A stretch of DNA of 64,000 nucleotides, from assembly GCF_024707505.1 (NCBI RefSeq), contig NZ_CP102605.1, positions 558,001-622,000 of the forward strand, read 5' to 3'. The notes beneath the pieces were generated by a model. That model worked only from the letters and a program-made list of their open reading frames with translations, had not been told where the DNA came from and searched no databases. Position 1 is the stretch's first letter, and the number at the start of each line of letters is the position of its first letter. The stretch is from Pantoea sp. SOD02 (lineage in GTDB: Bacteria > Pseudomonadota > Gammaproteobacteria > Enterobacterales > Enterobacteriaceae). This document shows positions 1 to 64,000 of the stretch, in pieces. Made by a program: the position numbers and the translations under genes.

Positions 1-967
1 ACAGCCTGCCCTTCATCATCGGCAGGCTTTTTTCTGCAAAATATTCAGCGAGAAAATCAATAAACACTTTAATGCGCGGCGATTCAGAAGCGCGTTGCGT
101 GTAAACCGCCCAAACATTCGCTTCCTGATACCACTGCGGTAAAACGTGCACCAATTGATTTTCACTTAAATAAGGTGCGACATCCCAGGCCGATCGCAAC
201 GCAATGCCGTGTGATTTTAAGGCCCAGTTTAAAATCACTTTCCCACTATTCGATGAGTAATGGCTATTCAGGCGACAGACGATTCTATTCTCGCCATCGG
301 TTAACGTCCAGTGTCCAAAAGTGTTGTTATTTTCATTAATAATAAGACAGCTATGATCGATTAAATCATCCAGCGTCTCAAGCGGACGCGATCGGGATAG
401 ATAATCTGCTGAAGCGCAAAGAATACGCCGATTGGCGGCTAATTTTCGGGCAATGTAGGAATGATTAACATCATCGCCAACGCGAATATCCACATCGGTT
501 CCTGATTGCAATAAATCAATATCGCGATCGCTGAGCATCAGTTTGATATTCAGTGACGGATGGCGCGTCATAAATTCAGCAATCGCATCCGACAAATAAT
601 CCTGACCAAAACCAAATGAACAGGCCACGGTAAGATCGCCGGTCAATTCGCCGCGCCACTGCTGGAAGTTATTGAGGAAGGAATCCATCTCGTGCACCAC
701 CTGCAGCGCGCCTTCCAGCGCCTTTTCACCTTCTGGCGTCAGGCGCATCACGCGGTTGGTGCGGAAAAACAGCCGGGTTTCCAGCTGCTTTTCAAGGATG
801 GCAATACGCTTGCTGATATAGGATGGCGACTGGCCGAGCTCAATGGCGGCGCGGCCAAAACCTTCGTAGCGCGCCACGCTGATAAATACATACAGATCTT
901 CAACCGACGGCCAGCCCTCAAGCGGCTTCTGATAACTTTTCCCGGCAAGCAGTATCTTCATAACCAT
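1..967 (-). CDS. LysR-type transcriptional regulator, C-terminus cut by window edge
   Basis: The minus frame is open from an ATG at 965-967 (a second ATG lies at 959-961) to the window edge. The first 80 or so residues form a LysR winged helix: EDLYVFISVARYEGFGRAA, then SPSYISKRIAILEKQL and a TRLFFRTNR wing. An effector-binding domain follows (LTGDLTVACSFGFGQ, RVGDDVNHSYIARKL, HGIALRSAWDVAPYL). About 320 codons are visible without a stop, so only the last few residues are missing. It starts 25 bp after the stop of the hydrolase at 993 on the same strand, so it may be the last gene of the leuCD-hydrolase unit, unusual for LysR genes, which are mostly divergent from their targets. The ligand is unknown; local control of that unit is inference. 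Confidence 0.85.
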   Translation of the reverse strand, partial: MVMKILLAGKSYQKPLEGWPSVEDLYVFISVARYEGFGRAAIELGQSPSYISKRIAILEKQLETRLFFRTNRVMRLTPEGEKALEGALQVVHEMDSFLNNFQQWRGELTGDLTVACSFGFGQDYLSDAIAEFMTRHPSLNIKLMLSDRDIDLLQSGTDVDIRVGDDVNHSYIARKLAANRRILCASADYLSRSRPLETLDDLIDHSCLIINENNNTFGHWTLTDGENRIVCRLNSHYSSNSGKVILNWALKSHGIALRSAWDVAPYLSENQLVHVLPQWYQEANVWAVYTQRASESPRIKVFIDFLAEYFAEKSLPMMKGRL

Positions 968-992
968 CACAGCGTTAGAGAAATTTAGCCGG

Positions 993-1907
993 TTATAACA
1001 CAGAATCCAGGAAGGGCTGAAGCTGGCTTAAAAACAGTTCGGGCACTTCCTCATGTGGTGAATGACCGCAAGGTAATGCGTGGCCTTGAATATGGCGCGC
1101 TTTATCCTGCCAGGTTTCCACCACGTTATATAACTGGCCGACCGTGCCCTTTTCTCCCCATAACAGCAGCAGCGGCGCTTCAATGCGTTTATCGCTGTCC
1201 TGCGCATCATCGTCTAAATCAATTGTCGCCGCTGCGCGATAATCCTCGCACACCGCGTGAATCATCTCTTTCTTTTGATAACAGCGCAGGTAATCGTTGA
1301 ATATTGCCTCTTCGGTAGCGCCCGGCGTTTTTAATTGCCCGTCAATGTGTTTACGCAGGAATAACGCCGGATCGTGGCCGATCATGGTTTCCGGTAATGG
1401 ATAAGGTTGAATCAGGAAGAACCACCAGAAATAGCGCGTCGCAAATTCTTTATTGGTTAACGCATACATGGTGGCGGTTGGCGCAATATCGACAAACACG
1501 CAGCAGGAAAGTTTTTCCGGATGATCGAGCGCCAGCCGATGGCCTACGCGCGCACCGCGATCGTGACCAACAAACGCCACGCGCTCCAGGCCTAATGCGT
1601 CGATCAGCAGGCTAATATCGTCTGCCATCACGCGTTTCGAGTAAGCACGATGCGTCTCATCACTTACCGGCTTGTCGCTGTCGCCGTAACCGCGCAGATC
1701 CGGCAGGATCACGCGATACTTCTGCGCCAGCTGCGGCGCAATTTTGCGCCACGCCAGATGATTTTGTGGATGTCCGTGCAGCATCAGTAAAGGCGGGCCT
1801 TCGCCACCGATGGCGACGCGCAGCGTCACGCCATTCGCCAATCGCACATCACTCAGCGTAAAGCCGTCGATAAAGGGGGAATCACCGCGTGGCGTTATCT
1901 CACTCAT
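993..1907 (-). CDS. Alpha/beta hydrolase of the haloacetate dehalogenase / epoxide hydrolase type
   Basis: This is an alpha/beta-hydrolase fold enzyme of about 304 residues. Visible motifs are the oxyanion segment LLMLHGHPQNHLAW, DLRGYGDSDKP, the nucleophile elbow VGHDRGARVGHR with Asp as nucleophile, and a C-terminal catalytic His in CGHSPHEEVPE. The order and spacing match fluoro/haloacetate dehalogenases, which displace halide through an Asp-ester intermediate. At the position of the halide-binding His-Trp pair of that family I read Trp-Trp (FWWFFLIQPYPLPE), so true dehalogenase activity is doubtful and an epoxide or ester substrate is possible. I chose the ATG at 1907 because it overlaps the leuD stop as ATGA; the in-frame ATG at 1946 lies inside leuD. 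Third gene of a leuC-leuD-hydrolase unit. Confidence 0.8.
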   Translation of the reverse strand: MSEITPRGDSPFIDGFTLSDVRLANGVTLRVAIGGEGPPLLMLHGHPQNHLAWRKIAPQLAQKYRVILPDLRGYGDSDKPVSDETHRAYSKRVMADDISLLIDALGLERVAFVGHDRGARVGHRLALDHPEKLSCCVFVDIAPTATMYALTNKEFATRYFWWFFLIQPYPLPETMIGHDPALFLRKHIDGQLKTPGATEEAIFNDYLRCYQKKEMIHAVCEDYRAAATIDLDDDAQDSDKRIEAPLLLLWGEKGTVGQLYNVVETWQDKARHIQGHALPCGHSPHEEVPELFLSQLQPFLDSVL

Positions 1908-2539
1908 GCTTGGGCATCCTGTACTATTGGGCCGCGCTTCAGCCACGGACGCTGGGCAAAATGTTGCACTTCAAACTGAGTGATATCGGATTCGTACTGC
2001 AACGTCCAGTCCACCGCGCTGCCGCCGCCCAATAACATCTCACGCTTCAAGGCACTGACCGAAAAGGCAATGCGTTGATTATTGAAGAGGATCGCCTGTT
2101 GTTCCAGCGACACGGTAATGCGGTTCTTTGCGGCATCGTTCGCCACTTCACACAGGCGCTGATAATCCTCTTCGCTTAACGTCAGCGTCAAAACACCATT
2201 ACGCTGGCAGTTATCGTCAAAGATGCCGGCAAAGCTGGTGCCGATAATGGCGCGGATGCCGAGCTGATTGAGTCCCCAAACCGCATGTTCGCGGCTGGAA
2301 CCACAGCCGAAATTGGCACCGACCAGTAAGAAGGCAGCGTTTTCCCAGCCGGGCTGATTCAGAATGAAATCGGGATTCGGGCTGCCGTCAGGCAGAAAGC
2401 GCAGGTCGAAGAACACGCCGCGATCCAAATCCTGGCGATCGATGCCTTTGAGAAACTGCTTGGGCATGATCACATCAGTATCAATATTGGCAGCCGGTAA
2501 CGGCGCGAGCGTGCCAGTAATGTTGTTAAATGCTTCCAT
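1904..2539 (-). CDS. leuD: 3-isopropylmalate dehydratase small subunit family (LeuD-like)
   Basis: Small subunit of an aconitase-superfamily hydro-lyase, 211 residues, close to the length of E. coli LeuD (about 201). Visible hallmarks are NIDTDVIMPKQFLKGI near the N-terminus, RGVFFDLRF, LVGANFGCGSSREHAVW (the substrate-binding swivel-domain loop) and AIIGTSFAGIFDDNCQRNGVL. It pairs with the large subunit encoded 1 bp upstream to isomerise 2- to 3-isopropylmalate or a related alkylmalate. Its stop overlaps the next start as ATGA, so translation is probably coupled. No leuA or leuB flanks it, so this may be a second leuCD copy serving another 2-hydroxyacid, for example methylmalate; that is inference. 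Confidence 0.9.
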   Translation of the reverse strand: MEAFNNITGTLAPLPAANIDTDVIMPKQFLKGIDRQDLDRGVFFDLRFLPDGSPNPDFILNQPGWENAAFLLVGANFGCGSSREHAVWGLNQLGIRAIIGTSFAGIFDDNCQRNGVLTLTLSEEDYQRLCEVANDAAKNRITVSLEQQAILFNNQRIAFSVSALKREMLLGGGSAVDWTLQYESDITQFEVQHFAQRPWLKRGPIVQDAQA

Positions 2540-2540
2540 A

Positions 2541-3962
2541 TTAAACCTCTGCAGTCATGAATTTACGGACATCAACCAGATGACCGGCAATCGCGGCGGC
2601 GGCGACCATCGCCGGGCTCATTAAGTGCGTGCGCGCACCTGCACCCTGGCGGCCAGGGAAGTTGCGGTTGGTGCCAGACGCACAGCGATCGCCGGGCGCT
2701 AACACATCTTCGTTCATCGCCAGGCACATCGAGCAGCCCGATTGACGCCATTCGAAACCGGCGTTAACAAAAATCGCAGCTAAACCTTCCGCTTCTGCCT
2801 GCTGACGCACCTGCGTCGATCCCGGCACGATAATGCCGCGCACATTCGGCGCGATTTTGTGTCCGTCGATAATCGCGGCGGCGGCGCGCAGATCCTCAAT
2901 GCGGCCGTTGGTGCAGGAACCAATAAAGGCATGCGTGATGGCGATTTCCGCTAACGGCGTGCCGGGCTCAAGTCCCATATATTTCAGCGCACTGCGCAGC
3001 GTCTGCTGTTTTACCGCATCTTTTTCCTGCGCCGGATCGGGCACGCGGCCAGTGATAGCGCTGGCCTGATCCGGGCTGATGCCCCAGGTCACTTTCGGTT
3101 CGAGATCGCTGCAATCGATGGCGATGCGGCTGTCGAAGCGTGCGTCAGCATCGCTACGCAAATCGCGCCACTCCGCAACGGCCTGCTGCCACAGCTCGCC
3201 GGTCGGCATTTGCGGTTTACCGGCGATGTAGGCAAACACTTTTTCATCCGGCGCGATAATCGCACCGCGCGCACCGGCTTCCACCGCCATGTTGCACAGC
3301 GTCATGCGCCCTTCCATGCTCAGCGCTTCGATGGCAACACCCGCAAATTCAATGGCAAATCCGGTCGCGCCCGATGCGCCAATCTGTTCGATCAGCGCCA
3401 TGATGATGTCCTTCGCTGAACAACCAAACGGCAGCTCGCCGCTCACCGTCACCAGCATGGTTTTCAGCGTGCGATAAATCAGGGTCTGCGTCGCCAGCAG
3501 ATGCTCGATTTCCGAGGTGCCGATACCAAAACCCAGCGCGCCAAACGCGCCATAAGTGGTGGTATGACTGTCGCCTGCCGCAATTACCATGCCGGGCATT
3601 ACCAAACCTTGCTCGTGCGCCACCACGTGTTCAATGCCCTGGCGCGGATCAAGCACATCGAACAGTTCGATGCCAAAATGCGCGGCGTTTTGGCGGAAGT
3701 AATCGACTTGTAACTGCCCGCCCGCGTCGGCCATCGCCTCATCGCGCTCGGGTCGCGTCGGGTTGACGTGATCGACATTCAGCAGAATGGTGCCCGGATT
3801 GCGCACCGGACGCTGGTGATCGCGCAGGCCGCTGAACGCCTGCGGGCTGGTGTATTCATTCAGAATCGAGCGATCGATGTAGAGCAGCACGTGCCCTTCA
3901 TCGTCTAACTTACGAACCACATGCTGATCGATCAGTTTTTCATACAGTGTTTTGTTAGTCAT
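2541..3962 (-). CDS. leuC: 3-isopropylmalate dehydratase large subunit family (LeuC-like)
   Basis: Large subunit of the same hydro-lyase, about 473 residues from the ATG at 3962 (MTNKTLYEKLIDQHVV). The reading frame also has an ATG 69 bp further upstream, but the family N-terminus aligns with 3962. It shows HVNPTRPERDEAM, AGDSHTTTYGAFGALGFGIGTSE, NMAVEAGARGAIIAPDE and the iron-sulfur cluster cysteines in FIGSCTNGRIEDL and RQSGCSMCLAMN. These cysteines hold the [4Fe-4S] cluster that activates water loss from isopropylmalate. The usual leucine operon order is leuABCD with an attenuator; here no leuA, leuB or leader is present upstream, and an unrelated hydrolase and LysR gene follow. A paralogue with a catabolic or side-pathway role is the likeliest reading. 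Confidence 0.9.
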   Translation of the reverse strand: MTNKTLYEKLIDQHVVRKLDDEGHVLLYIDRSILNEYTSPQAFSGLRDHQRPVRNPGTILLNVDHVNPTRPERDEAMADAGGQLQVDYFRQNAAHFGIELFDVLDPRQGIEHVVAHEQGLVMPGMVIAAGDSHTTTYGAFGALGFGIGTSEIEHLLATQTLIYRTLKTMLVTVSGELPFGCSAKDIIMALIEQIGASGATGFAIEFAGVAIEALSMEGRMTLCNMAVEAGARGAIIAPDEKVFAYIAGKPQMPTGELWQQAVAEWRDLRSDADARFDSRIAIDCSDLEPKVTWGISPDQASAITGRVPDPAQEKDAVKQQTLRSALKYMGLEPGTPLAEIAITHAFIGSCTNGRIEDLRAAAAIIDGHKIAPNVRGIIVPGSTQVRQQAEAEGLAAIFVNAGFEWRQSGCSMCLAMNEDVLAPGDRCASGTNRNFPGRQGAGARTHLMSPAMVAAAAIAGHLVDVRKFMTAEV

Positions 3963-4323
3963 ACCGTTGCCCACGCGAAAGTAAAACAAGTCATTAGAGA
4001 CGTTAGGGTAATACAGTTTGTGTGCGGGCAATGAACACGCTTCGTGAAGTGATGGTTTATGGAATGTGCAGCGAAGGATACGTGAGTTTCATTTGACCTA
4101 AGTCGCGTCTCCCGATATAAAGAATAACCGCGCTGCTTAAGCGGTTTATCCCCGATTTATTTCCTCTTCTGCTTATATTTCACGCTACTTTCTTTTTTGT
4201 AAGTTAATTAATTAACACCAATACTTTATTAACTAAAAACAAGTTAATCATTTCGTAACAATCTCTTAATGTGCAAACCGAATTTTTAACGTTCACCTGC
4301 ATTGCATAATAAGTAGGACTGGA
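3963..4323. other. Intergenic region between divergent leuC-like gene and mqo
   Basis: This 361-bp divergent region carries the promoters of both neighbours. The half near mqo is very AT-rich. It contains a perfect 14-bp palindrome GTTAATTAATTAAC at 4203-4216 and a further GTTAATCATTT at 4243. These resemble the GTTAA repeats bound by the redox regulator ArcA, which represses TCA-cycle genes in enterobacteria; an ArcA site here is inference. A ribosome site AGGACTGGA precedes the mqo ATG. I see no gene in it. Confidence 0.4.
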
Positions 4324-5970
4324 ATGACTCACACCAAAAAGATCGTGTCTGCCCTATCGCTGGCAGCGCTGCTTGTCTCTTCAGCGGTACGCGCTGAAGA
4401 CGCACCAGAAAAAACTGACGTTCTGCTGATTGGCGGCGGTATCATGAGCGCCTCGCTCGGCACCTGGCTGCAAGAGCTGCAACCGGGCTGGAAACAGCTG
4501 ATGGTTGAGAAGCTGGACGGCGTCGCGCTGGAATCGTCCAATGGCTGGAACAACGCCGGTACTGGTCACTCTGCTAACATGGAGCTGAACTACACGCCTG
4601 AGCGTGCAGACGGTTCAATCGACGTTAGCAAAGCGCTGGAAATCAACGAATCCTTCATGATTTCTCGTCAGTTCTGGACGTCGCAAGTGCAGCGCGGTGT
4701 GTTGCACGATCCGCACTCCTTCATTAACTCTACGCCGCACATGAGCTTCGTCTGGGGCGACAAAAACGTCGAGTACCTGACTAAGCGTTACGATGCGCTG
4801 CAGAAAACCACCCTGTTCCAGGGCATGAAGTTCTCCACCGATCATCAACAGATCCAGCAATGGGCACCGCTGGTGATGGAAGGTCGTGACCCGAACCAGA
4901 AGGTCGCGGCAACCTGGACGCCGGTCGGCACCGATGTTAACTACGGTGAAATTACCCGTCAGCTGATCGGCAGCCTGAAAAAAGATCAGAACTTCAAGCT
5001 AGAAACCTCATCAGAAGTCACTGATTTCAAACGTAACGGCGACAATTCCTGGCACGTCACCATCAAAGATGTGAAGAGCGGCGATAAGCGTGCGGTTGAT
5101 GCGAAATACGTGTTTATCGGTGCTGGCGGCGGCGCCATTAAGCTGCTGCAGAAAACCGGCATTCCGGAAGCAGACAACTACGGCGGCTTCCCGGTCGGCG
5201 GTTCGTTCCTGATGACCGAGAACCCAGAAATCGCTAACCGTCACCTGGAAAAAGTGTACGGTCAGGCTTCTGTGGGTGCACCACCGATGTCAGTTCCACA
5301 CATCGATTCACGTACTCTTGACGGTAAGAAAGTGGTGCTGTTTGGACCATTCGCCACCTTCTCTACCAAGTACCTGAAAAACGGTTCGCTGTTTGACCTG
5401 CTGAGCGCGACCACCACCAGCAACATTATGCCGATGACGCATGTGGGCATCGACAACTTCGATCTGGTGAAATACCTGATTGGTCAGGTGATGCTGAATG
5501 ATGACGACCGCTTTGCTGCGCTGAAAGAGTACTATCCGAACGCGCGTAAAGAAGACTGGAAACTGATTCAGGCTGGTCAACGCGTACAGATCATCAAGAA
5601 AGATGCCGAAAAAGGTGGCTTGCTGAAACTGGGTACCGAAATCGTGACCGATAAGCAGAAAACCCTTGCTGCCCTGCTGGGCGCATCTCCGGGTGCATCT
5701 ACTGCTGCGCCAATCACTCTCGACGTGATGAAGAAGCTGTTCCCAGAGCAGTTCGCTTCGCCAGAGTGGCAGCAAAAGATCCGCGCTATCGTGCCAAGCT
5801 TCGGCCAGAAGCTGAACGGCAACACCGCGCTGACCCAGCAAGTTTGGGACAACACTGCAGCGACGCTGCTGTTGACCAAGCCGCCGGTTATCAACATGGA
5901 TGATCAAGCTGTTGCACCGACGCAGGCTAAGCCGCGTGCGGAATCAGGCAAACAGGATATGGCGCTGTAA
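4324..5970 (+). CDS. mqo: Malate:quinone oxidoreductase
   Basis: FAD-dependent enzyme that oxidises malate to oxaloacetate and passes electrons to the quinone pool, bypassing NAD-linked malate dehydrogenase. At 548 residues it equals the E. coli protein in length and aligns by recall over its whole span. The dinucleotide fold is [16 protein letters not shown], followed by the signature [15 protein letters not shown], the conserved [36 protein letters not shown] and [13 protein letters not shown]. The first 24 residues look like a signal peptide (KK, then a hydrophobic run, then AVRAED), a feature also present in E. coli Mqo. It stands alone between a divergent leuC-like gene and a strong terminator. 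Confidence 0.97.
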
Positions 5971-5989
5971 TCCTCGCCAGAAGTGAACC

Positions 5990-6014
5990 AAGCCGGACAA
6001 TGTCCGGCTTTTTT
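5990..6014 (+). terminator. Rho-independent terminator of mqo
   Basis: An 8-bp perfect stem AGCCGGAC / GTCCGGCT with a 3-base loop (AAT) is followed by a run of Ts, 20 bp after the mqo stop codon. Confidence 0.9.
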
Positions 6015-6057
6015 ATTGTCTTTTGTAGGGGCAATAATCGTCAGTAAAGCGTCTTTT

Positions 6058-6081
6058 GGTCACCATAAATGGCGACCCTAC
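6058..6081. repeat. Short palindromic intergenic repeat, copy 1
   Basis: GGTCACCATAAATGGCGACC followed by CTAC. Imperfect inverted repeat of the window-wide family; paired with an inverted copy 20 bp away. Confidence 0.85.
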
Positions 6082-6100
6082 AAAGTATTGGCGCGTTTTT

Positions 6101-6124
6101 GTAGGGTCGCCATTCATGGCGACC
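6101..6124. repeat. Short palindromic intergenic repeat, copy 2 (inverted)
   Basis: GTAG then GGTCGCCATTCATGGCGACC, i.e. the reverse complement orientation of the other copies. It sits head-to-head with copy 1, just past the end of the dehydrogenase remnant. Confidence 0.9.
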
Positions 6125-6340
6125 GACTTACAAACGAAGAATATCTGCGCTAATCGACCCCACATTCGTTTTGCCACCAAAGCGCTGCAGTTGGCGGCTT
6201 TAGCGCGATAGCTGCTTTGCGTCCATGAACCTGCATCGATATAGTCATAAAACATTTTTGGTACGCGTTTATGGGCTAAATGGCGTAATTCTTCGATGCA
6301 GTTGATGGTCATAGAGGATATTCCAATAATATTTGGAAGA

Positions 6341-6364
6341 GGTCGCCATGAATGGCGACCCTAC
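6341..6364. repeat. Short palindromic intergenic repeat, copy 3
   Basis: GGTCGCCATGAATGGCGACC plus CTAC, between the start of the dehydrogenase remnant and the stop of the flavin monooxygenase. Confidence 0.92.
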
Positions 6365-6372
6365 GGATATTT

Positions 6373-7623
6373 TTACGACTTTTTATAATCGGTGTAGGCG
6401 TTTTGTAATGCCACATGATCGGCAATATATTTGGCATCGTGCCATACGCCGTAAATAAACGATGATGCACGATTTACCAGATTAGGTAAGCCAAGGAAGT
6501 AAATACCACGTTCCGCTGAAATACCGCGCTTATGGAACGGTACACCATTAGCGTCGAAGGCATCCACTTTCAGCCAGCTGAAATCAAATTTAAAACCGGT
6601 GGCCCAGATAATGCTGGTGATACCTGCAGCCTGCAGATCCAATTCTGATAATGGATTAATTAAACATTCTGGATCTGGCAGTAATTCCCATGCTTGCGGT
6701 TCGGGCGGTAAATCCAGGCCATTACGTTCAATATAGGTGTCAGCATCGCGCAGTACGTCGAAATAGGCTTTGTCGCCCTCGGCAATATTCTCTACTAAAC
6801 CATCGGCAAAGCTTAGCACGCCGTTATCCCAGCTTTTGGTGATACCCACCAGCGTAATGCCCATATGCGCCAGACGACGAAAATCGACCGTTTTGCCTCC
6901 TTCATAACCACTCACGGCAAAAGCAACGTGCTGTTTCTTCGGCTTGATTTTGACTTCATCCCACAAGCCCAGCGCGCCCAACCACCAGCAATAATCGCGG
7001 TCGCGATACGAACGTGGCGGCCGGTAATGTTCGCCGATGGAGAGTGTCACTTCACGGCCAGATTTACGCAGCTCTTCCGCAATTTGTGAGCCTGACGCGC
7101 CTGCGCCCACCACCAGCACGCCGCCTTGCGGCAGTTGCTGTGGATTTTTATACGCCGATGAATGGATTTGATGCAGTGCAGCACTTTCCGGCACGATCTG
7201 CGGGAAAGCGGGTTTCTGGAAGGGACCGGTTGCCGCCACCACATTGTCAGCTTCAAATTCACCGGCCGAGGTCAGTACTTTAAAACCGCTACGTTCCAGC
7301 AGACGCTCAACCGAATACACTTCCACGCCAGTACGCACCGGCGCATCGAGCATTTTTACGTAGTCTTCGAAATATTGCGCCATGCGCTCTTTCGGAGGAA
7401 AGGCTTCCTGGGAAATATTATCGAATTTCATTGAAGGAAAACGATCGTGCCAGGCTGGGCCATTGGCAACCAATGAATCCCAACGTTCTGAACGCCAACG
7501 CTCAGCAATACGGCTACGCTCGAATACCACATGTGGCACGCCCATTAATGACAGATGTTCACTCATCGCAATACCTGCCTGACCCGCTCCGACCACCACG
7601 GTATTAATTTTTTCTACTGACAT
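6373..7623 (-). CDS. Flavin-containing monooxygenase-like FAD/NAD(P)-binding protein
   Basis: A 416-residue two-dinucleotide-domain flavoprotein. The FAD fold is VVVGAGQAGIAMSEHLSLMG near the N-terminus with FERSRIAERWRSERWDSL, typical of bacterial class B flavin monooxygenases. The NADPH fold is VLVVGAGASGSQIAEEL near residue 165, preceded by QIHSSAYKNP, a loose form of the FMO fingerprint. TSIIWATGFKFDFSW is the conserved ATG motif. Such enzymes use NADPH and O2 to oxygenate a heteroatom or ketone, or decarboxylate indolepyruvate-type acids; the substrate here is unknown. It lies 125 bp downstream of the ABC permease genes on the same strand, so it may oxygenate the imported compound, which is inference. 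Confidence 0.85.
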   Translation of the reverse strand: MSVEKINTVVVGAGQAGIAMSEHLSLMGVPHVVFERSRIAERWRSERWDSLVANGPAWHDRFPSMKFDNISQEAFPPKERMAQYFEDYVKMLDAPVRTGVEVYSVERLLERSGFKVLTSAGEFEADNVVAATGPFQKPAFPQIVPESAALHQIHSSAYKNPQQLPQGGVLVVGAGASGSQIAEELRKSGREVTLSIGEHYRPPRSYRDRDYCWWLGALGLWDEVKIKPKKQHVAFAVSGYEGGKTVDFRRLAHMGITLVGITKSWDNGVLSFADGLVENIAEGDKAYFDVLRDADTYIERNGLDLPPEPQAWELLPDPECLINPLSELDLQAAGITSIIWATGFKFDFSWLKVDAFDANGVPFHKRGISAERGIYFLGLPNLVNRASSFIYGVWHDAKYIADHVALQNAYTDYKKS

Positions 7624-7748
7624 GTGAGATCCCTAAAGATGATCGACCCCGATCTTTTCATGGAAAAGAGTAATCAGGTGCCGTATGAATGATATTCAGG
7701 TTAATAAATGCTGCGCCATTAAATAAGCACAGCATTCGTGTTAATACA

Positions 7749-8567
7749 TTAATGCCCTGCTTCGACGTTCAATATTTTCCCTAAACCTAAAAACTTATTC
7801 GCGATAATTAACATCGTAGCCGTCACCGCAATATAAATAACCGACAGTGCAGCCAGCGTTGGGTCGGCAAACTCCCGCACATAGTTGTACATCGCCACCG
7901 GCAAGGTCTGAGTCGCTTGCGTGGTAATAAACAGCGAAGCGGTAAATTCGTTGAAGGAAAGAATGGCAGCAAATAACCAACCGCCAAACAAGCCCGGCAA
8001 AATAAGCGGTACGGTAATGGTCCACACCACGCGCAGCGGCGAAGCACCAAGGCTTGCTGCTGCCAGTTCAATACGCTGTTCGAGGTTTTTCAGCGACACA
8101 TACACGCTGCGCAGCACGAACGGCAGCACCAGCACGATGTGGCAGAAGATCACCAGCGGATAACCGCGTCCAATGCCCAGTTGAGAGACAAGCATCAGTA
8201 AGCCGAGACCAATGGTGAAATGCGGAATAAACAGTGGCGACAGCAGCACACCTTCCAGCACTTGTTTACACGGGAAACTGTAACGCTCAATGGCGATCGC
8301 CAGCGTGGCGCCGATAATGACCGCCAGCGTTGAAGCCCACGCCGTCACAATCAACCCGGAATAGAAGCCGTGGCGGAAGTCATCGTAATTCACCGCACGT
8401 TCGAACCAGCGCAGCGACCAGCCTTTTGGCGGGAAGAACAACACTGAGGTACTGCTGAACGAAGAGATGAACACCACAATGGTTGGCAGCAATACGAACA
8501 GTAAAATCGCGATAACCAGCGCGCGTCCCGCCAGAGTAATCAATTTATCGTTGAGGGATCGGGTCAT
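7749..8567 (-). CDS. ABC transporter permease, PotC-like
   Basis: Inner-membrane permease with about six hydrophobic segments and the EAA loop ELAAASLGASPLRVVWTITVP near residue 175, which docks the ATPase. By type it is the second permease of the spermidine/putrescine-family (PotC) importers. I chose the ATG at 8567 (MTRSLNDKLITLAGR), 1 bp after the stop of the upstream permease; the ATG at 8588 lies inside that gene. It forms an operon with the permease at 8569 and the binding protein at 9487. The matching ATPase is not here but at 15708, beyond a LysR gene and a repeat block. Confidence 0.93.
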   Translation of the reverse strand: MTRSLNDKLITLAGRALVIAILLFVLLPTIVVFISSFSSTSVLFFPPKGWSLRWFERAVNYDDFRHGFYSGLIVTAWASTLAVIIGATLAIAIERYSFPCKQVLEGVLLSPLFIPHFTIGLGLLMLVSQLGIGRGYPLVIFCHIVLVLPFVLRSVYVSLKNLEQRIELAAASLGASPLRVVWTITVPLILPGLFGGWLFAAILSFNEFTASLFITTQATQTLPVAMYNYVREFADPTLAALSVIYIAVTATMLIIANKFLGLGKILNVEAGH

Positions 8568-8568
8568 A

Positions 8569-9423
8569 TCAGTGCTCTCCCATCGCATGGATGAAGCGGC
8601 TCATACGTTTCAGCGCCATCAGCAGCATAATGGTCAGAATCAAACCGGCAATGCTGAGCGCAGCGGCAAACGGAAAATTCATTGAAGAGAAGCCCAGCTG
8701 ATACACCATGGTTGCCACGGTGCTAACGCGTCCGCCACCGATCAGCTGCGGCGTTGCGAAAGCGCTGAACGTCCAGGCAAACGCCGTGGTCAGGCTGGAA
8801 ACGATACCGGGAATCGACAGCGGAATCGTCACCGTCAACAAGGTCCGAATCGGCCCCGCGCCCAGGCTGGTGGCGGCTTTTTCATAATCGGGATTGATGT
8901 GCGACAGCGCAGTCGCCAGCATCATCACCATGATTGGCATGGTCACATGCACCAGCGCGACCACCACGCCGGTTTGGGTAAACATAAACTGGATCGGCTT
9001 GTTAATCAGACCCATTGCCAGCAGCAAGCTATTGAGGAAGCCGCTATTGCCCAGCACGATAATCCACGAATAAGTGCGTACCACTTCGCCAAGAAACAGC
9101 GGCGTAATGGCGATAATCAGAATGGTGGATTTGATCCAGGTGGTGCGCGTTCTCACCAGCGCATACGCCAGCGGATAGCTCATCAGCAGGCCAAAAATCG
9201 CGGTTTTGGCGCTGAGCATCACCGTGTTAATAAACGCATCGGCATAGATTTTCTTAAATAGCCCGTTAAAGTTCGCCAGCGTGAATCCACCCACATCGAG
9301 CGATCCGGGAATATAGGCCCGCACGCTAAACTGCATCACGGCAAACATGGCTACCACCAGCCCAATCGCCGTGAACGTAGCGGGGATAATGAACCAGGGT
9401 AAGAATGTCGGTTTTCTCGTCAT
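8569..9423 (-). CDS. ABC transporter permease, PotB-like
   Basis: A 284-residue inner-membrane permease. It starts with a short basic tail and a hydrophobic segment, and has the EAA loop YEKAATSLGAGPIRTLLTVT about residue 185. Partner of the PotC-like permease that follows after 1 bp and of the binding protein 63 bp upstream. The Pot family imports polyamines, but many paralogues in catabolic clusters carry other amines or carboxylates, so the family does not fix the substrate. Confidence 0.93.
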   Translation of the reverse strand: MTRKPTFLPWFIIPATFTAIGLVVAMFAVMQFSVRAYIPGSLDVGGFTLANFNGLFKKIYADAFINTVMLSAKTAIFGLLMSYPLAYALVRTRTTWIKSTILIIAITPLFLGEVVRTYSWIIVLGNSGFLNSLLLAMGLINKPIQFMFTQTGVVVALVHVTMPIMVMMLATALSHINPDYEKAATSLGAGPIRTLLTVTIPLSIPGIVSSLTTAFAWTFSAFATPQLIGGGRVSTVATMVYQLGFSSMNFPFAAALSIAGLILTIMLLMALKRMSRFIHAMGEH

Positions 9424-9486
9424 AGACGTTGCTGCCTGAATAAAATGGTGCGACGAACCGGGCGGCGATAAGGCCGCCCCTATTTA

Positions 9487-10518
9487 TTAATGTGACATGA
9501 TGTTTTCAGAGAACCACTGACGCCACTCGGCAGTTTTTTCCGCCCGCAGTTGTGGATCGGTGTTGATGGTGGCATTCCACTGTTCTGGCGTAGTCAGCAT
9601 GCCAGGCAGCTTCGCCAGTTCCGGATCGATATGCGCATTGGTCACCGTTGGGCTGCCGCGATAGATCTTCGCCACTTCCTGTTGGATTTCCGGTTTCAGC
9701 GCGATATTCATGAACTTGTAAGCCAGTTCCGCGTGCTTGGTGCCTTTGTTGATACCGACGGTATCGACGCCCAAAATCGCGCCCTCTTTGGGAATGGCCA
9801 GCTTAATGTTGACGCCTTCTGCAATCATGCTGTAGGCGTTCATCGACAGCATCACCTGCACCGGCGTTTCACCCGTGGAGATCAGCTGTTGGCTGTTGGC
9901 ATCATCGGTATAGAAGGATTTGATGTTCGGGATCAACGCTTTCAGCTTGGCCTGACCTTGTTCCCAGTGCGCTGCATCAGTGCCAGAGAGTTTGGCGGAG
10001 ACCGCGATGATATGGCTCGGATCCCAGTCTGGCAGTGCAATCGAGCTTTTCAGTTCTGGACGCCACAGATCGTTCCAGCTGGTGAATTCTTCGCCCTTCG
10101 GTACTAAATCTGGACGATAGCCGATGGTGTAAACGTAGCCCCATACGCCAAGGTGATACGGGCTGACTTTGGCCTGCTGCACCAGATTCACCGCGTTAGG
10201 GATTTTGCTCATGTCGAGCTTTTCAAACAGGCCGCTATTGGCATACAGATAACCGACATGCGCGGTAGTAAAGGTGACGTCGGTTTCCGGCGAGCCGCCC
10301 GCCAGCTTGGCTTTGTTTAAGCGATCGATGGTGCCGCCGGTGACGAACTGCACTTCTACACCGGTTTCTTTGGTGAACTCTTTGGCGATGGTTTGATCAA
10401 TCAGATCTTTAAAGCTGCCGCCCCAGGTGCTGACAATCAGCTTATCTGCGGCCATCGCATTCCCTGCGCTCAATACACACGTGGTCAACAACGTTAAGGC
10501 ACCAATCTTACGCAACAT
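9487..10518 (-). CDS. ABC transporter periplasmic substrate-binding protein, PotD/PotF-type
   Basis: A 343-residue secreted binding protein. The signal peptide is MLRKIGALTLLTTCVLSAG with cleavage after NAMA-A. The mature part begins KLIVSTWGGSFKDLIDQ, a common start in this solute-binding family, and contains TFTTAHVGYLYANSGLFEKLD and WGYVYTIGYRPDLVPKGEEF. It would deliver ligand to the permeases encoded just downstream. A GGGGA ribosome site precedes the ATG. First gene of the permease operon and divergent from the LysR gene at 10887, the usual arrangement for a LysR-controlled transporter. I cannot read the ligand from the sequence. Confidence 0.93.
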   Translation of the reverse strand: MLRKIGALTLLTTCVLSAGNAMAADKLIVSTWGGSFKDLIDQTIAKEFTKETGVEVQFVTGGTIDRLNKAKLAGGSPETDVTFTTAHVGYLYANSGLFEKLDMSKIPNAVNLVQQAKVSPYHLGVWGYVYTIGYRPDLVPKGEEFTSWNDLWRPELKSSIALPDWDPSHIIAVSAKLSGTDAAHWEQGQAKLKALIPNIKSFYTDDANSQQLISTGETPVQVMLSMNAYSMIAEGVNIKLAIPKEGAILGVDTVGINKGTKHAELAYKFMNIALKPEIQQEVAKIYRGSPTVTNAHIDPELAKLPGMLTTPEQWNATINTDPQLRAEKTAEWRQWFSENIMSH

Positions 10519-10886
10519 ATTCTTGTCCCCAATGAATGAAATGGCTGTTGTAGCTGCTTTGCACCACCGTCTGGTCCATCGCGTCGCAATGCACTAAAAC
10601 AGTGCGAAGGCGGCTCTCGGGTGTTGAAGCGATAATGCCGTTGCGGTGAGATTGGGTAAAACAGCATTTCCCTCGCTGTTGCATCAGAATTTCTGAGGCT
10701 AAAAAAGCGGCCTGCTTAGCAAGGATTTTCTTAAGCAGTGGTGAGGCAGAAGCGAATGGGCGCTGGCGCATGGACAGGTGATTATGCTGTGAGTCGGAAT
10801 TTGGCATGAGAAATGCTTGAGCTAAATCGACACTATTAGAATGACTGACGCGACATGAGCGTGTCAGCGATCTCAGGAGAACCTGC
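10519..10886. promoter_or_regulatory. Divergent control region of the ABC operon and LysR gene
   Basis: This 368-bp region separates the binding-protein gene from the divergent LysR gene. At 10845-10867 there is a dyad CTGACGCG...CGTGTCAG (7 of 8 arm positions pair, 23 bp overall), 20 bp before the LysR ATG. It is a candidate site for the LysR protein. A long open frame on the minus strand across this region is compositionally unlike the neighbours and I do not call it a gene. Confidence 0.45.
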
Positions 10887-11849
10887 ATGCTCAGTCGCAT
10901 CACCCAGCGTCAGCTGGAATATTTTGTCGCTTCCGGTGAAGCGGGCAGCATTATTGGCGCCTCGGAGCGTATTCACGTCTCCTCACCGTCGATTTCCGCA
11001 GCCATCACCCATATTGAGTCTGAGCTTGGCGTGCAGCTGTTTGTGCGTCACCACGCCCAGGGCGTTTCACTCACCGCAATCGGCCATCAGGTATTAAAAG
11101 AGGCCAAACTGATCCTCGAACAGATGTCGAATCTCTACACCATCGCATCGGAATCGATGAACAACGTACGCGGCCCGCTGCGCGTCGGTTGCCTCGATAC
11201 GCTAGCGCCGATGTTGACGCCGGAATTGGTGTTTGGCTTTGGCCGCGCCTTTCCCGGCGTGCGCATCTCACTGGTGGAAGGCAATCATGAGTTACTGTTA
11301 AAACAGCTGCGCTCAGCCGATATCGATATCGCCCTCACCTATGATTTGGTGCCCGCCAGCGATGTCACTTTCCAGTCGCTGGCGCAACTGCCGCCTTACG
11401 TGATGGTGGGCGAGCATCATCCGTTCGCCACACAATCTGCGGTGTCGATCCAGGATCTGGCTGAAGTGCCGATGGTGCTACTGGATATGCCGTGGAGCCG
11501 GGAATATTTTCTTGGGCTGTTCAGCGAAGCCGGTGTCACGCCGAATGTGGTGATGCGATCCAGCAGTATGGAAACGGTACGTGCGATGGTGGCGAACGGT
11601 GTCGGTTTTGGTATCGCCAACGTGCGACCCAAAGCGCACTTGTCGCAGGATGGTAAACGCCTGATTCGCGTGCGGTTGGCGGGCGTTAACAAGGCGATGC
11701 AGTTGGGTTACGCCACCATGGCGCACGTGCAGCAATCCATGGTGGTGAGCGCCTTCGCCGAGCGTTGCCGCATGTTTATTTCCGACCAATATATTCCCGG
11801 CATGGCGGCACCGAGTTATTTCGATCCGCAAGTGGTGCGGGTGGCGTGA
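10887..11849 (+). CDS. LysR-type regulator of the ABC/catabolic cluster
   Basis: A 320-residue LysR protein with an N-terminal winged helix (TQRQLEYFVASGEAGSIIGA, VSSPSISAAITHIESELG, QLFVRHHAQGVSLT) and an effector domain starting at GPLRVGCLDTLAPMLTPEL. An AGGAG ribosome site lies 7 bp before the ATG. It is the only regulator inside the 6.4-19.2 kb cluster and is divergent from the binding-protein gene, so control of the transporter, and perhaps of the downstream operon, is likely but inferred. Similar LysR proteins control amino-acid and aromatic catabolism. Confidence 0.93.
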   Translation: MLSRITQRQLEYFVASGEAGSIIGASERIHVSSPSISAAITHIESELGVQLFVRHHAQGVSLTAIGHQVLKEAKLILEQMSNLYTIASESMNNVRGPLRVGCLDTLAPMLTPELVFGFGRAFPGVRISLVEGNHELLLKQLRSADIDIALTYDLVPASDVTFQSLAQLPPYVMVGEHHPFATQSAVSIQDLAEVPMVLLDMPWSREYFLGLFSEAGVTPNVVMRSSSMETVRAMVANGVGFGIANVRPKAHLSQDGKRLIRVRLAGVNKAMQLGYATMAHVQQSMVVSAFAERCRMFISDQYIPGMAAPSYFDPQVVRVA

Positions 11850-11959
11850 GGATAAGCCGTTAGCACTCAGTTGCTGAACAGCTGAGCAGCATGCTGGCAC
11901 TGAGAAGGTTCCGCCCGCCAGAAATTGGGCAGTTTCAGCATCCGCGATGCGGCGTACGG

Positions 11960-11988
11960 GCAAAGGGCCAAATGGCGTGGCCCTTTGC
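11960..11988. repeat. Outer hairpin of repeat arm 1
   Basis: Perfect 11-bp stem GCAAAGGGCCA / TGGCCCTTTGC with a 7-base loop. No T-tract follows, so it is not an obvious terminator. Confidence 0.85.
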
Positions 11989-12245
11989 AATCCGCGCCTT
12001 GCGCCGTCCTCGCTGTTCCCTCGCTCATCCCTCCGTCCGACGGACCACGCGGATTCGCCATCCATGGCTCATGCCGCGCTTTCGCCGACATCGTGTCGGC
12101 TCATCCTGGCCGTCACTCTTCACTCGGCGCTGCGGATGACGCCCACAAACCTCGCCTGTAAGAGTCTTTTCTGAATTAAAAACAGCATGGTCTGTAGAGA
12201 TTTTGTTCGGAGAGATATTTCGTGGGTGCGCATTTTTGCGCACTT

Positions 12246-12265
12246 GGTCACCATGAATGGCGACC
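12246..12265. repeat. Short palindromic intergenic repeat, copy 4
   Basis: GGTCACCATGAATGGCGACC without the usual CTAC tail. It lies in the centre between the two inverted ~200-bp arms. Confidence 0.85.
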
Positions 12266-12488
12266 AACGGCTGAAGCGAAGGTGTGTTTATGAAACGCAA
12301 ATTGTTGCAGCGCGGCTGTTGAGGCGACATCCCATCACGCTGAACGAAAGAGTGATGCCAGGGCGAGCCGCATGGATGCGGCGAGAGGTGGCGCTGAGCA
12401 GGAGCGAATCGCCGCCGGTCCGTCAGGCAGAATGAGTGAGTGAAGGCACCGCGCAGCGGCGGGATGGGCTGGCGCAAGGCGCGGGAGT

Positions 12489-12516
12489 GCAGAGGGGCGC
12501 GCCATCGCCCCTCTGC
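12489..12516. repeat. Outer hairpin of repeat arm 2
   Basis: Perfect 11-bp stem GCAGAGGGGCG / CGCCCCTCTGC with a 6-base loop. It is in the mirror position of the arm 1 hairpin, but with compensating base changes in the stem. Confidence 0.85.
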
Positions 12517-12604
12517 TCGGTCGCCGCACGGCGTCACTGCAACTTCCCAAGCATTGGCGAACGAAAGTCGCAGTATTTAAACAAATGTCGCTCAAACTTT
12601 GACG

Positions 12605-13534
12605 TTAGTATCCTTGCTGCGGATAAACGCGATTTAAAACGGGTTCGCCGCGCGCGGCGCGCTGGATATTTTCGGCAACCTGTGGTGCGGCGCTGGCGGG
12701 AATGGCGACCGACGCCAGATGCGGCGTAATCAATACATTATCCATCGCCCACAATGCATCTTCCGGCGGCAACGGTTCGCGGTCGAATACATCCAGGGTG
12801 GCTTGACCAATATCCCCACGCTGCAATGCCTGTGTTAACGCCACCTGATCGACAATCGCCCCGCGCGACACATTGATAAACGCGCTGCCGGATGGTAAGC
12901 GAGCCAGACGTTCAGCACTCAGCAATCCCTGGGTTTGCGGCGTGAGTGGCAGCATCACCACCAAAATATCGCTGCTGGCGAGGAAATCATCCAGCACGTC
13001 AATTCCGCTGCTACAGGTAATGCCTTCGATGGTTTTCTGCGATCGCGACCAGCCACGCACATCCAAGCCCTGACGCGCCAGCTCCTGCGCGGCGTGCGCG
13101 CCCAGTTCACCCAATCCCAGCACGCCAACGCGCACGGTTTCCGGCGAACTTGGATGCAGGTAATGCCAGCGCCGTTCACGTTGTGCCCGCTCAAACGCCG
13201 GAATGTCACGCACATAGCGCAGCACGGCAAAGAGCACGAAGCCGGCCATCATGCGCGCCATATGCGGGTCAGACAAACGAACAATCGGGATATCCGGCAA
13301 ATCATCGCGTCCGACCAGCGAATCAACGCCCGCCCCCAAATTCACCAACAGTTTCAGGTTACGGTACGCAGCAAAAAAGCCGTGGGGCGGCTTCCACACC
13401 AGCGCGAAATGCACCTCATCAACTTTTTGCACCTCTTCTGCCCGACAGATATTCACGCCTGGCAGATGCGGCGCGAGCAACGCTGACCACTGATCAAAGC
13501 TGTCGAACTCGCTGTAAAACACCAGGGTACTCAT
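12605..13534 (-). CDS. D-2-hydroxyacid dehydrogenase, GhrA-like (glyoxylate/hydroxypyruvate reductase type)
   Basis: A 309-residue NAD(P)-dependent 2-ketoacid reductase. The nucleotide fold is VGVLGLGELGAHAAQELARQG and the catalytic residues are the Arg in INVSRGAIVDQ, the Glu in DVFDREPLPPEDALW and the His in LITPHLASVA. Family members such as E. coli GhrA reduce glyoxylate and hydroxypyruvate. Its ATG overlaps the stop of the dehydroquinase-like gene as ATGA. It is the last gene of the eight-gene minus-strand operon. In this context it may reduce a 2-oxoacid released from the imported compound, which is inference. Confidence 0.92.
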   Translation of the reverse strand: MSTLVFYSEFDSFDQWSALLAPHLPGVNICRAEEVQKVDEVHFALVWKPPHGFFAAYRNLKLLVNLGAGVDSLVGRDDLPDIPIVRLSDPHMARMMAGFVLFAVLRYVRDIPAFERAQRERRWHYLHPSSPETVRVGVLGLGELGAHAAQELARQGLDVRGWSRSQKTIEGITCSSGIDVLDDFLASSDILVVMLPLTPQTQGLLSAERLARLPSGSAFINVSRGAIVDQVALTQALQRGDIGQATLDVFDREPLPPEDALWAMDNVLITPHLASVAIPASAAPQVAENIQRAARGEPVLNRVYPQQGY

Positions 13535-13980
13535 GCCGCATGCGCCTTGATCAACTCGACTACCGCATCAATCGCCAGTTCGTAACCGATTACGCCCAAG
13601 CCGGCGATTACGCCGGTGGCGGCTTTCGATACCATTGAGTGATGGCGGAACGGCTCGCGCTTCCAGATGTTGCTCATGTGCGCTTCGATGATCGGGCCAT
13701 CAAACATCAGCAACGCATCGAGAATCGGCACCGAACTGTAGGTTAAACCGGCGGCGTTGATGATCAATCCGGCGGCCTGCTGACGCGCTTCCTGAATCCA
13801 ATCAACCAACACGCCTTCGTGATTGCTCTGGCGGAATTGCAGCGTGACGTTGTGCGCGGCCGCCCGGCGCTGGCAGCGTTCACCGATGCTGGCAAAGCTT
13901 TCTGTGCCGTAGGTGCCGCTTTTGTCCATGCCATACAGGTTGGCGTTTGGGCCGTTGAGGAAATAGATTTGCTGATTCAT
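13531..13980 (-). CDS. Divergent type II 3-dehydroquinate dehydratase family protein
   Basis: A 149-residue protein of the AroQ fold: FLNGPNANLYG, the flap Tyr in SGTYGTESF, QSNHEGVLVDWIQEAR, EAHMSNIWKREPFRHHS and GVIAGLGVIGYELA. True enzymes dehydrate 3-dehydroquinate through a Tyr/Arg/His set. Compared with the M. tuberculosis enzyme (from memory), the Arg of the flap (position 19) is Asp here, Gly77 is Ala, and His81 of the THTS motif is Tyr (GLTYSS), while Asn12, Tyr24, Asn75, Asp88, Glu99, His101, Arg108 and Arg112 are kept. A biosynthetic role is therefore unlikely; a related ring acid or other substrate fits better. Fused by overlap to the GhrA-like gene. Confidence 0.85.
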   Translation of the reverse strand: MNQQIYFLNGPNANLYGMDKSGTYGTESFASIGERCQRRAAAHNVTLQFRQSNHEGVLVDWIQEARQQAAGLIINAAGLTYSSVPILDALLMFDGPIIEAHMSNIWKREPFRHHSMVSKAATGVIAGLGVIGYELAIDAVVELIKAHAA

Positions 13981-14005
13981 GTGAGTTCCTGAGTCGCTAT
14001 GCGGT

Positions 14006-14029
14006 GGTCACCATAAATGGCGACCCTAC
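14006..14029. repeat. Short palindromic intergenic repeat, copy 5
   Basis: GGTCACCATAAATGGCGACC plus CTAC, within the operon between the GST and dehydroquinase-like genes; 22 bp from the next copy. Confidence 0.9.
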
Positions 14030-14050
14030 AAATGTTCTGTGCGATTTTCT

Positions 14051-14070
14051 GGTCACCATAAATGGCGACC
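14051..14070. repeat. Short palindromic intergenic repeat, copy 6
   Basis: GGTCACCATAAATGGCGACC in direct orientation with copy 5 and lacking the CTAC tail. The pair fills the only sizeable gap inside the catabolic operon. Confidence 0.88.
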
Positions 14071-14089
14071 GAATTACGATTAACGGCAA

Positions 14090-14701
14090 TCAATGCGGGC
14101 GCGTACTGGCCATTGCTGAATGGGCATCGATCACGGCAAACCAGGCAGCGGTTTGCGGATGATCTGCACGCCAGTTAAGGACTTCGAAGCGGAAATCGAG
14201 ATAACCCAGCGCGCACCCAATGGCGATCAAACCCAGGTCATTCGGCTGCGAGCTAAAACTGGCGACCTGACGTTCGATTTCCCGCAACGCGGCGCTGACT
14301 TTCTTCAGTTGTCCGTCGGCCCAACCTTGCCACTGTTTTTCCACAGGCCGCGCGCTAAATTCGTAGCGCGCCAGCAAGGCGGCATCGATCAATCCATCGC
14401 CCAACGCCTGGCGCGACAAACTCAACCAGCGCGCGTCGCCGTGCGGCGGGATTAAATCACCTTGCGCGCGGGCATTGAGGTATTCGCAAATCACGCGGCT
14501 GTCGTACAGACATAACCCTTCTTCGGTGCGCAGCGCCGGCACTTTGGCTAACGGATTAACGATGGCAATGCGCTCATCACGTTCAATCGGATGCGCCGCT
14601 GAATCTAACAGCTCAATCTCATTCGTCAGCCCAAGACAATGTGCGGTGACCATCACTTTGCGCACATAGGCGGACGTAGTGGCGTAAAACAGTTGCATCA
14701 T
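14090..14701 (-). CDS. Glutathione S-transferase family protein
   Basis: About 203 residues from the ATG at 14701 (or the adjacent ATG at 14698). The frame is open further upstream, but that part lies inside the quinone reductase gene. The N-terminal thioredoxin-like domain reads MQLFYATTSAYVRKV, NPLAKVPAL with the cis-proline, and LYDSRVICEYL for the glutathione gamma-glutamyl contact. The C-terminal part is helical (WADGQLKKVSAALREIER, GYLDFRF). Start and upstream stop overlap as ATGA. GSTs in catabolic operons isomerise ring-cleavage products or remove reactive electrophiles; either would fit. The substrate is unknown. Confidence 0.88.
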   Translation of the reverse strand: MMQLFYATTSAYVRKVMVTAHCLGLTNEIELLDSAAHPIERDERIAIVNPLAKVPALRTEEGLCLYDSRVICEYLNARAQGDLIPPHGDARWLSLSRQALGDGLIDAALLARYEFSARPVEKQWQGWADGQLKKVSAALREIERQVASFSSQPNDLGLIAIGCALGYLDFRFEVLNWRADHPQTAAWFAVIDAHSAMASTRPH

Positions 14702-15708
14702 GCCAGCGCTCCCGGCTGATCCACGCTGAGCAGCACTTTGCCAATGTTGGCGTTGGCTTCGAGGATACGATGCGCGTCCGCCGCCTGCGCCAGCGGCAAA
14801 ACTTGATGCAGCGTGGGGACGATTTTTCCTGCAGCGATGAGCGGCAGCAGATGTTTGCGGATGCACTCAGCCAGGCGCGCCTTTTCAGCAGCGCTTTTGG
14901 GACGCAGCGTGGAAGAGGTCAAACGCAATCCTTTACGCATCACCAACTGCAGATCGAGTTCGATCTTCGCGCCCTGCATAAATGACAAACTCACATGACG
15001 TCCGCCCTGCGCTAACACGCTAAGATTACGCGCCACGTAATCACCGCCGACGTTATCCTGCACCACATCCACGCCTCGACCTGCGGTTTCCGCCGCAATC
15101 ACCGCGACAAAATCCTCTTTAAAGCGATCAATGGCGCGCCAGACGCCAAGCTGTTGCAGTGCCGCAATTTTGTCGGCACCGCCTGCGGTGGCAATCACCC
15201 GCGCACCACAGGCTTGTGCGCATTGGATGGCAAAAGTGCCAACGCCGCTAGCGGCACCGTGAATCAGCACCGTTTCGCCGGGTGCTAAGCGCCCCAGCTC
15301 AAACAGGTTGTGCCACACGGTAAACGCCGCTTCGGGCACGCCTGCGGCATGCGCCAACGGCAGATTATCGGGCACCGGCAAACACAGCTCAGCGCGCGCT
15401 ACGCAATACTCGGCATAACCGCCACCGTTGAGCAGCGCCATCACCGCATCACCGATGGCGAAGCCAATTACGTCGGCACCCAACGCCACCACTTCACCTG
15501 CCACTTCCAGACCTAACACATCTGAGCAGCCCGGCGGAATGGGCATGCCGTTGCGCTGCATAATATCCGGACGATTAACGCCCGCGCTGGCGACACGAAT
15601 CAGCACTTCACCCGCCGCTGGTTGCGGCACGGCTCGTTCAACAACCGTTAAAACCTCTGCGCCGCCCGGTTGGCTGGCTATTACCGCTTTCATCATTTCA
15701 GGCAACAT
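14698..15708 (-). CDS. Zinc-free NAD(P)H:quinone oxidoreductase, MDR superfamily
   Basis: A 336-residue medium-chain reductase of the QOR/PIG3 type. Motifs are the GVNRPDIMQRNG segment, DVLGLEVAGEVVALG, the NADPH-binding LIHGAASGVGTFAIQCAQ and VQDNVGGDY. The catalytic-zinc cysteines of alcohol dehydrogenases are absent. Members reduce quinones or 2-enones with NADPH. It overlaps the ATPase stop by one base (TGATG) and the GST start by four, so all three are probably co-translated. An alternative start is the ATG at 15696 (MKAVIASQPGG). Confidence 0.92.
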   Translation of the reverse strand: MLPEMMKAVIASQPGGAEVLTVVERAVPQPAAGEVLIRVASAGVNRPDIMQRNGMPIPPGCSDVLGLEVAGEVVALGADVIGFAIGDAVMALLNGGGYAEYCVARAELCLPVPDNLPLAHAAGVPEAAFTVWHNLFELGRLAPGETVLIHGAASGVGTFAIQCAQACGARVIATAGGADKIAALQQLGVWRAIDRFKEDFVAVIAAETAGRGVDVVQDNVGGDYVARNLSVLAQGGRHVSLSFMQGAKIELDLQLVMRKGLRLTSSTLRPKSAAEKARLAECIRKHLLPLIAAGKIVPTLHQVLPLAQAADAHRILEANANIGKVLLSVDQPGALA

Positions 15709-16862
15709 CAGATCTTATCCCTGCTTAGGGTGGTAAAGGCGCAAACGCCTTCATCATCAAAGGTGATTCCCACGACGCTACCAACCGGCCAGCGCGTCAG
15801 GGAATCGAGACCAGACTGGCGCGCAAACAGCGATGCGCTGCCGAGCGCCGGCACATCAAGATGCACATCCACGTGATCGCCCTGAAACACATGGGTGATC
15901 ACCGTGGCGCTCAGGAAGGCGTGCGAAGACAGCGGCCCCAACTGAATGTTCTCGGGACGCACGTACACATCCAGACGCTCGCCAACATTCGCCTGCACAC
16001 GTTCTGCTGGCAGACGCAGCACGTTGCCACCCAGCTCAAGCACCGCCGCGTGATCGCGCCCGGCATAACGTCCCGGAAGAATATTGACGTCACCGACAAA
16101 GCCCGCCACAAAGGGATCGCGCGGCTGGCGATAGATCTCATCCGGCGTACCGATTTGGCGCACATGTCCCGCCGACATCACCACCACACGATCGCTCATG
16201 CTCAGTGCTTCACCTTGATCGTGGGTGACAAACACCGTGGTGACGCCCAATTTGCGCTGGATCGCTTTCAGTTCGACCTGCATTGATAAACGCAGATTTT
16301 TATCCAGCGCCGAAAACGGCTCATCCAGCAACAACACTTTGGGCCGGATCACCAGCGCACGCGCCAGCGCCACGCGCTGCTGTTGTCCGCCGGAGAGTTC
16401 ACGTGGTTTGCGATGGCCGTAACCCGCCAATTTGACCAAGGCTAATGCTTGCTCAACGCGCTCGGCGATTTCGGCCTTTGGCACGCCACGCATACGCAGG
16501 CCGTACCCGACGTTTTTCTCCACCGTCATGTGCGGGAACAGCGCGTAGTTTTGGAATACGATGCCGATTTCACGTTGATACGGCGGAATCTCGGTCACCA
16601 GATCGCCATCAATAAAGATTTCGCCACCGTCGGCTTCAGCAAAGCCGGCCATCAGGTTTAGCAGCGTGGTTTTGCCGCAGCCCGACGGGCCGAGCAGCGT
16701 AATAAATTCCCCTTCTTCAATGGTCAGGGAAATTTTGTGCAGCGCGATAGCGTCGCCAAATTTTTTCAGCACGCCATCTAACTGCACGGCGACGTTACTG
16801 GCTTTCACTGCCAGATGCGGCATGTCGGGCTGCGGGAATCGGGTAACTTCTGCACTGACCAT
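15708..16862 (-). CDS. ABC transporter ATP-binding protein, PotA-like
   Basis: A 384-residue importer ATPase. Walker A is LLGPSGCGKTTLLN, the Q-loop is VFQNYALFPHMTV, the signature is ELSGGQQQRVALARAL, Walker B is LLLDEPFSALD and the switch His lies in VFVTHDQGEAL. A C-terminal TOBE-type regulatory domain starts near residue 285 (LDVYVRPENIQLG). It is the only ATPase in the region and is of the PotA type, so it most likely energises the PotB/PotC-like permeases at 7749-9423, although about 6 kb and a divergent LysR gene separate them. It sits in the middle of the catabolic operon. Confidence 0.94.
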   Translation of the reverse strand: MVSAEVTRFPQPDMPHLAVKASNVAVQLDGVLKKFGDAIALHKISLTIEEGEFITLLGPSGCGKTTLLNLMAGFAEADGGEIFIDGDLVTEIPPYQREIGIVFQNYALFPHMTVEKNVGYGLRMRGVPKAEIAERVEQALALVKLAGYGHRKPRELSGGQQQRVALARALVIRPKVLLLDEPFSALDKNLRLSMQVELKAIQRKLGVTTVFVTHDQGEALSMSDRVVVMSAGHVRQIGTPDEIYRQPRDPFVAGFVGDVNILPGRYAGRDHAAVLELGGNVLRLPAERVQANVGERLDVYVRPENIQLGPLSSHAFLSATVITHVFQGDHVDVHLDVPALGSASLFARQSGLDSLTRWPVGSVVGITFDDEGVCAFTTLSRDKI

Positions 16863-16902
16863 GAACTCTCCAAAACTGTTTTGCGTGACAATGTCACAGA
16901 AA

Positions 16903-18048
16903 TTATTGACTCATCCATGCGGCTAAGCGTTGCAACATGGCGTCACAGGCTTCCAACTGCGCGATGCTGATGAATTCGTCCGGTTTATGTCCTTGCGCCA
17001 TGCTGCCCGGCCCGCAAATCACGCTGGGAATACCGGCCTGATGGAATAAGCCGCCTTCGGTGCCAAATGCCACGGTGCTGAAGTCGCTGGATTGGGTTAA
17101 ATAGGCGATCAGTCGCGCGGCCTCACTTTGGGCATCGGTCAATAATCCTGGATAGCCGCTAATCGGATAAAAATGGATCGCGCTGTCCGCTGCGATGGCC
17201 TGCATGCGCGGCAACAGTTCTGCTTGTGCGAACGCCTCGAGCTCAGCGGCGATGGCTTGCGCATCATCCTGCGGCAAGGTACGCACTTCAAAATCAAAGG
17301 CGCATTCGGCGGGCACAATGTTCAATGCGCGGCCGCCGCTGATGATGCCGGTTTGTACGGTGGTAAACGGCGGATCAAAACGAGAATCCCGATGTTGTGC
17401 CATCCGCTCGCCCATCGCCGTTAACTGCTGAATCAATCTCGCGGCATATTCGATGGCATTAACGCCCTGCGGCGCATAGGCCGAATGGCAAGCCGCACCC
17501 TTCACTTCACAGCGCACGCCCAATTTGCCCTTATGACCCAGCACTGGTTGCAGTTCGGTAGGTTCACCAATCAGGCAGATAGCCGGTTTTTCCGCACGCT
17601 GCGCCAGCGCCTCCAGCAAGGTGCGCACGCCAAGGCAGCCGACTTCTTCGTCGTAGGAGATCGCCAAATGCAACGGCTGTGTCAGCGGTTGCGCCAGAAA
17701 GTGGGGCACTGCCGCCAGCATGCAGGCGATGTAGCCTTTCATATCGGCGGTGCCGCGCCCGTATAACTTGCCGTCACGTTCGGTGAGAGCAAACGGCGGC
17801 ACGCTCCAGTTTTGTCCATCCACCGGCACCACATCGCTGTGGCCAGAAAGCATCACACCGCCATCGCCAGCTGGCCCAAGACGCGCATACAAATTGGCTT
17901 TACTGCGTTCCGCGTTGTGGATTAGCTCACAGCTGACACCCAAATCACTCAGGTAACGCCAGACGAAATCGATCAATGCCAGGTTGGATTCACGGCTGGT
18001 GGTGTCAAACGCCACCAGCTTTTCAAGCAGTTGTCGGCTGGTAAACAT
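16903..18048 (-). CDS. M20 metallo-deacylase, acetylornithine deacetylase (ArgE)-like
   Basis: A 381-residue M20 peptidase-family hydrolase, the usual ArgE length. Metal ligands and catalytic residues are visible: LSGHSDVVPVDG, GRGTADMKG, SYDEEVGCLG, IGEPTEL and a C-terminal GHKPDEF. The family removes N-acyl groups from amino acids (N-acetylornithine, succinyl-diaminopimelate and others). This copy is outside any arginine gene context and sits between a DUF1028 gene and an ABC ATPase, so cleavage of an imported N-acylated compound is more likely than arginine synthesis; that is inference. Confidence 0.93.
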   Translation of the reverse strand: MFTSRQLLEKLVAFDTTSRESNLALIDFVWRYLSDLGVSCELIHNAERSKANLYARLGPAGDGGVMLSGHSDVVPVDGQNWSVPPFALTERDGKLYGRGTADMKGYIACMLAAVPHFLAQPLTQPLHLAISYDEEVGCLGVRTLLEALAQRAEKPAICLIGEPTELQPVLGHKGKLGVRCEVKGAACHSAYAPQGVNAIEYAARLIQQLTAMGERMAQHRDSRFDPPFTTVQTGIISGGRALNIVPAECAFDFEVRTLPQDDAQAIAAELEAFAQAELLPRMQAIAADSAIHFYPISGYPGLLTDAQSEAARLIAYLTQSSDFSTVAFGTEGGLFHQAGIPSVICGPGSMAQGHKPDEFISIAQLEACDAMLQRLAAWMSQ

Positions 18049-18056
18049 AGGAACTC

Positions 18057-18731
18057 CTACTCATCGCCCGGCACGCCGTAACTGGGTGCCTGCGTTGGAT
18101 CGATGGCGCGCGTCACGTAATCGTTCATTTGTGGCTGATAGGCCAGCCACAGCTGGTCGAGTTCGCTAATCGGATCGCCATCCGTCCAGTCAACACGCAG
18201 ATCGACAATCGGCCATACCTGATCATCAACGATCGACAATGCTGAGGAGTGCACCGGCCCCGCTTCGCCGCCGGCCTGCATGCCCGCTTGCATCGCCGCG
18301 ATTAAGCGCTCGGCTAAATGCCCGGAATGCTGCTCAAAGGCGCTAACCATCGCCGGAATCACCGCAGGGTTAGCCAGCAGATTGCCCGCCGCAACACAAT
18401 GATGACCGGTTTGCGCGTTATTGATTCCCAAGGTTTTATCACCGCTAAAGCAGGCCGTTTGGCCATTCGCAGCTAACACCGTAACCTGGCGATAATGGTG
18501 ATAATCATCGCTGGCTAAACCGGCTTTGAGCGCGGCTTCTGCGCTGTCGCCTTGTTGCAGGCGATCAAGAATGCGCGGACCTAACGCCGGTAAAGTGATG
18601 TTTTGGGTTGATACTGCACCCACCGCTGAGCGTAGCCATGGGCAACGTGCGCCCACCGCAATGCTGGATGAGCTAATGGCAATGCCGATTTGGCCGGTTT
18701 CGTCGCAGCGTCCCACAATGGATAACGTCAT
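18057..18731 (-). CDS. DUF1028 family protein
   Basis: A 224-residue protein recognised by its N-terminus MTLSIVGRCDETGQIGIAIS followed by VGARCPWLRSAVGAVSTQ and LGPRILDRLQQG, features of DUF1028, thought to have an Ntn-hydrolase-like fold. The function of the family is not established. It often occurs beside M20 or other amidohydrolases, RidA proteins and ABC importers in catabolic operons, as here: 8 bp from the ArgE-like gene and 13 bp from the RidA-like gene. A role in hydrolysing an amide or processing an intermediate is a guess. Confidence 0.9.
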   Translation of the reverse strand: MTLSIVGRCDETGQIGIAISSSSIAVGARCPWLRSAVGAVSTQNITLPALGPRILDRLQQGDSAEAALKAGLASDDYHHYRQVTVLAANGQTACFSGDKTLGINNAQTGHHCVAAGNLLANPAVIPAMVSAFEQHSGHLAERLIAAMQAGMQAGGEAGPVHSSALSIVDDQVWPIVDLRVDWTDGDPISELDQLWLAYQPQMNDYVTRAIDPTQAPSYGVPGDE

Positions 18732-18744
18732 CGTCGCCTGCCTC

Positions 18745-19170
18745 TTATTCCGCTTGCCAATCGTCTGGAATAACCGCGATCACATCGATTTCCATCAACC
18801 ATTGCGGCTGACCTAAACCGGAAATCACCAAGCCGGTGGAGATCGGGAACACGCCTTTCAGCCATTTGCCGACCACCTGATACACCGGCTCGCGATAACG
18901 TGGGTCAATGATGTAAGTGGTGGTTTTGACGATGTGCGTCAAGTCGCTGCCCGCTTCTTCCAATAGCTGTTTTACGTTCTTCATCGCCTGCTCGGCTTGC
19001 GCGGCGGGATCGCCTAAACCCACCAGATTGCCCGCAAAGTCGGTGCCAATCTGCCCACGGACATACACGGTGTTGCCCGCGCGCACCGCCTGACAGAGAT
19101 CGTTATCCAGTGCCTGATTGGGATAGGTTTTTTTGGTGTTGAATTTACGGATGCGAGTATGTGTGGTCAT
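18745..19170 (-). CDS. RidA/YjgF/UK114 family protein, non-canonical
   Basis: A 141-residue Rid protein: NTVYVRGQIGTD, AEQAMKNVKQLLEEAGSDL, IVKTTTYIIDPRYREPVY and a C-terminal MEIDVIAVIPD. Canonical RidA hydrolyses 2-aminoacrylate and other imines through an Arg in the PAR-S motif. Here that segment reads FPISTGLVI, so the Arg is replaced by Ser. It is therefore probably one of the subgroups without standard imine deaminase activity that accompany specific catabolic pathways. It is the first gene of the eight-gene operon; a perfect palindrome lies about 30 bp upstream of its ATG. Confidence 0.9.
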   Translation of the reverse strand: MTTHTRIRKFNTKKTYPNQALDNDLCQAVRAGNTVYVRGQIGTDFAGNLVGLGDPAAQAEQAMKNVKQLLEEAGSDLTHIVKTTTYIIDPRYREPVYQVVGKWLKGVFPISTGLVISGLGQPQWLMEIDVIAVIPDDWQAE

Positions 19171-19200
19171 GCTTGCCTGCTATGCGAAAAGGATTTGCGC

Positions 19201-19212
19201 AAGGTATACCTT
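19201..19212. promoter_or_regulatory. Candidate operator AAGGTATACCTT before the RidA operon
   Basis: Perfect 12-bp palindrome 31 bp upstream of the RidA-like start. Its GGTATACC core recurs at 19354-19361 in the same divergent promoter region. The cognate regulator is unknown. Confidence 0.5.
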
Positions 19213-19353
19213 CCAATGCATGGCAGCGAAAACAGCATTAACCGAGGTGTTGCTTTAGAAAATCCGAAGGTGCTCACGGAGATGATTTTTAGCATTAAAT
19301 TGTGACCATCATCACCAGTCGCCTAACTGACGTTTACCGGACGCGCGTTCTGA

Positions 19354-19361
19354 GGTATACC
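19354..19361. promoter_or_regulatory. Second GGTATACC palindrome before the thioesterase
   Basis: Same 8-bp core as at 19203-19210, centred 151 bp away and 41 bp before the thioesterase ATG. Two copies in one 231-bp divergent region suggest one regulator for both directions. Confidence 0.4.
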
Positions 19362-19401
19362 ACCCTCCTTCTTCACCTAACTCTCAGATAAGGATAAAAA
19401 A

Positions 19402-19791
19402 ATGTTTACAAAGCAGTATGAGGTTGATGAAAAACATATTGATTTTCAGGGCGTGGTCGATGGCCTCTACTATCCGTTTTATATGGAGTGGACGCGCCAT
19501 GCTTATATGCGTGAAGCCCTGGGTATCGATATGGAAGAAGAGTTTAAGCAGGGCAAAATTTACATGGTGCTGGAGTATTCCCTGCGCTTTCGTAAGAGCC
19601 TGGTGAAAGGTGACAAGGTTGAAGTGACCTGCGTGCTGGCGAAGAATGAGAAGCGCAATCGCGTCAATTTTGTGCAGCAGATTCTGGTCAACGGCGTGGT
19701 GTATGCCGATGCGACTTTTGTTGCCACCTGCCTGCAGAATGGACGCCCTTCCATGCCTGATGCGGTGATGAATGCGTTAGCGGATGCGTGA
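19402..19791 (+). CDS. 4HBT-type acyl-CoA thioesterase
   Basis: A 129-residue single hotdog-fold protein. The start YEVDEKHIDFQGVVDGLYYPFYMEWTRHA (read in two parts: HIDFQGVVDG and YYPFYMEWTRHA) resembles the 4-hydroxybenzoyl-CoA thioesterase/YbgC motif, with an Asp in the catalytic position. LEYSLRFRKSLVKGDKVEV is the typical central strand pair. An AAGGA ribosome site lies 7 bp upstream of the ATG. It would hydrolyse an acyl-CoA in the cytoplasm. It is divergent from the RidA operon and may belong to the same regulon, judged only from the shared palindrome core. Confidence 0.87.
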   Translation: MFTKQYEVDEKHIDFQGVVDGLYYPFYMEWTRHAYMREALGIDMEEEFKQGKIYMVLEYSLRFRKSLVKGDKVEVTCVLAKNEKRNRVNFVQQILVNGVVYADATFVATCLQNGRPSMPDAVMNALADA

Positions 19792-19806
19792 TGCGGTTTT
19801 GGTAAG

Positions 19807-19830
19807 GGTCGCCATGAATGGCGACCCTAC
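19807..19830. repeat. Short palindromic intergenic repeat, copy 7
   Basis: GGTCGCCATGAATGGCGACC plus CTAC; here the flanking bases extend the pairing to 11-bp arms. Between convergent thioesterase and aldolase genes. Confidence 0.93.
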
Positions 19831-19836
19831 GTACAT

Positions 19837-20700
19837 TTAGGCATAGAGTTCGGCTTTACCCACTGAAGAGAACAACCGCATCTTGTGCGCGACCACCTCT
19901 TTAGCGGCGGCAATCGGTTTCAGGAACAATTCACTCGGTTCATGCCCACCGCGCTTAATCTCATCTTCCAGCATGACAAAAAAGGCTTTCTTCATATCGC
20001 TGGATATATTGATTTTACTGACACCATGTTGAATGGCTTCGGCAACTTCGCTGTCTTTATTACCGGAACCGCCATGCAGTACCAGCGGAATATCCACGCG
20101 TGCGGCAATTTCTTTCAAACGAGGAATATCCAGCTTCGGTTGTTTGCCAGCTGGATAAAGCCCGTGCGATGTGCCAATAGCAACCGCTAAGGTATCGACG
20201 CCGGTCTCTTTGACAAAACGTTCCGCCTGATCGGGATCGGTAAAGAGGATTTCGCTGTGCCCGCCTTCCGCACTCCCTTCAGCAACGCCAATGGTGCCTA
20301 ACTCCGCTTCCACCGACACATCCGCAGCGTGAGCGATTTCCGTCATTTTACGCGTCAGCGCAATATTCTCTTCAAATGGCAATAAGGAGGCATCAATCAT
20401 CACCGAGGTGTAGCCGGTTTGTATGGCCTTAATATTGTGCTCCAGCGACTGTCCGTGATCCTGATGAATCACCACCGGCACGCTGGCTTTAGCGCCTAAC
20501 TCACGCAGATAAACAATAAAAGCATCACCCACGAAATCATGTTCTACCGGGTGTACTTCCAGAATAACCGGTGATTTAAGTTCTTCCGCCACTTCAATTA
20601 CCAGACGAGCAAACTCAGCGGAGGCGATATTAAAAGCACCGACACCAAACTTATTATTCTTAGCCACGCTCAAAAGATTCTTCATGTTGATTAACATCAT
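19837..20700 (-). CDS. Class II ketose-bisphosphate aldolase (fructose/tagatose type)
   Basis: A 287-residue zinc aldolase of the FbaA/GatY/KbaY family. Visible are the substrate loop GVGAFNIAS, the metal-binding VVIHQDHGQ, EAELGTIGV, GTSHGLYPAGKQP, LVLHGGSGN with the second metal His, and KINISSDMK for phosphate binding. It cleaves a ketose 1,6-bisphosphate, or condenses in reverse. AAGGAG stands just before two adjacent ATGs (20700 and 20697). The start overlaps the PTS gene by about 40 bp, so the aldolase should act on the sugar phosphate made by this PTS; a 1-phosphate would still need a kinase that is not encoded here. Confidence 0.93.
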   Translation of the reverse strand: MMLINMKNLLSVAKNNKFGVGAFNIASAEFARLVIEVAEELKSPVILEVHPVEHDFVGDAFIVYLRELGAKASVPVVIHQDHGQSLEHNIKAIQTGYTSVMIDASLLPFEENIALTRKMTEIAHAADVSVEAELGTIGVAEGSAEGGHSEILFTDPDQAERFVKETGVDTLAVAIGTSHGLYPAGKQPKLDIPRLKEIAARVDIPLVLHGGSGNKDSEVAEAIQHGVSKINISSDMKKAFFVMLEDEIKRGGHEPSELFLKPIAAAKEVVAHKMRLFSSVGKAELYA

Positions 20701-22114
20701 TCACTCCTTCGGTAAGGGTTTCATTTACGTCTTTCTTAATAAATCGCAGGATCACCGCGGTAAATACCGCACCCGCAGCAATCGCAAACATATAGGCCAA
20801 TACATGCGTAATCACATTGGGTATAAACAGGACGAACACGCCGCCGTGCGGTGCGCGAGAAGCGCAACCTAGCGCCATGGAGAGCGCCCCCGCCAAGCCT
20901 GAACCGGCACAAATTGCGGGAATGACACGTAACGGATCCGCAACCGCATAGGGAATTGCGCCTTCAGTGATAAATGACAGCCCTAATACATAGGTGACTT
21001 TGCCGGTTTCGCGCTCTTGTGCGGTGAATTTGCGGCCAAACAGTGTGGTAGCCAGCGCAATGCCTAATGGCGGAACCATTCCAGCCGCCATACAAGCGGC
21101 GATAGGTTCATAAATGCCGGTGGACATTAATCCGATGGCAAACATGCACACGGTTTTATTTAACGGGCCGCCCATGTCAAATGCGACCATTACGCCAATC
21201 ATCAACCCCATAATGGCGGCATTCATATTGCCCATGCTTTGCAGGAATGAGGTCAGCGCTTCAAGCAACATTCTGATTGGCTGACCGATAACTAAAATCA
21301 TTAATGCGCCGGTTAATAACACCGTCAGCAGTGGCACAATCAGAATCGGTTTTAAACCCGCAATCGCCTTGGGCAGATGGATATATTTTACTACCAGCAG
21401 CGTGATATAACCGGCGAGGAAGCCAGCAAATAGCGCCCCAAGAAAACCCGCACCGGTGTGCACCGCGAGCATGCCGCCGACCGCACCAGACACAATACCC
21501 AGATTACCACTGATTGATTTACTGATGCCGAGCGACAGAATCGGCAACATCAGCGCAAAAGCCGCACCGCCACCGATGTCAGACAACATTTTTGCAATCG
21601 GACTGAAATTCGCATCGCCCGGTGTTGCTGCATTAATACCAAAGGAAAAGCTGAGAGCAATTAATATGCCTCCGGCTATCACAAACGGAATCATCAGATT
21701 CACGCCGGTAATCAGATGAATATAGAGCTGCGACAACGTGGATTTTCCGCTGGCCTGCGCCTCGTTTTCATCTATGTTTAACGCTTCATTGTTGCTGCTT
21801 ATCTCCGGTTTTAGCGCGCCACTCATGATATTGCTTAATAATCCGCTGGCATCTTTCGCCGCGCGCGCCACCGGTACTTTGAAAATACGTTTTCCTTTAA
21901 ATCGGCGTAGGTCGATGACTTTATCTGCAGCGATCAATACCGCATCCGCCTGGCTAATATCATCCTGAGTGAAGTGATATTCACTCTCCACCGCGCCGTG
22001 GGTTTCAACTACAATGTCGATGCCCATCTTAGCTGCACTTTTTTTCAGATTGGCTTCTGCAATGTAAGTGTGGGCGACGCCTGTCGGACAGGCGGTAATA
22101 GCGATCAGTTTCAT
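20660..22114 (-). CDS. Fructose-family PTS EIIBC component
   Basis: A 484-residue permease-phosphotransferase. The EIIB domain starts MKLIAITACPTGVAHTYIA with the phospho-accepting Cys, as in FruA, FrvB and FrwB. After a linker near residues 100-125 the EIIC domain has about nine hydrophobic segments (GVNLMIPFVIAGGILIA, VVKYIHLPKAIAGLKPIL) and the conserved SFITEGAIPYAVADPLR. It takes up and phosphorylates a ketohexose or similar sugar. Downstream partner of the separate EIIA gene (21 bp apart) and upstream of the aldolase. The exact sugar cannot be read. Confidence 0.94.
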   Translation of the reverse strand: MKLIAITACPTGVAHTYIAEANLKKSAAKMGIDIVVETHGAVESEYHFTQDDISQADAVLIAADKVIDLRRFKGKRIFKVPVARAAKDASGLLSNIMSGALKPEISSNNEALNIDENEAQASGKSTLSQLYIHLITGVNLMIPFVIAGGILIALSFSFGINAATPGDANFSPIAKMLSDIGGGAAFALMLPILSLGISKSISGNLGIVSGAVGGMLAVHTGAGFLGALFAGFLAGYITLLVVKYIHLPKAIAGLKPILIVPLLTVLLTGALMILVIGQPIRMLLEALTSFLQSMGNMNAAIMGLMIGVMVAFDMGGPLNKTVCMFAIGLMSTGIYEPIAACMAAGMVPPLGIALATTLFGRKFTAQERETGKVTYVLGLSFITEGAIPYAVADPLRVIPAICAGSGLAGALSMALGCASRAPHGGVFVLFIPNVITHVLAYMFAIAAGAVFTAVILRFIKKDVNETLTEGVNDVNQHEESFERG

Positions 22115-22135
22115 TATAAACTCCAGGTAAAAAGT

Positions 22136-22609
22136 TTATACTCCGGTATTATTGACGATTAACCGATACAACTCTTCGTTAGTTTTGGCATTAATTAATC
22201 GCTCAACAATTTCATCATCACCCAATGCCACAGACACACGGGCTAATACTTTAATATGACCAATGCCGCTATCGGCATTGCGTACCGCAAATAAAATCAC
22301 CAACTTTACCGCTACGTCCTCTTCGGTTTCCCAGTCAACCGGCGTGCGTAAATTAGCCACCGCCATGCGGGTTTCATTCACTGCCACCGATTTACCATGT
22401 GGTATCGCCACCTGATTATCAAAACCGGTTGGCCCCAGCGCTTCTCGCGCAATCACATCCTGAATAAATAAGGCTTTATCGTTAATAATATTCTCAGCAT
22501 AGAGTAGCGAAGATAATGCCTCTATCACCTCAATTTTATTACTCGCGACTAAATCAGTAACCACACATGAGCGGGTTAAAATATCTGATACGATGACTTT
22601 ATCCAGCAT
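22136..22609 (-). CDS. PTS fructose/mannitol-type EIIA
   Basis: A 157-residue EIIA of the fructose-mannitol class. The phosphorylated His lies in QVAIPHGKS and is preceded by REALGPTGF, both family hallmarks; VKLVILFAVRN and HIKVLARVS follow. It passes phosphate from HPr to the EIIB domain encoded next. Its start overlaps the end of the PRD regulator by 11 bp, so the whole regulator-EIIA-EIIBC-aldolase unit appears co-transcribed. Confidence 0.93.
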   Translation of the reverse strand: MLDKVIVSDILTRSCVVTDLVASNKIEVIEALSSLLYAENIINDKALFIQDVIAREALGPTGFDNQVAIPHGKSVAVNETRMAVANLRTPVDWETEEDVAVKLVILFAVRNADSGIGHIKVLARVSVALGDDEIVERLINAKTNEELYRLIVNNTGV

Positions 22610-24116
22610 GGTGTTTCTCCTTCATATTTTCATCAGAAAAAAGTCTTTCTGAAACTCTCGCAATATCTTTTTTAGAGAAAATTGCCGAGACATAGGCAAC
22701 CGGTAACTCAACATCCTCTAACTTGATGGTTGAGATAATTAAATCGCACTCTTTCATTTCAAGTGTGTGTGTGAGCTGACTGCCGGGTACGATGGCAATA
22801 ATTTCCCATTCGGGAAACGCACGATTAATACGGCTGGATAACAACTGCGATGTTCCTACACCACTGGAGCAAACGATAATGATCTTCTTAGCAGCACGGA
22901 ATTTATCCAGCGCGGTTTGTAAGTAAATCGTTAGATAAGCCACTTCATCATCAGAGATATCCGCATAGCCATATTTTTGATTAATACGATCTGCCGCCTT
23001 TTTCACCGCATTAAAAGCGCTACTCAGCTCACTTTTAATTTCATCCAACAATGGATTATGGATAGCGATGCCATAGGCGAGTCGGTTGAGCATCGGCTTA
23101 ATATGCTGAGCCAAATCGTGACGCAATTTCTTATCCAGGCTAAGGTCAAGGCCCAGATCCTCGGATGATTCACGAATAAGTCTCTCGGCGTAGCGATCGG
23201 ACTCGCTGTTGAGTGGTAGCGGAAGGCTATCAACTGGCGTCAACGTATGGCGGCCTGATGAAATCAGATATTGGTAGATATAACTCACTTCAATCGCCGG
23301 TAAGGTAATTCGGTACTCATCCTGCAACCAACTGACGGCTTTCTCGGCAATCGTCCACTCTTTGCCCTCATGTCGCGCATAAGTTTGTACATCCGATTGC
23401 GCCGCAAGACCCGCCGCGCGTCGAATCATCACCAGCAGATGTGAAAAGAGATTGGTGTAATAAGGCTCACTGATTGCACAAGTAAATTCATCTTCAATTA
23501 AGCCAATGAGCGAGATGCAATTATCTACATTCACCTTGCCAAATTGATCGACTAATTTGGTTCTGGAGAAACGGTCAATTCGGCTATCCGCCGTTTGATA
23601 ATGACTCAATACGCTTACGGTGATGATATCTTTTAGCGCCATGCGAATATCCAGATCGTTACCTTGAATGTAAGTGCCGGAATGGTCGCGAATCAACGTC
23701 AAAGCGAATGTAGCCAGCCAGGCCTCGACCTTCTTTAAATCTTCCACAATTGAAGATCGGCTGACAAAAAATTTCTCCGACAACGCGCTAAGTGACAATG
23801 GCGCAGGTGATTGCGTCAATAAATCAGTGGTAATACCGACTAAGCGTTTAGTACTTAATATTTCATGGTGCTGTTCAGAGACAGCTGATGTGCCGCGCGA
23901 GAAAACCGATCCGCCATCTAAGCGCAAACCCAATCCCGGCTTGCTGATGATGCGACGTTGATTGTCAGAACAAAATTCATTGATAACTTCAATATCTCTT
24001 CGCAGCGTACTGACAGAAATGTCGAGAGATTCGGCAACCCGATTCGCCGGAACCCAATCATTCTCTGTGATCAGAAAATCAATAATTCCGTTTTGTCGTT
24101 GGTTCAGTGCTGTCAT
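22599..24116 (-). CDS. PRD-domain transcriptional activator (BglG/MtlR/LicR type)
   Basis: About 505 residues. An N-terminal helix-turn-helix (NQRQNGIIDFLITENDW, VAESLDISVSTLRRDIEV) is followed by a second HTH-like segment (LSLSALSEKFFVSRSSIVED), two PRD modules with conserved histidines (FSHLLVMIRRA, LAQHIKPMLNRL), and a PTS EIIB-like domain with IIIVCSSGVGTSQLLSSRI. No EIIA-like module follows. PTS phosphorylation of the PRD histidines would signal sugar supply. I chose the ATG at 24116 (MTALNQRQ) with AAGGGC upstream; the ATG at 24155 has no ribosome site. Confidence 0.88.
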   Translation of the reverse strand: MTALNQRQNGIIDFLITENDWVPANRVAESLDISVSTLRRDIEVINEFCSDNQRRIISKPGLGLRLDGGSVFSRGTSAVSEQHHEILSTKRLVGITTDLLTQSPAPLSLSALSEKFFVSRSSIVEDLKKVEAWLATFALTLIRDHSGTYIQGNDLDIRMALKDIITVSVLSHYQTADSRIDRFSRTKLVDQFGKVNVDNCISLIGLIEDEFTCAISEPYYTNLFSHLLVMIRRAAGLAAQSDVQTYARHEGKEWTIAEKAVSWLQDEYRITLPAIEVSYIYQYLISSGRHTLTPVDSLPLPLNSESDRYAERLIRESSEDLGLDLSLDKKLRHDLAQHIKPMLNRLAYGIAIHNPLLDEIKSELSSAFNAVKKAADRINQKYGYADISDDEVAYLTIYLQTALDKFRAAKKIIIVCSSGVGTSQLLSSRINRAFPEWEIIAIVPGSQLTHTLEMKECDLIISTIKLEDVELPVAYVSAIFSKKDIARVSERLFSDENMKEKHHAG

Positions 24117-24467
24117 TCTTGACGCCCTTGGTTGTTTTTCACCGTTACCCACCATGGATACGTTTATACGAGAGATAAGTAACGAGGAAAATACTAAATG
24201 ATGGGCAGAAGATGGACATATCGTTGAACACTTAAACTCAACTAATATAGGAACGTGGATTTAAACTCTACGGGAGGTTAATTCGTTATTATTATAGGTG
24301 GAGTTATTTTGACGCAGCCATCAATTTTCCACATAAGCGCGATTAAAAGAGCCAGAGAATGTGAAAAGTGTGATGGGCATCATCATGCTAATCGCCAATG
24401 GCGACTATTTTCGGCTGCCAATTGATTCTGGGTTTAATGAGTTTAATGCTTTGCAAAAGAAATAATA
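24117..24467. other. Intergenic region upstream of the PRD regulator
   Basis: This AT-rich stretch of about 350 bp holds the presumed promoter of the PTS operon. I recognise no gene. A short CGCCAATGGCG near 24400 resembles half of the palindromic repeat but is too short to call. Confidence 0.3.
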
Positions 24468-24503
24468 GACAACGCCTTGCAAGCTACCTTGCAAGGCGTT
24501 GTC
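24455..24503 (-). terminator. Strong terminator after the SulP gene
   Basis: A perfect 16-bp stem (arms 24468-24483 and 24488-24503) with the tetraloop CTAC or its complement. On the minus strand it starts 12 bp after the SulP stop codon and is followed by TATTATTTCTTTT. Confidence 0.9.
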
Positions 24504-24514
24504 TGAAGATAAAA

Positions 24515-26002
24515 TCACTGCATCATAGTTGGCAAAAACAGCGTGAGCTTGCGTTGCTTTGCCTGGGATGCAAATGCTTGTATCGCCTCGCGGAGATCGG
24601 GTGCCAGCGTGATGCCATCAGCCACCTCAATATAAACGGTACTTTCATTGGGGATACTGTCTAATAAGCGGCAGAGTTCGGGTTTACTGATGAAGGTAAT
24701 GTTCTGGTGAATACGCAGTAAATGAATGCTGCCGTGCTGTGTGAGCGTTAAAGTATTTTTCTCGGCTTTCATGACGCTAATTAATAGCTGGCACAATACG
24801 CCAAGACCAATACCTTGCAGCAGGCCTATTCCGACAATTCCAGTCACCGTAACCATAAAGGGAATGAACAGCGTCTTACCTTGCCGCCATTCTCTGATGA
24901 ACAATGACGGAGAGGCGAGTTTAAAACCGGTGAAAATTAGAATGGCTGAAAGGCTGGCAAAGGGGATCGTATTCAATATCGGGCCCAGTAACAGCGCGCT
25001 CAATGCCAGGAGCAGACCGTGAAAGATCGCCGAAAAACGCGTGCGAGCGCCGGCATACACATTCGCAGAACTACGCACAATAACCGCCGTTAGCGGCAGA
25101 CCTCCCAATAAGCCGCTCACCATATTACCTGCGCCCTGCGCAACCAGTTCACGATCGGAGTGCGGTGCGCGCTTGAGGGGATCAATACGTGACGTCGCCT
25201 CAAGGCTAAGTAGGGTTTCCAGACTTGCCAGCAGAGCAAGACTGAAAGCAATCTGATAGAGCGAAGGCTGTGATAATGCCGACCAATCGGGCGCTGAGAG
25301 TGGCCATGCTTCATCCCATGACCAGTCAGGCAGCTGCACCCGCTGCGATAATGGTAACTGCCAACCTTCTGAAGTGGATAATAAAAATTGCGCCACTATT
25401 CCCCACAATACAACGACCAGTGGTGCTGGCAGCGCAGACCATCGGCTTTGCTTAAATCGTGGCATCTCCATCAGGACAAGCAACACCAAACTCACCGCCA
25501 TAATCAGCACCGATCCGCCGGTGATGTCATGGAAAAAATGCAGCGAAATCTCACTGCCTGCTGGTCTGTCTGGTACATAACCAAACGCGACAGGTATCTG
25601 CTGAACGATAAGTAAAATGCCAATGCCCGCCAGCAAACCACGAATCACGGTTCCGGGGATTAAGCCGGCCAACCGGCCTAAACGAAATAGCCCCGCCGCA
25701 ATCTGCAGTGCTCCCGCCAGAATCAACGCAACTAACATGGCTGATATGCTGCCGAGTGTTGCAATGCTCGTTACCACTAGCGCTATCATTCCTGCTGCTG
25801 GCCCACTGACGGAGAGCGGAGAAGGACTGATGGCTGTAATCAATAAACCGCCAATAATTCCACTGAGCAGCCCTGCCAAAGGTGGCATGCCACTTGCCTG
25901 AGCCACACCCAAACATAATGGTAACGCAACCAAAAACACGACCACGCCTGCAAATACATCCTGTTTCACCGTCGCTAAATGAGAAAAAAGAGGCGTCTTC
26001 AT
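24515..26002 (-). CDS. SulP-family anion transporter with STAS domain
   Basis: A 495-residue inner-membrane protein with about 12-14 hydrophobic segments. The N-terminus DVFAGVVVFLVALPLCLGVAQASGMPP is of SulP type (quoted across two short motifs, FLVALPLCLGVA and QASGMPPLAGL), as are ISPSPLSVSGPAAGM and the Rossmann-like C-terminal STAS domain (HQNITFISKPELCRLL, VYIEVADGI). SulP proteins carry sulfate, bicarbonate or other anions. The gene overlaps the carbonic anhydrase stop by 4 bp, which points to bicarbonate; bacterial SulP and beta-carbonic anhydrase genes are known to pair or fuse. The transported ion is inference. Confidence 0.9.
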   Translation of the reverse strand: MKTPLFSHLATVKQDVFAGVVVFLVALPLCLGVAQASGMPPLAGLLSGIIGGLLITAISPSPLSVSGPAAGMIALVVTSIATLGSISAMLVALILAGALQIAAGLFRLGRLAGLIPGTVIRGLLAGIGILLIVQQIPVAFGYVPDRPAGSEISLHFFHDITGGSVLIMAVSLVLLVLMEMPRFKQSRWSALPAPLVVVLWGIVAQFLLSTSEGWQLPLSQRVQLPDWSWDEAWPLSAPDWSALSQPSLYQIAFSLALLASLETLLSLEATSRIDPLKRAPHSDRELVAQGAGNMVSGLLGGLPLTAVIVRSSANVYAGARTRFSAIFHGLLLALSALLLGPILNTIPFASLSAILIFTGFKLASPSLFIREWRQGKTLFIPFMVTVTGIVGIGLLQGIGLGVLCQLLISVMKAEKNTLTLTQHGSIHLLRIHQNITFISKPELCRLLDSIPNESTVYIEVADGITLAPDLREAIQAFASQAKQRKLTLFLPTMMQ

Positions 26003-26634
26003 AGCGTGACCTCACCGTTCTCATCCGACAAAACGTCCAGAATCCCTGTTTTTAAATCATAAATGCAGCCAAATATCTCCAGCGGGCGCTGCCGTTTTGC
26101 CGATTGAAACAGCGCAGTTTGCTGCAAATGGACAATCTGCTGACGCACGTTAGCTTCTACAAAGAATCGTTTGAGATGATCTTTGGATAACTGCCTCCAC
26201 TCCGGATGCTGTTTGATCTGCTGGCGCAAGGCCTGGCTGAGAGGGAACATCTGTCGGGTGAGTGGCGTATCCTTTTTTTCTTCGCCCGGTACCACTGCCA
26301 TCAAACCGGCAAAATCAACACCGCCGCAGTGGGTATGGCCGCAAATGATCACGGTATCGACTCGCAACGTATTCAGAGCATATTCAATGCCGCTCATAAT
26401 GCTGTCGTCCTCTGCCAGCACCTGATTCGCGACATTACGCATCACAAATAATTCACCCGGCGATGCCTGAACCAAAGTATCTACTGGTACCCGGCTATCA
26501 GCACAGCCAATCCACAGGCAACGTGGCGCTTGCCCCGCCTCATGACGGGAAAAGTATTCGGCGTCGTGACGACTGACGCGCGCCGCGTGGATGCGGTTAC
26601 GCGCCAGCAGGAGTTCTAATGTGGCGTTAGGCAT
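25999..26634 (-). CDS. Beta-class carbonic anhydrase
   Basis: A 211-residue beta-carbonic anhydrase. Zinc ligands and catalytic pair are visible: Cys and Asp-Arg in IGCADSRVP, and His and Cys in ICGHTHCGGV, with MRNVANQV between. It interconverts CO2 and bicarbonate. Its start overlaps the upstream ATPase stop by one base (TAATG) and its end overlaps the SulP start, so all three are co-translated. Supply of bicarbonate to, or from, the SulP transporter is the obvious link. Confidence 0.95.
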   Translation of the reverse strand: MPNATLELLLARNRIHAARVSRHDAEYFSRHEAGQAPRCLWIGCADSRVPVDTLVQASPGELFVMRNVANQVLAEDDSIMSGIEYALNTLRVDTVIICGHTHCGGVDFAGLMAVVPGEEKKDTPLTRQMFPLSQALRQQIKQHPEWRQLSKDHLKRFFVEANVRQQIVHLQQTALFQSAKRQRPLEIFGCIYDLKTGILDVLSDENGEVTL

Positions 26635-28529
26635 TAGCTATTCTCCTTTAGGATCATTTGTGGCGGCGTTTTCTCAGTGCGTAATAATCTGAGCGCATTG
26701 AACGTTACCACCACCGTGGCGCCCGAATCGGCCAGAATAGCCACCCAAAGCCCGGTCACACCGAGCATGCTGGTCAGGAGAAAAATGATTTTTAAGCCAA
26801 TTGAGAGCGTCACATTCTGACCAATGATGGTTCGGGTGCGGCGGGCTAAATGCAGAAGCTCAGGTAATCCAGCAAGGCGATCATGCGTTAGCGCGACGTC
26901 GGCGGTTTCGAGGGCGACGTCGGTTCCCCCGCTCATCGCAATGCCAATATCTGCCGCCCGCAATGCAGGCGCATCGTTGATACCGTCACCAACCATGGCC
27001 GTTGGTGCTACGATTTGTTGAAGATAGACCGCTTCCACTTTGTGCCTGGGTAATAAACCTGCCTGATATTTCATCCCAAGTTGTCCGGCGATAGCCGCAG
27101 CCGCTCGTGGGTTATCACCTGTTAGCATCAGGCTCTCAACGTTCATTGCGGTTAAAGCCTGAATGGTTTTTTTGGCATCGACACGCAACGTATCCTGCAG
27201 TGCAATAATGCCCAGCGGCACATTCTCTAATGCGACCACCACCACCGTTAATCCGGCGTCCTGCAAACGCTCAATTTCACCCTGCAAGATGCTATCAGGT
27301 GCGAATGGCGGCGCAAACGTAGGTGCCATGACGTTGACGTCCCGACCATCAATATCGCCTTTTACCCCCTGACCAGATAACGCCTGGCGATTGCCAGCAA
27401 TCGGATAATCATTAAAGCGCTTTCTGGCTTGACGGATAATGGCTTGCGCCAGCGGATGGGATGATCCTTCCTCTACACCCGCGGCGAGGCTTAACACCCG
27501 ATCTTCATCATCGGGTTTATCAGTGATAATGCAAACCACTGTTGGACGCCCTTCTGTCAACGTGCCTGTTTTGTCCATGGCGATAACTTTTATCTCGGCC
27601 AACTTCTCTAATGCGGCTCCCCCTTTAATCAGAATCCCGCGACGAGCTGCCGCAGCCAAACCGGAGGTAATTGCGGCAGGCACTGAGATCACCAGCGCAC
27701 AGGGACAGCCGATTAACATCACCGCCAATCCCCGGTAGAGCCACATATCCCAGGGTTGGTCGTAGAAAAAGGGAGGAATAATCATCACCATCATGGAAAG
27801 CAGAGCAATGATCGGCGTGTAGGTGCGGCTGAACACATCAATGAATCGTTCTGTCGGTGATTTATGCGCATCGGCTTCATCAATCAATTTCAGAATGCGA
27901 TCAATGGCGTTACAGCCTTGTTCAGAGGTGACGATGAACCGACAAACACGATCAACGATCACGCTACCGGCATAAATCTGTTGTCCTTTTGCGTATTCCA
28001 CCGGAAGAGATTCTCCCGTCAATGCACTCTCATCGAATGCGGCCATGCTGTCCTGCAAAATGGCATCAGCCGGTAACCTACCGCCGGGCGCAATTTCAAT
28101 TTCATCACCTGGCTTCAATTGACTAACGGGTACCGCCCTCAAGGTTCCATCATCCAAAAGCATGACGGTTTCCGGCATCATGGCCATCAGAGAAGAAACC
28201 CCCGCTCGCGCTCGCTGCGTAGCATATTGCTCAAGACTTTCACCGATATGAAACAGCCAAAGCACTACCGCTGCTTCGTATACGGCATTTATCATCAATG
28301 CGCCTAGCGACGCGAAACTCATCAGCGTTTCCATGCTGAAAATATTGCCTTCCAGCGATTTCTTCCATGCTTTGCGGGCAACTGGCCACAGCGCAAAGAG
28401 TACGAGAAATATAAAAAGCAGTTGTGAAAATCTGATTGAGAGAATCTGCATCGACCAAGCAATCAGCAGCAGAATTGAAAAGCCAGCAATAGGTTTAAAT
28501 AAATCATTTAAACCAGATCTAAATATCAT
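26634..28529 (-). CDS. P1B-type heavy-metal ATPase (Zn/Cd/Pb class), without N-terminal metal-binding domain
   Basis: A heavy-metal pump of about 631 residues. Signature parts are TGES, the transmembrane IGCPCALVIS, the phosphorylation site DKTGTLTEG, SSHPLAQAII with the HP motif, MLTGDNPRAA and GDGINDAPAL. The C-terminal GLKIIFLL and ADSGATVVVTFNALRLL carry the Lys and Asp typical of Zn/Cd/Pb pumps such as ZntA. The usual N-terminal GMTCxxC domain is missing. I chose the ATG at 28529, preceded by AAGGTGA; the frame has another ATG at 28595. A dyad TCGACA-CA-TGTCGA at 28558-28571 lies just upstream and could be an operator. Linkage to a zinc enzyme and SulP is unusual. Confidence 0.9.
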   Translation of the reverse strand: MIFRSGLNDLFKPIAGFSILLLIAWSMQILSIRFSQLLFIFLVLFALWPVARKAWKKSLEGNIFSMETLMSFASLGALMINAVYEAAVVLWLFHIGESLEQYATQRARAGVSSLMAMMPETVMLLDDGTLRAVPVSQLKPGDEIEIAPGGRLPADAILQDSMAAFDESALTGESLPVEYAKGQQIYAGSVIVDRVCRFIVTSEQGCNAIDRILKLIDEADAHKSPTERFIDVFSRTYTPIIALLSMMVMIIPPFFYDQPWDMWLYRGLAVMLIGCPCALVISVPAAITSGLAAAARRGILIKGGAALEKLAEIKVIAMDKTGTLTEGRPTVVCIITDKPDDEDRVLSLAAGVEEGSSHPLAQAIIRQARKRFNDYPIAGNRQALSGQGVKGDIDGRDVNVMAPTFAPPFAPDSILQGEIERLQDAGLTVVVVALENVPLGIIALQDTLRVDAKKTIQALTAMNVESLMLTGDNPRAAAAIAGQLGMKYQAGLLPRHKVEAVYLQQIVAPTAMVGDGINDAPALRAADIGIAMSGGTDVALETADVALTHDRLAGLPELLHLARRTRTIIGQNVTLSIGLKIIFLLTSMLGVTGLWVAILADSGATVVVTFNALRLLRTEKTPPQMILKENS

Positions 28530-28838
28530 GTTCTTTTTCACCTTCAGCTCCAAATTATCGACACATGTCGAGAGTGAAGATAAACAACAGATCATTCCAA
28601 TCGCTCAATGTGAATTACAAATAATTACATGAAGGTTTTATTACAACAAACATAACGACATGAATTAAATAAACAAAGACCCCATCACTAAACGAAATAT
28701 AAATTGTTTTACGCGATAAAATAAATGCAATTACTAAATTCATGTAAATAACGACGTTTGCATGTTGCCCGACTGGGTATATTTAATGCAAAACTAAAAG
28801 CGGAAGCCTGAATACCAGGCGTAAATGGAGAGTGTAAT

Positions 28839-29156
28839 ATGAAAAAAATGATGCTTGCTGTAGCGATGTTTGCTACCACATTGATTTTACCTGTAATTTC
28901 TCAAGCGCAGGATAATTTTCCGGTTGAAATTTCTTACAAGGAAACAAAGGGGGGAAACTGGGAGCATATTGGTGACATCTCCTTTACCAACCAAAGAAGA
29001 ACTTCTGAAGAAGTGCTTGAGTCAATCAGAATTGAAGCGCAAAAACGTGGAGCCGTTGGGTATTATGTAACTCGCCTTCAAATGATGAACAATGGTTTCT
29101 GGAGTGCGAATGCAGCCATTTATTCGCCGAGAAATAATATGGCGAAAAATAATTAG
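28839..29156 (+). CDS. DUF1471 (YdgH/BhsA/McbA-like) periplasmic protein
   Basis: A 105-residue secreted protein. The signal peptide MKKMMLAVAMFATTLIL...SQAQ is followed by one BhsA/McbA-like domain: HIGDISFTNQRRTSEEVLE, EAQKRGAVGYYVT and FWSANAAIYS. Family members are small stress-induced periplasmic or outer-membrane proteins that affect biofilm and metal or oxidant tolerance. A GGAGAG ribosome site precedes the ATG. It is followed after 12 bp by the zinc-ribbon gene and likely forms an operon with it. Confidence 0.85.
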   Translation: MKKMMLAVAMFATTLILPVISQAQDNFPVEISYKETKGGNWEHIGDISFTNQRRTSEEVLESIRIEAQKRGAVGYYVTRLQMMNNGFWSANAAIYSPRNNMAKNN

Positions 29157-29168
29157 GGATGATGTGTA

Positions 29169-29450
29169 ATGGGATTATTCAAATCACTCTTTGCGGGCAT
29201 TGCAAGTGGGCACCATGGCGGACATGGACATCATCATCACAAGGGTAGTGATTCCAGCAGATATTCACCCTCTGCTAATGAATCCCTGACGATACCTTGC
29301 CCATATTGCCAATACCAATGCAATAAAGACGATCGCTTTTGCGGAAAGTGTGGTGGCGAAACCAATGCCATCTGCCCCAACTGCAACAATGTGATTTCAC
29401 CGGTGGCGACATTCTGCAATAGGTGCGGATTGCAGAAGCACAAAGGTTAA
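29169..29450 (+). CDS. His-rich double zinc-ribbon protein
   Basis: A 93-residue protein I cannot name. Residues 15-26 form a metal-binding-like tract (HHGGHGHHHH). The second half has two CxxC pairs of zinc-ribbon type: CPYC with CGKCG, and CPNC with CNRCG. It starts MGLFKSLFAG, a pattern that could be membrane-peripheral, with no signal peptide. Proximity to a Zn/Cd ATPase, carbonic anhydrase and DUF1471 gene suggests a link with zinc handling, but that is inference. Confidence 0.8.
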   Translation: MGLFKSLFAGIASGHHGGHGHHHHKGSDSSRYSPSANESLTIPCPYCQYQCNKDDRFCGKCGGETNAICPNCNNVISPVATFCNRCGLQKHKG

Positions 29451-29474
29451 CTGATATTCATTGAGCTATAAGAT

Positions 29475-29513
29475 AAAAAGACTAGCGAGCAAGAGTCTGG
29501 TCTTTTTATTTAT
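29475..29513 (+). terminator. Probable terminator of the DUF1471/zinc-ribbon unit
   Basis: AAAAAGAC and GTCTTTTT flank a 17-base interior that itself can pair AGACT/AGTCT, followed by an ATT-rich run, 25 bp after the stop codon. Confidence 0.55.
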
Positions 29514-29534
29514 TAAGGGTGAGATAAGCGTAAT

Positions 29535-29557
29535 GGGCAGGATGAGCCATCCTGCCC
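29535..29557 (-). terminator. Hairpin after the GntP gene
   Basis: Perfect 10-bp stem GGGCAGGATG / CATCCTGCCC with a 3-base loop, 7 bp past the permease stop on the minus strand. The T-tract is weak. Confidence 0.6.
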
Positions 29558-29563
29558 TTACTA

Positions 29564-30925
29564 TCAAATAAACGACCAAATCAGCCAGGTCAGCGCAAAA
29601 CCACATAATCCCATGATCGTGGTCAGCACCGTCCAGGTTTTCAAACCATCTGCAACTGACAAGCCGAGATAGCGCGTGACCACCCAGAAGCCGGAATCAT
29701 TGACATGCGACAAGCCCAGCGCACCGAAGCATGCTGCCAGCGCGACCAATACCAGCTGCATGTCACCCAGCCCGGCGGCAGCGGTGCTTAACAAGCCGCA
29801 GGTGGTGACGATGGCAACGGTGGCGGAACCCTGTGAGGCGCGCAGCGCTAACGAAAGGATAAATGCGGCTGGGATGAGCGGCAGATTAATGGTTTGCAGC
29901 GAACCCGCCAGCGCTTTACCGACGCCAGATTCAACCAGCACGCGGCCAAATACACCGCCCGCGCCGGATACCAAAATGACGCCTGCCGCAGTTGAAATGG
30001 CGTTATTTGATAGGCTTTCCAGTTTGTCTTTCGTCCAGCCACGGCGAATACCGAGCAACCATGCGGCTAACGCCACCGTCACCAGCAAAGCAATACCTGG
30101 CGAGCCGAGCAAGGTTAAGGTGTTCAGCAACAAACTGTCTGGGGTTAAGTATGGCGGTAGCAGCGTGCCCAAGGTAATCAGGAAAATAGGCAGAACGATC
30201 AAGCCGGAGATCACCCACGCGCCCGGCACATTTTGTTTTTCCTCGCTGGATGACGTCTTCTCGCTGGTTTCCGTTAATTGCAGCTGCTCCAGCACCTGAA
30301 CTGACAACGTGTAATTTTTGCGATTAATCGCTTTGGCCGCGAAGTAGCCAACCACACCGACGGGAATTGAAAGCGCAATGCCCAGCAGCATCAACCAACC
30401 CAAATCCGCATTCAGTAGCGCAGCGGCCGCCGCTGGGCCTGGATGGGTTGGCACGGTGACATGGACCATCAACATCATGCCGGCCATCGGTAAACCGAAC
30501 TTCAGCGTTGATACCCGCAGCACCTTGGTGAAGCCGTAAATCAGCGGTACCACAATGATAAAGCCAACATCAAAGAACACCGGTAGGCCAAGGATGAAGG
30601 CAACCGTGGTCAATGCCGCTACCATGCGCTGTGGTCCGCACAGCTTCGCGAAGCGATTGGCCAGCGCATCCGCACCGCCTGAGGCTTCAATAATCGCTCC
30701 GAGTATCGCGCCCAGAACAATAATCAGCGCAATGTTACCGAGCAAACCGCCCATGCCGCCGAGAATCACCTTCATGATCTCGCCGGTAGGTATTCCGGTG
30801 GTTATCGCCACAAACAAGCTGGAAACCAGCAGAGCAATAAAGGGATGAACTTTTGCTTTTATCACCAGAAGTAACAGCAAAATCACGCTTGCCAGCGCGA
30901 TGGTTAACAACAACGTTGTGGACAT
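29564..30925 (-). CDS. GntP-family gluconate (hydroxyacid) permease
   Basis: A 453-residue inner-membrane symporter with about 12-14 hydrophobic segments, the usual GntP length. Recognisable parts are IKAKVHPFIALLVSSLFVA, GGMGGLLGNIALIIVLGAI, PVFFDVGFIIVVPLIYGF, VPTHPGPAAAAALL and LSHVNDSGFWVV. The family imports gluconate, idonate, glycerate and related sugar acids with protons. It stands alone: no gluconate kinase or regulator adjoins it. An AGAGG ribosome site precedes the ATG. The substrate is uncertain within the family. Confidence 0.93.
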   Translation of the reverse strand: MSTTLLLTIALASVILLLLLVIKAKVHPFIALLVSSLFVAITTGIPTGEIMKVILGGMGGLLGNIALIIVLGAILGAIIEASGGADALANRFAKLCGPQRMVAALTTVAFILGLPVFFDVGFIIVVPLIYGFTKVLRVSTLKFGLPMAGMMLMVHVTVPTHPGPAAAAALLNADLGWLMLLGIALSIPVGVVGYFAAKAINRKNYTLSVQVLEQLQLTETSEKTSSSEEKQNVPGAWVISGLIVLPIFLITLGTLLPPYLTPDSLLLNTLTLLGSPGIALLVTVALAAWLLGIRRGWTKDKLESLSNNAISTAAGVILVSGAGGVFGRVLVESGVGKALAGSLQTINLPLIPAAFILSLALRASQGSATVAIVTTCGLLSTAAAGLGDMQLVLVALAACFGALGLSHVNDSGFWVVTRYLGLSVADGLKTWTVLTTIMGLCGFALTWLIWSFI

Positions 30926-31440
30926 CAGTAAGACCTCTAATAATTTTTTTCAGCAGGTAAAAATGGTGTTGGCGCAATGTGAAGCTAAAAAACGACTCAT
31001 CCCAACGGGATATGAACCGTACGGTGGGTTACTTTTTAAAAATCAATGACCCAAACCGCTTACCACCGTATTGATGTGTAGCACTCGCAACCCTCCTTGT
31101 TAAATTACGTTAATATTTGTTTGTTAGTGTGAATCCTGACAGCTTTGTTGTTAAATAAACGTGTCAGGCTTCACAAAACCCACCGCAAAGCGCTTGGAAT
31201 AACAATTCTTCACATTACCTTTCATATCTCTACAAACCGGCTTAGCCGCACGGGCCAAAGCCTAACCCGAAGGGGTGAGTTTGTATTTGCACGATGGCGA
31301 TGGTGAAGGTTCATAAGCGTGTGAAAATATGTTAAAGCGCAGGTGGGATATGAAGAGTGTTGATAGTTGAGCGTGAGAAGTGATAGAAAAATCCCCGGCG
31401 ATAATCACGCCAGGGATGGGGAAGAGGGATATGTTGTGTA
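30926..31440. other. Intergenic region with possible operators upstream of gntP-like gene
   Basis: There are 515 bp without a gene I can support. A perfect 10-bp palindrome ACCGTACGGT lies at 31016-31025 about 90 bp before the GntP start, and a dyad CCTGACA...TGTCAGG spans about 31135-31170. An AAGCGCTT lies near 31190. Any of these could be operators; none matches a site I know with confidence. The last 50 bp hold the terminator of the acyltransferase gene. Confidence 0.4.
31386..31417 (-). terminator. Terminator of the acyltransferase gene
   Basis: On the minus strand ATCCCTGGCG and CGCCGGGGAT pair around a 7-base loop (one mismatch) and are followed by TTTTCT, 24 bp after the stop codon. 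Confidence 0.8.
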
Positions 31441-32511
31441 CTAAGCGCCCGCGCCAGATTGCGGTGCCGCGGGGATGCGTTTGCCCTTCAGCATATTTCG
31501 CAGCGCCGGTTCGGCATATTTGGTGATCAGGAAAGCGACGTAGTACAGCACTGTGGCCACCACAATGGGCATCAGCAGCATGACAACTTCACTTTTGATA
31601 TAGACGTTAAGTTTAATCAGCGTGGCGATCATCAGGTTTTCGTGAATCAGATAAAATGCGTAACTGGCAAATCCAACAGCAGTCAGGAAGCGTATTGAAA
31701 GCCAGCGCTCCATCTGTTTTAAGTAGAAACTGGCGACAAAGAACAACATTACCATCAGCAATGGAATCACAGTTATCGCGCCGGCATTTTTGACGAAATA
31801 GCTGAAGTTAATCAGCATCGCCACAGCAACAATCCCATAATGGAACAGTTTATCGCGGCCGTGCATACGTTCATAAACCAGGCAACCCACCATAAACCAG
31901 GAATAGTGAATAAAACCAAACTTAGAAATAATATCAATCAGCAGCGGATGCCCAAGCGATTTTAATACCGACGAAGCAGATAACAGCAGCATTGGCACCA
32001 GCAAAGCAGGCAAACAATATTTCCGGCCCAGGATAAAGTATACGGCGCCAATAATCAGATAGAAAACCGCTTCGACATACAGCGACCAGAACGATCCCGC
32101 CATCGATTTAAATTCAATGCCGGTTAATTGCGTCAGGGTTTCCGGGTTGGTAAATATCAAGCCAGGCAGCAGATTCCTGAAGTAAGGCGTCATCGCTGAC
32201 CATTCAGGAAAGAAACCGCCTACCGCAAACAGCAGCATGCTGGCAATAAACATGGCGGGAAACAGGCGCAACCAGCGCTTTTTCAGGAAACTGATATAGC
32301 TGTTGGATTTATCCAGCGTCATAAAAATGACAAATCCCGAGATCATGAAAAACAGTTCTACGCCGAGCCAGCCAAAGCTAAAAAGTGGGACATGTTGTGT
32401 TTGTGCGACATATGGCAATAATTCCGGCCATCGCGCGTAAGCGTGGTAACCGATAACTAACAGGATCGCCAGGCCGCGCATACCATCAAGGTGCGTTATA
32501 CGTGCGTGCAT
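31441..32511 (-). CDS. Acyltransferase 3 family membrane protein (OafA/NodX-like)
   Basis: A 356-residue integral membrane protein with about ten hydrophobic segments. The N-terminal ITHLDGMRGLAILLVIGYHA holds the R-x-x-x...H pattern of acyltransferase 3 proteins, followed by FFMISGFVIFMTL and FLKKRWLRLFPAMFI. Members O-acetylate or otherwise acylate cell-surface sugars. It is monocistronic with its own terminator and a GAGGGA ribosome site, away from any polysaccharide cluster, so the target sugar is unknown. Confidence 0.92.
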   Translation of the reverse strand: MHARITHLDGMRGLAILLVIGYHAYARWPELLPYVAQTQHVPLFSFGWLGVELFFMISGFVIFMTLDKSNSYISFLKKRWLRLFPAMFIASMLLFAVGGFFPEWSAMTPYFRNLLPGLIFTNPETLTQLTGIEFKSMAGSFWSLYVEAVFYLIIGAVYFILGRKYCLPALLVPMLLLSASSVLKSLGHPLLIDIISKFGFIHYSWFMVGCLVYERMHGRDKLFHYGIVAVAMLINFSYFVKNAGAITVIPLLMVMLFFVASFYLKQMERWLSIRFLTAVGFASYAFYLIHENLMIATLIKLNVYIKSEVVMLLMPIVVATVLYYVAFLITKYAEPALRNMLKGKRIPAAPQSGAGA

Positions 32512-32713
32512 AATTCCCTCAGGAAAGATGACTGGAAGAGTAAAGTCAAATTAACACTGACACAGTTTTACAATCAATCAGGCTAATTCTGATTAACGCA
32601 GATTAAAATAAGAGTCTCTTTAAAAAATAAAGCCACTCATTAATGGAGAAATAAAAAGATTCCCATCAAATATCAGTGACTAAATTAATGGAATCAGAAA
32701 CTCAAATTTTCCA

Positions 32714-33733
32714 TTACAGATTGTGATGCGGTCCCGGCCCGACAGATTCACGCACAATTAATTCACCGGCAAAGCTTTTGTCATTGCGCATTTCGCCGCC
32801 ATCCAGCATGGAAATCAGGCGTTCAATGGTTTCCTGAATCATCTCGGTGACCGGCATTTTCACACTGGATAATGCTGGAATGGTAAACGGCGCCAACGGG
32901 ATATCGTCGAACCCGATCACCGCTACTTGAGCAGGAACGGCAATCTGCGCTGCCGCCAGCGCTTTTAACGCACCTACCGCCATATCATCGTTGCTGGCCA
33001 CCAGCGCAGTGAACGTTCTGCCAAGCTTTAGCAACTGTTCCACTGCTGTCATGCCGTTTTGCGCCTGCCATTTTCCTTCGACCACCAGCGCATCATTAAT
33101 TGGAATGCCATGTTTGGTCAGCGCTGCCTGGTAGCCCGCCAAACGTTCGCGCCCGGTCGGCGAATCCAGTGAACCAGTGATAAAGGCAATATCGCGATGA
33201 CCCAGCGCAATCAGCTGCTCCACTGCAGCGCTGCTGCTACGCTGTTGATCAGAGTAAATGCAATAACTGTCGTGCTGACGCAGACGGCGGTTAATCACCA
33301 ATATCGGGTGTTTGTGCTGCGCGATGATGCTGTCCATTTCATCGGTGGTGAGAAAACGCGGATAGATAATCACGCCATCGCAACGCAAATCGAGCAGGAA
33401 CTGAATGGCCGCGCGCTCCTCTTCGGCGCTGTGTTTGCCATCCACCAGCAACAGCTGACGTCCCTGCTGTTCCATCAGGCGCGCGGAGTGCTGCATCAAC
33501 TCGGTGAAGTAGCTGCCGGTATACAAGGTGTTGGTGATCACCAGCCCAATCGTCTGGCTGGACTTGGTCGCCAGGTTGCGCGCCAGCAAGTTAGGGCGGA
33601 AATCGGTGGCGGCAATCGCCTGATAGACCTTCTCGCGTTTTTCCTGGCTGACATAACCATTGCCAGACAACACGCGCGAAACGGTTGCTTTCGATACGCC
33701 TGCTACTTTTGCCACCTCGATTATGGTCGCCAT
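32714..33733 (-). CDS. ascG: LacI-family repressor of the beta-glucoside operon
   Basis: A 339-residue LacI/GalR protein: TIIEVAKVAGVSKATVSRVL is the DNA-binding HTH, QAIAATDFRPNLLARNLATK the hinge helix, then a sugar-binding domain (QTIGLVITNTLYTGSYFTEL, VAVIGFDDIPLAPFT). It is divergent from ascF and matches E. coli AscG in length and context. AscG represses ascFB until a beta-glucoside is present. A perfect palindrome that fits an AscG operator lies between the two genes. Confidence 0.93.
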   Translation of the reverse strand: MATIIEVAKVAGVSKATVSRVLSGNGYVSQEKREKVYQAIAATDFRPNLLARNLATKSSQTIGLVITNTLYTGSYFTELMQHSARLMEQQGRQLLLVDGKHSAEEERAAIQFLLDLRCDGVIIYPRFLTTDEMDSIIAQHKHPILVINRRLRQHDSYCIYSDQQRSSSAAVEQLIALGHRDIAFITGSLDSPTGRERLAGYQAALTKHGIPINDALVVEGKWQAQNGMTAVEQLLKLGRTFTALVASNDDMAVGALKALAAAQIAVPAQVAVIGFDDIPLAPFTIPALSSVKMPVTEMIQETIERLISMLDGGEMRNDKSFAGELIVRESVGPGPHHNL

Positions 33734-33907
33734 GTTTCACTCTTTTTCTATGCTCATCGCATCAGTGTACCTAAGCGACGAAATGTACGGCAATTTTTCT
33801 GCCATCGCCTTATGAACGCCCTTTCACTCACACCGATCAACTTCACATTTTCAATCATTGAATTTTAAATCTCTTGCCTGGTTTACATCACATCTTCATG
33901 ATTTTGT

Positions 33908-33919
33908 GAAACCGGTTTC
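33908..33919. promoter_or_regulatory. Candidate AscG operator GAAACCGGTTTC
   Basis: Perfect 12-bp palindrome in the ascG-ascF divergent region, 64 bp before the ascF ATG. It agrees with the palindromic AscG site reported for E. coli as I recall it. Confidence 0.8.
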
Positions 33920-33983
33920 TTATGATTAAAAATCACGCAGAAAACCGCTGTACCTCTACCAAATAATCAGAGATCAAAAATCC

Positions 33984-36883
<2,900 letters not shown>

Positions 36884-36889
36884 ATAGGT

Positions 36890-36913
36890 GGTCGCCATGA
36901 ATGGCGACCCTAC
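36890..36913. repeat. Short palindromic intergenic repeat, copy 8
   Basis: GGTCGCCATGAATGGCGACC plus CTAC, wedged between the convergent ascB and FUSC genes. Its last base is the first base of the FUSC stop triplet as read on the plus strand (CTA at 36913-36915). Confidence 0.93.
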
Positions 36914-38973
36914 TAAGTGCGGCGCGACGTTGCGGTTGGCCACGCTTGTTGCGGGAACAGATAGAGCCGAATACTGAACAGATGGAACAGCGGCGTTAGC
37001 ACCCTTTCGTCGCGTTTCGCCAGTTGCTCCAGCTTCAGCAGCAGCAAATCCAGCTCCTCCTGCAAATCCGCATGCGGTGGCGTTTGCAGAGACTTTAGGC
37101 GGCGCTTGAGAAACAGCGCCAGCTCATGAAACATCTGACCGCTATCCAGCTGATATTGCTGCAGCAACTCCTTGTGGCGCGCGTAATAGTCAAAGCTGTT
37201 AACGCCCAGCCACACTTCCTTGAGCAACATGCCAGCCGAACGCATATCGGGATGCGGATCGAGGCGTAAACGCGGCAGCACCACGTTCACTTTATCCAGC
37301 ATCAGGCTGATAAAACGTTGACGTCCCAGCAGTGACGAACCATTGCGCTCGGTCTCTTTAATAAAGCGCAGCAGCTCGCGCAGACCTTGCCGCACGGCGC
37401 GGCGCGCGGTCCACGAGGGTCGTTTGTTGCGCATGATGGCGGTGATGATTACCGCAAACATTACGCCCGCCATGGTAGCAATCGCGTTGTTGATCAGCAG
37501 CACCAGATCGGGTTTTAAATGGTGGCCAAGGCCAATAAAGCCGGGGATCTGAATCGCCACGCTCAGGCCAATCATGTTGGTGGAGGGACGCGCAATCATC
37601 AGCGCCAGCAACATCAGGCCGGGCGCGAGGCAAATCATCAGGGCTTCGAATGAGGTGGCTTGCGGGATCAAAAGCGCCACGTAAATCACGCTGATAATGA
37701 TCGCCACGATCACGCCGCGCACAAACAGCTTCATCGAGGTCAGCGGCGTATCCTGGCTGGCGAGTAATGAGCAGAGAATTGCCGCCATCACCGGCGCCGA
37801 TGCGCCATCACGCCAGCCCGTTCCCATCCACAACAAGCAGGAACCAAAGGTGGCACAAAACGCGGTTAATGCCGACAGCCGGATTAATCCTTTATCGAAA
37901 AAGCGGTGCGTGCGTTTGCCGCGCGCCAGTGTGGTGTCGCCCGAGAGATCGCTCACCAATCCGCCGACGCTTTGATAGGCACCCGCAATGCGCACGAAAT
38001 CCGCCAGCCGTTCCATTAATCCGGTAAACAGCAGCCAGTTTTCGGTGGGCAATTCGCCTTTTTGCCAGGCGAGATTAATTTCAGCCTGGCAATCACTCAA
38101 CGTCTGTTGAATGCCGCTGGTTTCCCCTACCGCTTCACCGTCGTTGAGCCACTGCAGAAACAGCTGAAAGGTCTGTGCCACGTTTTCCGGAAAAGCGATT
38201 TGCAGCGTAGAAAGCCGCTGCAGGCGCATTTCAATAGCCGTTAACGTTGGGATCAAATAGGAGAGATGTTGATACTGCACGCTCACCAGGCGAATCAGTC
38301 GCCGCGCGGCATCACCTTCATAGACGCAATGGGTGATCAGCACTTCCACCTGCTGCGGATGGGTCGCCATGCGGATCAGAATATCATCACGTTCGGGCGA
38401 ACTGTCGCTTGGAATCCCAGAAAGCAGATCGCTGCACAGTTTGCGCGCGTTGAGATACCAGTGGCTGACGCTCTGCTCCAGCAGGCTGCGCATCGAAACC
38501 GGAAACAGCAGCGCGTGCACCAGGCTGCTGCAGACGATGCCGAGCGTAATCTCTTCGATACGTGAAATCACCGTGCTGGTGATCGACAGTGGCGTGGTGA
38601 CTTCCGGAAAACCCATGATCGCCGCGCTGTAACCGGCCAGCATAAACACGTAACTTTTCGGCGTGCGGTCGTGCAGCGACAGATAAAGGCAAACGCTGAC
38701 CCACAGCGAAATGCAGAAACAGAACAGCAGCGGATGCTGCACGGTTGGCGGAAAAATAAAGAAAACGAACACGCCACCTAATAAGGTGCCCAGCAAGCGG
38801 AACACCGATTTGGAAATGGTTGAGGCGGAATAGAGCTGTGACGCGAGCAAAACCGTGGTCACCGCCCAGGCCGGTTTATCCAGGTTCAATTCGAGTGCGA
38901 AATAGAGTGCCAGAAAGGCGGCCAGACAGGTTTTTACAGCAAAAAAAACGGCGTTTTTTGAAAACCACTGCAT
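36913..38973 (-). CDS. FUSC-family inner-membrane efflux protein (AaeB/YccS-like)
   Basis: A 686-residue protein with the two-times-six-segment plan of the fusaric acid resistance family. The N-terminal membrane half includes KTCLAAFLALYFALELNLDK, PAWAVTTVLLASQLYSAST and RLLGTLLGGVFVF; a cytoplasmic region of about 170 residues separates it from the second membrane half (APVMAAILCSLLASQD, PGFIGLGHHLKPDLVLLINN). AaeB exports hydroxylated aromatic acids with a membrane-fusion partner AaeA; no such partner gene adjoins here. Substrate uncertain. Confidence 0.9.
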   Translation of the reverse strand: MQWFSKNAVFFAVKTCLAAFLALYFALELNLDKPAWAVTTVLLASQLYSASTISKSVFRLLGTLLGGVFVFFIFPPTVQHPLLFCFCISLWVSVCLYLSLHDRTPKSYVFMLAGYSAAIMGFPEVTTPLSITSTVISRIEEITLGIVCSSLVHALLFPVSMRSLLEQSVSHWYLNARKLCSDLLSGIPSDSSPERDDILIRMATHPQQVEVLITHCVYEGDAARRLIRLVSVQYQHLSYLIPTLTAIEMRLQRLSTLQIAFPENVAQTFQLFLQWLNDGEAVGETSGIQQTLSDCQAEINLAWQKGELPTENWLLFTGLMERLADFVRIAGAYQSVGGLVSDLSGDTTLARGKRTHRFFDKGLIRLSALTAFCATFGSCLLWMGTGWRDGASAPVMAAILCSLLASQDTPLTSMKLFVRGVIVAIIISVIYVALLIPQATSFEALMICLAPGLMLLALMIARPSTNMIGLSVAIQIPGFIGLGHHLKPDLVLLINNAIATMAGVMFAVIITAIMRNKRPSWTARRAVRQGLRELLRFIKETERNGSSLLGRQRFISLMLDKVNVVLPRLRLDPHPDMRSAGMLLKEVWLGVNSFDYYARHKELLQQYQLDSGQMFHELALFLKRRLKSLQTPPHADLQEELDLLLLKLEQLAKRDERVLTPLFHLFSIRLYLFPQQAWPTATSRRT

Positions 38974-39213
38974 GACACGGTGACCAGGATGTACTGAATG
39001 TTGCGTATCCTGCCAGAATGTGAAAAAGCCTCACCTCGATAAATATGTCGAATTGTTTCGCAATCGAAAACCATGTTCATCGCGCGGTTTGTTTGCGGCG
39101 CAAATGTGTAAGCGATGCTAATGAAAAAACTGCCAGTAGATGCAGATTTGTCGCTAATTTGCTCATCATCAGCGTTTTGAGCCGCTTTCACGCACATTTG
39201 TTATCAGGTCGAT

Positions 39214-39235
39214 AAATGTGTGCTGGATCACATTT
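39214..39235. promoter_or_regulatory. CRP-like binding site
   Basis: Near-ideal CRP dyad with half sites AAATGTGT and TCACATTT separated by GCTGGA; 18 of 22 bases match the ideal site AAATGTGA-N6-TCACATTT including spacer. 211 bp from yfiR and 241 bp from the FUSC start, so which gene it serves is open. Confidence 0.65.
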
Positions 39236-39340
39236 TGGCGAAATGCGCCCTTTTTGGCCGTTTATCCATAAAATAATTTCGCGCATCGACAGGTACTAAT
39301 ATCGCTGGGATTTTCTCAGGGTGTGCATTTATGCATGCAA

Positions 39341-39364
39341 GGTCGCCATGAATGGCGACCCTAC
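39341..39364. repeat. Short palindromic intergenic repeat, copy 9
   Basis: GGTCGCCATGAATGGCGACC plus CTAC in the leader region of yfiR, unlike most copies, which are at gene ends. Confidence 0.93.
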
Positions 39365-39445
39365 GGGGGACATGTGTACTTTTTTAACCGCAGCGATGGT
39401 AATATTTGCGCGCTGAATAATGCGAAGAACTTTCGGGAACGCAGT

Positions 39446-40006
39446 ATGTTACGTAAACATCAAATTCTTCGGGAAGCCGACGTGCTGCTTTCCCTGCTCC
39501 ACATTTGCAAAATCGTCATTACGGCCCTTTTTCTGCTGCTGTTTATTTCTCGCTCAGCAATCGCTGAAATAAAAGACGATAAAGCTAATCGCATTGTCAG
39601 CGGCATTATTAGTTTTACCCATTGGCCGGGATTAACCCGCGCGCCTCAGCTTTGCGTATTTTCTTCTGCACAGCATCTTTCGCTGCCACAAAATAAAGTG
39701 CCCTCAGCGGTACCGTTCAGCGTGGTTTATCTTGCCAGCGAGAGCGAACTAACGACGCAACAGTGCGATGCGGTCTATTTTGGCGATCAGACACCAGAAC
39801 AACAGTTAGAACTATTAAATCGCTTCAAGGGTAAAGCGGTATTAACCCTTGCAGAGAACAATGCGGAATGTACCGTCGGGGCGGCTTTCTGCCTGATTTT
39901 TAAATCAGATCACACGCTGTTCTCAGTCAACCTTGATTCGCTTGCCAGGAGCGGCGTCAAGGTGAGTCCGGACGTGCTGTTGCTGTCCCGCAATGGAAGC
40001 AAATAA
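39446..40006 (+). CDS. yfiR: YfiR, periplasmic inhibitor of the diguanylate cyclase YfiN
   Basis: About 186 residues from the ATG at 39446, preceded by GGGA. The N-terminus carries a basic stretch and a hydrophobic segment (ICKIVITALFLLLFISRSAIA) that acts as signal or anchor, somewhat longer before the hydrophobic core than in E. coli. The mature DUF4154 domain matches E. coli YfiR by recall: IVSGIISFTHWPG, LCVFSSAQ, AVYFG, AECTVGAAFCLIF and RSGVKVSPDVLLLSR. Four cysteines fit the two disulfides that make YfiR redox-sensitive. It binds and silences YfiN in the periplasm. First gene of yfiRNB. Confidence 0.93.
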   Translation: MLRKHQILREADVLLSLLHICKIVITALFLLLFISRSAIAEIKDDKANRIVSGIISFTHWPGLTRAPQLCVFSSAQHLSLPQNKVPSAVPFSVVYLASESELTTQQCDAVYFGDQTPEQQLELLNRFKGKAVLTLAENNAECTVGAAFCLIFKSDHTLFSVNLDSLARSGVKVSPDVLLLSRNGSK

Positions 40007-40007
40007 G

Positions 40008-41222
40008 ATGAAATTAGAAAATTCAATCAACGACAAATCATCGATTCGCAACAAGTTGCGCAAGATCAGCACCATAAACTCGGCGGTTATTTTACTGCTG
40101 TGCTGGCTGTTGCTCTCATCGACTTCCCTGCTGTTTATTAAAAGCTACGAGAAAAGAAACCTCGAATTAATTGCCGCCACGCTCAGCACCACGCTGACCG
40201 CCGCCACGGTTTTTGAAGACAGCTACGACGCGCATAATAAAATCGCGCGTCTCGGCAATGAAGGTATGTTTGATTCGGCGAAATTAGTGACTGACGATCA
40301 AACCGTTTTAGTTGACTGGCATGATCAACAGGAACAAACCGGCTGGTATCCGCGTTTATTACGTGAGTGGATTTATCTCAAACCGTTTAGCGTTAATATT
40401 ATCCACTCTGAAACCAATGTCGGTACGCTGACGCTGGAAGGTACGGTGACCGGCGCGGCTGATTTCATTCGTTATTCGCTGATGATTCTGACCAGCGGCA
40501 TGCTATGTGTATTAATCATTTCATTCCTGCTGAGTGAGTTTCTCCATCGCGGCATTCTCGCCTCGCTGCGCAACATCACCAGCTCGATTCACTATGTGAT
40601 CCATTCCGGTGATTTTTCCTTACGTATTCCGGAGAGTCCGACGCGCGAGTTTCAGCTGTTTTCAAATGACCTCAACTCGTTGCTGACCGAGATGCAGACA
40701 CTGCAGGCTTCTCTGATGCGCGATAACCGCACGCTGGCGGCTAAAGCGCTGGAAGATCCCTTGACCGGCCTCGCCAATCGCGCCGCTTTTGTCGCGCGCT
40801 TAACACAGTTGCTCGATCAGCAATTGGCGAAAGAGCGCTTCGTTTTGCTGTTTCTCGATGGCGATCGCTTTAAAAGCATCAACGATAATTGGGGCCATGC
40901 GGCCGGTGATGAGGTGCTCAAAGCCATTGGTTCACGGCTTTCGACATTGGCTTATAAGCAGGATCTGGTCGCCCGATTAGGCGGCGATGAGTTTGCCATG
41001 CTGGTAAGCAGCCGCGCCAGCGACGCACAACTGCAGTTGCTGATGCAGGATATTAGCGAATCGATTAGCCAGAAAATCATTATTGCGGAAGGCACACCAA
41101 TTTCTACCTCGGTGACTATTGGTTACGCCTGGTCGCAGCACGGTGATAGCGTTGAGTCGATTCTGGAACGCGCAGATATGAACATGTACAAAAACAAGGG
41201 AATGAGTAAGGTGCGGATATGA
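40008..41222 (+). CDS. yfiN: YfiN diguanylate cyclase (DgcN)
   Basis: About 404 residues from the ATG at 40008, with GGAAGC upstream; the ATG at 39993 lies inside yfiR. Two membrane segments (SAVILLLCWLLLSSTSLLF and YSLMILTSGMLCVLIISFLL) bracket a periplasmic sensor domain that YfiR contacts. A HAMP-like linker leads to the GGDEF domain (DPLTGLANRAAF, LFLDGDRFKSIND, ARLGGDEFAML). The active-site motif is intact; the inhibitory RxxD site reads YKQD, so product feedback is probably weak, as in E. coli YfiN. It makes cyclic di-GMP to favour a sessile life and delay division. Confidence 0.95.
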   Translation: MKLENSINDKSSIRNKLRKISTINSAVILLLCWLLLSSTSLLFIKSYEKRNLELIAATLSTTLTAATVFEDSYDAHNKIARLGNEGMFDSAKLVTDDQTVLVDWHDQQEQTGWYPRLLREWIYLKPFSVNIIHSETNVGTLTLEGTVTGAADFIRYSLMILTSGMLCVLIISFLLSEFLHRGILASLRNITSSIHYVIHSGDFSLRIPESPTREFQLFSNDLNSLLTEMQTLQASLMRDNRTLAAKALEDPLTGLANRAAFVARLTQLLDQQLAKERFVLLFLDGDRFKSINDNWGHAAGDEVLKAIGSRLSTLAYKQDLVARLGGDEFAMLVSSRASDAQLQLLMQDISESISQKIIIAEGTPISTSVTIGYAWSQHGDSVESILERADMNMYKNKGMSKVRI

Positions 41223-41692
41223 AGATGAAAATTTTCCTGATGGTGTGTGTGTTAGCGCTGGTCGGTTGCCAGACAAAGGGACGTTTCAGTGACGAGCAGA
41301 TTGCAGCAATGCGCAATGCTGGATTCAGCCAAAATACCGAAGGCTGGGGATTAGGCTTGTCGGACAAAATCCTGTTCGGCGTCAATGAAGCGCAACTCAC
41401 TCCCGCCAGCAAAGAGAATATTCAGTCAATGGCGAAAAATCTGGCGTCGACCGGCATTAACCATGTGCGTATTGATGGTCATACCGATAATTACGGCAAA
41501 GCGGATTACAACCAGCAACTGTCATTGAAAAGAGCCAACGCTGTCGCGACACAATGGGCAGCAGGTGCAGCGATTCCGCGCGAAAATATTATTACGCGCG
41601 GATTAGGCATGAGCGCACCGATTGCCAGCAATAACAATGCGCAGGACCGCGCGCAAAATCGCCGCGTGGCGATTGTAATTACGGCGCCGTGA
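41219..41692 (+). CDS. yfiB: YfiB, OmpA-domain outer-membrane lipoprotein
   Basis: A 157-residue lipoprotein. The signal ends in the lipobox LALVGC with Cys17. The OmpA-like peptidoglycan-binding domain covers the C-terminal two thirds (RIDGHTDNYGKADYNQQLS, LKRANAVATQW, AQNRRVAIVI). YfiB sequesters YfiR at the outer membrane under envelope stress and thereby releases YfiN. Its start overlaps the yfiN stop as ATGA. The 3' end overlaps that of uvsE by 14 bp. Confidence 0.94.
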   Translation: MKMKIFLMVCVLALVGCQTKGRFSDEQIAAMRNAGFSQNTEGWGLGLSDKILFGVNEAQLTPASKENIQSMAKNLASTGINHVRIDGHTDNYGKADYNQQLSLKRANAVATQWAAGAAIPRENIITRGLGMSAPIASNNNAQDRAQNRRVAIVITAP

Positions 41693-42653
41693 TAATCTGG
41701 CGCGCAATCGCATAATCATAAAGGCGGTCGCGCGCTAAATTCTTCATCTTCACTTCGCACATAATATCGAAGGCGTTAAACGACAGCGCCCAATCATTTA
41801 AGCTTTGATTGAAATAATAATCGGCATGGGCGCGAAGTTTGCTTTTCGATACCGCCAAATCCTGCTGATCCGGGAAACCGTGATCGGGAATCAGACCTTC
41901 CTGCGCAATTGAATAGTGCAAAACTGGCCTTACTCCGCGCCATGATTCTTTGATTAGCGCGATGCGCGTATCGTCTGCCTGAATATAGTGATTCTCTTTC
42001 ACCCAATGATGGTGAATATCCAGCACCACCGGACACAGCTCACGTGCCTGCAACACATCGTCCAGCGAACAGGATATTTCATCATTCTCAACCGTCAGCA
42101 TATTGCGCGCTTCAGGACTCAGCCGCAGAAACGCGGCGCGAAATCCCTCATAGCCCTTTTTGCCGTTCATATGGATGTTGATTTTGAAATCCTGAAACTG
42201 GCGGCCATAACCCATTAATACCGCGCAGGTGGCATGATATTCCACATCCTCAATCGCGCGATCGACCACGCCATCGTTATCGGAGGCCAGCACCGTATAT
42301 TGGCCGGGATGGAATGACAGGCGGATATTATTGGCACGCGCCAGCTCGCCACAACGACAAAATAACGGCGTGAGGTCGGACAACAATTCACCATATAGCT
42401 GCGTTGCTTCCGGCACGGTATACAGCGGCAATAGATCGCTGCCGATGCGCATCATGCGCAGCGCGTCCGGCTGAGTGGCAAGCTGTCCGAGCGTGAGAAG
42501 GAGATTGTGCAGATTGTTTTGCGCCAGCTGGTTCAGCAGTGTGATACGTGAATCATCATCAAGGCTAAGAAAACGCGTGCGCGTGGTGCTTTTGAAGGGA
42601 TACGGCTGTTTAGCCTGTTGATCCAGATACTTACAAGCAAAGCCTAATTTCAT
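41679..42653 (-). CDS. uvsE: UV damage endonuclease (UVDE)
   Basis: About 324 residues of the UvsE/UVDE TIM-barrel family. It begins MKLGFACKYLD at the ATG 42653, which has GGGGGA 4 bp upstream; an ATG at 42665 is also in frame. Metal-binding motifs are SFHPGQYTVL, NIHMNGKKGYEG, TVENDE, LDIHHHW and MCEVKMK. The enzyme nicks DNA 5' to UV photoproducts and other lesions, an alternative to UvrABC. It is uncommon in enterobacteria outside the Erwiniaceae and relatives, in my memory. It is single and convergent with yfiB. Confidence 0.93.
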   Translation of the reverse strand: MKLGFACKYLDQQAKQPYPFKSTTRTRFLSLDDDSRITLLNQLAQNNLHNLLLTLGQLATQPDALRMMRIGSDLLPLYTVPEATQLYGELLSDLTPLFCRCGELARANNIRLSFHPGQYTVLASDNDGVVDRAIEDVEYHATCAVLMGYGRQFQDFKINIHMNGKKGYEGFRAAFLRLSPEARNMLTVENDEISCSLDDVLQARELCPVVLDIHHHWVKENHYIQADDTRIALIKESWRGVRPVLHYSIAQEGLIPDHGFPDQQDLAVSKSKLRAHADYYFNQSLNDWALSFNAFDIMCEVKMKNLARDRLYDYAIARQIITAP

Positions 42654-42859
42654 TTCATCCCCCATTTAATCAGCCTGAAAGCTTAGCTGTTATTTGGGAA
42701 TGTGCACGATGGAAAAGAAGAATCAGCTCAAATCAGTTTATCAAAAAGGCAAAATTTAAGAATCTGCTTAGCTGTGTCGAATTAGAGGAGTGCCTGACAT
42801 GCGCGATCTCTCTGCGATCATTTGAGGCCATTGTAAAATTAATAATCTGGCACACATAA

Positions 42860-45136
42860 ATGAACTTAAACAACACAATCGTGGCTGACAGGTCGCTTGA
42901 ATCCCAACTCGACATCATTCAGGAATCTGCAAAACAAGGTTCGCCAGTTATACTTCTTGGTGCAAATCCAGATAAATTCGCTGAAATTTCATGGCAGCTA
43001 AAGCAACAAGGCTTTCATTGCGTCGGACAAACCGATCAACCCCTTACGCATCAATTTGTGGCATTAAGTGAAGGCAAACAGCGCATTCTGGTTCACGCAA
43101 CCAACGATAATTTGCATTTTATGCAGCCTGTTATGCGTCTTATGCGTGAGCAAGGGCATCATGTTACTGAGTTAAGTCAGCTAAATCTCACTGAAAATTC
43201 GTTACTTGCAGCAATGCAGCATTGCGATACTGCGTGGTTTGAATGGGGTGACTCGGCGGTTATTAGCGCCAGTAAGTTGCCCAAATACTGCCGTATTGTT
43301 TGCCGTATACATCGCTATGAGCTGTATGGCGATCACTTTTTGCAGGCGGACTGGAATAACATTGACGAAGTTATTCTCGTTAGCCAGGCAATGAAAAAAC
43401 GCTTCATTTCTTTACTGGGTTCAAACTTACCCCCTCACCTTAAAGTCACAGTTCTAGCCAACTTATGTGATCATCAACCTCTTAAGCAAACAACAAAAAA
43501 AAGAAATCCTTTTTACTTAGCTTGTGTTGCTCGCTTTGCAGCGCAGAAGAATTTGATTTTACTGCTGCCAATAATGCAGGCGCTTGTAAAAAAAGACGCG
43601 CGTTATAAACTTTTCATTGCTGGCAGAGTAGAAGACCAATGTCTTTATGATAGTTTTTGTCATCTTATTGATGTTTATGGTTTAAGCCGCAACATTGTGA
43701 TTTGTGGAAACTTACCGAGTTCAAACATGCCTGATTGGTATGCAGATAAGTCATTTATCCTCTCCGCAAGTTATAATGAATCACAGGGCATGGGAATATT
43801 CGAAGCCATGATGGCAGGATTAAAACCCATCGCATTTCATGCACACGGCGGCCTGAGCGAATATTTGCCTGGAGAATATCTCTTCACCTCAATCGGAGAC
43901 GCTGTTACACGCGTCCTCGAGGGCAATTTATCGCCTGAAAGCTATATTCTCGAAGCTCAGACGCTGCTGCAGCAACAGGCTTTAGTTGAGCAATATCCTG
44001 CTATCTGGCGGCCTGATATTATTTCATCATCACTGATTTCAATTCTAATCCCCTGCTACAATCGAGAGCGTTATCTTCTTACAGCGGTGAGTTCAGCGTT
44101 AAACCAGCGTGACGCTAATTTCGAAGTGATCGTCGTGGATGATGGTTCTAGCGATAATAGCGTTGCTTCTCTCGCACATATAGATGATTCCCGACTGCAC
44201 ATCATTTGCAAGCCGCATTCTAATGCACCCGATACACGTAATCGTTGCATTGCAGAAGCACGTGGAGAATTTCTGGTATGGCTGGACAGTGATGATATTT
44301 TGCATAGCAATGCTCTATCTCACTATCGAACACTGCTACAACGCTGGCCTCAGGTCGATGTTATTTCCTGTGGTCTTGAGTCACTCGATGGAGAGAAAAA
44401 GTATTACTCGATTTTTAATCACCCACCACAAAATTGGTTAACGCAACTGCCTCACGGTAATTTTATATCTAATCCGGGCTGCTGCGTACGACGTTCTATT
44501 TATACTCAGGTTGGTGGTTATGATATTAACTATCCACGCGCCCATGATTATGAGTTTTGGTCCCGCGCAGCGGGTTGTGCCAAGATAGCCTTCACTGCCC
44601 AATGTAATATCAATTATCGGCTGCATGAAAGCAATTTGACTGGAATAGGAAAATTATCGGATACAACTTATGAGTATCGGATATTTGAAAGCATACTCAA
44701 ACGTTATCGCTATGAATCATTATTTACGGGTCTGAAGCGCAAAGATATTGAGGGTTTTGTGGCGGACCGTCGTGCAACGCTGTATTCGGCAACCGACCTG
44801 GATAGCATCACGGTTGTATTAAATGCCATTGGTGCCTCAGATCAAAACCTCATTAAACAAGCACAATGGTTGAGAATGCAGGAAGATAAGCGTTTCAACA
44901 TAATCTTTGTTTCTGACAAAAAACTACCCTTTTCGAGCCTTCCCGTCTTGATTATGGACTCGTTTTCCCCAGAAGAAATCAGAAATTACGTCCGCGAAAA
45001 TTCTCAGGATATCTATCATCGTTTTTTTGTGCTGGCAAATGATGCCACCAGCGATGCAACTTCAATCGCTGCACTTAAAACTGCCATTCTTAACGACGTA
45101 GATATTCCAGATAATTTCTATCCGTTAGCTATTTGA
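42860..45136 (+). CDS. Bifunctional glycosyltransferase, GT4-like then GT2
   Basis: A 758-residue protein with two transferase modules. Residues about 200-365 are GT4-like: LACVARFAAQKNLILLLPIM, LFIAGRVEDQ, and SASYNESQGMGIFEAMMAGL with the E-x7-E pattern. Residues about 390-600 are a GT2 domain: SILIPCYNRERYLLTAVSSA, VIVVDDGSSDNSVASL, FLVWLDSDD with the DxD metal motif, and NPGCCVRRSIYTQVGGYD. The last 110 residues are unrecognised. The first 200 are a degenerate GT4 N-half. No membrane segment is seen. Codon use is clearly more AT-rich than the neighbours. It pairs with the methyltransferase 18 bp downstream; surface glycan or protein glycosylation is a guess. Confidence 0.85.
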   Translation: MNLNNTIVADRSLESQLDIIQESAKQGSPVILLGANPDKFAEISWQLKQQGFHCVGQTDQPLTHQFVALSEGKQRILVHATNDNLHFMQPVMRLMREQGHHVTELSQLNLTENSLLAAMQHCDTAWFEWGDSAVISASKLPKYCRIVCRIHRYELYGDHFLQADWNNIDEVILVSQAMKKRFISLLGSNLPPHLKVTVLANLCDHQPLKQTTKKRNPFYLACVARFAAQKNLILLLPIMQALVKKDARYKLFIAGRVEDQCLYDSFCHLIDVYGLSRNIVICGNLPSSNMPDWYADKSFILSASYNESQGMGIFEAMMAGLKPIAFHAHGGLSEYLPGEYLFTSIGDAVTRVLEGNLSPESYILEAQTLLQQQALVEQYPAIWRPDIISSSLISILIPCYNRERYLLTAVSSALNQRDANFEVIVVDDGSSDNSVASLAHIDDSRLHIICKPHSNAPDTRNRCIAEARGEFLVWLDSDDILHSNALSHYRTLLQRWPQVDVISCGLESLDGEKKYYSIFNHPPQNWLTQLPHGNFISNPGCCVRRSIYTQVGGYDINYPRAHDYEFWSRAAGCAKIAFTAQCNINYRLHESNLTGIGKLSDTTYEYRIFESILKRYRYESLFTGLKRKDIEGFVADRRATLYSATDLDSITVVLNAIGASDQNLIKQAQWLRMQEDKRFNIIFVSDKKLPFSSLPVLIMDSFSPEEIRNYVRENSQDIYHRFFVLANDATSDATSIAALKTAILNDVDIPDNFYPLAI

Positions 45137-45154
45137 TACTTTGAGTACTTTATT

Positions 45155-45793
45155 ATGAAAAATGAAACATTATCTTTTGAACACTCAGCACAATATTGGG
45201 ACGACCGCTATCGTTTACAAGGAAATTCAGGTGCGGGTTCATACGGATGTTTGGCTGATTTCAAAGCTGAAGTCATTAATGATTTTGTCACCGACGAAAA
45301 TATTCTGTCAGTGATGGAGTTCGGTTGTGGTGACGGTAATCAATTGTCACTTGCATGCTATCCACGTTACACCGGCTTTGATATTTCAGAACATGCTTTG
45401 CAACGCTGTAAAAAAATGTATGCCAGCGATCCGACAAAAGACTTTTACCCGGTTGATCAATGGAGTGGTCAACAAGCCGAATTGGTATTGTCACTTGATG
45501 TGCTTTACCATTTGATTGAAGATGATGTATTTGAAAAATACATGGACACGTTATTTAGTGCGTCGAGTCGGTTTGTTATTATTTACGCTTCGAATGATGA
45601 AAAACTAAACCAGTTACTTGGGGGCCATGTAAAACATGTTCGCCATCGTAAGTTCACCCAATGGGTGATAAAAAATATGGCTTACACATGGGAATTTTAT
45701 AAGCTGATCCCTAACAAATATCCTTTTAACGTTCACGATCAAAATAACACATCGTTTGCCAATTTTTATATTTTTCGTCGTCGTGCACAATAA
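45155..45793 (+). CDS. Class I SAM-dependent methyltransferase
   Basis: A 212-residue methyltransferase. Motif I is SVMEFGCGDGNQLSLA, followed by TGFDISEHALQRCKK (acidic motif II) and ELVLSLDVLYHLIED (motif IV, with the VLYHL typical of the UbiE/TehB-like fold). The start SAQYWDDRYRLQGNSGAGSYG resembles methyltransferases in glycan clusters. Same AT-rich composition as the glycosyltransferase it follows; methylation of the sugar chain made by that enzyme is inference. Confidence 0.87.
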   Translation: MKNETLSFEHSAQYWDDRYRLQGNSGAGSYGCLADFKAEVINDFVTDENILSVMEFGCGDGNQLSLACYPRYTGFDISEHALQRCKKMYASDPTKDFYPVDQWSGQQAELVLSLDVLYHLIEDDVFEKYMDTLFSASSRFVIIYASNDEKLNQLLGGHVKHVRHRKFTQWVIKNMAYTWEFYKLIPNKYPFNVHDQNNTSFANFYIFRRRAQ

Positions 45794-45810
45794 AGCTTGG
45801 TATTGCCATA

Positions 45811-45832
45811 GCGGCGCGGTTAACCGCGCCGC
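45811..45832. terminator. Hairpin between the methyltransferase and betT
   Basis: Perfect palindrome with 9-bp stem GCGGCGCGG / CCGCGCCGC around TTAA, between convergent genes. No clear T-tract, so termination on either strand is plausible but not certain. Confidence 0.55.
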
Positions 45833-45844
45833 GGCTTGCATTGA

Positions 45845-47875
45845 TTAAACGTCCGGGAACGTCATATTGCTGCCCGGCGCTTCACGATGCAGATGGATAA
45901 AGTTCAGGTGGCGTTCGTACTGATCGAGAATATCGATAATCACCTGCTCTTTGTTGTAGTCCATCAAATCGTTGCCCTGGCTGCCTTCCAGCAGGAAGGT
46001 TTCCAGACGGTAATAGGTCGATTTACCGCTGCGAGCGCGATAGGTAAAGCCCGGAACCGAATACTGCTGCGGCCAGATTTGATAAACGAAATCCTGCTCT
46101 TCGCCCAGCAACACGCGCAGATCAAGGTGGCCCAGCGGCTGCCCCTCTTCTGGCTCGGCTCGCTCCAGCGAGATACGTCCACCGCGCAGCTCCAGCTCTT
46201 TCGCCACATCCTGCATCGCCGGGAACAGCACCTCTTCCATCATCTTCTGCGTGTAGCGCGTGCCCGGATAGTTCATCAGGCGTGACAGGCGTTTTTTCCA
46301 GCTCAGGCGATCGTTACTGGCCGGAATGTACGGCGCAGTGTCGCGGCTGGCGCTGGCGCGGCGGTGATCTTCCACCTTCAGCGATTTATACAGCCCGGCC
46401 ATCACAAAGAAGATCACAAAGCTAAACGGTAAGCCCATGATCACCGTGGCGTTCTGCAAGGCAGAGATCCCGTTGGTCATCAGCATACCCATCGTCAGCA
46501 CACCAATCGCAATTGACCAGAAGATACGCAGCCAGTTTGGTGCATCGCTGTTGATGTCTTTCAGCTTCGAGGTGAAGTTACCCAGCACCAGCGAACCAGA
46601 ATCCGCCGACGTCACGTAGAACAGCATACCGGTGATGGTGGCTACCGAAGCACTGAATTTAAACGCCGGATACTGCGCCAGCAGGCTGTAGAAGCCGCGT
46701 TCGGCATGCGCCATCACTTCCTGGGCAAAGCCCGCGTCGCCGTGAATGATTTCATACAGCGCCGCGTTACCAAACACCGACAACCACAGCAGCGTAAAGG
46801 TGAACGGGATAATCAGCGTACCCAACACGAACTCACGAATGGTGCGACCACGCGAAATACGTGCGAGGAACAAGCCGACAAACGGTGACCAGGCAACCCA
46901 CCACGCCCAGAAGAACAGCGTCCAGCTATTCATCCACTCGCGCGGCTGGTCGAAGGCAAAGGTGTTAAGCGTCATACCCATAAAGCGATTGACGTAGTCA
47001 CCGACGTTCAGCACCAGCGCGTTGAGCAGGAAATCGGTTTTGCCCATAAACAGCACGAACAGAATCAAGCCCAGCGCCAGCGCGACGTTCAGCTCAGAGA
47101 GAATACGGATGCCTTTGTCCACGCCGGAGGTCACTGAAATGGTGGCGATGATCACCGACAGCACAATCAGCGCCGCCTGCGCCGTGAAACCTTCCGGCAC
47201 ATCAAACAGCACGTTGAGGCCGTAATTCAGTTGCACCACACCAATCCCTAAGGTGGTGGCGATACCAAAGATGGTGCCGATCACGGCAGCAATATCCACC
47301 GTGTGACCAATCGGGCCATTAATGCGTTTGCCGAAAATCGGATAGAGCGCGGAGCGGATGGTGAGCGGCAGGTTGTAGCGATAGCTGAAGTAACCGAGCG
47401 CGATACCCATCAATGCGTACATCGACCAGCCGGTGACGCCGTAGTGGAACAGCGTCCACACCATCGCCTGACGCGCGGCTTCCATGGTCTGCCCTGCACC
47501 TTCTGGCGGCTGCATATATTGCGTTACCGGTTCGGCAACCGAGAAGAACATCAGGTCAATACCGATACCGGCGGCAAACAGCATCGCCGACCAGCTCAGT
47601 AAACTGAACTCGGGTTTAGATTGCTCCGGCCCGAGTTTGATCGCGCCGTAGCGAGAACACGCCATATAGATGACGAACACGATGTACAGCGTGGCAGCGA
47701 GCATGTAGTACCAGCCAAACGTGGACGTGACCCAATTGACGGCGGTCAGAAGCCAGCTGGCAGCGAGTTCGCTGTAAAAAATCGTGACAAGTGAAAATGT
47801 CAGAATCAGTCCGGCTGAGGTGTAAAACACCACAGGATTGATTCTGTCTTTTTCACTGGCAGGTGGATTAATCAT
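45845..47875 (-). CDS. betT: BCCT-family choline transporter
   Basis: A 676-residue secondary transporter. Twelve hydrophobic segments cover about residues 15-500, with the BCCT signature region [24 protein letters not shown] and GRTIREFV. A cytoplasmic tail of some 170 residues ([21 protein letters not shown]..., [19 protein letters not shown]) is the long osmosensing form of BetT. It brings in choline for the Bet enzymes, driven by the proton gradient. AGAGGT precedes the ATG. Divergent from betI. Confidence 0.96.
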
Positions 47876-47925
47876 CGATTACCTCTGGTTAATTTCCTGT
47901 AGTACGTGCCAAAAAAGCTCAATCA

Positions 47926-47949
47926 GGTCGCCATTAATGGCGTCCCAAC
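47926..47949. repeat. Short palindromic intergenic repeat, degenerate copy 10
   Basis: GGTCGCCATTAATGGCGTCC then CAAC, with two changes from the others, in the betT-betI control region. Confidence 0.8.
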
Positions 47950-48068
47950 GAGGGAAAGTGCGGTTTTCATGGGGTGCGCGTGAGTACGCACCTGCTGAGT
48001 TCCCTTCAACTTACCGCTTCGTTTTTGTAACAATCCAAGCACAGCATCCTAACAAATTTCTTTTTTAT

Positions 48069-48082
48069 ATTGAACGTGCAAT
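48069..48082. promoter_or_regulatory. Candidate BetI operator
   Basis: Near-palindrome ATTGAACGTGCAAT (12 of 14 bases symmetric) 50 bp before the betI ATG in the divergent bet control region. It resembles the dyad bound by E. coli BetI as I remember it. Confidence 0.55.
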
Positions 48083-48131
48083 CAAAAAAAGTTTTAATAG
48101 TGTCCTTACATTGCGGTGGAGCTGGAGTGTT

Positions 48132-48725
48132 ATGCCAAAGGTGGGAATGCAGCCGATACGTCGTCGGCAACTGATTGATGCGACCCTGAGCACCATTAAC
48201 GAAGTCGGGATCAACGACGCCACCATTGCGCAGATTGCGCGACGTGCTGGTGTATCGACAGGCATCATCAGCCACTACTTCAAAGACAAGAACGGTCTGC
48301 TGGAAGCCACGATGCGTGACGTAACACGTCAGCTGCGTGATGCGGTAGCAGCAAGGTTAAAACCGCTGGCCGACGCCAGCACCGAAGCGCGCCTGCTGGC
48401 GATTGTGGAAGGCAACTTTGATGATTCGCAGGTGCACAGCGCCGCGATGAAAGCCTGGCTGGATTTCTGGGCCAGCAGCATGCATCAGCCACAGTTGGGC
48501 CGCTTAGAACGCGTAAGCAGCCGTCGTCTGTTTTCCACGCTGGCAGCCGAGTTTCGTCGCGTTATTCCGCGCGAAAAGGCGCGCCTGGCGGCACATGGCC
48601 TCGCCTCGCTGATTGATGGCCTGTGGCTGCGCGCGGCGCTCAGTGGCAAACCGTTCGATTTGGCTATTGCCAGACAGCTCACCACCCAATTCATTCGTCA
48701 GCAATTGGCTGACCAGAATCACTGA
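48132..48725 (+). CDS. betI: Choline-responsive TetR-family repressor BetI
   Basis: A 197-residue TetR protein beginning [20 protein letters not shown], the exact BetI type of start, at the ATG 48132 with GGAG upstream; the frame is open further back but that part is intergenic. The HTH is [20 protein letters not shown]. It represses betT and betIBA until choline is present. betB begins 13 bp downstream. Its start and context match E. coli. Confidence 0.96.
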
Positions 48726-48738
48726 GGAAGGAGAAATC

Positions 48739-50211
48739 ATGTCCCGATTCACCGAGCAACACCTTTATATTGATGGCGCATTGGTTCCCGCTGCGGCAGG
48801 TAACACATTCCAGACCATCAATCCGGCAAACGGCGAAGTGTTGGCCGACGTGCATGAAGCCGATCGCGCAGACGTTGATCGCGCCGTTGCCGCAGCGAAA
48901 AAAGGCCAGAAAGTCTGGGCGGCGATGACCGCCATGGAACGTTCGCGCATCCTGCGTCGTGCGGTCGATATTCTGCGTGAGCGCAATGATGAACTGGCCG
49001 CGCTGGAAACCCTCGACACCGGCAAACCGCTGAGCGAAACCCAATATGTGGATATTGTGACCGGTGCCGACGTGCTGGAGTACTACGCGGGCTTGATTCC
49101 TTCGTTGGAAGGCCAGCAAATCCCGCTGCGCGATACCTCTTTCGTGTATACCCGCTGCGAACCGCTGGGCGTGGTGGCCGGTATCGGCGCGTGGAACTAT
49201 CCGATTCAGATCGCTTTGTGGAAATCTGCACCTGCGCTGGCCGCCGGTAACGCGATGATCTTCAAACCGAGCGAAGTCACGCCGCTCACCGCGCTGAAAC
49301 TGGCAGAAATCTACACCGAAGCGGGCGTGCCGAATGGTGTGTTCAACGTGTTGAACGGTCGCGGCGCGGTCACCGGCCAGCTACTCACCGATCATCCGGG
49401 CATCGATAAAGTCTCCTTCACCGGCGGCGTCGCCAGCGGTAAGAAAGTGATGGCGAATGCGGCCGGTTCCACGCTGAAAGACGTCACCATGGAGTTGGGC
49501 GGCAAATCACCGCTGATTATCTTCGATGACGCCGATCTCGACCTCGCCGCTGATATCGCCATGATGGCGAATTTCTACAGCTCGGGTCAGGTTTGCACCA
49601 ACGGCACGCGCGTGTTTATCCCGGCTACGTTGCAAGCGGCGTTTGAAGCGAAAATCGCCGAGCGCGTGGCGCGCATCAAGGCGGGCGATCTCAACCATCC
49701 TGATACCAACTTCGGTCCGCTGGTCAGCTTCGCACATCGCGACAACGTGATGCGCTTCATTGAATCCGGCATCAGCGAAGGTGCGCGTCTACTGTGTGGC
49801 GGTAAACGCCTGAGTGGCGCAGCTTTCGATAACGGCGCATGGGTAGAGCCGACTGTATTCACCGACTGCCGTGATGAGATGACCATTGTGCGCGAAGAGA
49901 TCTTCGGACCGGTAATGTCGATTCTGAGCTACGAAAGCGAAGAAGAAGTGGTTCGCCGCGCCAACGCCACCGAATTTGGCCTGGCTGCCGGTGTAGTAAC
50001 CCAGGATCTCAACCGCGCGCACCGCGTGATTCACCAGATTGAAGCGGGTATCTGCTGGATCAATACCTGGGGCGAATCTGACGCCGCGATGCCTGTCGGC
50101 GGTTACAAACATTCGGGTGTCGGCCGCGAAAATGGCCTGATGACGCTGCAAAACTACACGCAGGTGAAATCTGTGCAGCTCGAAATGACCCGTTTTCAGT
50201 CCGTATTTTAA
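48739..50211 (+). CDS. betB: Betaine aldehyde dehydrogenase
   Basis: A 490-residue aldehyde dehydrogenase. The start at 48739 has GGAAGGAG 8 bp upstream. Motifs are the coenzyme segment [30 protein letters not shown], the general-base Glu in MELGGKSPL, the catalytic Cys in [13 protein letters not shown], and [11 protein letters not shown]. It oxidises betaine aldehyde to glycine betaine with NAD(P), the last step of osmoprotectant synthesis. Confidence 0.97.
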
Positions 50212-50239
50212 TTTTGGCTTTTAACCTGAGGAACGACTA

Positions 50240-51919
50240 ATGGAATTTGATTACATCATTATCGGAGCCGGATCCGCAGGGAACGTTTTGGCAACAAGAC
50301 TGACCGAAGATAGCAGCGTCAATGTGCTGCTTTTAGAAGCGGGCGGCCCAGATTACCGCTTCGACTTCCGCACGCAGATGCCTGCGGCGCTGGCTTTCCC
50401 ACTGCAGGGCAAACGCTACAACTGGGCGTACGAAACCGAACCAGAGCCGTATATGAACAATCGCCGCATGGAGTGCGGACGCGGTAAAGGTTTGGGCGGA
50501 TCGTCGCTGATCAACGGCATGTGCTACATCCGTGGTAACGCGATGGATCTCGATAACTGGGCCAATGAACCTGGTCTGGAAAACTGGAGCTACCTGAACT
50601 GCCTGCCCTACTATCGTAAATCTGAAACGCGCGATATTGGTGCCAACGATTATCACGGCGGCGAAGGTCCAGTGAGCATCACCACCTGTAAACCTGGCAA
50701 CAATCCGCTGTTCGCCGCGATGATTGAAGCCGGCGTGCAGGCGGGTTATCCGCGCACTGATGACCTGAACGGCTATCAGCAGGAAGGCTTCGGGCCAATG
50801 GATCGCTTTGTGACGCCGAAAGGTCGCCGCTCCAGCACCGCGCGCGGTTATCTCGATACCGCTAAGACGCGTCCGAACCTGAAAATCGTCACCCATGCGA
50901 CCACTGACCGCATTCTGTTTGAAGGTAAACGCGCGGTTGGCGTGCAGTATCTGCTGGGTTCCAGCAACACCTCGCATCAGGCGCATGCGCGTCGCGAAGT
51001 GCTGCTGTGCGCCGGTGCCATCGCCTCGCCGCAGATTCTGCAACGCTCCGGTGTCGGTTCCGCTGAACTGCTGAAACAGTTTGATATCCCGCTGGTGCAT
51101 GATTTACCGGGCGTAGGCGAGAACTTGCAGGATCACCTCGAAATGTACCTGCAATATGAGTGCAAAGAGCCGGTATCGCTCTATCCGGCATTAAAGTGGT
51201 GGAACCAGCCGAAAATTGGTGCTGAGTGGCTGTTTAACGGCACCGGCGTCGGCGCCAGCAACCACTTTGAAGGCGGTGGTTTTATTCGCAGCCGTGAAGA
51301 GTTCAGCTGGCCGAATATTCAGTATCACTTCCTGCCGGTAGCGATTAACTATAACGGCTCGAACGCGGTGGAAGCGCACGGTTTCCAGTGTCACGTTGGT
51401 TCGATGCGCTCACCGAGCCGCGGCCATGTGCGTCTGAAATCACGCGATCCGCGCCGCCATCCGGCGATTCTGTTCAACTACATGTCACACGAGCAGGATT
51501 GGCAAGAGTTCCGCGATGCGATTCGTATCACGCGCCAAATCATTAACCAGCCGGCGCTGGATAAATATCGCGGCAAAGAAATCAGCCCAGGCCTGGATTG
51601 CCAGACCGATGAGCAGTTGGATGAGTTTGTGCGCAATCATGGCGAAACGGCTTATCACCCGTGCGGCACCTGTAAAATGGGTACTGACGAGATGTCGGTA
51701 GTTGATGGCGAAGGCCGCGTGCATGGCGTCGAAGCCCTGCGCGTGGTGGATGCCTCGATTATGCCGTTGATCATCACCGGTAACCTCAATGCCACTACCA
51801 TCATGATCGGCGAGAAAATCGCAGACAACATTCGTGGCCGCCAGCCGCTGCCGCGCAGCGAAGCGGATTACTTTGTTGCCGGTGATAAACCGGTGCGCGC
51901 TGAACCGATGCGTGGGTGA
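50240..51919 (+). CDS. betA: Choline dehydrogenase
   Basis: A 559-residue GMC flavoprotein. The FAD fold is [38 protein letters not shown] is the GMC signature 1 and [13 protein letters not shown] signature 2. The C-terminal catalytic region has [10 protein letters not shown] and [15 protein letters not shown]. It oxidises choline to betaine aldehyde at the membrane, passing electrons to the respiratory chain. A CTGAGGA ribosome site lies before the ATG, 28 bp after betB. Confidence 0.97.
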
Positions 51920-51931
51920 GATTGATTTAGG

Positions 51932-51953
51932 GGCGACGTTCGTCGCCTTTTTC
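51932..51953 (+). terminator. Terminator of betIBA
   Basis: Seven-bp stem GGCGACG / CGTCGCC with a TT loop followed by TTTTTC, 13 bp after the betA stop. Confidence 0.9.
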
Positions 51954-52173
51954 TTTTGTCGCAAATTCAAGCTGCAACTCGCGTCTTAATCATTGGACAA
52001 ACTGAACTCCGCACAATGGTTACATGTTACTATTAATAATCAACTAAAAGTATGTTGTAACTATAAACCTTAATTCTCGCCTCGTCGCATTTGGTAATAC
52101 AAAGCAACGCCCTCTTCATCTTCTCTACTGATTTATCTGCTTCAATAAGCCTCTAATTTCATGAGGATTCGCC

Positions 52174-53076
52174 ATGAACCGCCGCCACTTTTTATCGTAT
52201 CTGACACTTTCCACGCTGGCCTTTCGCAGCGGGCTAACCTTTGCTGCACCAGCGATCGTAACCACCCAAGTCCTGCCGCTGTGGCCTGATTTACCGCCGG
52301 GCGGCGGCGGTCCTGCTGGCGATCTGATGATTTCAGCCAAAGGCGCTCAGCGCAATATCGTGCGCCCGACGCTTACAGTAATGACGCCGCCCTCGCCCAA
52401 TGGCCGAGCGGTATTGATCGCCGCCGGTGGAGGTTATACGCGCATTGAAATGGGCAAAGAAGCCTGGCCCGCCGCAGCCTGGTTGACGGCGCGCGGATAT
52501 ACCGCTTATGTGCTGAGCTATCGTTTGCCGCATGAAGGCTGGAAAGATGGCGCGATGGTTTCACTGCAGGATGCACAGCGCGCGCTGCGCGTAGTGCGGC
52601 AGCGTGAACCGCATGTCAGCGTGCTGGGATTTTCCGCCGGTGGGCATCTGCTTGGAATGGCGATCACGCGCGCGGATTTCCACTCGTATATGGCCACCGA
52701 TACACTGGATAACCTGCCCGCCACGGCCGATCGCGCTGCGCTGATCTATCCCATCATCACGCTGGAGCCGCCTTACACCCACACCTCAACCCACAAAATT
52801 TTGGTGGGCAAAAACGCGCCTGCCAGCGAGGACGCCGCATGGTCGGTGCAGGAGTTTGTTAATCCGCAATCGCCGCCTTTCTTTCTGGTGCAGGCAGAGG
52901 ATGATCCGATTTCCGATCCGCATAACACGCTGATTATGGCTGACGCCTGTAAGCGCCAGCACGTGCCCGTGGAGATGCATCGCTACAGCAGTGGCGGACA
53001 TGGATTTGGTATGGGCAGGCCCGGCACGCCCACCATGGCGTGGCCGGAGCATTATGAAAGGTGGCTAAAGAGTTAA
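52174..53076 (+). CDS. Exported alpha/beta hydrolase (esterase/acetyl-esterase type) with Tat-like signal
   Basis: A 300-residue alpha/beta hydrolase. The N-terminus [17 protein letters not shown] carries an RRxFL twin-arginine motif and ends at FAAP, so export as a folded protein is likely. The oxyanion motif reads AAGGGY in place of HGGG, the nucleophile elbow LGFSAGGHL holds the Ser, and the acid/base are in [12 protein letters not shown] and SGGHGFGM. The family includes xylan and other carbohydrate esterases (BD-FAE/Axe). It ends within 4 bp of the convergent cysteine hydrolase. Substrate unknown. Confidence 0.87.
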
Positions 53077-53780
53077 CCGACTTCAGCCGTTTGCTCGCTG
53101 GCCAACCCCGCCAGCAAGGTCTGCGAACTGGCTACTGCACCAAAAATCCCGCCTTGCATATGGATCATGCTGAGCGCCGCTTCGTGGTGTTTCAGCTCGG
53201 TCGCCGCACAGCAATCTGACAACACTAAACACTCGAAGCCGCGATCGTTGGCTTCGCGCAGTGTGGTATGAACGCAGACATCGGTGGTGATGCCGCTGAT
53301 GATCAGATTCCGAATGCCACGGCTGCGCAGAATCAGTTCGAGATCGGTGGCATAAAAGGAACCTTTGCCCGGTTTATCGATGATGACTTCACCCGGCAGC
53401 GGCGCCAGTTCCGGGATAATCTCCCAGCCCGGTTCACCGCGTACCAGAATGCGCCCGCACGGACCGGGCGCGCCGATTTCTGCCTGCATGCGCTTCGACC
53501 GCCAGCGCTTATTCGCAGGCAAATCACTTAAATCCGGCCGATGCCCTTCGCGTGTATGGATGATCGGGAAGCCCAATTCGCGCATCGTTGCCAGCACCTG
53601 CTGCAGCGGCTTAATCGGCGCGCGCGTTAAAGCAATGTCATAGCCCATGCTATCAACGTAACCGCCCTTGCCGCAGAAATCGGTTTGCATATCGATCACG
53701 ATCAGCGCGGTATCCTGCGGGCTGCAGCGGCCGTCATACGGCCACGAGTAAGGGGTTGAATCAATGGCGTAATCAGGCAT
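53073..53780 (-). CDS. Cysteine hydrolase of the isochorismatase superfamily, biuret amidohydrolase-like
   Basis: A 235-residue cysteine hydrolase. Catalytic triad: Asp in [19 protein letters not shown], Lys in [16 protein letters not shown] and Cys in [18 protein letters not shown]. From memory this is very close to rhizobial BiuH along its length, including [19 protein letters not shown] and [14 protein letters not shown]. BiuH splits biuret to allophanate and ammonia. RutB-type ureidoacrylate hydrolases are more distant. It overlaps the permease stop by 8 bp and is the last gene of an amidase-permease-hydrolase operon, so the cluster should supply nitrogen from an amide such as biuret. Confidence 0.88.
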
Positions 53781-55083
53781 TTTTTTCCTCCATCACATTT
53801 ACCGTACTTTCACGTTTCAGTTTCACAATCAGTGTATAGCTGGCAGCCGCAGTGACTAAGCCAATCACCGCTTCACCAAACTGCGGGAAGGCAATATGCG
53901 CAATCACCGCACACAAGCTGCCGATCGCCCAGGCGGCAAAGGCGCTGCCGCGCATGCGGCGCAATTTGCGCTGCTCGCTGATTTTCGCCATGAAGATCAA
54001 ATCGACAATCATCACTGCGCCAAACGGCGGCACCACGATGCCGAGCAAGCTCAGCCATTCGAGGAAATAGGACCACACGCCAGCCAGCGCCAGCGCACCG
54101 CCGATCACACCGAGGATTACCGTCCATAAGCGCATTTTGCTGCTGAACAGATGGCTAAAGCCGACCGCCCCGTTATACAGGCAGTGCGTACACACCGATC
54201 CGAGATTGATAAACACAAACAGGAAGGCAATCACCGAGAGCAGCATGCCGTGACCCATTAGCATTGGCAGGAAGTTGCCGCCGTTGCTCGCCGGATCGAC
54301 AGCCGCGCCTACCGCCACAATCACCACGCCAAACAAATAAGAGATAACATTCGCCACCGGGAACGCGGAGAATGCGGCAATCACTGCCGATTTACCGTCT
54401 TTTGACCAGCGGGTGAAATCTGCCGTCATGGTGCCGGAATCGGCGAAACCGGCCACCACCATGGTGACTGCGGTGCCCATGCTCATCGCGCCCACCGCGC
54501 TGCTGCTGCCGGTAAACTGCGTGATGGTGCTGAAATCGTGATCCTTAGCAATCAGCCACAGCGCCACCAATCCCAACACCACAAACAGCGGTGCCGCGAT
54601 CATGCCGAGCACTGACAACGCGCGCACGCCGAGGAAAGTGATGGCGGTATACAGCACCATGGCAAACGCCGTCACCGCCAGCGCGTTCCAGCCAAAGGTT
54701 TGATTGATCACCGTACCAGTTAAGCCGGTCTGGAAGGCGTACCAGCCAATCACCACAGTAGAAAGGAAGCCCGAAACCAAAATGTAGCCTTTGGTACCGA
54801 AGGTGCGTTTCGCCTGCAGCGCGAAGTTCATACCTGTATTACCGGCGAACCAGCTCAGCGCGCCGACATAGGCAAACAGCACCAGATTGCCCAGCAGGAT
54901 GGCGATCAGCGCCGGCCAGAAGCCGAGATGCCAGGTAATGATGCCGCCAAACAGCGCATTGGTGAGGATCATCGGGAAACCAAACCACACTGCCGAAACC
55001 GAACCGGTCGAGTGGCGATGGCTGAGCGGAACCGGTTCGTGCTCGAACTCCTGCTCTAAAGCAGGTGAATTTTTGTTAGTCAT
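53773..55083 (-). CDS. NCS1-family nucleobase/amide permease, CodB-like
   Basis: About 436 residues from the ATG at 55083 ([13 protein letters not shown]). The frame is open much further upstream but that part lies in the amidase gene on another frame. It has about 12 hydrophobic segments and the NCS1 features [31 protein letters not shown] and [18 protein letters not shown]. CodB-type proteins import cytosine, allantoin, hydantoin and related ring amides. Between two amide hydrolases with 8-bp overlaps on each side, it probably imports their substrate. Confidence 0.92.
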
Positions 55084-56524
55084 GGGCAACTCCGAATGAA
55101 ACAGGTGTGATGTGATTCCAGGGTTGTATGCGCTCGAATGCGGCAGACGCCGCCAGCACCAGGCCATCGTCCAGATGACGACCCACGATTTGCATGCCAA
55201 TCGGCAATCCGCTGGCGGTAAAGCCAGCGGGAACAGACGCCGCCGGTTGGCCGGTAAAATTGAACGGGAAGCAGAATGAGAGCCAGTGATCGCTACGCAC
55301 CATGCGGCCATCGATGATCTCGGGTCCCTGCATGTTGAGCGGGAACGGCGGCACCGCCAGCGTCGGCGACAGCAACAGATCGTAGTGCTGCATAAAGCGC
55401 CACATCTGGTTGCACAGCTTTTTGCGCGTGGTGTTGGCGTCGGTAAAGGTTTCAGCGCGCCAGTCACGTTGCAGCATGGCGCTGAGATGCGGTGACATAC
55501 GTGAACCGAGTTCAGCCTGCATGTGACGCATGCCGGAAAGATCGCTCTCAAAGGCCACCAGCGCGGCAAAAGTGGCACCTTCATCGGCGATGCCGGGATC
55601 GACTTCATCCAGCTCGGCGCCGAGTTCACGGGCTAAACGGCGTGCGGCCTGTGTGACAACGTCACGCACTTCAGGATCGACGGCGATGTAACCGAAATCC
55701 GCGCTGAAGGCGATGCGCAGACCGCTCAGCGGCTTATTCAGCGCGGCCAGCCAATCTACGTCATTACAGGGAATCGAGTGGCGATCGCGCATATCGGGCC
55801 CCGCCATCACCGACATCATCAATGCGCTGTCGCGCACCGAGCGCGTCATCGGGCCGATATGCTCCAGCGATTCCCAGCTGGAAACGCCGGGATAACGCTC
55901 GTCGCGACAGCCCGGCCACAAAGGTACGCGCCCCATCGACGCTTTCAGGCCAAACACGCCGCAGTGCGCAGCAGGAATGCGCACCGAACCGCCGCCGTCG
56001 CTGCCTAAGGCAATCGGACACAAACGCGCTGCAAGTGCCGCACCGGAACCGGCGCTGGATCCGCCCGGCGTTTTGCTGAGATCCCACGGATTGCGCGGTG
56101 ATGGAAACAGCGGATTATGCCCGACGCCGCTGTAACCAAATTCCGGCGCGGTGGTTTTCCCCAGCAGCACCGCATCAGCGGCCAGCAGGCGTTCAACCGT
56201 GATGTCATCCTCATCCGGGACAAAATCGGCGTAGGCATGCGATCCCGAAGTGGTTTTCACGCCTGCGGTGCAAATCAGGTCTTTTACCGCCAGCGGTACA
56301 CCTGCCAGCGCACCTAGCGTTTCGCCGCGCGCGCGTTTCGCATCAACGGCGGCCGCCTGCTGCAGCGCCAGTTGTGGCGTGGCGGTACAAAACGACTGAA
56401 TCTGCGGCTCGCGCTGCTCCATGCGATCGATTGCGGCTTGCGTCACTTCCTGCGCCGAAACGTCGCCGCTACGGATTAATGCCGCCAGGGTGGTGGCATC
56501 TTCATCCAACAGTGCATCAAACAT
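55076..56524 (-). CDS. Amidase signature family hydrolase
   Basis: A 482-residue amidase with the Ser-Ser-Lys triad: Lys in GVPLAVKDLICTAG, the cis-Ser in TPGGSSAGSGAALAA and the nucleophile Ser in GSDGGGSVRIPAAHCG. The length fits GatA/AtzE-type amidases and lacks the extra C-terminal domain of full allophanate hydrolase. Together with the biuret-hydrolase-like protein it could finish breakdown of an N-carbamoyl or ureido compound. First gene of the operon. It was not assigned to an exact substrate. Confidence 0.92.
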   Translation of the reverse strand: MFDALLDEDATTLAALIRSGDVSAQEVTQAAIDRMEQREPQIQSFCTATPQLALQQAAAVDAKRARGETLGALAGVPLAVKDLICTAGVKTTSGSHAYADFVPDEDDITVERLLAADAVLLGKTTAPEFGYSGVGHNPLFPSPRNPWDLSKTPGGSSAGSGAALAARLCPIALGSDGGGSVRIPAAHCGVFGLKASMGRVPLWPGCRDERYPGVSSWESLEHIGPMTRSVRDSALMMSVMAGPDMRDRHSIPCNDVDWLAALNKPLSGLRIAFSADFGYIAVDPEVRDVVTQAARRLARELGAELDEVDPGIADEGATFAALVAFESDLSGMRHMQAELGSRMSPHLSAMLQRDWRAETFTDANTTRKKLCNQMWRFMQHYDLLLSPTLAVPPFPLNMQGPEIIDGRMVRSDHWLSFCFPFNFTGQPAASVPAGFTASGLPIGMQIVGRHLDDGLVLAASAAFERIQPWNHITPVSFGVAHD

Positions 56525-56685
56525 GCGAATACTCCCGATTTATGACTTATCGGAAACGTTGCAGTTTGCGTGCCAGAAAACGCCAAAAATGAGATTACTG
56601 TCCGCCAGGCCAGATGGGATACGCTCTTGGATACAAGATCGAATACTTATGTTTCTTTACAATGCAGGCGTTGAGACCAGAAGCA

Positions 56686-56709
56686 CGAAAATGGCGCAGC
56701 CATGCGCCA
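56686..56709 (-). terminator. Probable terminator of the LysR gene at 56724
   Basis: TGGCGCA / TGCGCCA stem with a 4-base loop, followed on the minus strand by TTTTCG, 15 bp after the stop codon. Confidence 0.6.
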
Positions 56710-56723
56710 CAATGGAGAGCGGC

Positions 56724-57623
56724 TTAATCAGCCGTAGGGATTAAATCCACCAGAACCTGTTCGATCACTTCAACCACGCGTCTGACGCGCAGCGGGATAA
56801 AGCGCGCGTCGGGAAACACCGCGTAAAGAAATCGGTCTGGCAGACGATATTGCGGCAAAATGCGCTCCAGCGTTCCTGATTGCAACGCTTCGTGCACCAG
56901 CGGTAATTGCATGCCGCCGACGCCGATATTCGCCTGCAGCGCCTGCATTAATCCTTCGCTGCTGTTGGCACGAAACACGGTATTCACTGCCAGCGCCACG
57001 CTTTCCTGATGGGATATCAGGCGCAGCGGCGCCTCTTTATCGATGCCGCTGAAGCGGACAAGCGGATGCGCGGCCAACTCTGCCAGCGTGGTGATCGGCG
57101 TCGCACGTATCCGCTCAGGCGCAGCGAACAGCGGCGTTTCAATACGCGTCAGTAATCGCGCCGGAAACATTTCAGGCGGCGTTTCACTCAAGCGCAACGC
57201 GATATCCACGCCTTCACTCACCAGTTCAGCCACACGATCGTCGAGCGCGATGGTCAGATGCAGTTCAGGGTTCGCGCGTTGCAGCGCCAGCAAATGCGGC
57301 AAAAACCGCTGGCCTAATCCGCTGGGTAACTGGATATGCACGCTGCCATGCAACGCTTGCTGCGCCGGACGCAACTGGCTCTCCACTTCCTGCATGGCGG
57401 CAAGCAGCGGCTGCATCTGCTGTAAATAACGCTCGCCCTGCTCGGTTAATTTCATGGCGCGCGTGGTGCGGTGCAGCAACACGATGCCGAGCTCATCCTC
57501 CAGCGCGGCGATTTGCTGGCTCACGGCGGACTGTTTCATGCCGCACAGGCGTGCCGCCGCCGAAAACGATCCGGCTTGCGCCACGCGAATGAAGGTGTTG
57601 ATGGCGTTGAGTTTGTTATTCAT
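56724..57623 (-). CDS. LysR-type transcriptional regulator
   Basis: A 299-residue LysR protein of the common enterobacterial short type: LNAINTFIRVAQAGSFSAAA, MKQSAVSQQIAALEDELG, LLHRTTRAMKLTEQGERYL, then an effector domain (GSVHIQLPSGLGQRFLPHL). It is divergent from the reductase at 57721, separated by 97 bp, so that gene is its likely target. The same-strand amidase operon begins 200 bp downstream beyond a terminator, so a role there is less likely. Confidence 0.92.
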   Translation of the reverse strand: MNNKLNAINTFIRVAQAGSFSAAARLCGMKQSAVSQQIAALEDELGIVLLHRTTRAMKLTEQGERYLQQMQPLLAAMQEVESQLRPAQQALHGSVHIQLPSGLGQRFLPHLLALQRANPELHLTIALDDRVAELVSEGVDIALRLSETPPEMFPARLLTRIETPLFAAPERIRATPITTLAELAAHPLVRFSGIDKEAPLRLISHQESVALAVNTVFRANSSEGLMQALQANIGVGGMQLPLVHEALQSGTLERILPQYRLPDRFLYAVFPDARFIPLRVRRVVEVIEQVLVDLIPTAD

Positions 57624-57720
57624 TTAATTATTTTTCTGATAAGTGACATCTGAATTGTGGGATATCAGCAATAAAAATAATAGATAACACTGTGCCTGTC
57701 TTGTTATCAGGAGAATCATC

Positions 57721-58773
57721 ATGTCGCAAACACATAACGTCGCATTGGTGGCGGGCGCAAGCGGGATTGTGGGCAGTCAGCTGGTCACCGCACTGCGTCA
57801 GCAGGATTGGCAGGTAATCGGCCTGACGCGCCAGTCCGCAACCTCAACGCACGATATCCCTTTCATCCACGTTGATCTGCTGGATGCGCAACAGAGCGCG
57901 CAGGCGCTGGCCCCGCTCAATCAGGTCACGCATATCTTCTACAGCGCGTGGCTGAATGCCGCCAGCTGGCGCGAGATGGTCGAGCCTAACGTGACGATGC
58001 TGCGCAATCTGGTGGTTAACATCGATAAGGTCGCGCCGCTGCGCAGCGTCAGTTTGATGCAGGGATACAAAGTGTATGGCGCGCATTTGGGGCCGTTTAA
58101 AACGCCCGCGCGAGAAAGCGATGCTGGCGTGGCGGGAGCCGAATTCAATGCGGAACAGCTGCGCTGGCTCAGTGAATTTCAACGCGGAAAAAGCTGGCAT
58201 TGGCATGCCTTGCGCCCCGGCGTGGTCGGCAGCGCGGTGCCCGGCAATGCCATGAACCTGGCGCTAAGCATCGCGCTGTATGCATCGCTGTGTAAATCTC
58301 AGGGTTTGCCGCTGCGTTTTCCCGGTTCTTCACTCACCTGGCACAGCATGGTCGATCACACCGATGGCGGCTTGCTGGCGCAGGCCACGCTGTGGGCGGC
58401 CAATGCGCCTGGCGCCCACAATCAGGCATTCAACGTCAACAACGGCGATTTGTGGCGCTGGAGCGAGTTATGGCCGGCGATTGCCCGCTGGTTTGAACTG
58501 GAATGCGCGCCAGCGGTGAATCTGTCGTTTCATCAGCTTTTCCAGGATTACCGCGACCAATGGCAAAACATCGCTGAACAATATCAGCTGATCGAGCCGG
58601 ATATCTTGCAACTGAATGATGGGCAATTTGCCGATTTTGTCTTTGGCTGGGATTACGACATGTTTGGTGACGGCAGCAAATTACGGCGCGCGGGTTTTAG
58701 CGGATATCAGGCAACGGATGAGATGTTCTTTACGCTATTTGCGCAGTTACGCGCAGCACGCATTATCCCTTAA
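57721..58773 (+). CDS. SDR-family reductase, PRISE (progesterone 5-beta-reductase/iridoid synthase)-like
   Basis: A 350-residue short-chain dehydrogenase of the atypical/extended type. The nucleotide fold is ALVAGASGIVGSQLVTALRQ, followed by VIGLTRQSAT and LMQGYKVYGAHLGPFKTPARE, where the QG-KxYG-HLG block is shared with plant and bacterial PRISE-type 1,4-enone reductases. The Tyr of that block is present. Further conserved parts are HALRPGVVGSAVPGN and FNVNNGDLWRW. An AGGAG site precedes the ATG. It may reduce an alpha,beta-unsaturated carbonyl with NADPH, a detoxification role; the natural substrate is unknown. Confidence 0.85.
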   Translation: MSQTHNVALVAGASGIVGSQLVTALRQQDWQVIGLTRQSATSTHDIPFIHVDLLDAQQSAQALAPLNQVTHIFYSAWLNAASWREMVEPNVTMLRNLVVNIDKVAPLRSVSLMQGYKVYGAHLGPFKTPARESDAGVAGAEFNAEQLRWLSEFQRGKSWHWHALRPGVVGSAVPGNAMNLALSIALYASLCKSQGLPLRFPGSSLTWHSMVDHTDGGLLAQATLWAANAPGAHNQAFNVNNGDLWRWSELWPAIARWFELECAPAVNLSFHQLFQDYRDQWQNIAEQYQLIEPDILQLNDGQFADFVFGWDYDMFGDGSKLRRAGFSGYQATDEMFFTLFAQLRAARIIP

Positions 58774-58776
58774 GCC

Positions 58777-58802
58777 AACAGGGAAGCCTGCGCTTCCCTG
58801 TT
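58777..58802. terminator. Bidirectional terminator hairpin between convergent genes
   Basis: Perfect 11-bp stem AACAGGGAAGC / GCTTCCCTGTT with a 4-base loop (CTGC), between the PRISE-like gene and the SMR gene. Confidence 0.75.
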
Positions 58803-58811
58803 ATTAATCGA

Positions 58812-59147
58812 TTAATGCAAAATAGTTTTAGAGAAAACCTGAATCACTACAATGCCCAGCCCGATTAACATTAAGCCCGCCATTGCAGCAAAATCCAGTT
58901 TCTGGTTGTAGAAAAAATAAGACATGACCGACACCAAAAATATGCCCATTCCGGCCCAGATAGAATAAGCAATGCCGACATTCATCTGTTTAACCACTTG
59001 AGATAATCCATAAAATGAAATGGCATAACCGATTACCACAACCACGCTGGGAATAAGGCGTGAGAATCCTTGCGAGGCCTTCATCATGGTTGTGGCAATC
59101 GTCTCAGCGACGATGGATATCGCCAGTATCACGTAAACATTATTCAT
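58812..59147 (-). CDS. Small multidrug resistance (SMR) efflux protein
   Basis: A 111-residue four-helix SMR protein. Helix 1 has the coupling Glu14 in AISIVAETIATTMMKASQGF; YAISFYGLSQ, GIAYSIWAGMGIF and GLMLIGLGIVVIQVFS cover helices 2-4. Proton-driven efflux of cationic lipophilic compounds, or guanidinium for the Gdx subgroup, is typical; the missing W-G-L pattern at helix 1 makes a quaternary-ammonium type more likely. Last gene of the set governed by the TetR region. Confidence 0.92.
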   Translation of the reverse strand: MNNVYVILAISIVAETIATTMMKASQGFSRLIPSVVVVIGYAISFYGLSQVVKQMNVGIAYSIWAGMGIFLVSVMSYFFYNQKLDFAAMAGLMLIGLGIVVIQVFSKTILH

Positions 59148-59195
59148 AAAGCCCTCTTAAATGCTCGAGAGTAAACACGCATTATAGAGTAGCTG

Positions 59196-59639
59196 TTAGA
59201 GGTTGTTTTTCCAACGGATTGAATCGCGCTTCAGTAACGTCAGACCAATCGCCACCACCATAATATCTTTAAAAATAAACGAATCGAGTCCGCCTAACTG
59301 CGGTAACAGGCTCAGCGTGACTAACCCGGTGAGAATCAATAATCCAGCGCCTATCATGCCTAAATCCGGACGTTTGAAACCCGCAATAAGCAGCATAACC
59401 GTGCTGAGTTCAACCACACCAAGAAAATAGCTGCTGCCATGCAGGCCAAGGAAGTAGGGAAAGATACTCAGCCATGTTTTGGTAAATATAGGCTCCAGCG
59501 CCTGAACTTCAAATTCAAACCATTTTGCCATACCAAAAACCAGAAAAATAATAATCACCGATAATCTCAACACCATCGGTTCTTTGCTCGCGAGAAAATG
59601 GACCACTCGTGAAGTACAGACTTTTTTAGCTGTTGTCAT
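59196..59639 (-). CDS. DUF417 family membrane protein (YkgB/RclC-like)
   Basis: A 147-residue protein with four hydrophobic segments: MVLRLSVIIIFLVFGMAKWF, FLGLHGSSYFLGVVELSTV, MIGAGLLILTGLVTLSLLPQ and FIFKDIMVVAIGLTLL. The pattern with a conserved KWFEFE after helix 1 fits DUF417, which includes RclC of the reactive chlorine resistance operon. It lies between a DUF1471 gene and an SMR gene, all on the minus strand, suggesting a stress-response unit. Confidence 0.87.
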   Translation of the reverse strand: MTTAKKVCTSRVVHFLASKEPMVLRLSVIIIFLVFGMAKWFEFEVQALEPIFTKTWLSIFPYFLGLHGSSYFLGVVELSTVMLLIAGFKRPDLGMIGAGLLILTGLVTLSLLPQLGGLDSFIFKDIMVVAIGLTLLKRDSIRWKNNL

Positions 59640-59715
59640 AATAAACTCTCCAGTGATTTATGCAGCCAGCTCAATAAGAAATGAGCTGGCATAAAGTCAT
59701 GGTTCATGATGTCGA

Positions 59716-59973
59716 TTACATCTCAACGCTGTCATATAAGGTGGCGGAGGCATAACCCTGATTACGCGTGTTGATATAGGTCACGCGATAAAAATCACTG
59801 CCCTTCATCTCGGCTTTCGCCGCCAGTTTTGTCACCAGTTCACTGTGCGTACCGCCATGCACACTGATACTGCCGGTACGCACCACATTTTCACTGCTGT
59901 TACGCGTGAGTTCCTGAGCTGCGTTAGAGAAAAATGGGATCAAAACCAAAACTGCGATGATTGCGCTTTTCAT
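59716..59973 (-). CDS. DUF1471 (BhsA/McbA-like) periplasmic stress protein
   Basis: An 85-residue secreted protein. The signal peptide MKSAIIAVLVLIPFFSNA ends before AQELT. The domain reads RTGSISVHGGTHSELVTKL, AAKAEMKGSDFYRVTYI and GYASATLYDSVEM, matching BhsA. It is divergent from the TetR gene, and its start lies 16 bp from the nearest operator palindrome, as in the ComR-BhsA pair of E. coli. Copper and oxidant responses are known for BhsA; the inducer here is unknown. Confidence 0.9.
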   Translation of the reverse strand: MKSAIIAVLVLIPFFSNAAQELTRNSSENVVRTGSISVHGGTHSELVTKLAAKAEMKGSDFYRVTYINTRNQGYASATLYDSVEM

Positions 59974-59988
59974 AATATCTTCCTTTTG

Positions 59989-60002
59989 TTAGTGTTCGCT
60001 AA
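59989..60002. promoter_or_regulatory. TetR-type operator 1, TTAGTGTTCGCTAA
   Basis: Near-perfect 14-bp palindrome (consensus TTAGTGTTCACTAA) just upstream of the DUF1471 start. Confidence 0.75.
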
Positions 60003-60042
60003 AATATATAACGCAGCTGAAGAGCAAACGCACCACATTTTA

Positions 60043-60056
60043 TTAGTGAACACTAA
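60043..60056. promoter_or_regulatory. TetR-type operator 2, TTAGTGAACACTAA
   Basis: Second copy of the same 14-bp dyad, 54 bp from the first and 45 bp before the tetR start. Confidence 0.75.
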
Positions 60057-60100
60057 AATATGTGATGGCTTTATCAGAAAGTTCAGGTCGAGAGGGAGTT

Positions 60101-60715
60101 ATGTCAATGAATGTCAACAAAAAATCAGGCAGACCGCGTCTGTTACCCAAAGAAGAGCTGGCGGCGATCATGTTCTCGATCTTTGCGAACAAAGGTTATG
60201 AAGCCACGTCACTCAACGATCTTACCCAGGCAACGGGTACCAAACCCGCCACCTTGTACCAGGCCTTTGGAAATAAAGAAGGGATGTTTATTGCGGCACT
60301 CGAACATTACAAAGCGACGTGGCTGGCAGATTTAGAGGGGATTCTCTCCTCTGATGAATTGAGTTTTCACAATAAAATTAAGCAGTTCCTGTTTTCCGCT
60401 TTTAACCTTTTTTCCTGCGAAGGCAAACCGCCGGGCTGCTTGCTGGTGTTTTCCGCGCTCTCATTTCGCCCTGAAGCCTCATCGTTGGGCGCTGAGTTAT
60501 TCAACGAACGTCATGCATTTAAAGCGTGGATCATCGAGGAAGCGCAGCGTGCACAGCAGAACAACACCCTTTCAGGCAAATTATCTCCTGAAGAAACCGC
60601 TGAATTTATTCTGACTTTCGAAAGCGGTTTAGCGCTGATGGCGCTGGATAATCCCGACCAGAAGATGATTAACAGTATGATCGATAAGATGATCGATGCA
60701 GTGATGTGCGAGTGA
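60101..60715 (+). CDS. TetR-family regulator, ComR/AcrR-like
   Basis: About 204 residues from the ATG at 60101 (MSMNVNKKSGRPRLL), which has GAGGGAG upstream; the frame opens earlier at a GTG at 60062 inside the operator region. The HTH reads ATSLNDLTQATGTKPATLYQAFGNKEGMF, seen as SLNDLTQATGTK then PATLYQAFGNKEGMF. The ligand domain has LFSCEGKPPGCLLVFSA, with Cys residues found in TetR proteins that respond to copper or oxidants (ComR is similar). Two dyads upstream suit autoregulation and control of the divergent DUF1471 gene. Confidence 0.92.
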   Translation: MSMNVNKKSGRPRLLPKEELAAIMFSIFANKGYEATSLNDLTQATGTKPATLYQAFGNKEGMFIAALEHYKATWLADLEGILSSDELSFHNKIKQFLFSAFNLFSCEGKPPGCLLVFSALSFRPEASSLGAELFNERHAFKAWIIEEAQRAQQNNTLSGKLSPEETAEFILTFESGLALMALDNPDQKMINSMIDKMIDAVMCE

Positions 60716-60802
60716 TACCGAGCATTGTGATGTTAAAAACAGCCATATCTCCGCCTGGTTAATCGCTATATACTCCGGTGCATATCGAATTCAGGAGCCT
60801 TT

Positions 60803-61873
60803 ATGCACATCTCTTTTAAGCGGATTATTCTCGCGGGATTACTCACTTTCGCCTCGTTGCACAGCTATGCCAGCCGCGTCGTGACCGATCAAATTGGCCG
60901 TCAGGTGACAATTCCGGACAAGATTGATCGCGTAGTGGTACAGCAACATCAAACCCTGAACCTGCTGGTGCAGCTCAACGCCACCGATAAAATCGTCGGG
61001 ATTTTGGCGAACTGGAAGCAGCAATTAGGTGAGGGTTATGCACAATTGGTGCCGGAACTAACGCACAAAGCGATGCTGGGCGATTTGACGCATGTCGATT
61101 TAGAAAAGCTGGTGGCGCTGCATCCGCAGGTGGTGTTTGTCACCAACTATGCGCCGAAAGAGATGATCGACCAGATTTCTGCCTTAGGCATTCCGGTGCT
61201 GGCGATTTCACTGCGTCACGATGACGCCGGTCAGCAAGGCAAAATCAATCCCAGCATGCAGAATGAAGATCAAGCTTACGATCTCGGCATTAAGGAAGGC
61301 ATCACGCTGATTGGCAATGTGGTTAACAAGCCAAAACAGGCGCAGGAATTGATTGATGCCGCCTTTGCCGGACGCAAAATCGTCAGCGATCGTTTGAAGA
61401 ATCTGCTCGAACAACAGCGCGTACGCGCCTATATGGCGAATCCCGACCTCACCACGTACGGCTCGGGCAAATACACCGGCTTGATGATGGCGCATGCGGG
61501 CGCTTTCAATGTGGCGGCCGCGACCGTGCAGGGTTTCAAACAGGTCAGCATGGAACAGGTTGTGGCGTGGAATCCGCAGGTGATTTTCGTGCAGGATCGC
61601 TATCCCAACGTGGTGCCGGAGATCCAGCAGGATGCGCGCTGGCAAACCATTGACGCGGTGAAAAATCATCGGGTGTGGCTAATGCCGGAATACGCCAAAG
61701 CCTGGGGCTATCCGATGCCAGAAGCGATTGGCCTCGGTGAACTGTGGATGGCGAAAAAACTCTATCCGGAGAAATTCCGCGACATCGATATGCAACAACA
61801 AGCCGACCGCTGGTATCAGCGCTTCTACCGGACGCATTATCATGACCACGCTGAAGATTCTGGCCGCCGGTAG
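60803..61873 (+). CDS. Class III ABC substrate-binding protein (metal chelate/molybdate type), orphan
   Basis: A 356-residue secreted binding protein. The signal peptide MHISFKRIILAGLLTFASLH ends at SYAS. The mature part begins RVVTDQIGRQVTIPDKIDRVV, the FhuD/BtuF/MolA pattern, with LEKLVALHPQVVFVTNYAP and KQVSMEQVVAWNPQVIFVQD later, and a long backbone helix between the lobes. Ligands of this class are siderophores, heme, cobalamin or molybdate. No permease or ATPase gene adjoins. It overlaps the next gene by 32 bp; that gene is molybdate-binding-like, which favours an oxyanion here. Confidence 0.88.
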   Translation: MHISFKRIILAGLLTFASLHSYASRVVTDQIGRQVTIPDKIDRVVVQQHQTLNLLVQLNATDKIVGILANWKQQLGEGYAQLVPELTHKAMLGDLTHVDLEKLVALHPQVVFVTNYAPKEMIDQISALGIPVLAISLRHDDAGQQGKINPSMQNEDQAYDLGIKEGITLIGNVVNKPKQAQELIDAAFAGRKIVSDRLKNLLEQQRVRAYMANPDLTTYGSGKYTGLMMAHAGAFNVAAATVQGFKQVSMEQVVAWNPQVIFVQDRYPNVVPEIQQDARWQTIDAVKNHRVWLMPEYAKAWGYPMPEAIGLGELWMAKKLYPEKFRDIDMQQQADRWYQRFYRTHYHDHAEDSGRR

Positions 61874-62570
61874 CTTGCGCGCAGTGTGGCCGGATTTGGT
61901 GGCGGCATTTAGCGCGCTTTCCGGCCTCAAAGTGTCCACCGATTTCGGTCCAGCGGGCCTGCTGCGCCAGCGGATCGAAGCAGGTGAGCCCTGCGACTTC
62001 TTTGCTTCCGCCAATCGACGGCATCCTGAAACGCTATTGCAGTCGGGACGCGCAACAGAAGTAGGATTATTTGCCACCAACACGCTGTGCCTGACGGTGC
62101 GGCGTGACATTGTCACGAAAAATGATGATTGGTTATCACTGCTGTGCCGGGATAATTTGCGCTTAGCGACCTCAACACCGCTCAGCGATCCCTCGGGTGA
62201 TTACGCCTGGCAACTGTTTGATAACATTGAGCAACAGCATCCCGGATTAGGAATCATGTTGAAAACCAAAGCGCGTGCTTTGGTCGGCGGTCCAGATAGT
62301 TTGTTGGTGCACGCTGGTGAACTGGCGGCACAATGGTTGATTGAGCAGCAACACGCTGACATGTTTATCGGTTACGCCAGCTATGCGCCGCGCTTGCGGC
62401 GCTGCCCGCAGCTACAGGTGATAACCATCCCCGCGCCCTTCAACGTTCAGGCCGAATACGGCTGGGCGTACTGCTCAGCTGCCGCACAGCCTTTCGCGGC
62501 ATTTCTCTCATCCGCTGCGGCGCAAACAATTCTGCAGCAGCAGGGTTTTATACCGTTTACGGATCGGTAG
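61842..62570 (+). CDS. ModA-like substrate-binding protein without signal peptide
   Basis: About 242 residues from the ATG at 61842. It starts directly with the mature fold: MTTLKILAAGSLRAVWPDLV, then STDFGPAGLLRQRIEAGEPC, DFFASANRRHPETLL and ATSTPLSDPSGDYAW, the ModA-like lobes with the AGSL oxyanion loop. No signal sequence is seen, although the frame is open upstream to 61728 within the previous gene; a cytoplasmic protein is unusual for this fold. It overlaps the upstream gene by 32 bp. It could act in molybdate or tungstate sensing or storage; that is inference. Confidence 0.83.
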   Translation: MTTLKILAAGSLRAVWPDLVAAFSALSGLKVSTDFGPAGLLRQRIEAGEPCDFFASANRRHPETLLQSGRATEVGLFATNTLCLTVRRDIVTKNDDWLSLLCRDNLRLATSTPLSDPSGDYAWQLFDNIEQQHPGLGIMLKTKARALVGGPDSLLVHAGELAAQWLIEQQHADMFIGYASYAPRLRRCPQLQVITIPAPFNVQAEYGWAYCSAAAQPFAAFLSSAAAQTILQQQGFIPFTDR

Positions 62571-63885
62571 CCGAACGCTTATTTCCAAGCTGCTGCTGCA
62601 GCCAACTCGCCGCCCTTTTATAGCGACTCAAGCGCTGTGCCGGTGCCAAAACCTGGCGCAGCAGCAGGCAATAATCCATCACCAATCCCGGCGTCCAGGT
62701 CATGCCTTCGGCGCGACTGCGCACCAGGCTTAACAGCCAGAAGTCAGGATTAAACAGCACCCATAAACCCTGCAAACCGCGCTCGCCGAGCAAACCTTCG
62801 GTGGCGACATCCAGCGCCTGAATCACGCTGGTGGAACAGTTACGTGAGGTCAGGTTATAGCGCGTGTCGCTGGCGTTGCTGAGCCAGAAATTACGCAGCG
62901 CCTGCTGATTGTAGTGAGGCAGCGTCAGGCGTCTGTCGGGCCGACACCACGCTTTGATCTCTTTCTCCAGTGAAGGCAGGAAACAACCTTCTACATCAAA
63001 CTCCTCTTTCGCCCGTAACGTTTTCAGAAAGCCACGAAAATCGCGGGAAACGTCATCCGCAGGATAGAGGCTGATGTAAATCTCTTCGCCCATCTCCAGC
63101 GAGGTATGGCCGGTAGAGACTTCGCCGCGATGGTCAATCGCTGCCACCCAACGATCAAACCACGGACGACGACCTGCCACATCGCCGGAACCCACCGGCG
63201 TCCAGATGTAGACGTTAAGTGGCGTGCTCACCGCATGCTGACTCATCGGCGGATGCACATAGCCTAATCCGTGCGGCGCACGCAGACCGGCACGCGTAAA
63301 CATTGGCAATGCGGTGACGCTGGTGTTGGCTGGCAAGGCGTGGATTTGTGCCGTCATCACCAACAGATTGATGCCCCAACCCAACAGCAACAGCGCAAAA
63401 CACAGCGGCACAATCACATGCGGTGATAGCGGCCAGTTGGTGGCAATCAGCACGCTGAACGCCAGTTCGCTAAAGCCGAGCGTTAATTTGCGCGTCCAGC
63501 GCCGACAGCGCATCAGGCAACATGAGATGACGCGAAAACCGCCATCGAGTAAAAACACCGTAGCGAATGCCAGGGAAAGGCAAACGCCGCTGTCGTGGGG
63601 AGCGAGAAACACCAGCGCGCCAAAGATCAGCAATATCGTCGATTTCAGCAAAGACGGCCAGGCGATACCGGCGGGGGCATAAAACGCATTTAACGCTTCC
63701 GCTCCACCCTCTAATGCCAAAAACATGCCTAAAAGCTGCAAGGGAAAGGAGACCGTTCCATGTTGCAGCAGATCCATGACGATCCCGGCACTGGCCCCAA
63801 GACAAATCACACCTAACGCGGCGAGATAAGGCCAGCCGGATCTGAGTGCCGGCCCACCCATCAGCAGAAACAGTAATCGCAACAA
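62557..63885 (-). CDS. HdeD-like membrane domain fused to putative permuted papain-type hydrolase
   Basis: A 442-residue protein I do not recognise as a named gene. The first 180 residues hold about six hydrophobic segments of DUF308/HdeD-like character (YLAALGVICLGASAGIVMDLL is the first pair, LLGMFLALEGGAEALNAFYA the next). The rest is soluble and carries His260 in VSTGHTSLEMGEEIYISLYP and Cys350 in TSRNCSTSVIQAL. A His before Cys order with GHTSL and NCST fits circularly permuted NlpC/P60-like (YiiX/LRAT-type) cysteine hydrolases. Its substrate, perhaps a lipid or peptide near the inner membrane, is unknown. Its stop overlaps the ModA-like stop by 14 bp. Confidence 0.8.
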   Translation of the reverse strand: MLRLLFLLMGGPALRSGWPYLAALGVICLGASAGIVMDLLQHGTVSFPLQLLGMFLALEGGAEALNAFYAPAGIAWPSLLKSTILLIFGALVFLAPHDSGVCLSLAFATVFLLDGGFRVISCCLMRCRRWTRKLTLGFSELAFSVLIATNWPLSPHVIVPLCFALLLLGWGINLLVMTAQIHALPANTSVTALPMFTRAGLRAPHGLGYVHPPMSQHAVSTPLNVYIWTPVGSGDVAGRRPWFDRWVAAIDHRGEVSTGHTSLEMGEEIYISLYPADDVSRDFRGFLKTLRAKEEFDVEGCFLPSLEKEIKAWCRPDRRLTLPHYNQQALRNFWLSNASDTRYNLTSRNCSTSVIQALDVATEGLLGERGLQGLWVLFNPDFWLLSLVRSRAEGMTWTPGLVMDYCLLLRQVLAPAQRLSRYKRAASWLQQQLGNKRSATDP

Positions 63886-64000
63886 ATGAACACTCCAGCG
63901 CTTAACTCAAAGCTCAGTACGCTCTGTAGACGCGGGCAATCTGCAGGAGTTCGGCGATCGCCCTCTAATTCTGACTTCGTTTACTGATGGTTGTAACAAT
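63886..64000. other. Window end, no feature seen
   Basis: 115 bp upstream of the HdeD-fusion gene; presumably its promoter. No gene or strong motif seen. Confidence 0.4.

Follow-up and report, generated by a model that had tools for sequence, protein, structure and literature searches.

The window (the whole stretch of 64,000 nucleotides that was analysed) comes from Pantoea sp. SOD02, a plant-associated bacterium. Between positions 6373 and 19170 it contains thirteen genes, lysR included: a LysR gene lies between a transporter half, which has a flavin monooxygenase (FMO), and an operon of eight genes. Profile searches assigned the products to Pyr_redox_3/FMO, BPD_transp_1 (two proteins), SBP_bac_8, LysR, 2-Hacid_dh_C, DHquinase_II, GST, ADH_zinc/PIG3 quinone oxidoreductase, ABC_tran plus TOBE_2, M20 peptidase, DUF1028 and Ribonuc_L-PSP. 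A preliminary description of this DNA had named the same gene set and, indeed, the reading frames were open where it had placed them and the families were as named. The genes and two putative regulatory sites are:

6373..7623, minus: flavin monooxygenase (FMO), core enzyme, distant from the MSMEG_0569 and ArsO families (profile match)
7749..8567, minus: ABC permease, PotC-like (start from the annotated length in a relative)
8569..9423, minus: ABC permease, PotB-like (profile match)
9487..10518, minus: substrate-binding protein, PotD-like family, ligand pocket altered (profile match and alignment)
10658..10682, minus: putative regulator-binding element, copy 1, upstream of potD
10887..11849, plus: LysR-type regulator, divergent from potD (profile match)
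12605..13534, minus: 2-hydroxyacid dehydrogenase, GhrA-like (NF012013, 208 bits, below the cut-off of 403)
13531..13980, minus: AroQ-like dehydratase-family protein (profile match; Asp19, Tyr81 and Trp106 replace Arg, His and His)
14090..14701, minus: glutathione S-transferase-like protein (start from the annotated length in a relative)
14698..15708, minus: PIG3-type NAD(P)H quinone oxidoreductase-like protein, MDR (TIGR02824, 416.5 bits, cut-off 296.8)
15708..16862, minus: ABC ATPase, PotA-like, assigned to the importer (profile match)
16903..18048, minus: M20 amidohydrolase, ArgE-like, metal ligands intact (profile match and conservation)
18057..18731, minus: DUF1028 protein (profile match; Thr2, Ser4, Cys9 and Cys30 invariant)
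18745..19170, minus: Rid-family protein, PxSTG-type subfamily without the catalytic Arg (profile match and conservation)
19229..19253, minus: putative regulator-binding element, copy 2, upstream of ridA

Three of the seven junctions in the eight-gene operon overlap, namely potA/qor by 1 nt, qor/gst by 4 nt (presuming the GST start of the relative) and aroQ/ghrA by 4 nt. The five abutting or overlapping junctions described before were roughly right, in that the two beyond these three are spaced by 8 and 13 nt; the remaining two are spaced by 40 and 109 nt. The GST frame probably starts nearer 14701 than 14866. An open reading frame at 10508-10903, which covers the potD/lysR promoter region and gave no match in Pfam and NCBIfam searches, was thought unlikely to be a gene; a 99-aa portion of it is annotated as a hypothetical protein in Pantoea sp. 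SO10.

Between lysR and ghrA lie 755 nt in this genome, versus about 5 to 113 nt in the seven relatives compared. By sequence comparison, the block at about 11855-12600 is a repeat dispersed in Pantoea and unrelated to the system: at least 15 other long copies with 80-88% identity are present in the genome (40 of 362 candidates scored), and all 35 plasmid records matching it are from Pantoea. Since it is dispersed and was not found at the lysR/ghrA junction of the seven relatives, the block was rejected as a system component. The single match of an Rfam scan of positions 6000-20000, TwoAYGGAY, lies within it.

Promoter element and co-occurrence of the two halves

A 25-nt element, GCAACA-N9-ATGCTGTTTT with the dyad AACAGC-N9-GCTGTT, is located upstream of both potD and ridA. 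In a genome scan with this pattern, which was derived from these two promoters themselves, the promoter copies were the only places with fewer than 2 mismatches; three other places matched with 2, and at up to 3 mismatches 79 matches were counted versus 27 for the pattern read backwards. The window contained 3 matches versus 1.14 expected, a number reached in 8 of 100 shuffles; among control pairs, 1 of 1000 shuffled ones and 4 of 986 random ones were as alike as the two promoter regions. In seven other loci both copies are conserved at 0-3 mismatches; in type B loci no copy with fewer than 3 mismatches was found, and in an Acetobacter locus of different layout (L072) a single site matches with 2. 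These matches support a model in which the LysR regulator encoded between the operons would bind the shared element and control both promoters through it. Scans for sigma-70 promoters (8 sites, shuffle mean 10.9) and terminators (14 versus 17.3) gave fewer sites than shuffled sequences and, therefore, no promoter claim was drawn from them.

A survey of 398 Pseudomonadota genomes gave matches in 36 genomes at 38 places, of which 35 regions were tallied, leaving out the genome studied here and two of the same genus; two genomes contribute two regions each. Genes were counted as present when a tblastn hit above thresholds set by us lay within about 10 kb or up to the contig end. The binding protein was accompanied by AroQ and GhrA in 5 of 6 loci, which represent 6 genera, versus 0 of the 29 loci without it (Fisher p = 2e-5 for the pairing with AroQ, over 35 loci that are not independent, 6 being from one genus). 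This neighbourhood comparison, set beforehand as the check on co-occurrence, found both halves together in other genomes and supports the earlier proposal that the two operons make up a single system for uptake and catabolism.

The gene order is the same in the Pantoea and Klebsiella plasmid records examined, the annotated plasmid regions being a non-random choice of ours from lists of spread or best matches. In the alphaproteobacterium Roseinatronobacter S2, all thirteen genes including lysR form a single run on one strand, with identities of 41-72%. Conservation across genera and in an alphaproteobacterium puts the arrangement beyond chance. The binding protein gene of Roseinatronobacter S2 is unannotated and was located by sequence search. 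A plasmid search gave 156 matching records, and in 104 of them a single place covers 80% or more of the query; of the 156 records, 103 are from Klebsiella and 7 from Escherichia. A megablast search of 5426 complete E. coli genomes gave one match, which is plasmid-borne and covers 40% of the query at its best place, and E. coli chromosomes were rejected as hosts on this ground.

Two minus-strand groups parted by a plus-strand regulator, together with the 755-nt gap, could also be read as independent neighbours, one a PotDBC-type transporter next to an orphan FMO, the other a separate catabolic operon. This reading is largely refuted and we regard it as extremely improbable: the importer would be without an ATPase, and the gene order across genera, the single-strand run in Roseinatronobacter, the association of the halves and the element common to both promoters all argue against it, as does the direct adjacency of FMO and RidA in 13 of 15 same-genus type B loci (a count that omits L039, a distant DUF1028 paralogue). 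Of these 15 loci, L035 carries a fragment of M20 only, and in L037 the match to FMO is broken into two parts.

A wider core and its neighbours

The 35 loci with DUF1028 contained Rid in 34, FMO or HpaB in 32, LysR in 29 and M20 in 25 cases. FMO is missing in 4 of the 6 binding-protein loci, with HpaB in 3 and neither in 1; across loci the oxygenase is swapped while Rid and DUF1028 stay constant. M20 was not found within about 10 kb in 10 of the 35 loci, nor in 4 of the 6 with the binding protein. A tally of 19 loci, contig-edge fragments included, gave Rid in 16, M20 in 17, HpaB in 8 and FMO in 5. The wider core consists of one of the two oxygenases, FMO or HpaB, together with Rid and DUF1028, usually plus LysR and M20. 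Relatives of M20 had no DUF1028 nearby in 3 of 6 plasmid regions selected by M20 or cluster match; these 3 had been picked by M20, which was rejected as a marker of the system on this ground.

In other loci NCS1 permeases, a TRAP transporter and GMC oxidoreductases lie beside the core, so the substrate may vary by lineage, and some relatives have an aldehyde dehydrogenase and an old-yellow-enzyme-type reductase instead of the QOR/GST/AroQ/GhrA module. FMO, GST and quinone-reductase-like enzymes are typical detoxification families, and plasmid carriage in environmental and clinical enterobacteria would suit the removal of a plant or fungal N-heterocyclic toxin with carbon recovery as a secondary gain. 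We consider this highly unlikely, since a dedicated importer with a binding protein, and the NCS1 and TRAP systems elsewhere, point to uptake for use.

The core is also present in SAR116 records, and in marine Rhodobacterales together with LysR, an aldehyde dehydrogenase and a 2070-nt oxidoreductase gene, the product of which is an Oxidored_FMN-type protein in one record. This distribution would agree with the degradation of homarine (N-methylpicolinate), or a terrestrial version of it, by a pathway reportedly described already in 2026 by Ferrer-Gonzalez et al. (Nat Microbiol 11:1531). Aldehyde dehydrogenase and Oxidored_FMN-type chemistry would fit the loss of one ring carbon and saturation. 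Homarine catabolism leads to N-methylglutamate and glutamate, and its operon, homABCDER, is reported from Rhodobacterales and SAR116. The homarine reading is nevertheless unlikely in our view: in the SAR116 locus examined, L046, a Rieske oxygenase gene separates Rid from DUF1028, and FMO is missing. Furthermore, a passage of PMC13390433, which cites that work, has Mgd participate in homarine catabolism, and the genome studied here encodes no soxB-family protein (a proxy only for Mgd) above the cut-off (best 85 versus 529 bits), so that the Mgd step would be without an obvious enzyme. The homarine passages in PMC12817926 and PMC9038784 give no genes.

Importer, enzymes and proposed pathway

Comparison supports the view that the binding protein, two permeases and ATPase act as one ABC importer despite the ATPase being encoded in the other operon. 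They share families and subunit plan with the polyamine importers PotABCD/PotFGHI but differ from them in this separate operon. The ATPase clears the potA subfamily cut-off (374.6 versus 355.6), whereas the binding protein reached 82.8 bits against a PotD equivalog cut-off of 582 and the permeases were likewise far below theirs. The PotD pocket is formed by Trp34, Glu36, Tyr37, Asp168, Glu171, Trp229, Trp255 and Asp257. In a hand-read alignment with PotD chain 8y5h_E, Asp168 and Asp257 were retained; Glu171 is replaced by His, Trp229 by Leu and Trp255 by Gly and, towards the end where the alignment is less certain, Trp34 by Phe, Glu36 by Asp and Tyr37 by Leu. The acidic/aromatic polyamine pocket is thus not preserved, most of the aromatic box being gone, and simple polyamine binding seems unlikely.

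In NCBIfam the FMO matched best, along its whole length, to MSMEG_0569, a Nit1C oxidoreductase, but with 344.7 bits it scores below the cut-off of that family (498.35), and among the annotated neighbours in Pantoea and Klebsiella records none was named as a Nit1C gene known to us. The Rid protein belongs to the Ribonuc_L-PSP family (PF01042, 80.6 bits, cut-off 27.3) and scored under the cut-off of TIGR00004 (64.5 versus 106.25 bits). The catalytic Arg of RidA is of the Arg105 type in the motif PAR; PAR of three solved relatives aligns here with PIS, and the best matches from 89 non-independent loci have Ser (82), Cys (6) or Phe (1) at this position and never Arg. M20 is of the acetylornithine deacetylase type (TIGR01892, 390 bits, cut-off 297.7; NF005710, 572, cut-off 412), its metal ligands His70, Asp102, Glu134/135 and His354 are conserved in at least 78 of 79 loci, and its gene context in annotated Pantoea and Klebsiella neighbourhoods differs from arginine synthesis. 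DUF1028 we take, from its annotation, to be Ntn-hydrolase-like.

The AroQ-like protein shares the PF01220 family with type II 3-dehydroquinate dehydratase (165 bits; NF003806, 186, above cut-off), keeps Tyr24 and Arg112, and lies below the equivalog TIGR01088 (154.9 versus 169.85). The catalytic Arg of AroQ is Arg23 (S. coelicolor numbering). Unlike AroQ, the protein has Asp19 for this Arg, Tyr81 for His and Trp or Phe106 for His in 16 of 16 loci (two from the same contig), and thus has neither the catalytic Arg nor the substrate-binding His. The chromosome encodes two more AroQ-family proteins; L068 has Arg and His, and the alignment of L067 stops short of the Arg. Since known catalytic residues are missing, the roles of the Rid and AroQ-like proteins are guesses.

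Two hydrolase-type genes co-inherited with a ring-acid-like enzyme module might indicate, as the preliminary description proposed, a substrate in which an amino compound is N-acylated with a cyclic acid; M20 and DUF1028 would split the amide and FMO, QOR, GST, AroQ and GhrA would process the acid. We hold this to be rather improbable. AroQ, GhrA, GST and QOR were not found in 29 of the 35 loci, 28 of which have Rid beside DUF1028, so the core does not need an acid part; the loss of the AroQ-like catalytic Arg also speaks against it, and two arguments for a conjugate are weakened by the absence of the namesake residues from the Rid-like and AroQ-like proteins.

We favour, at roughly 60%, one LysR-controlled system in which importer, both promoters and oxidative breakdown would serve a molecule with a cationic nitrogen; the thirteen genes probably serve the import and oxidative degradation of a small ring compound that contains nitrogen. 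As a small organic molecule whose nitrogen carries a positive charge, the substrate would most likely be an N-heterocycle or a carboxylate of the betaine type. FMO, elsewhere the HpaB-type oxygenase, would oxidise and destabilise it, DUF1028, M20 and the Rid-like protein would open and trim amide or enamine intermediates, and the QOR-like, GST, AroQ-like and GhrA-like proteins may form a second module that reduces, isomerises and dehydrates the carbon skeleton and turns it into a 2-hydroxy or 2-oxo acid. More tentatively, an undescribed aerobic pathway may occur in SAR116, Rhodobacterales and Burkholderiales and, on plasmids, in Klebsiella; in this pathway FMO or HpaB, Rid without the deaminase Arg (PxSTG), DUF1028 and M20 would open a cationic N-heterocycle and an AroQ-family enzyme, refitted by Arg to Asp and His to Tyr, would serve as dehydratase for a positively charged ring.

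Comparison with known systems

Literature searches of incomplete coverage found no paper naming DUF1028; combinations of the cluster gene names gave a single paper, on nicotine. The pathway would place DUF1028, and the Rid and AroQ subfamilies seen here, in a metabolic context and would identify a metabolic cargo with matches in the Klebsiella plasmid records; since there is a single importer, a single regulator and a defined promoter element to assay, the substrate should be directly testable. Wherever these two subfamilies are found, the annotations 'RidA' and 'type II 3-dehydroquinate dehydratase' probably mislead.

The core may be the same as that of the homarine pathway in marine relatives, but the cluster described here adds the AroQ/GhrA/GST/QOR module, which is missing from other core loci. 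In the Rut pathway (RutA-F), a flavin-dependent oxygenase opens an N-heterocycle, and RutC, a Rid-family protein, and hydrolases handle unstable nitrogen intermediates. Unlike in Rut, the oxygenase is an FMO or of the HpaB type, with no luciferase-like RutA among the 13 genes, and the Rid protein, without catalytic Arg, falls outside RutC (37.8 bits, cut-off 169.1); we know of no Rut counterparts of DUF1028, M20, AroQ-like and GhrA-like proteins. The logic of the two systems would nevertheless be similar, a flavin oxygenase acting first and a Rid-family protein and hydrolases following.

Organisation of the cluster and its surroundings

The window sits on a contig of 927 kb, which we infer to be a megaplasmid, in a genome of 5.15 Mb and 2 contigs. 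All genes named in the preliminary description were open in an ORF check, and in profile searches each matched the family it had been given. The cluster comprises 13 genes, lysR included, which are arranged as follows:

Minus strand: FMO, potC, potB and potD
Plus strand: lysR, divergent from potD
Minus strand: ridA, duf1028, argE, potA, qor, gst, aroQ and ghrA

The nearest named relative of the cluster is found in Pantoea sp. SO10 (90.8% DNA identity across 94% of the query); by DUF1028, P. endophytica is a near named relative (95%). The host is thus probably a Pantoea. A leuC-like gene, a leuD-like gene and mqo lie beside the cluster (window 1904-5970), a place that is kept in Pantoea sp. SO10 and P. 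dispersa, and may be part of an adjoining pathway. Genes for a class II aldolase and a PTS fructose-type IIBC protein (window 19837-24155) adjoin the ridA end and are followed by two ORFs which, as an impression from their translation, resemble a IIA protein and a PRD-type regulator. Between lysR and ghrA, window 11855-12600 is a dispersed intergenic Pantoea repeat. At least 15 other long copies of 270-361 nt and 80-88% identity were counted in the same genome with 40 of 362 candidates scored, its plasmid matches were in Pantoea only, and an Rfam TwoAYGGAY match (12039-12108, minus strand) lies inside it.

Conservation of the two operons

The proposal that the two operons form one uptake-and-catabolism system, not two, is strongly supported by the gene order kept in Pantoea and Klebsiella, a single-strand run in Roseinatronobacter, co-occurrence, and a common promoter element. 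The order was the same as in the window on Pantoea megaplasmids and on a conjugative plasmid of Klebsiella pneumoniae (NC_023334.1). In PLSDB, 156 records matched the cluster query (103 from Klebsiella, 12 from Pantoea), and 104 of the 156, a count not split by organism, covered 80% or more of the query at a single place. Compared with the 103 Klebsiella plasmid records, one of 5426 complete E. coli genomes matched by megablast, and this match was partial. The K. pneumoniae plasmid (IncFIB/IncFII; locus L040) carries the complete cluster as cargo, with vapB/PIN genes and IS903B at one flank and, next after FMO, an alpha-hydroxy acid oxidase gene at the other. In Roseinatronobacter sp. S2, FMO, AroQ, GhrA, the binding protein (unannotated there and placed by a separate sequence match), two permeases, the ATPase, QOR, GST, Rid, DUF1028, LysR and ArgE follow each other on one strand, with 41-72% protein identity to the window. 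The set is also present in Aminobacter sp. MSH1, where an HpaB-type oxygenase and a flavin reductase take the place of FMO and ArgE lies on the opposite strand.

A DUF1028 orthologue (E 1e-45 or better) was found in 36 of 398 Pseudomonadota genomes and 25 of 212 genera. Among the 35 regions tallied, six of which come from one genus, Rid was present in 34, LysR in 29, M20 in 25, FMO in 25, HpaB in 8 and either oxygenase in 32, besides an aldehyde dehydrogenase in 13 and an old-yellow-enzyme-type reductase in 7. The window-type binding protein was found in 6 of the 35, from 6 genera. AroQ and GhrA were each present in 5 of these 6 regions versus 0 of the 29 without binding protein (Fisher p 2e-5, relatedness ignored); for GST and for QOR the figures were 4 of 6 versus 0 of 29 (p 3e-4, relatedness likewise ignored). 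Counting against a single system, M20 and FMO were each found in 2 of the 6 binding-protein loci; HpaB was present in 3 and neither oxygenase in 1. The core of FMO or HpaB with Rid and DUF1028 was also seen in 19 named loci, several of which are contig fragments (Rid 16, M20 17, FMO 5, HpaB 8). Rid and DUF1028 lie beside a Rieske oxygenase in a SAR116 record (L046) and beside HpaB and PhyH in a gammaproteobacterial MAG (L051).

Of 36 genomes of the genus, our own counted, 19 have the DUF1028 gene. The window-type locus is present in four (our own and those of L021, L022 and L023), and 15 further loci (type B) have FMO, Rid, DUF1028 and M20, the latter a fragment in L035, without the binding protein of the window's transporter. 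FMO immediately adjoins Rid in 13 of the 15; M20 relatives were found away from DUF1028 too. The L022 copy (genome G016) looks broken, like a decaying cluster, since the matches to potD, gst, qor, potA and argE are all split in two.

A shared element upstream of potD and ridA

A putative promoter element was found at two sites of the cluster:

10658-10682: GCAACA-N9-ATGCTGTTTT, upstream of potD
19229-19253: GCAACA-N9-ATGCTGTTTT, upstream of ridA

The two upstream regions share a gapless similarity of 25 nt with 20 identical positions, a level that shuffled pairs reached once in 1000 and pairs of stretches drawn at random from the window 4 times in 986, and the potD copy holds the perfect dyad AACAGC-N9-GCTGTT. 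These are the only two sites in the whole genome with fewer than two mismatches, and three places have two; since the pattern was built from the two sites, their perfect fit to it carries no weight on its own. When up to 3 mismatches are allowed, the genome has 79 matches versus 27 for the pattern read backwards, and the window has 3 versus 1.14 expected. The evidence for the element is that both sites are kept in relatives: they were found with 0 to 3 mismatches in loci L021, L022, L023/L042 (one organism), L040, L041, L045 and L066, some of which are close relatives. The type B loci contained no site with fewer than three mismatches. LysR would be the protein that binds the element.

Residues, a possible route and known pathways

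The Rid-like and AroQ-like proteins are probably not the enzymes their names imply, judging from replaced residues which we take to be catalytic. The loci in the counts for Rid, the AroQ-like protein, M20 and DUF1028 comprise some close relatives, and one organism is represented twice. The best Rid match had P-x-[SCF]-T-G at the position of PAR in solved deaminases in 89 of 89 loci, and the AroQ-like protein had Asp19, Tyr81 and Trp or Phe106, versus Arg, His and His in type II dehydroquinases, in 16 of 16; Tyr24 and Arg112 are kept. Since the genome encodes two other AroQ-family proteins, and a chromosomal AroQ (L068) has Arg, His and His, the AroQ-like protein is probably dispensable for shikimate synthesis. 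The M20 metal ligands were intact in at least 78 of 79 loci, and Thr2, Ser4, Cys9 and Cys30 of DUF1028 were invariant (93 of 93). The binding protein was aligned with PotD at residues that presumably form the ligand pocket. Because Asp168 and Asp257 are kept but Glu171 is replaced by His, Trp255 by Gly, and Trp229 and Tyr37 by Leu, a polyamine appears unlikely as ligand and a positively charged compound plausible.

After import, the substrate would be oxygenated by FMO, or by HpaB plus flavin reductase, and DUF1028, M20 and the Rid-like protein could hydrolyse amide and enamine intermediates of the opened ring. A carbon module that varies with lineage would complete the route, here QOR, GST and the AroQ-like and GhrA-like proteins. 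An alpha-hydroxy acid oxidase gene lies near this module in Klebsiella, Roseinatronobacter and locus L129. In Parasedimentitalea, Pseudohalocynthiibacter and Leisingera the carbon module would consist of an aldehyde dehydrogenase and the product of a 2070-nt oxidoreductase gene, which in Parasedimentitalea is of the Oxidored_FMN type (Pfam).

A literature search of partial coverage, from which absence from print is not claimed, found no paper containing DUF1028 and none with this gene set. The core could belong to a pathway for homarine (N-methylpicolinate): the operon homABCDER reportedly occurs in Rhodobacterales and SAR116, a distribution that would suit the marine form of the core, yet our genome has no soxB-family enzyme above the cut-off, and we therefore regard this reading as unlikely. 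The route proposed here follows a logic similar to that of the Rut pathway but is not a member of it.
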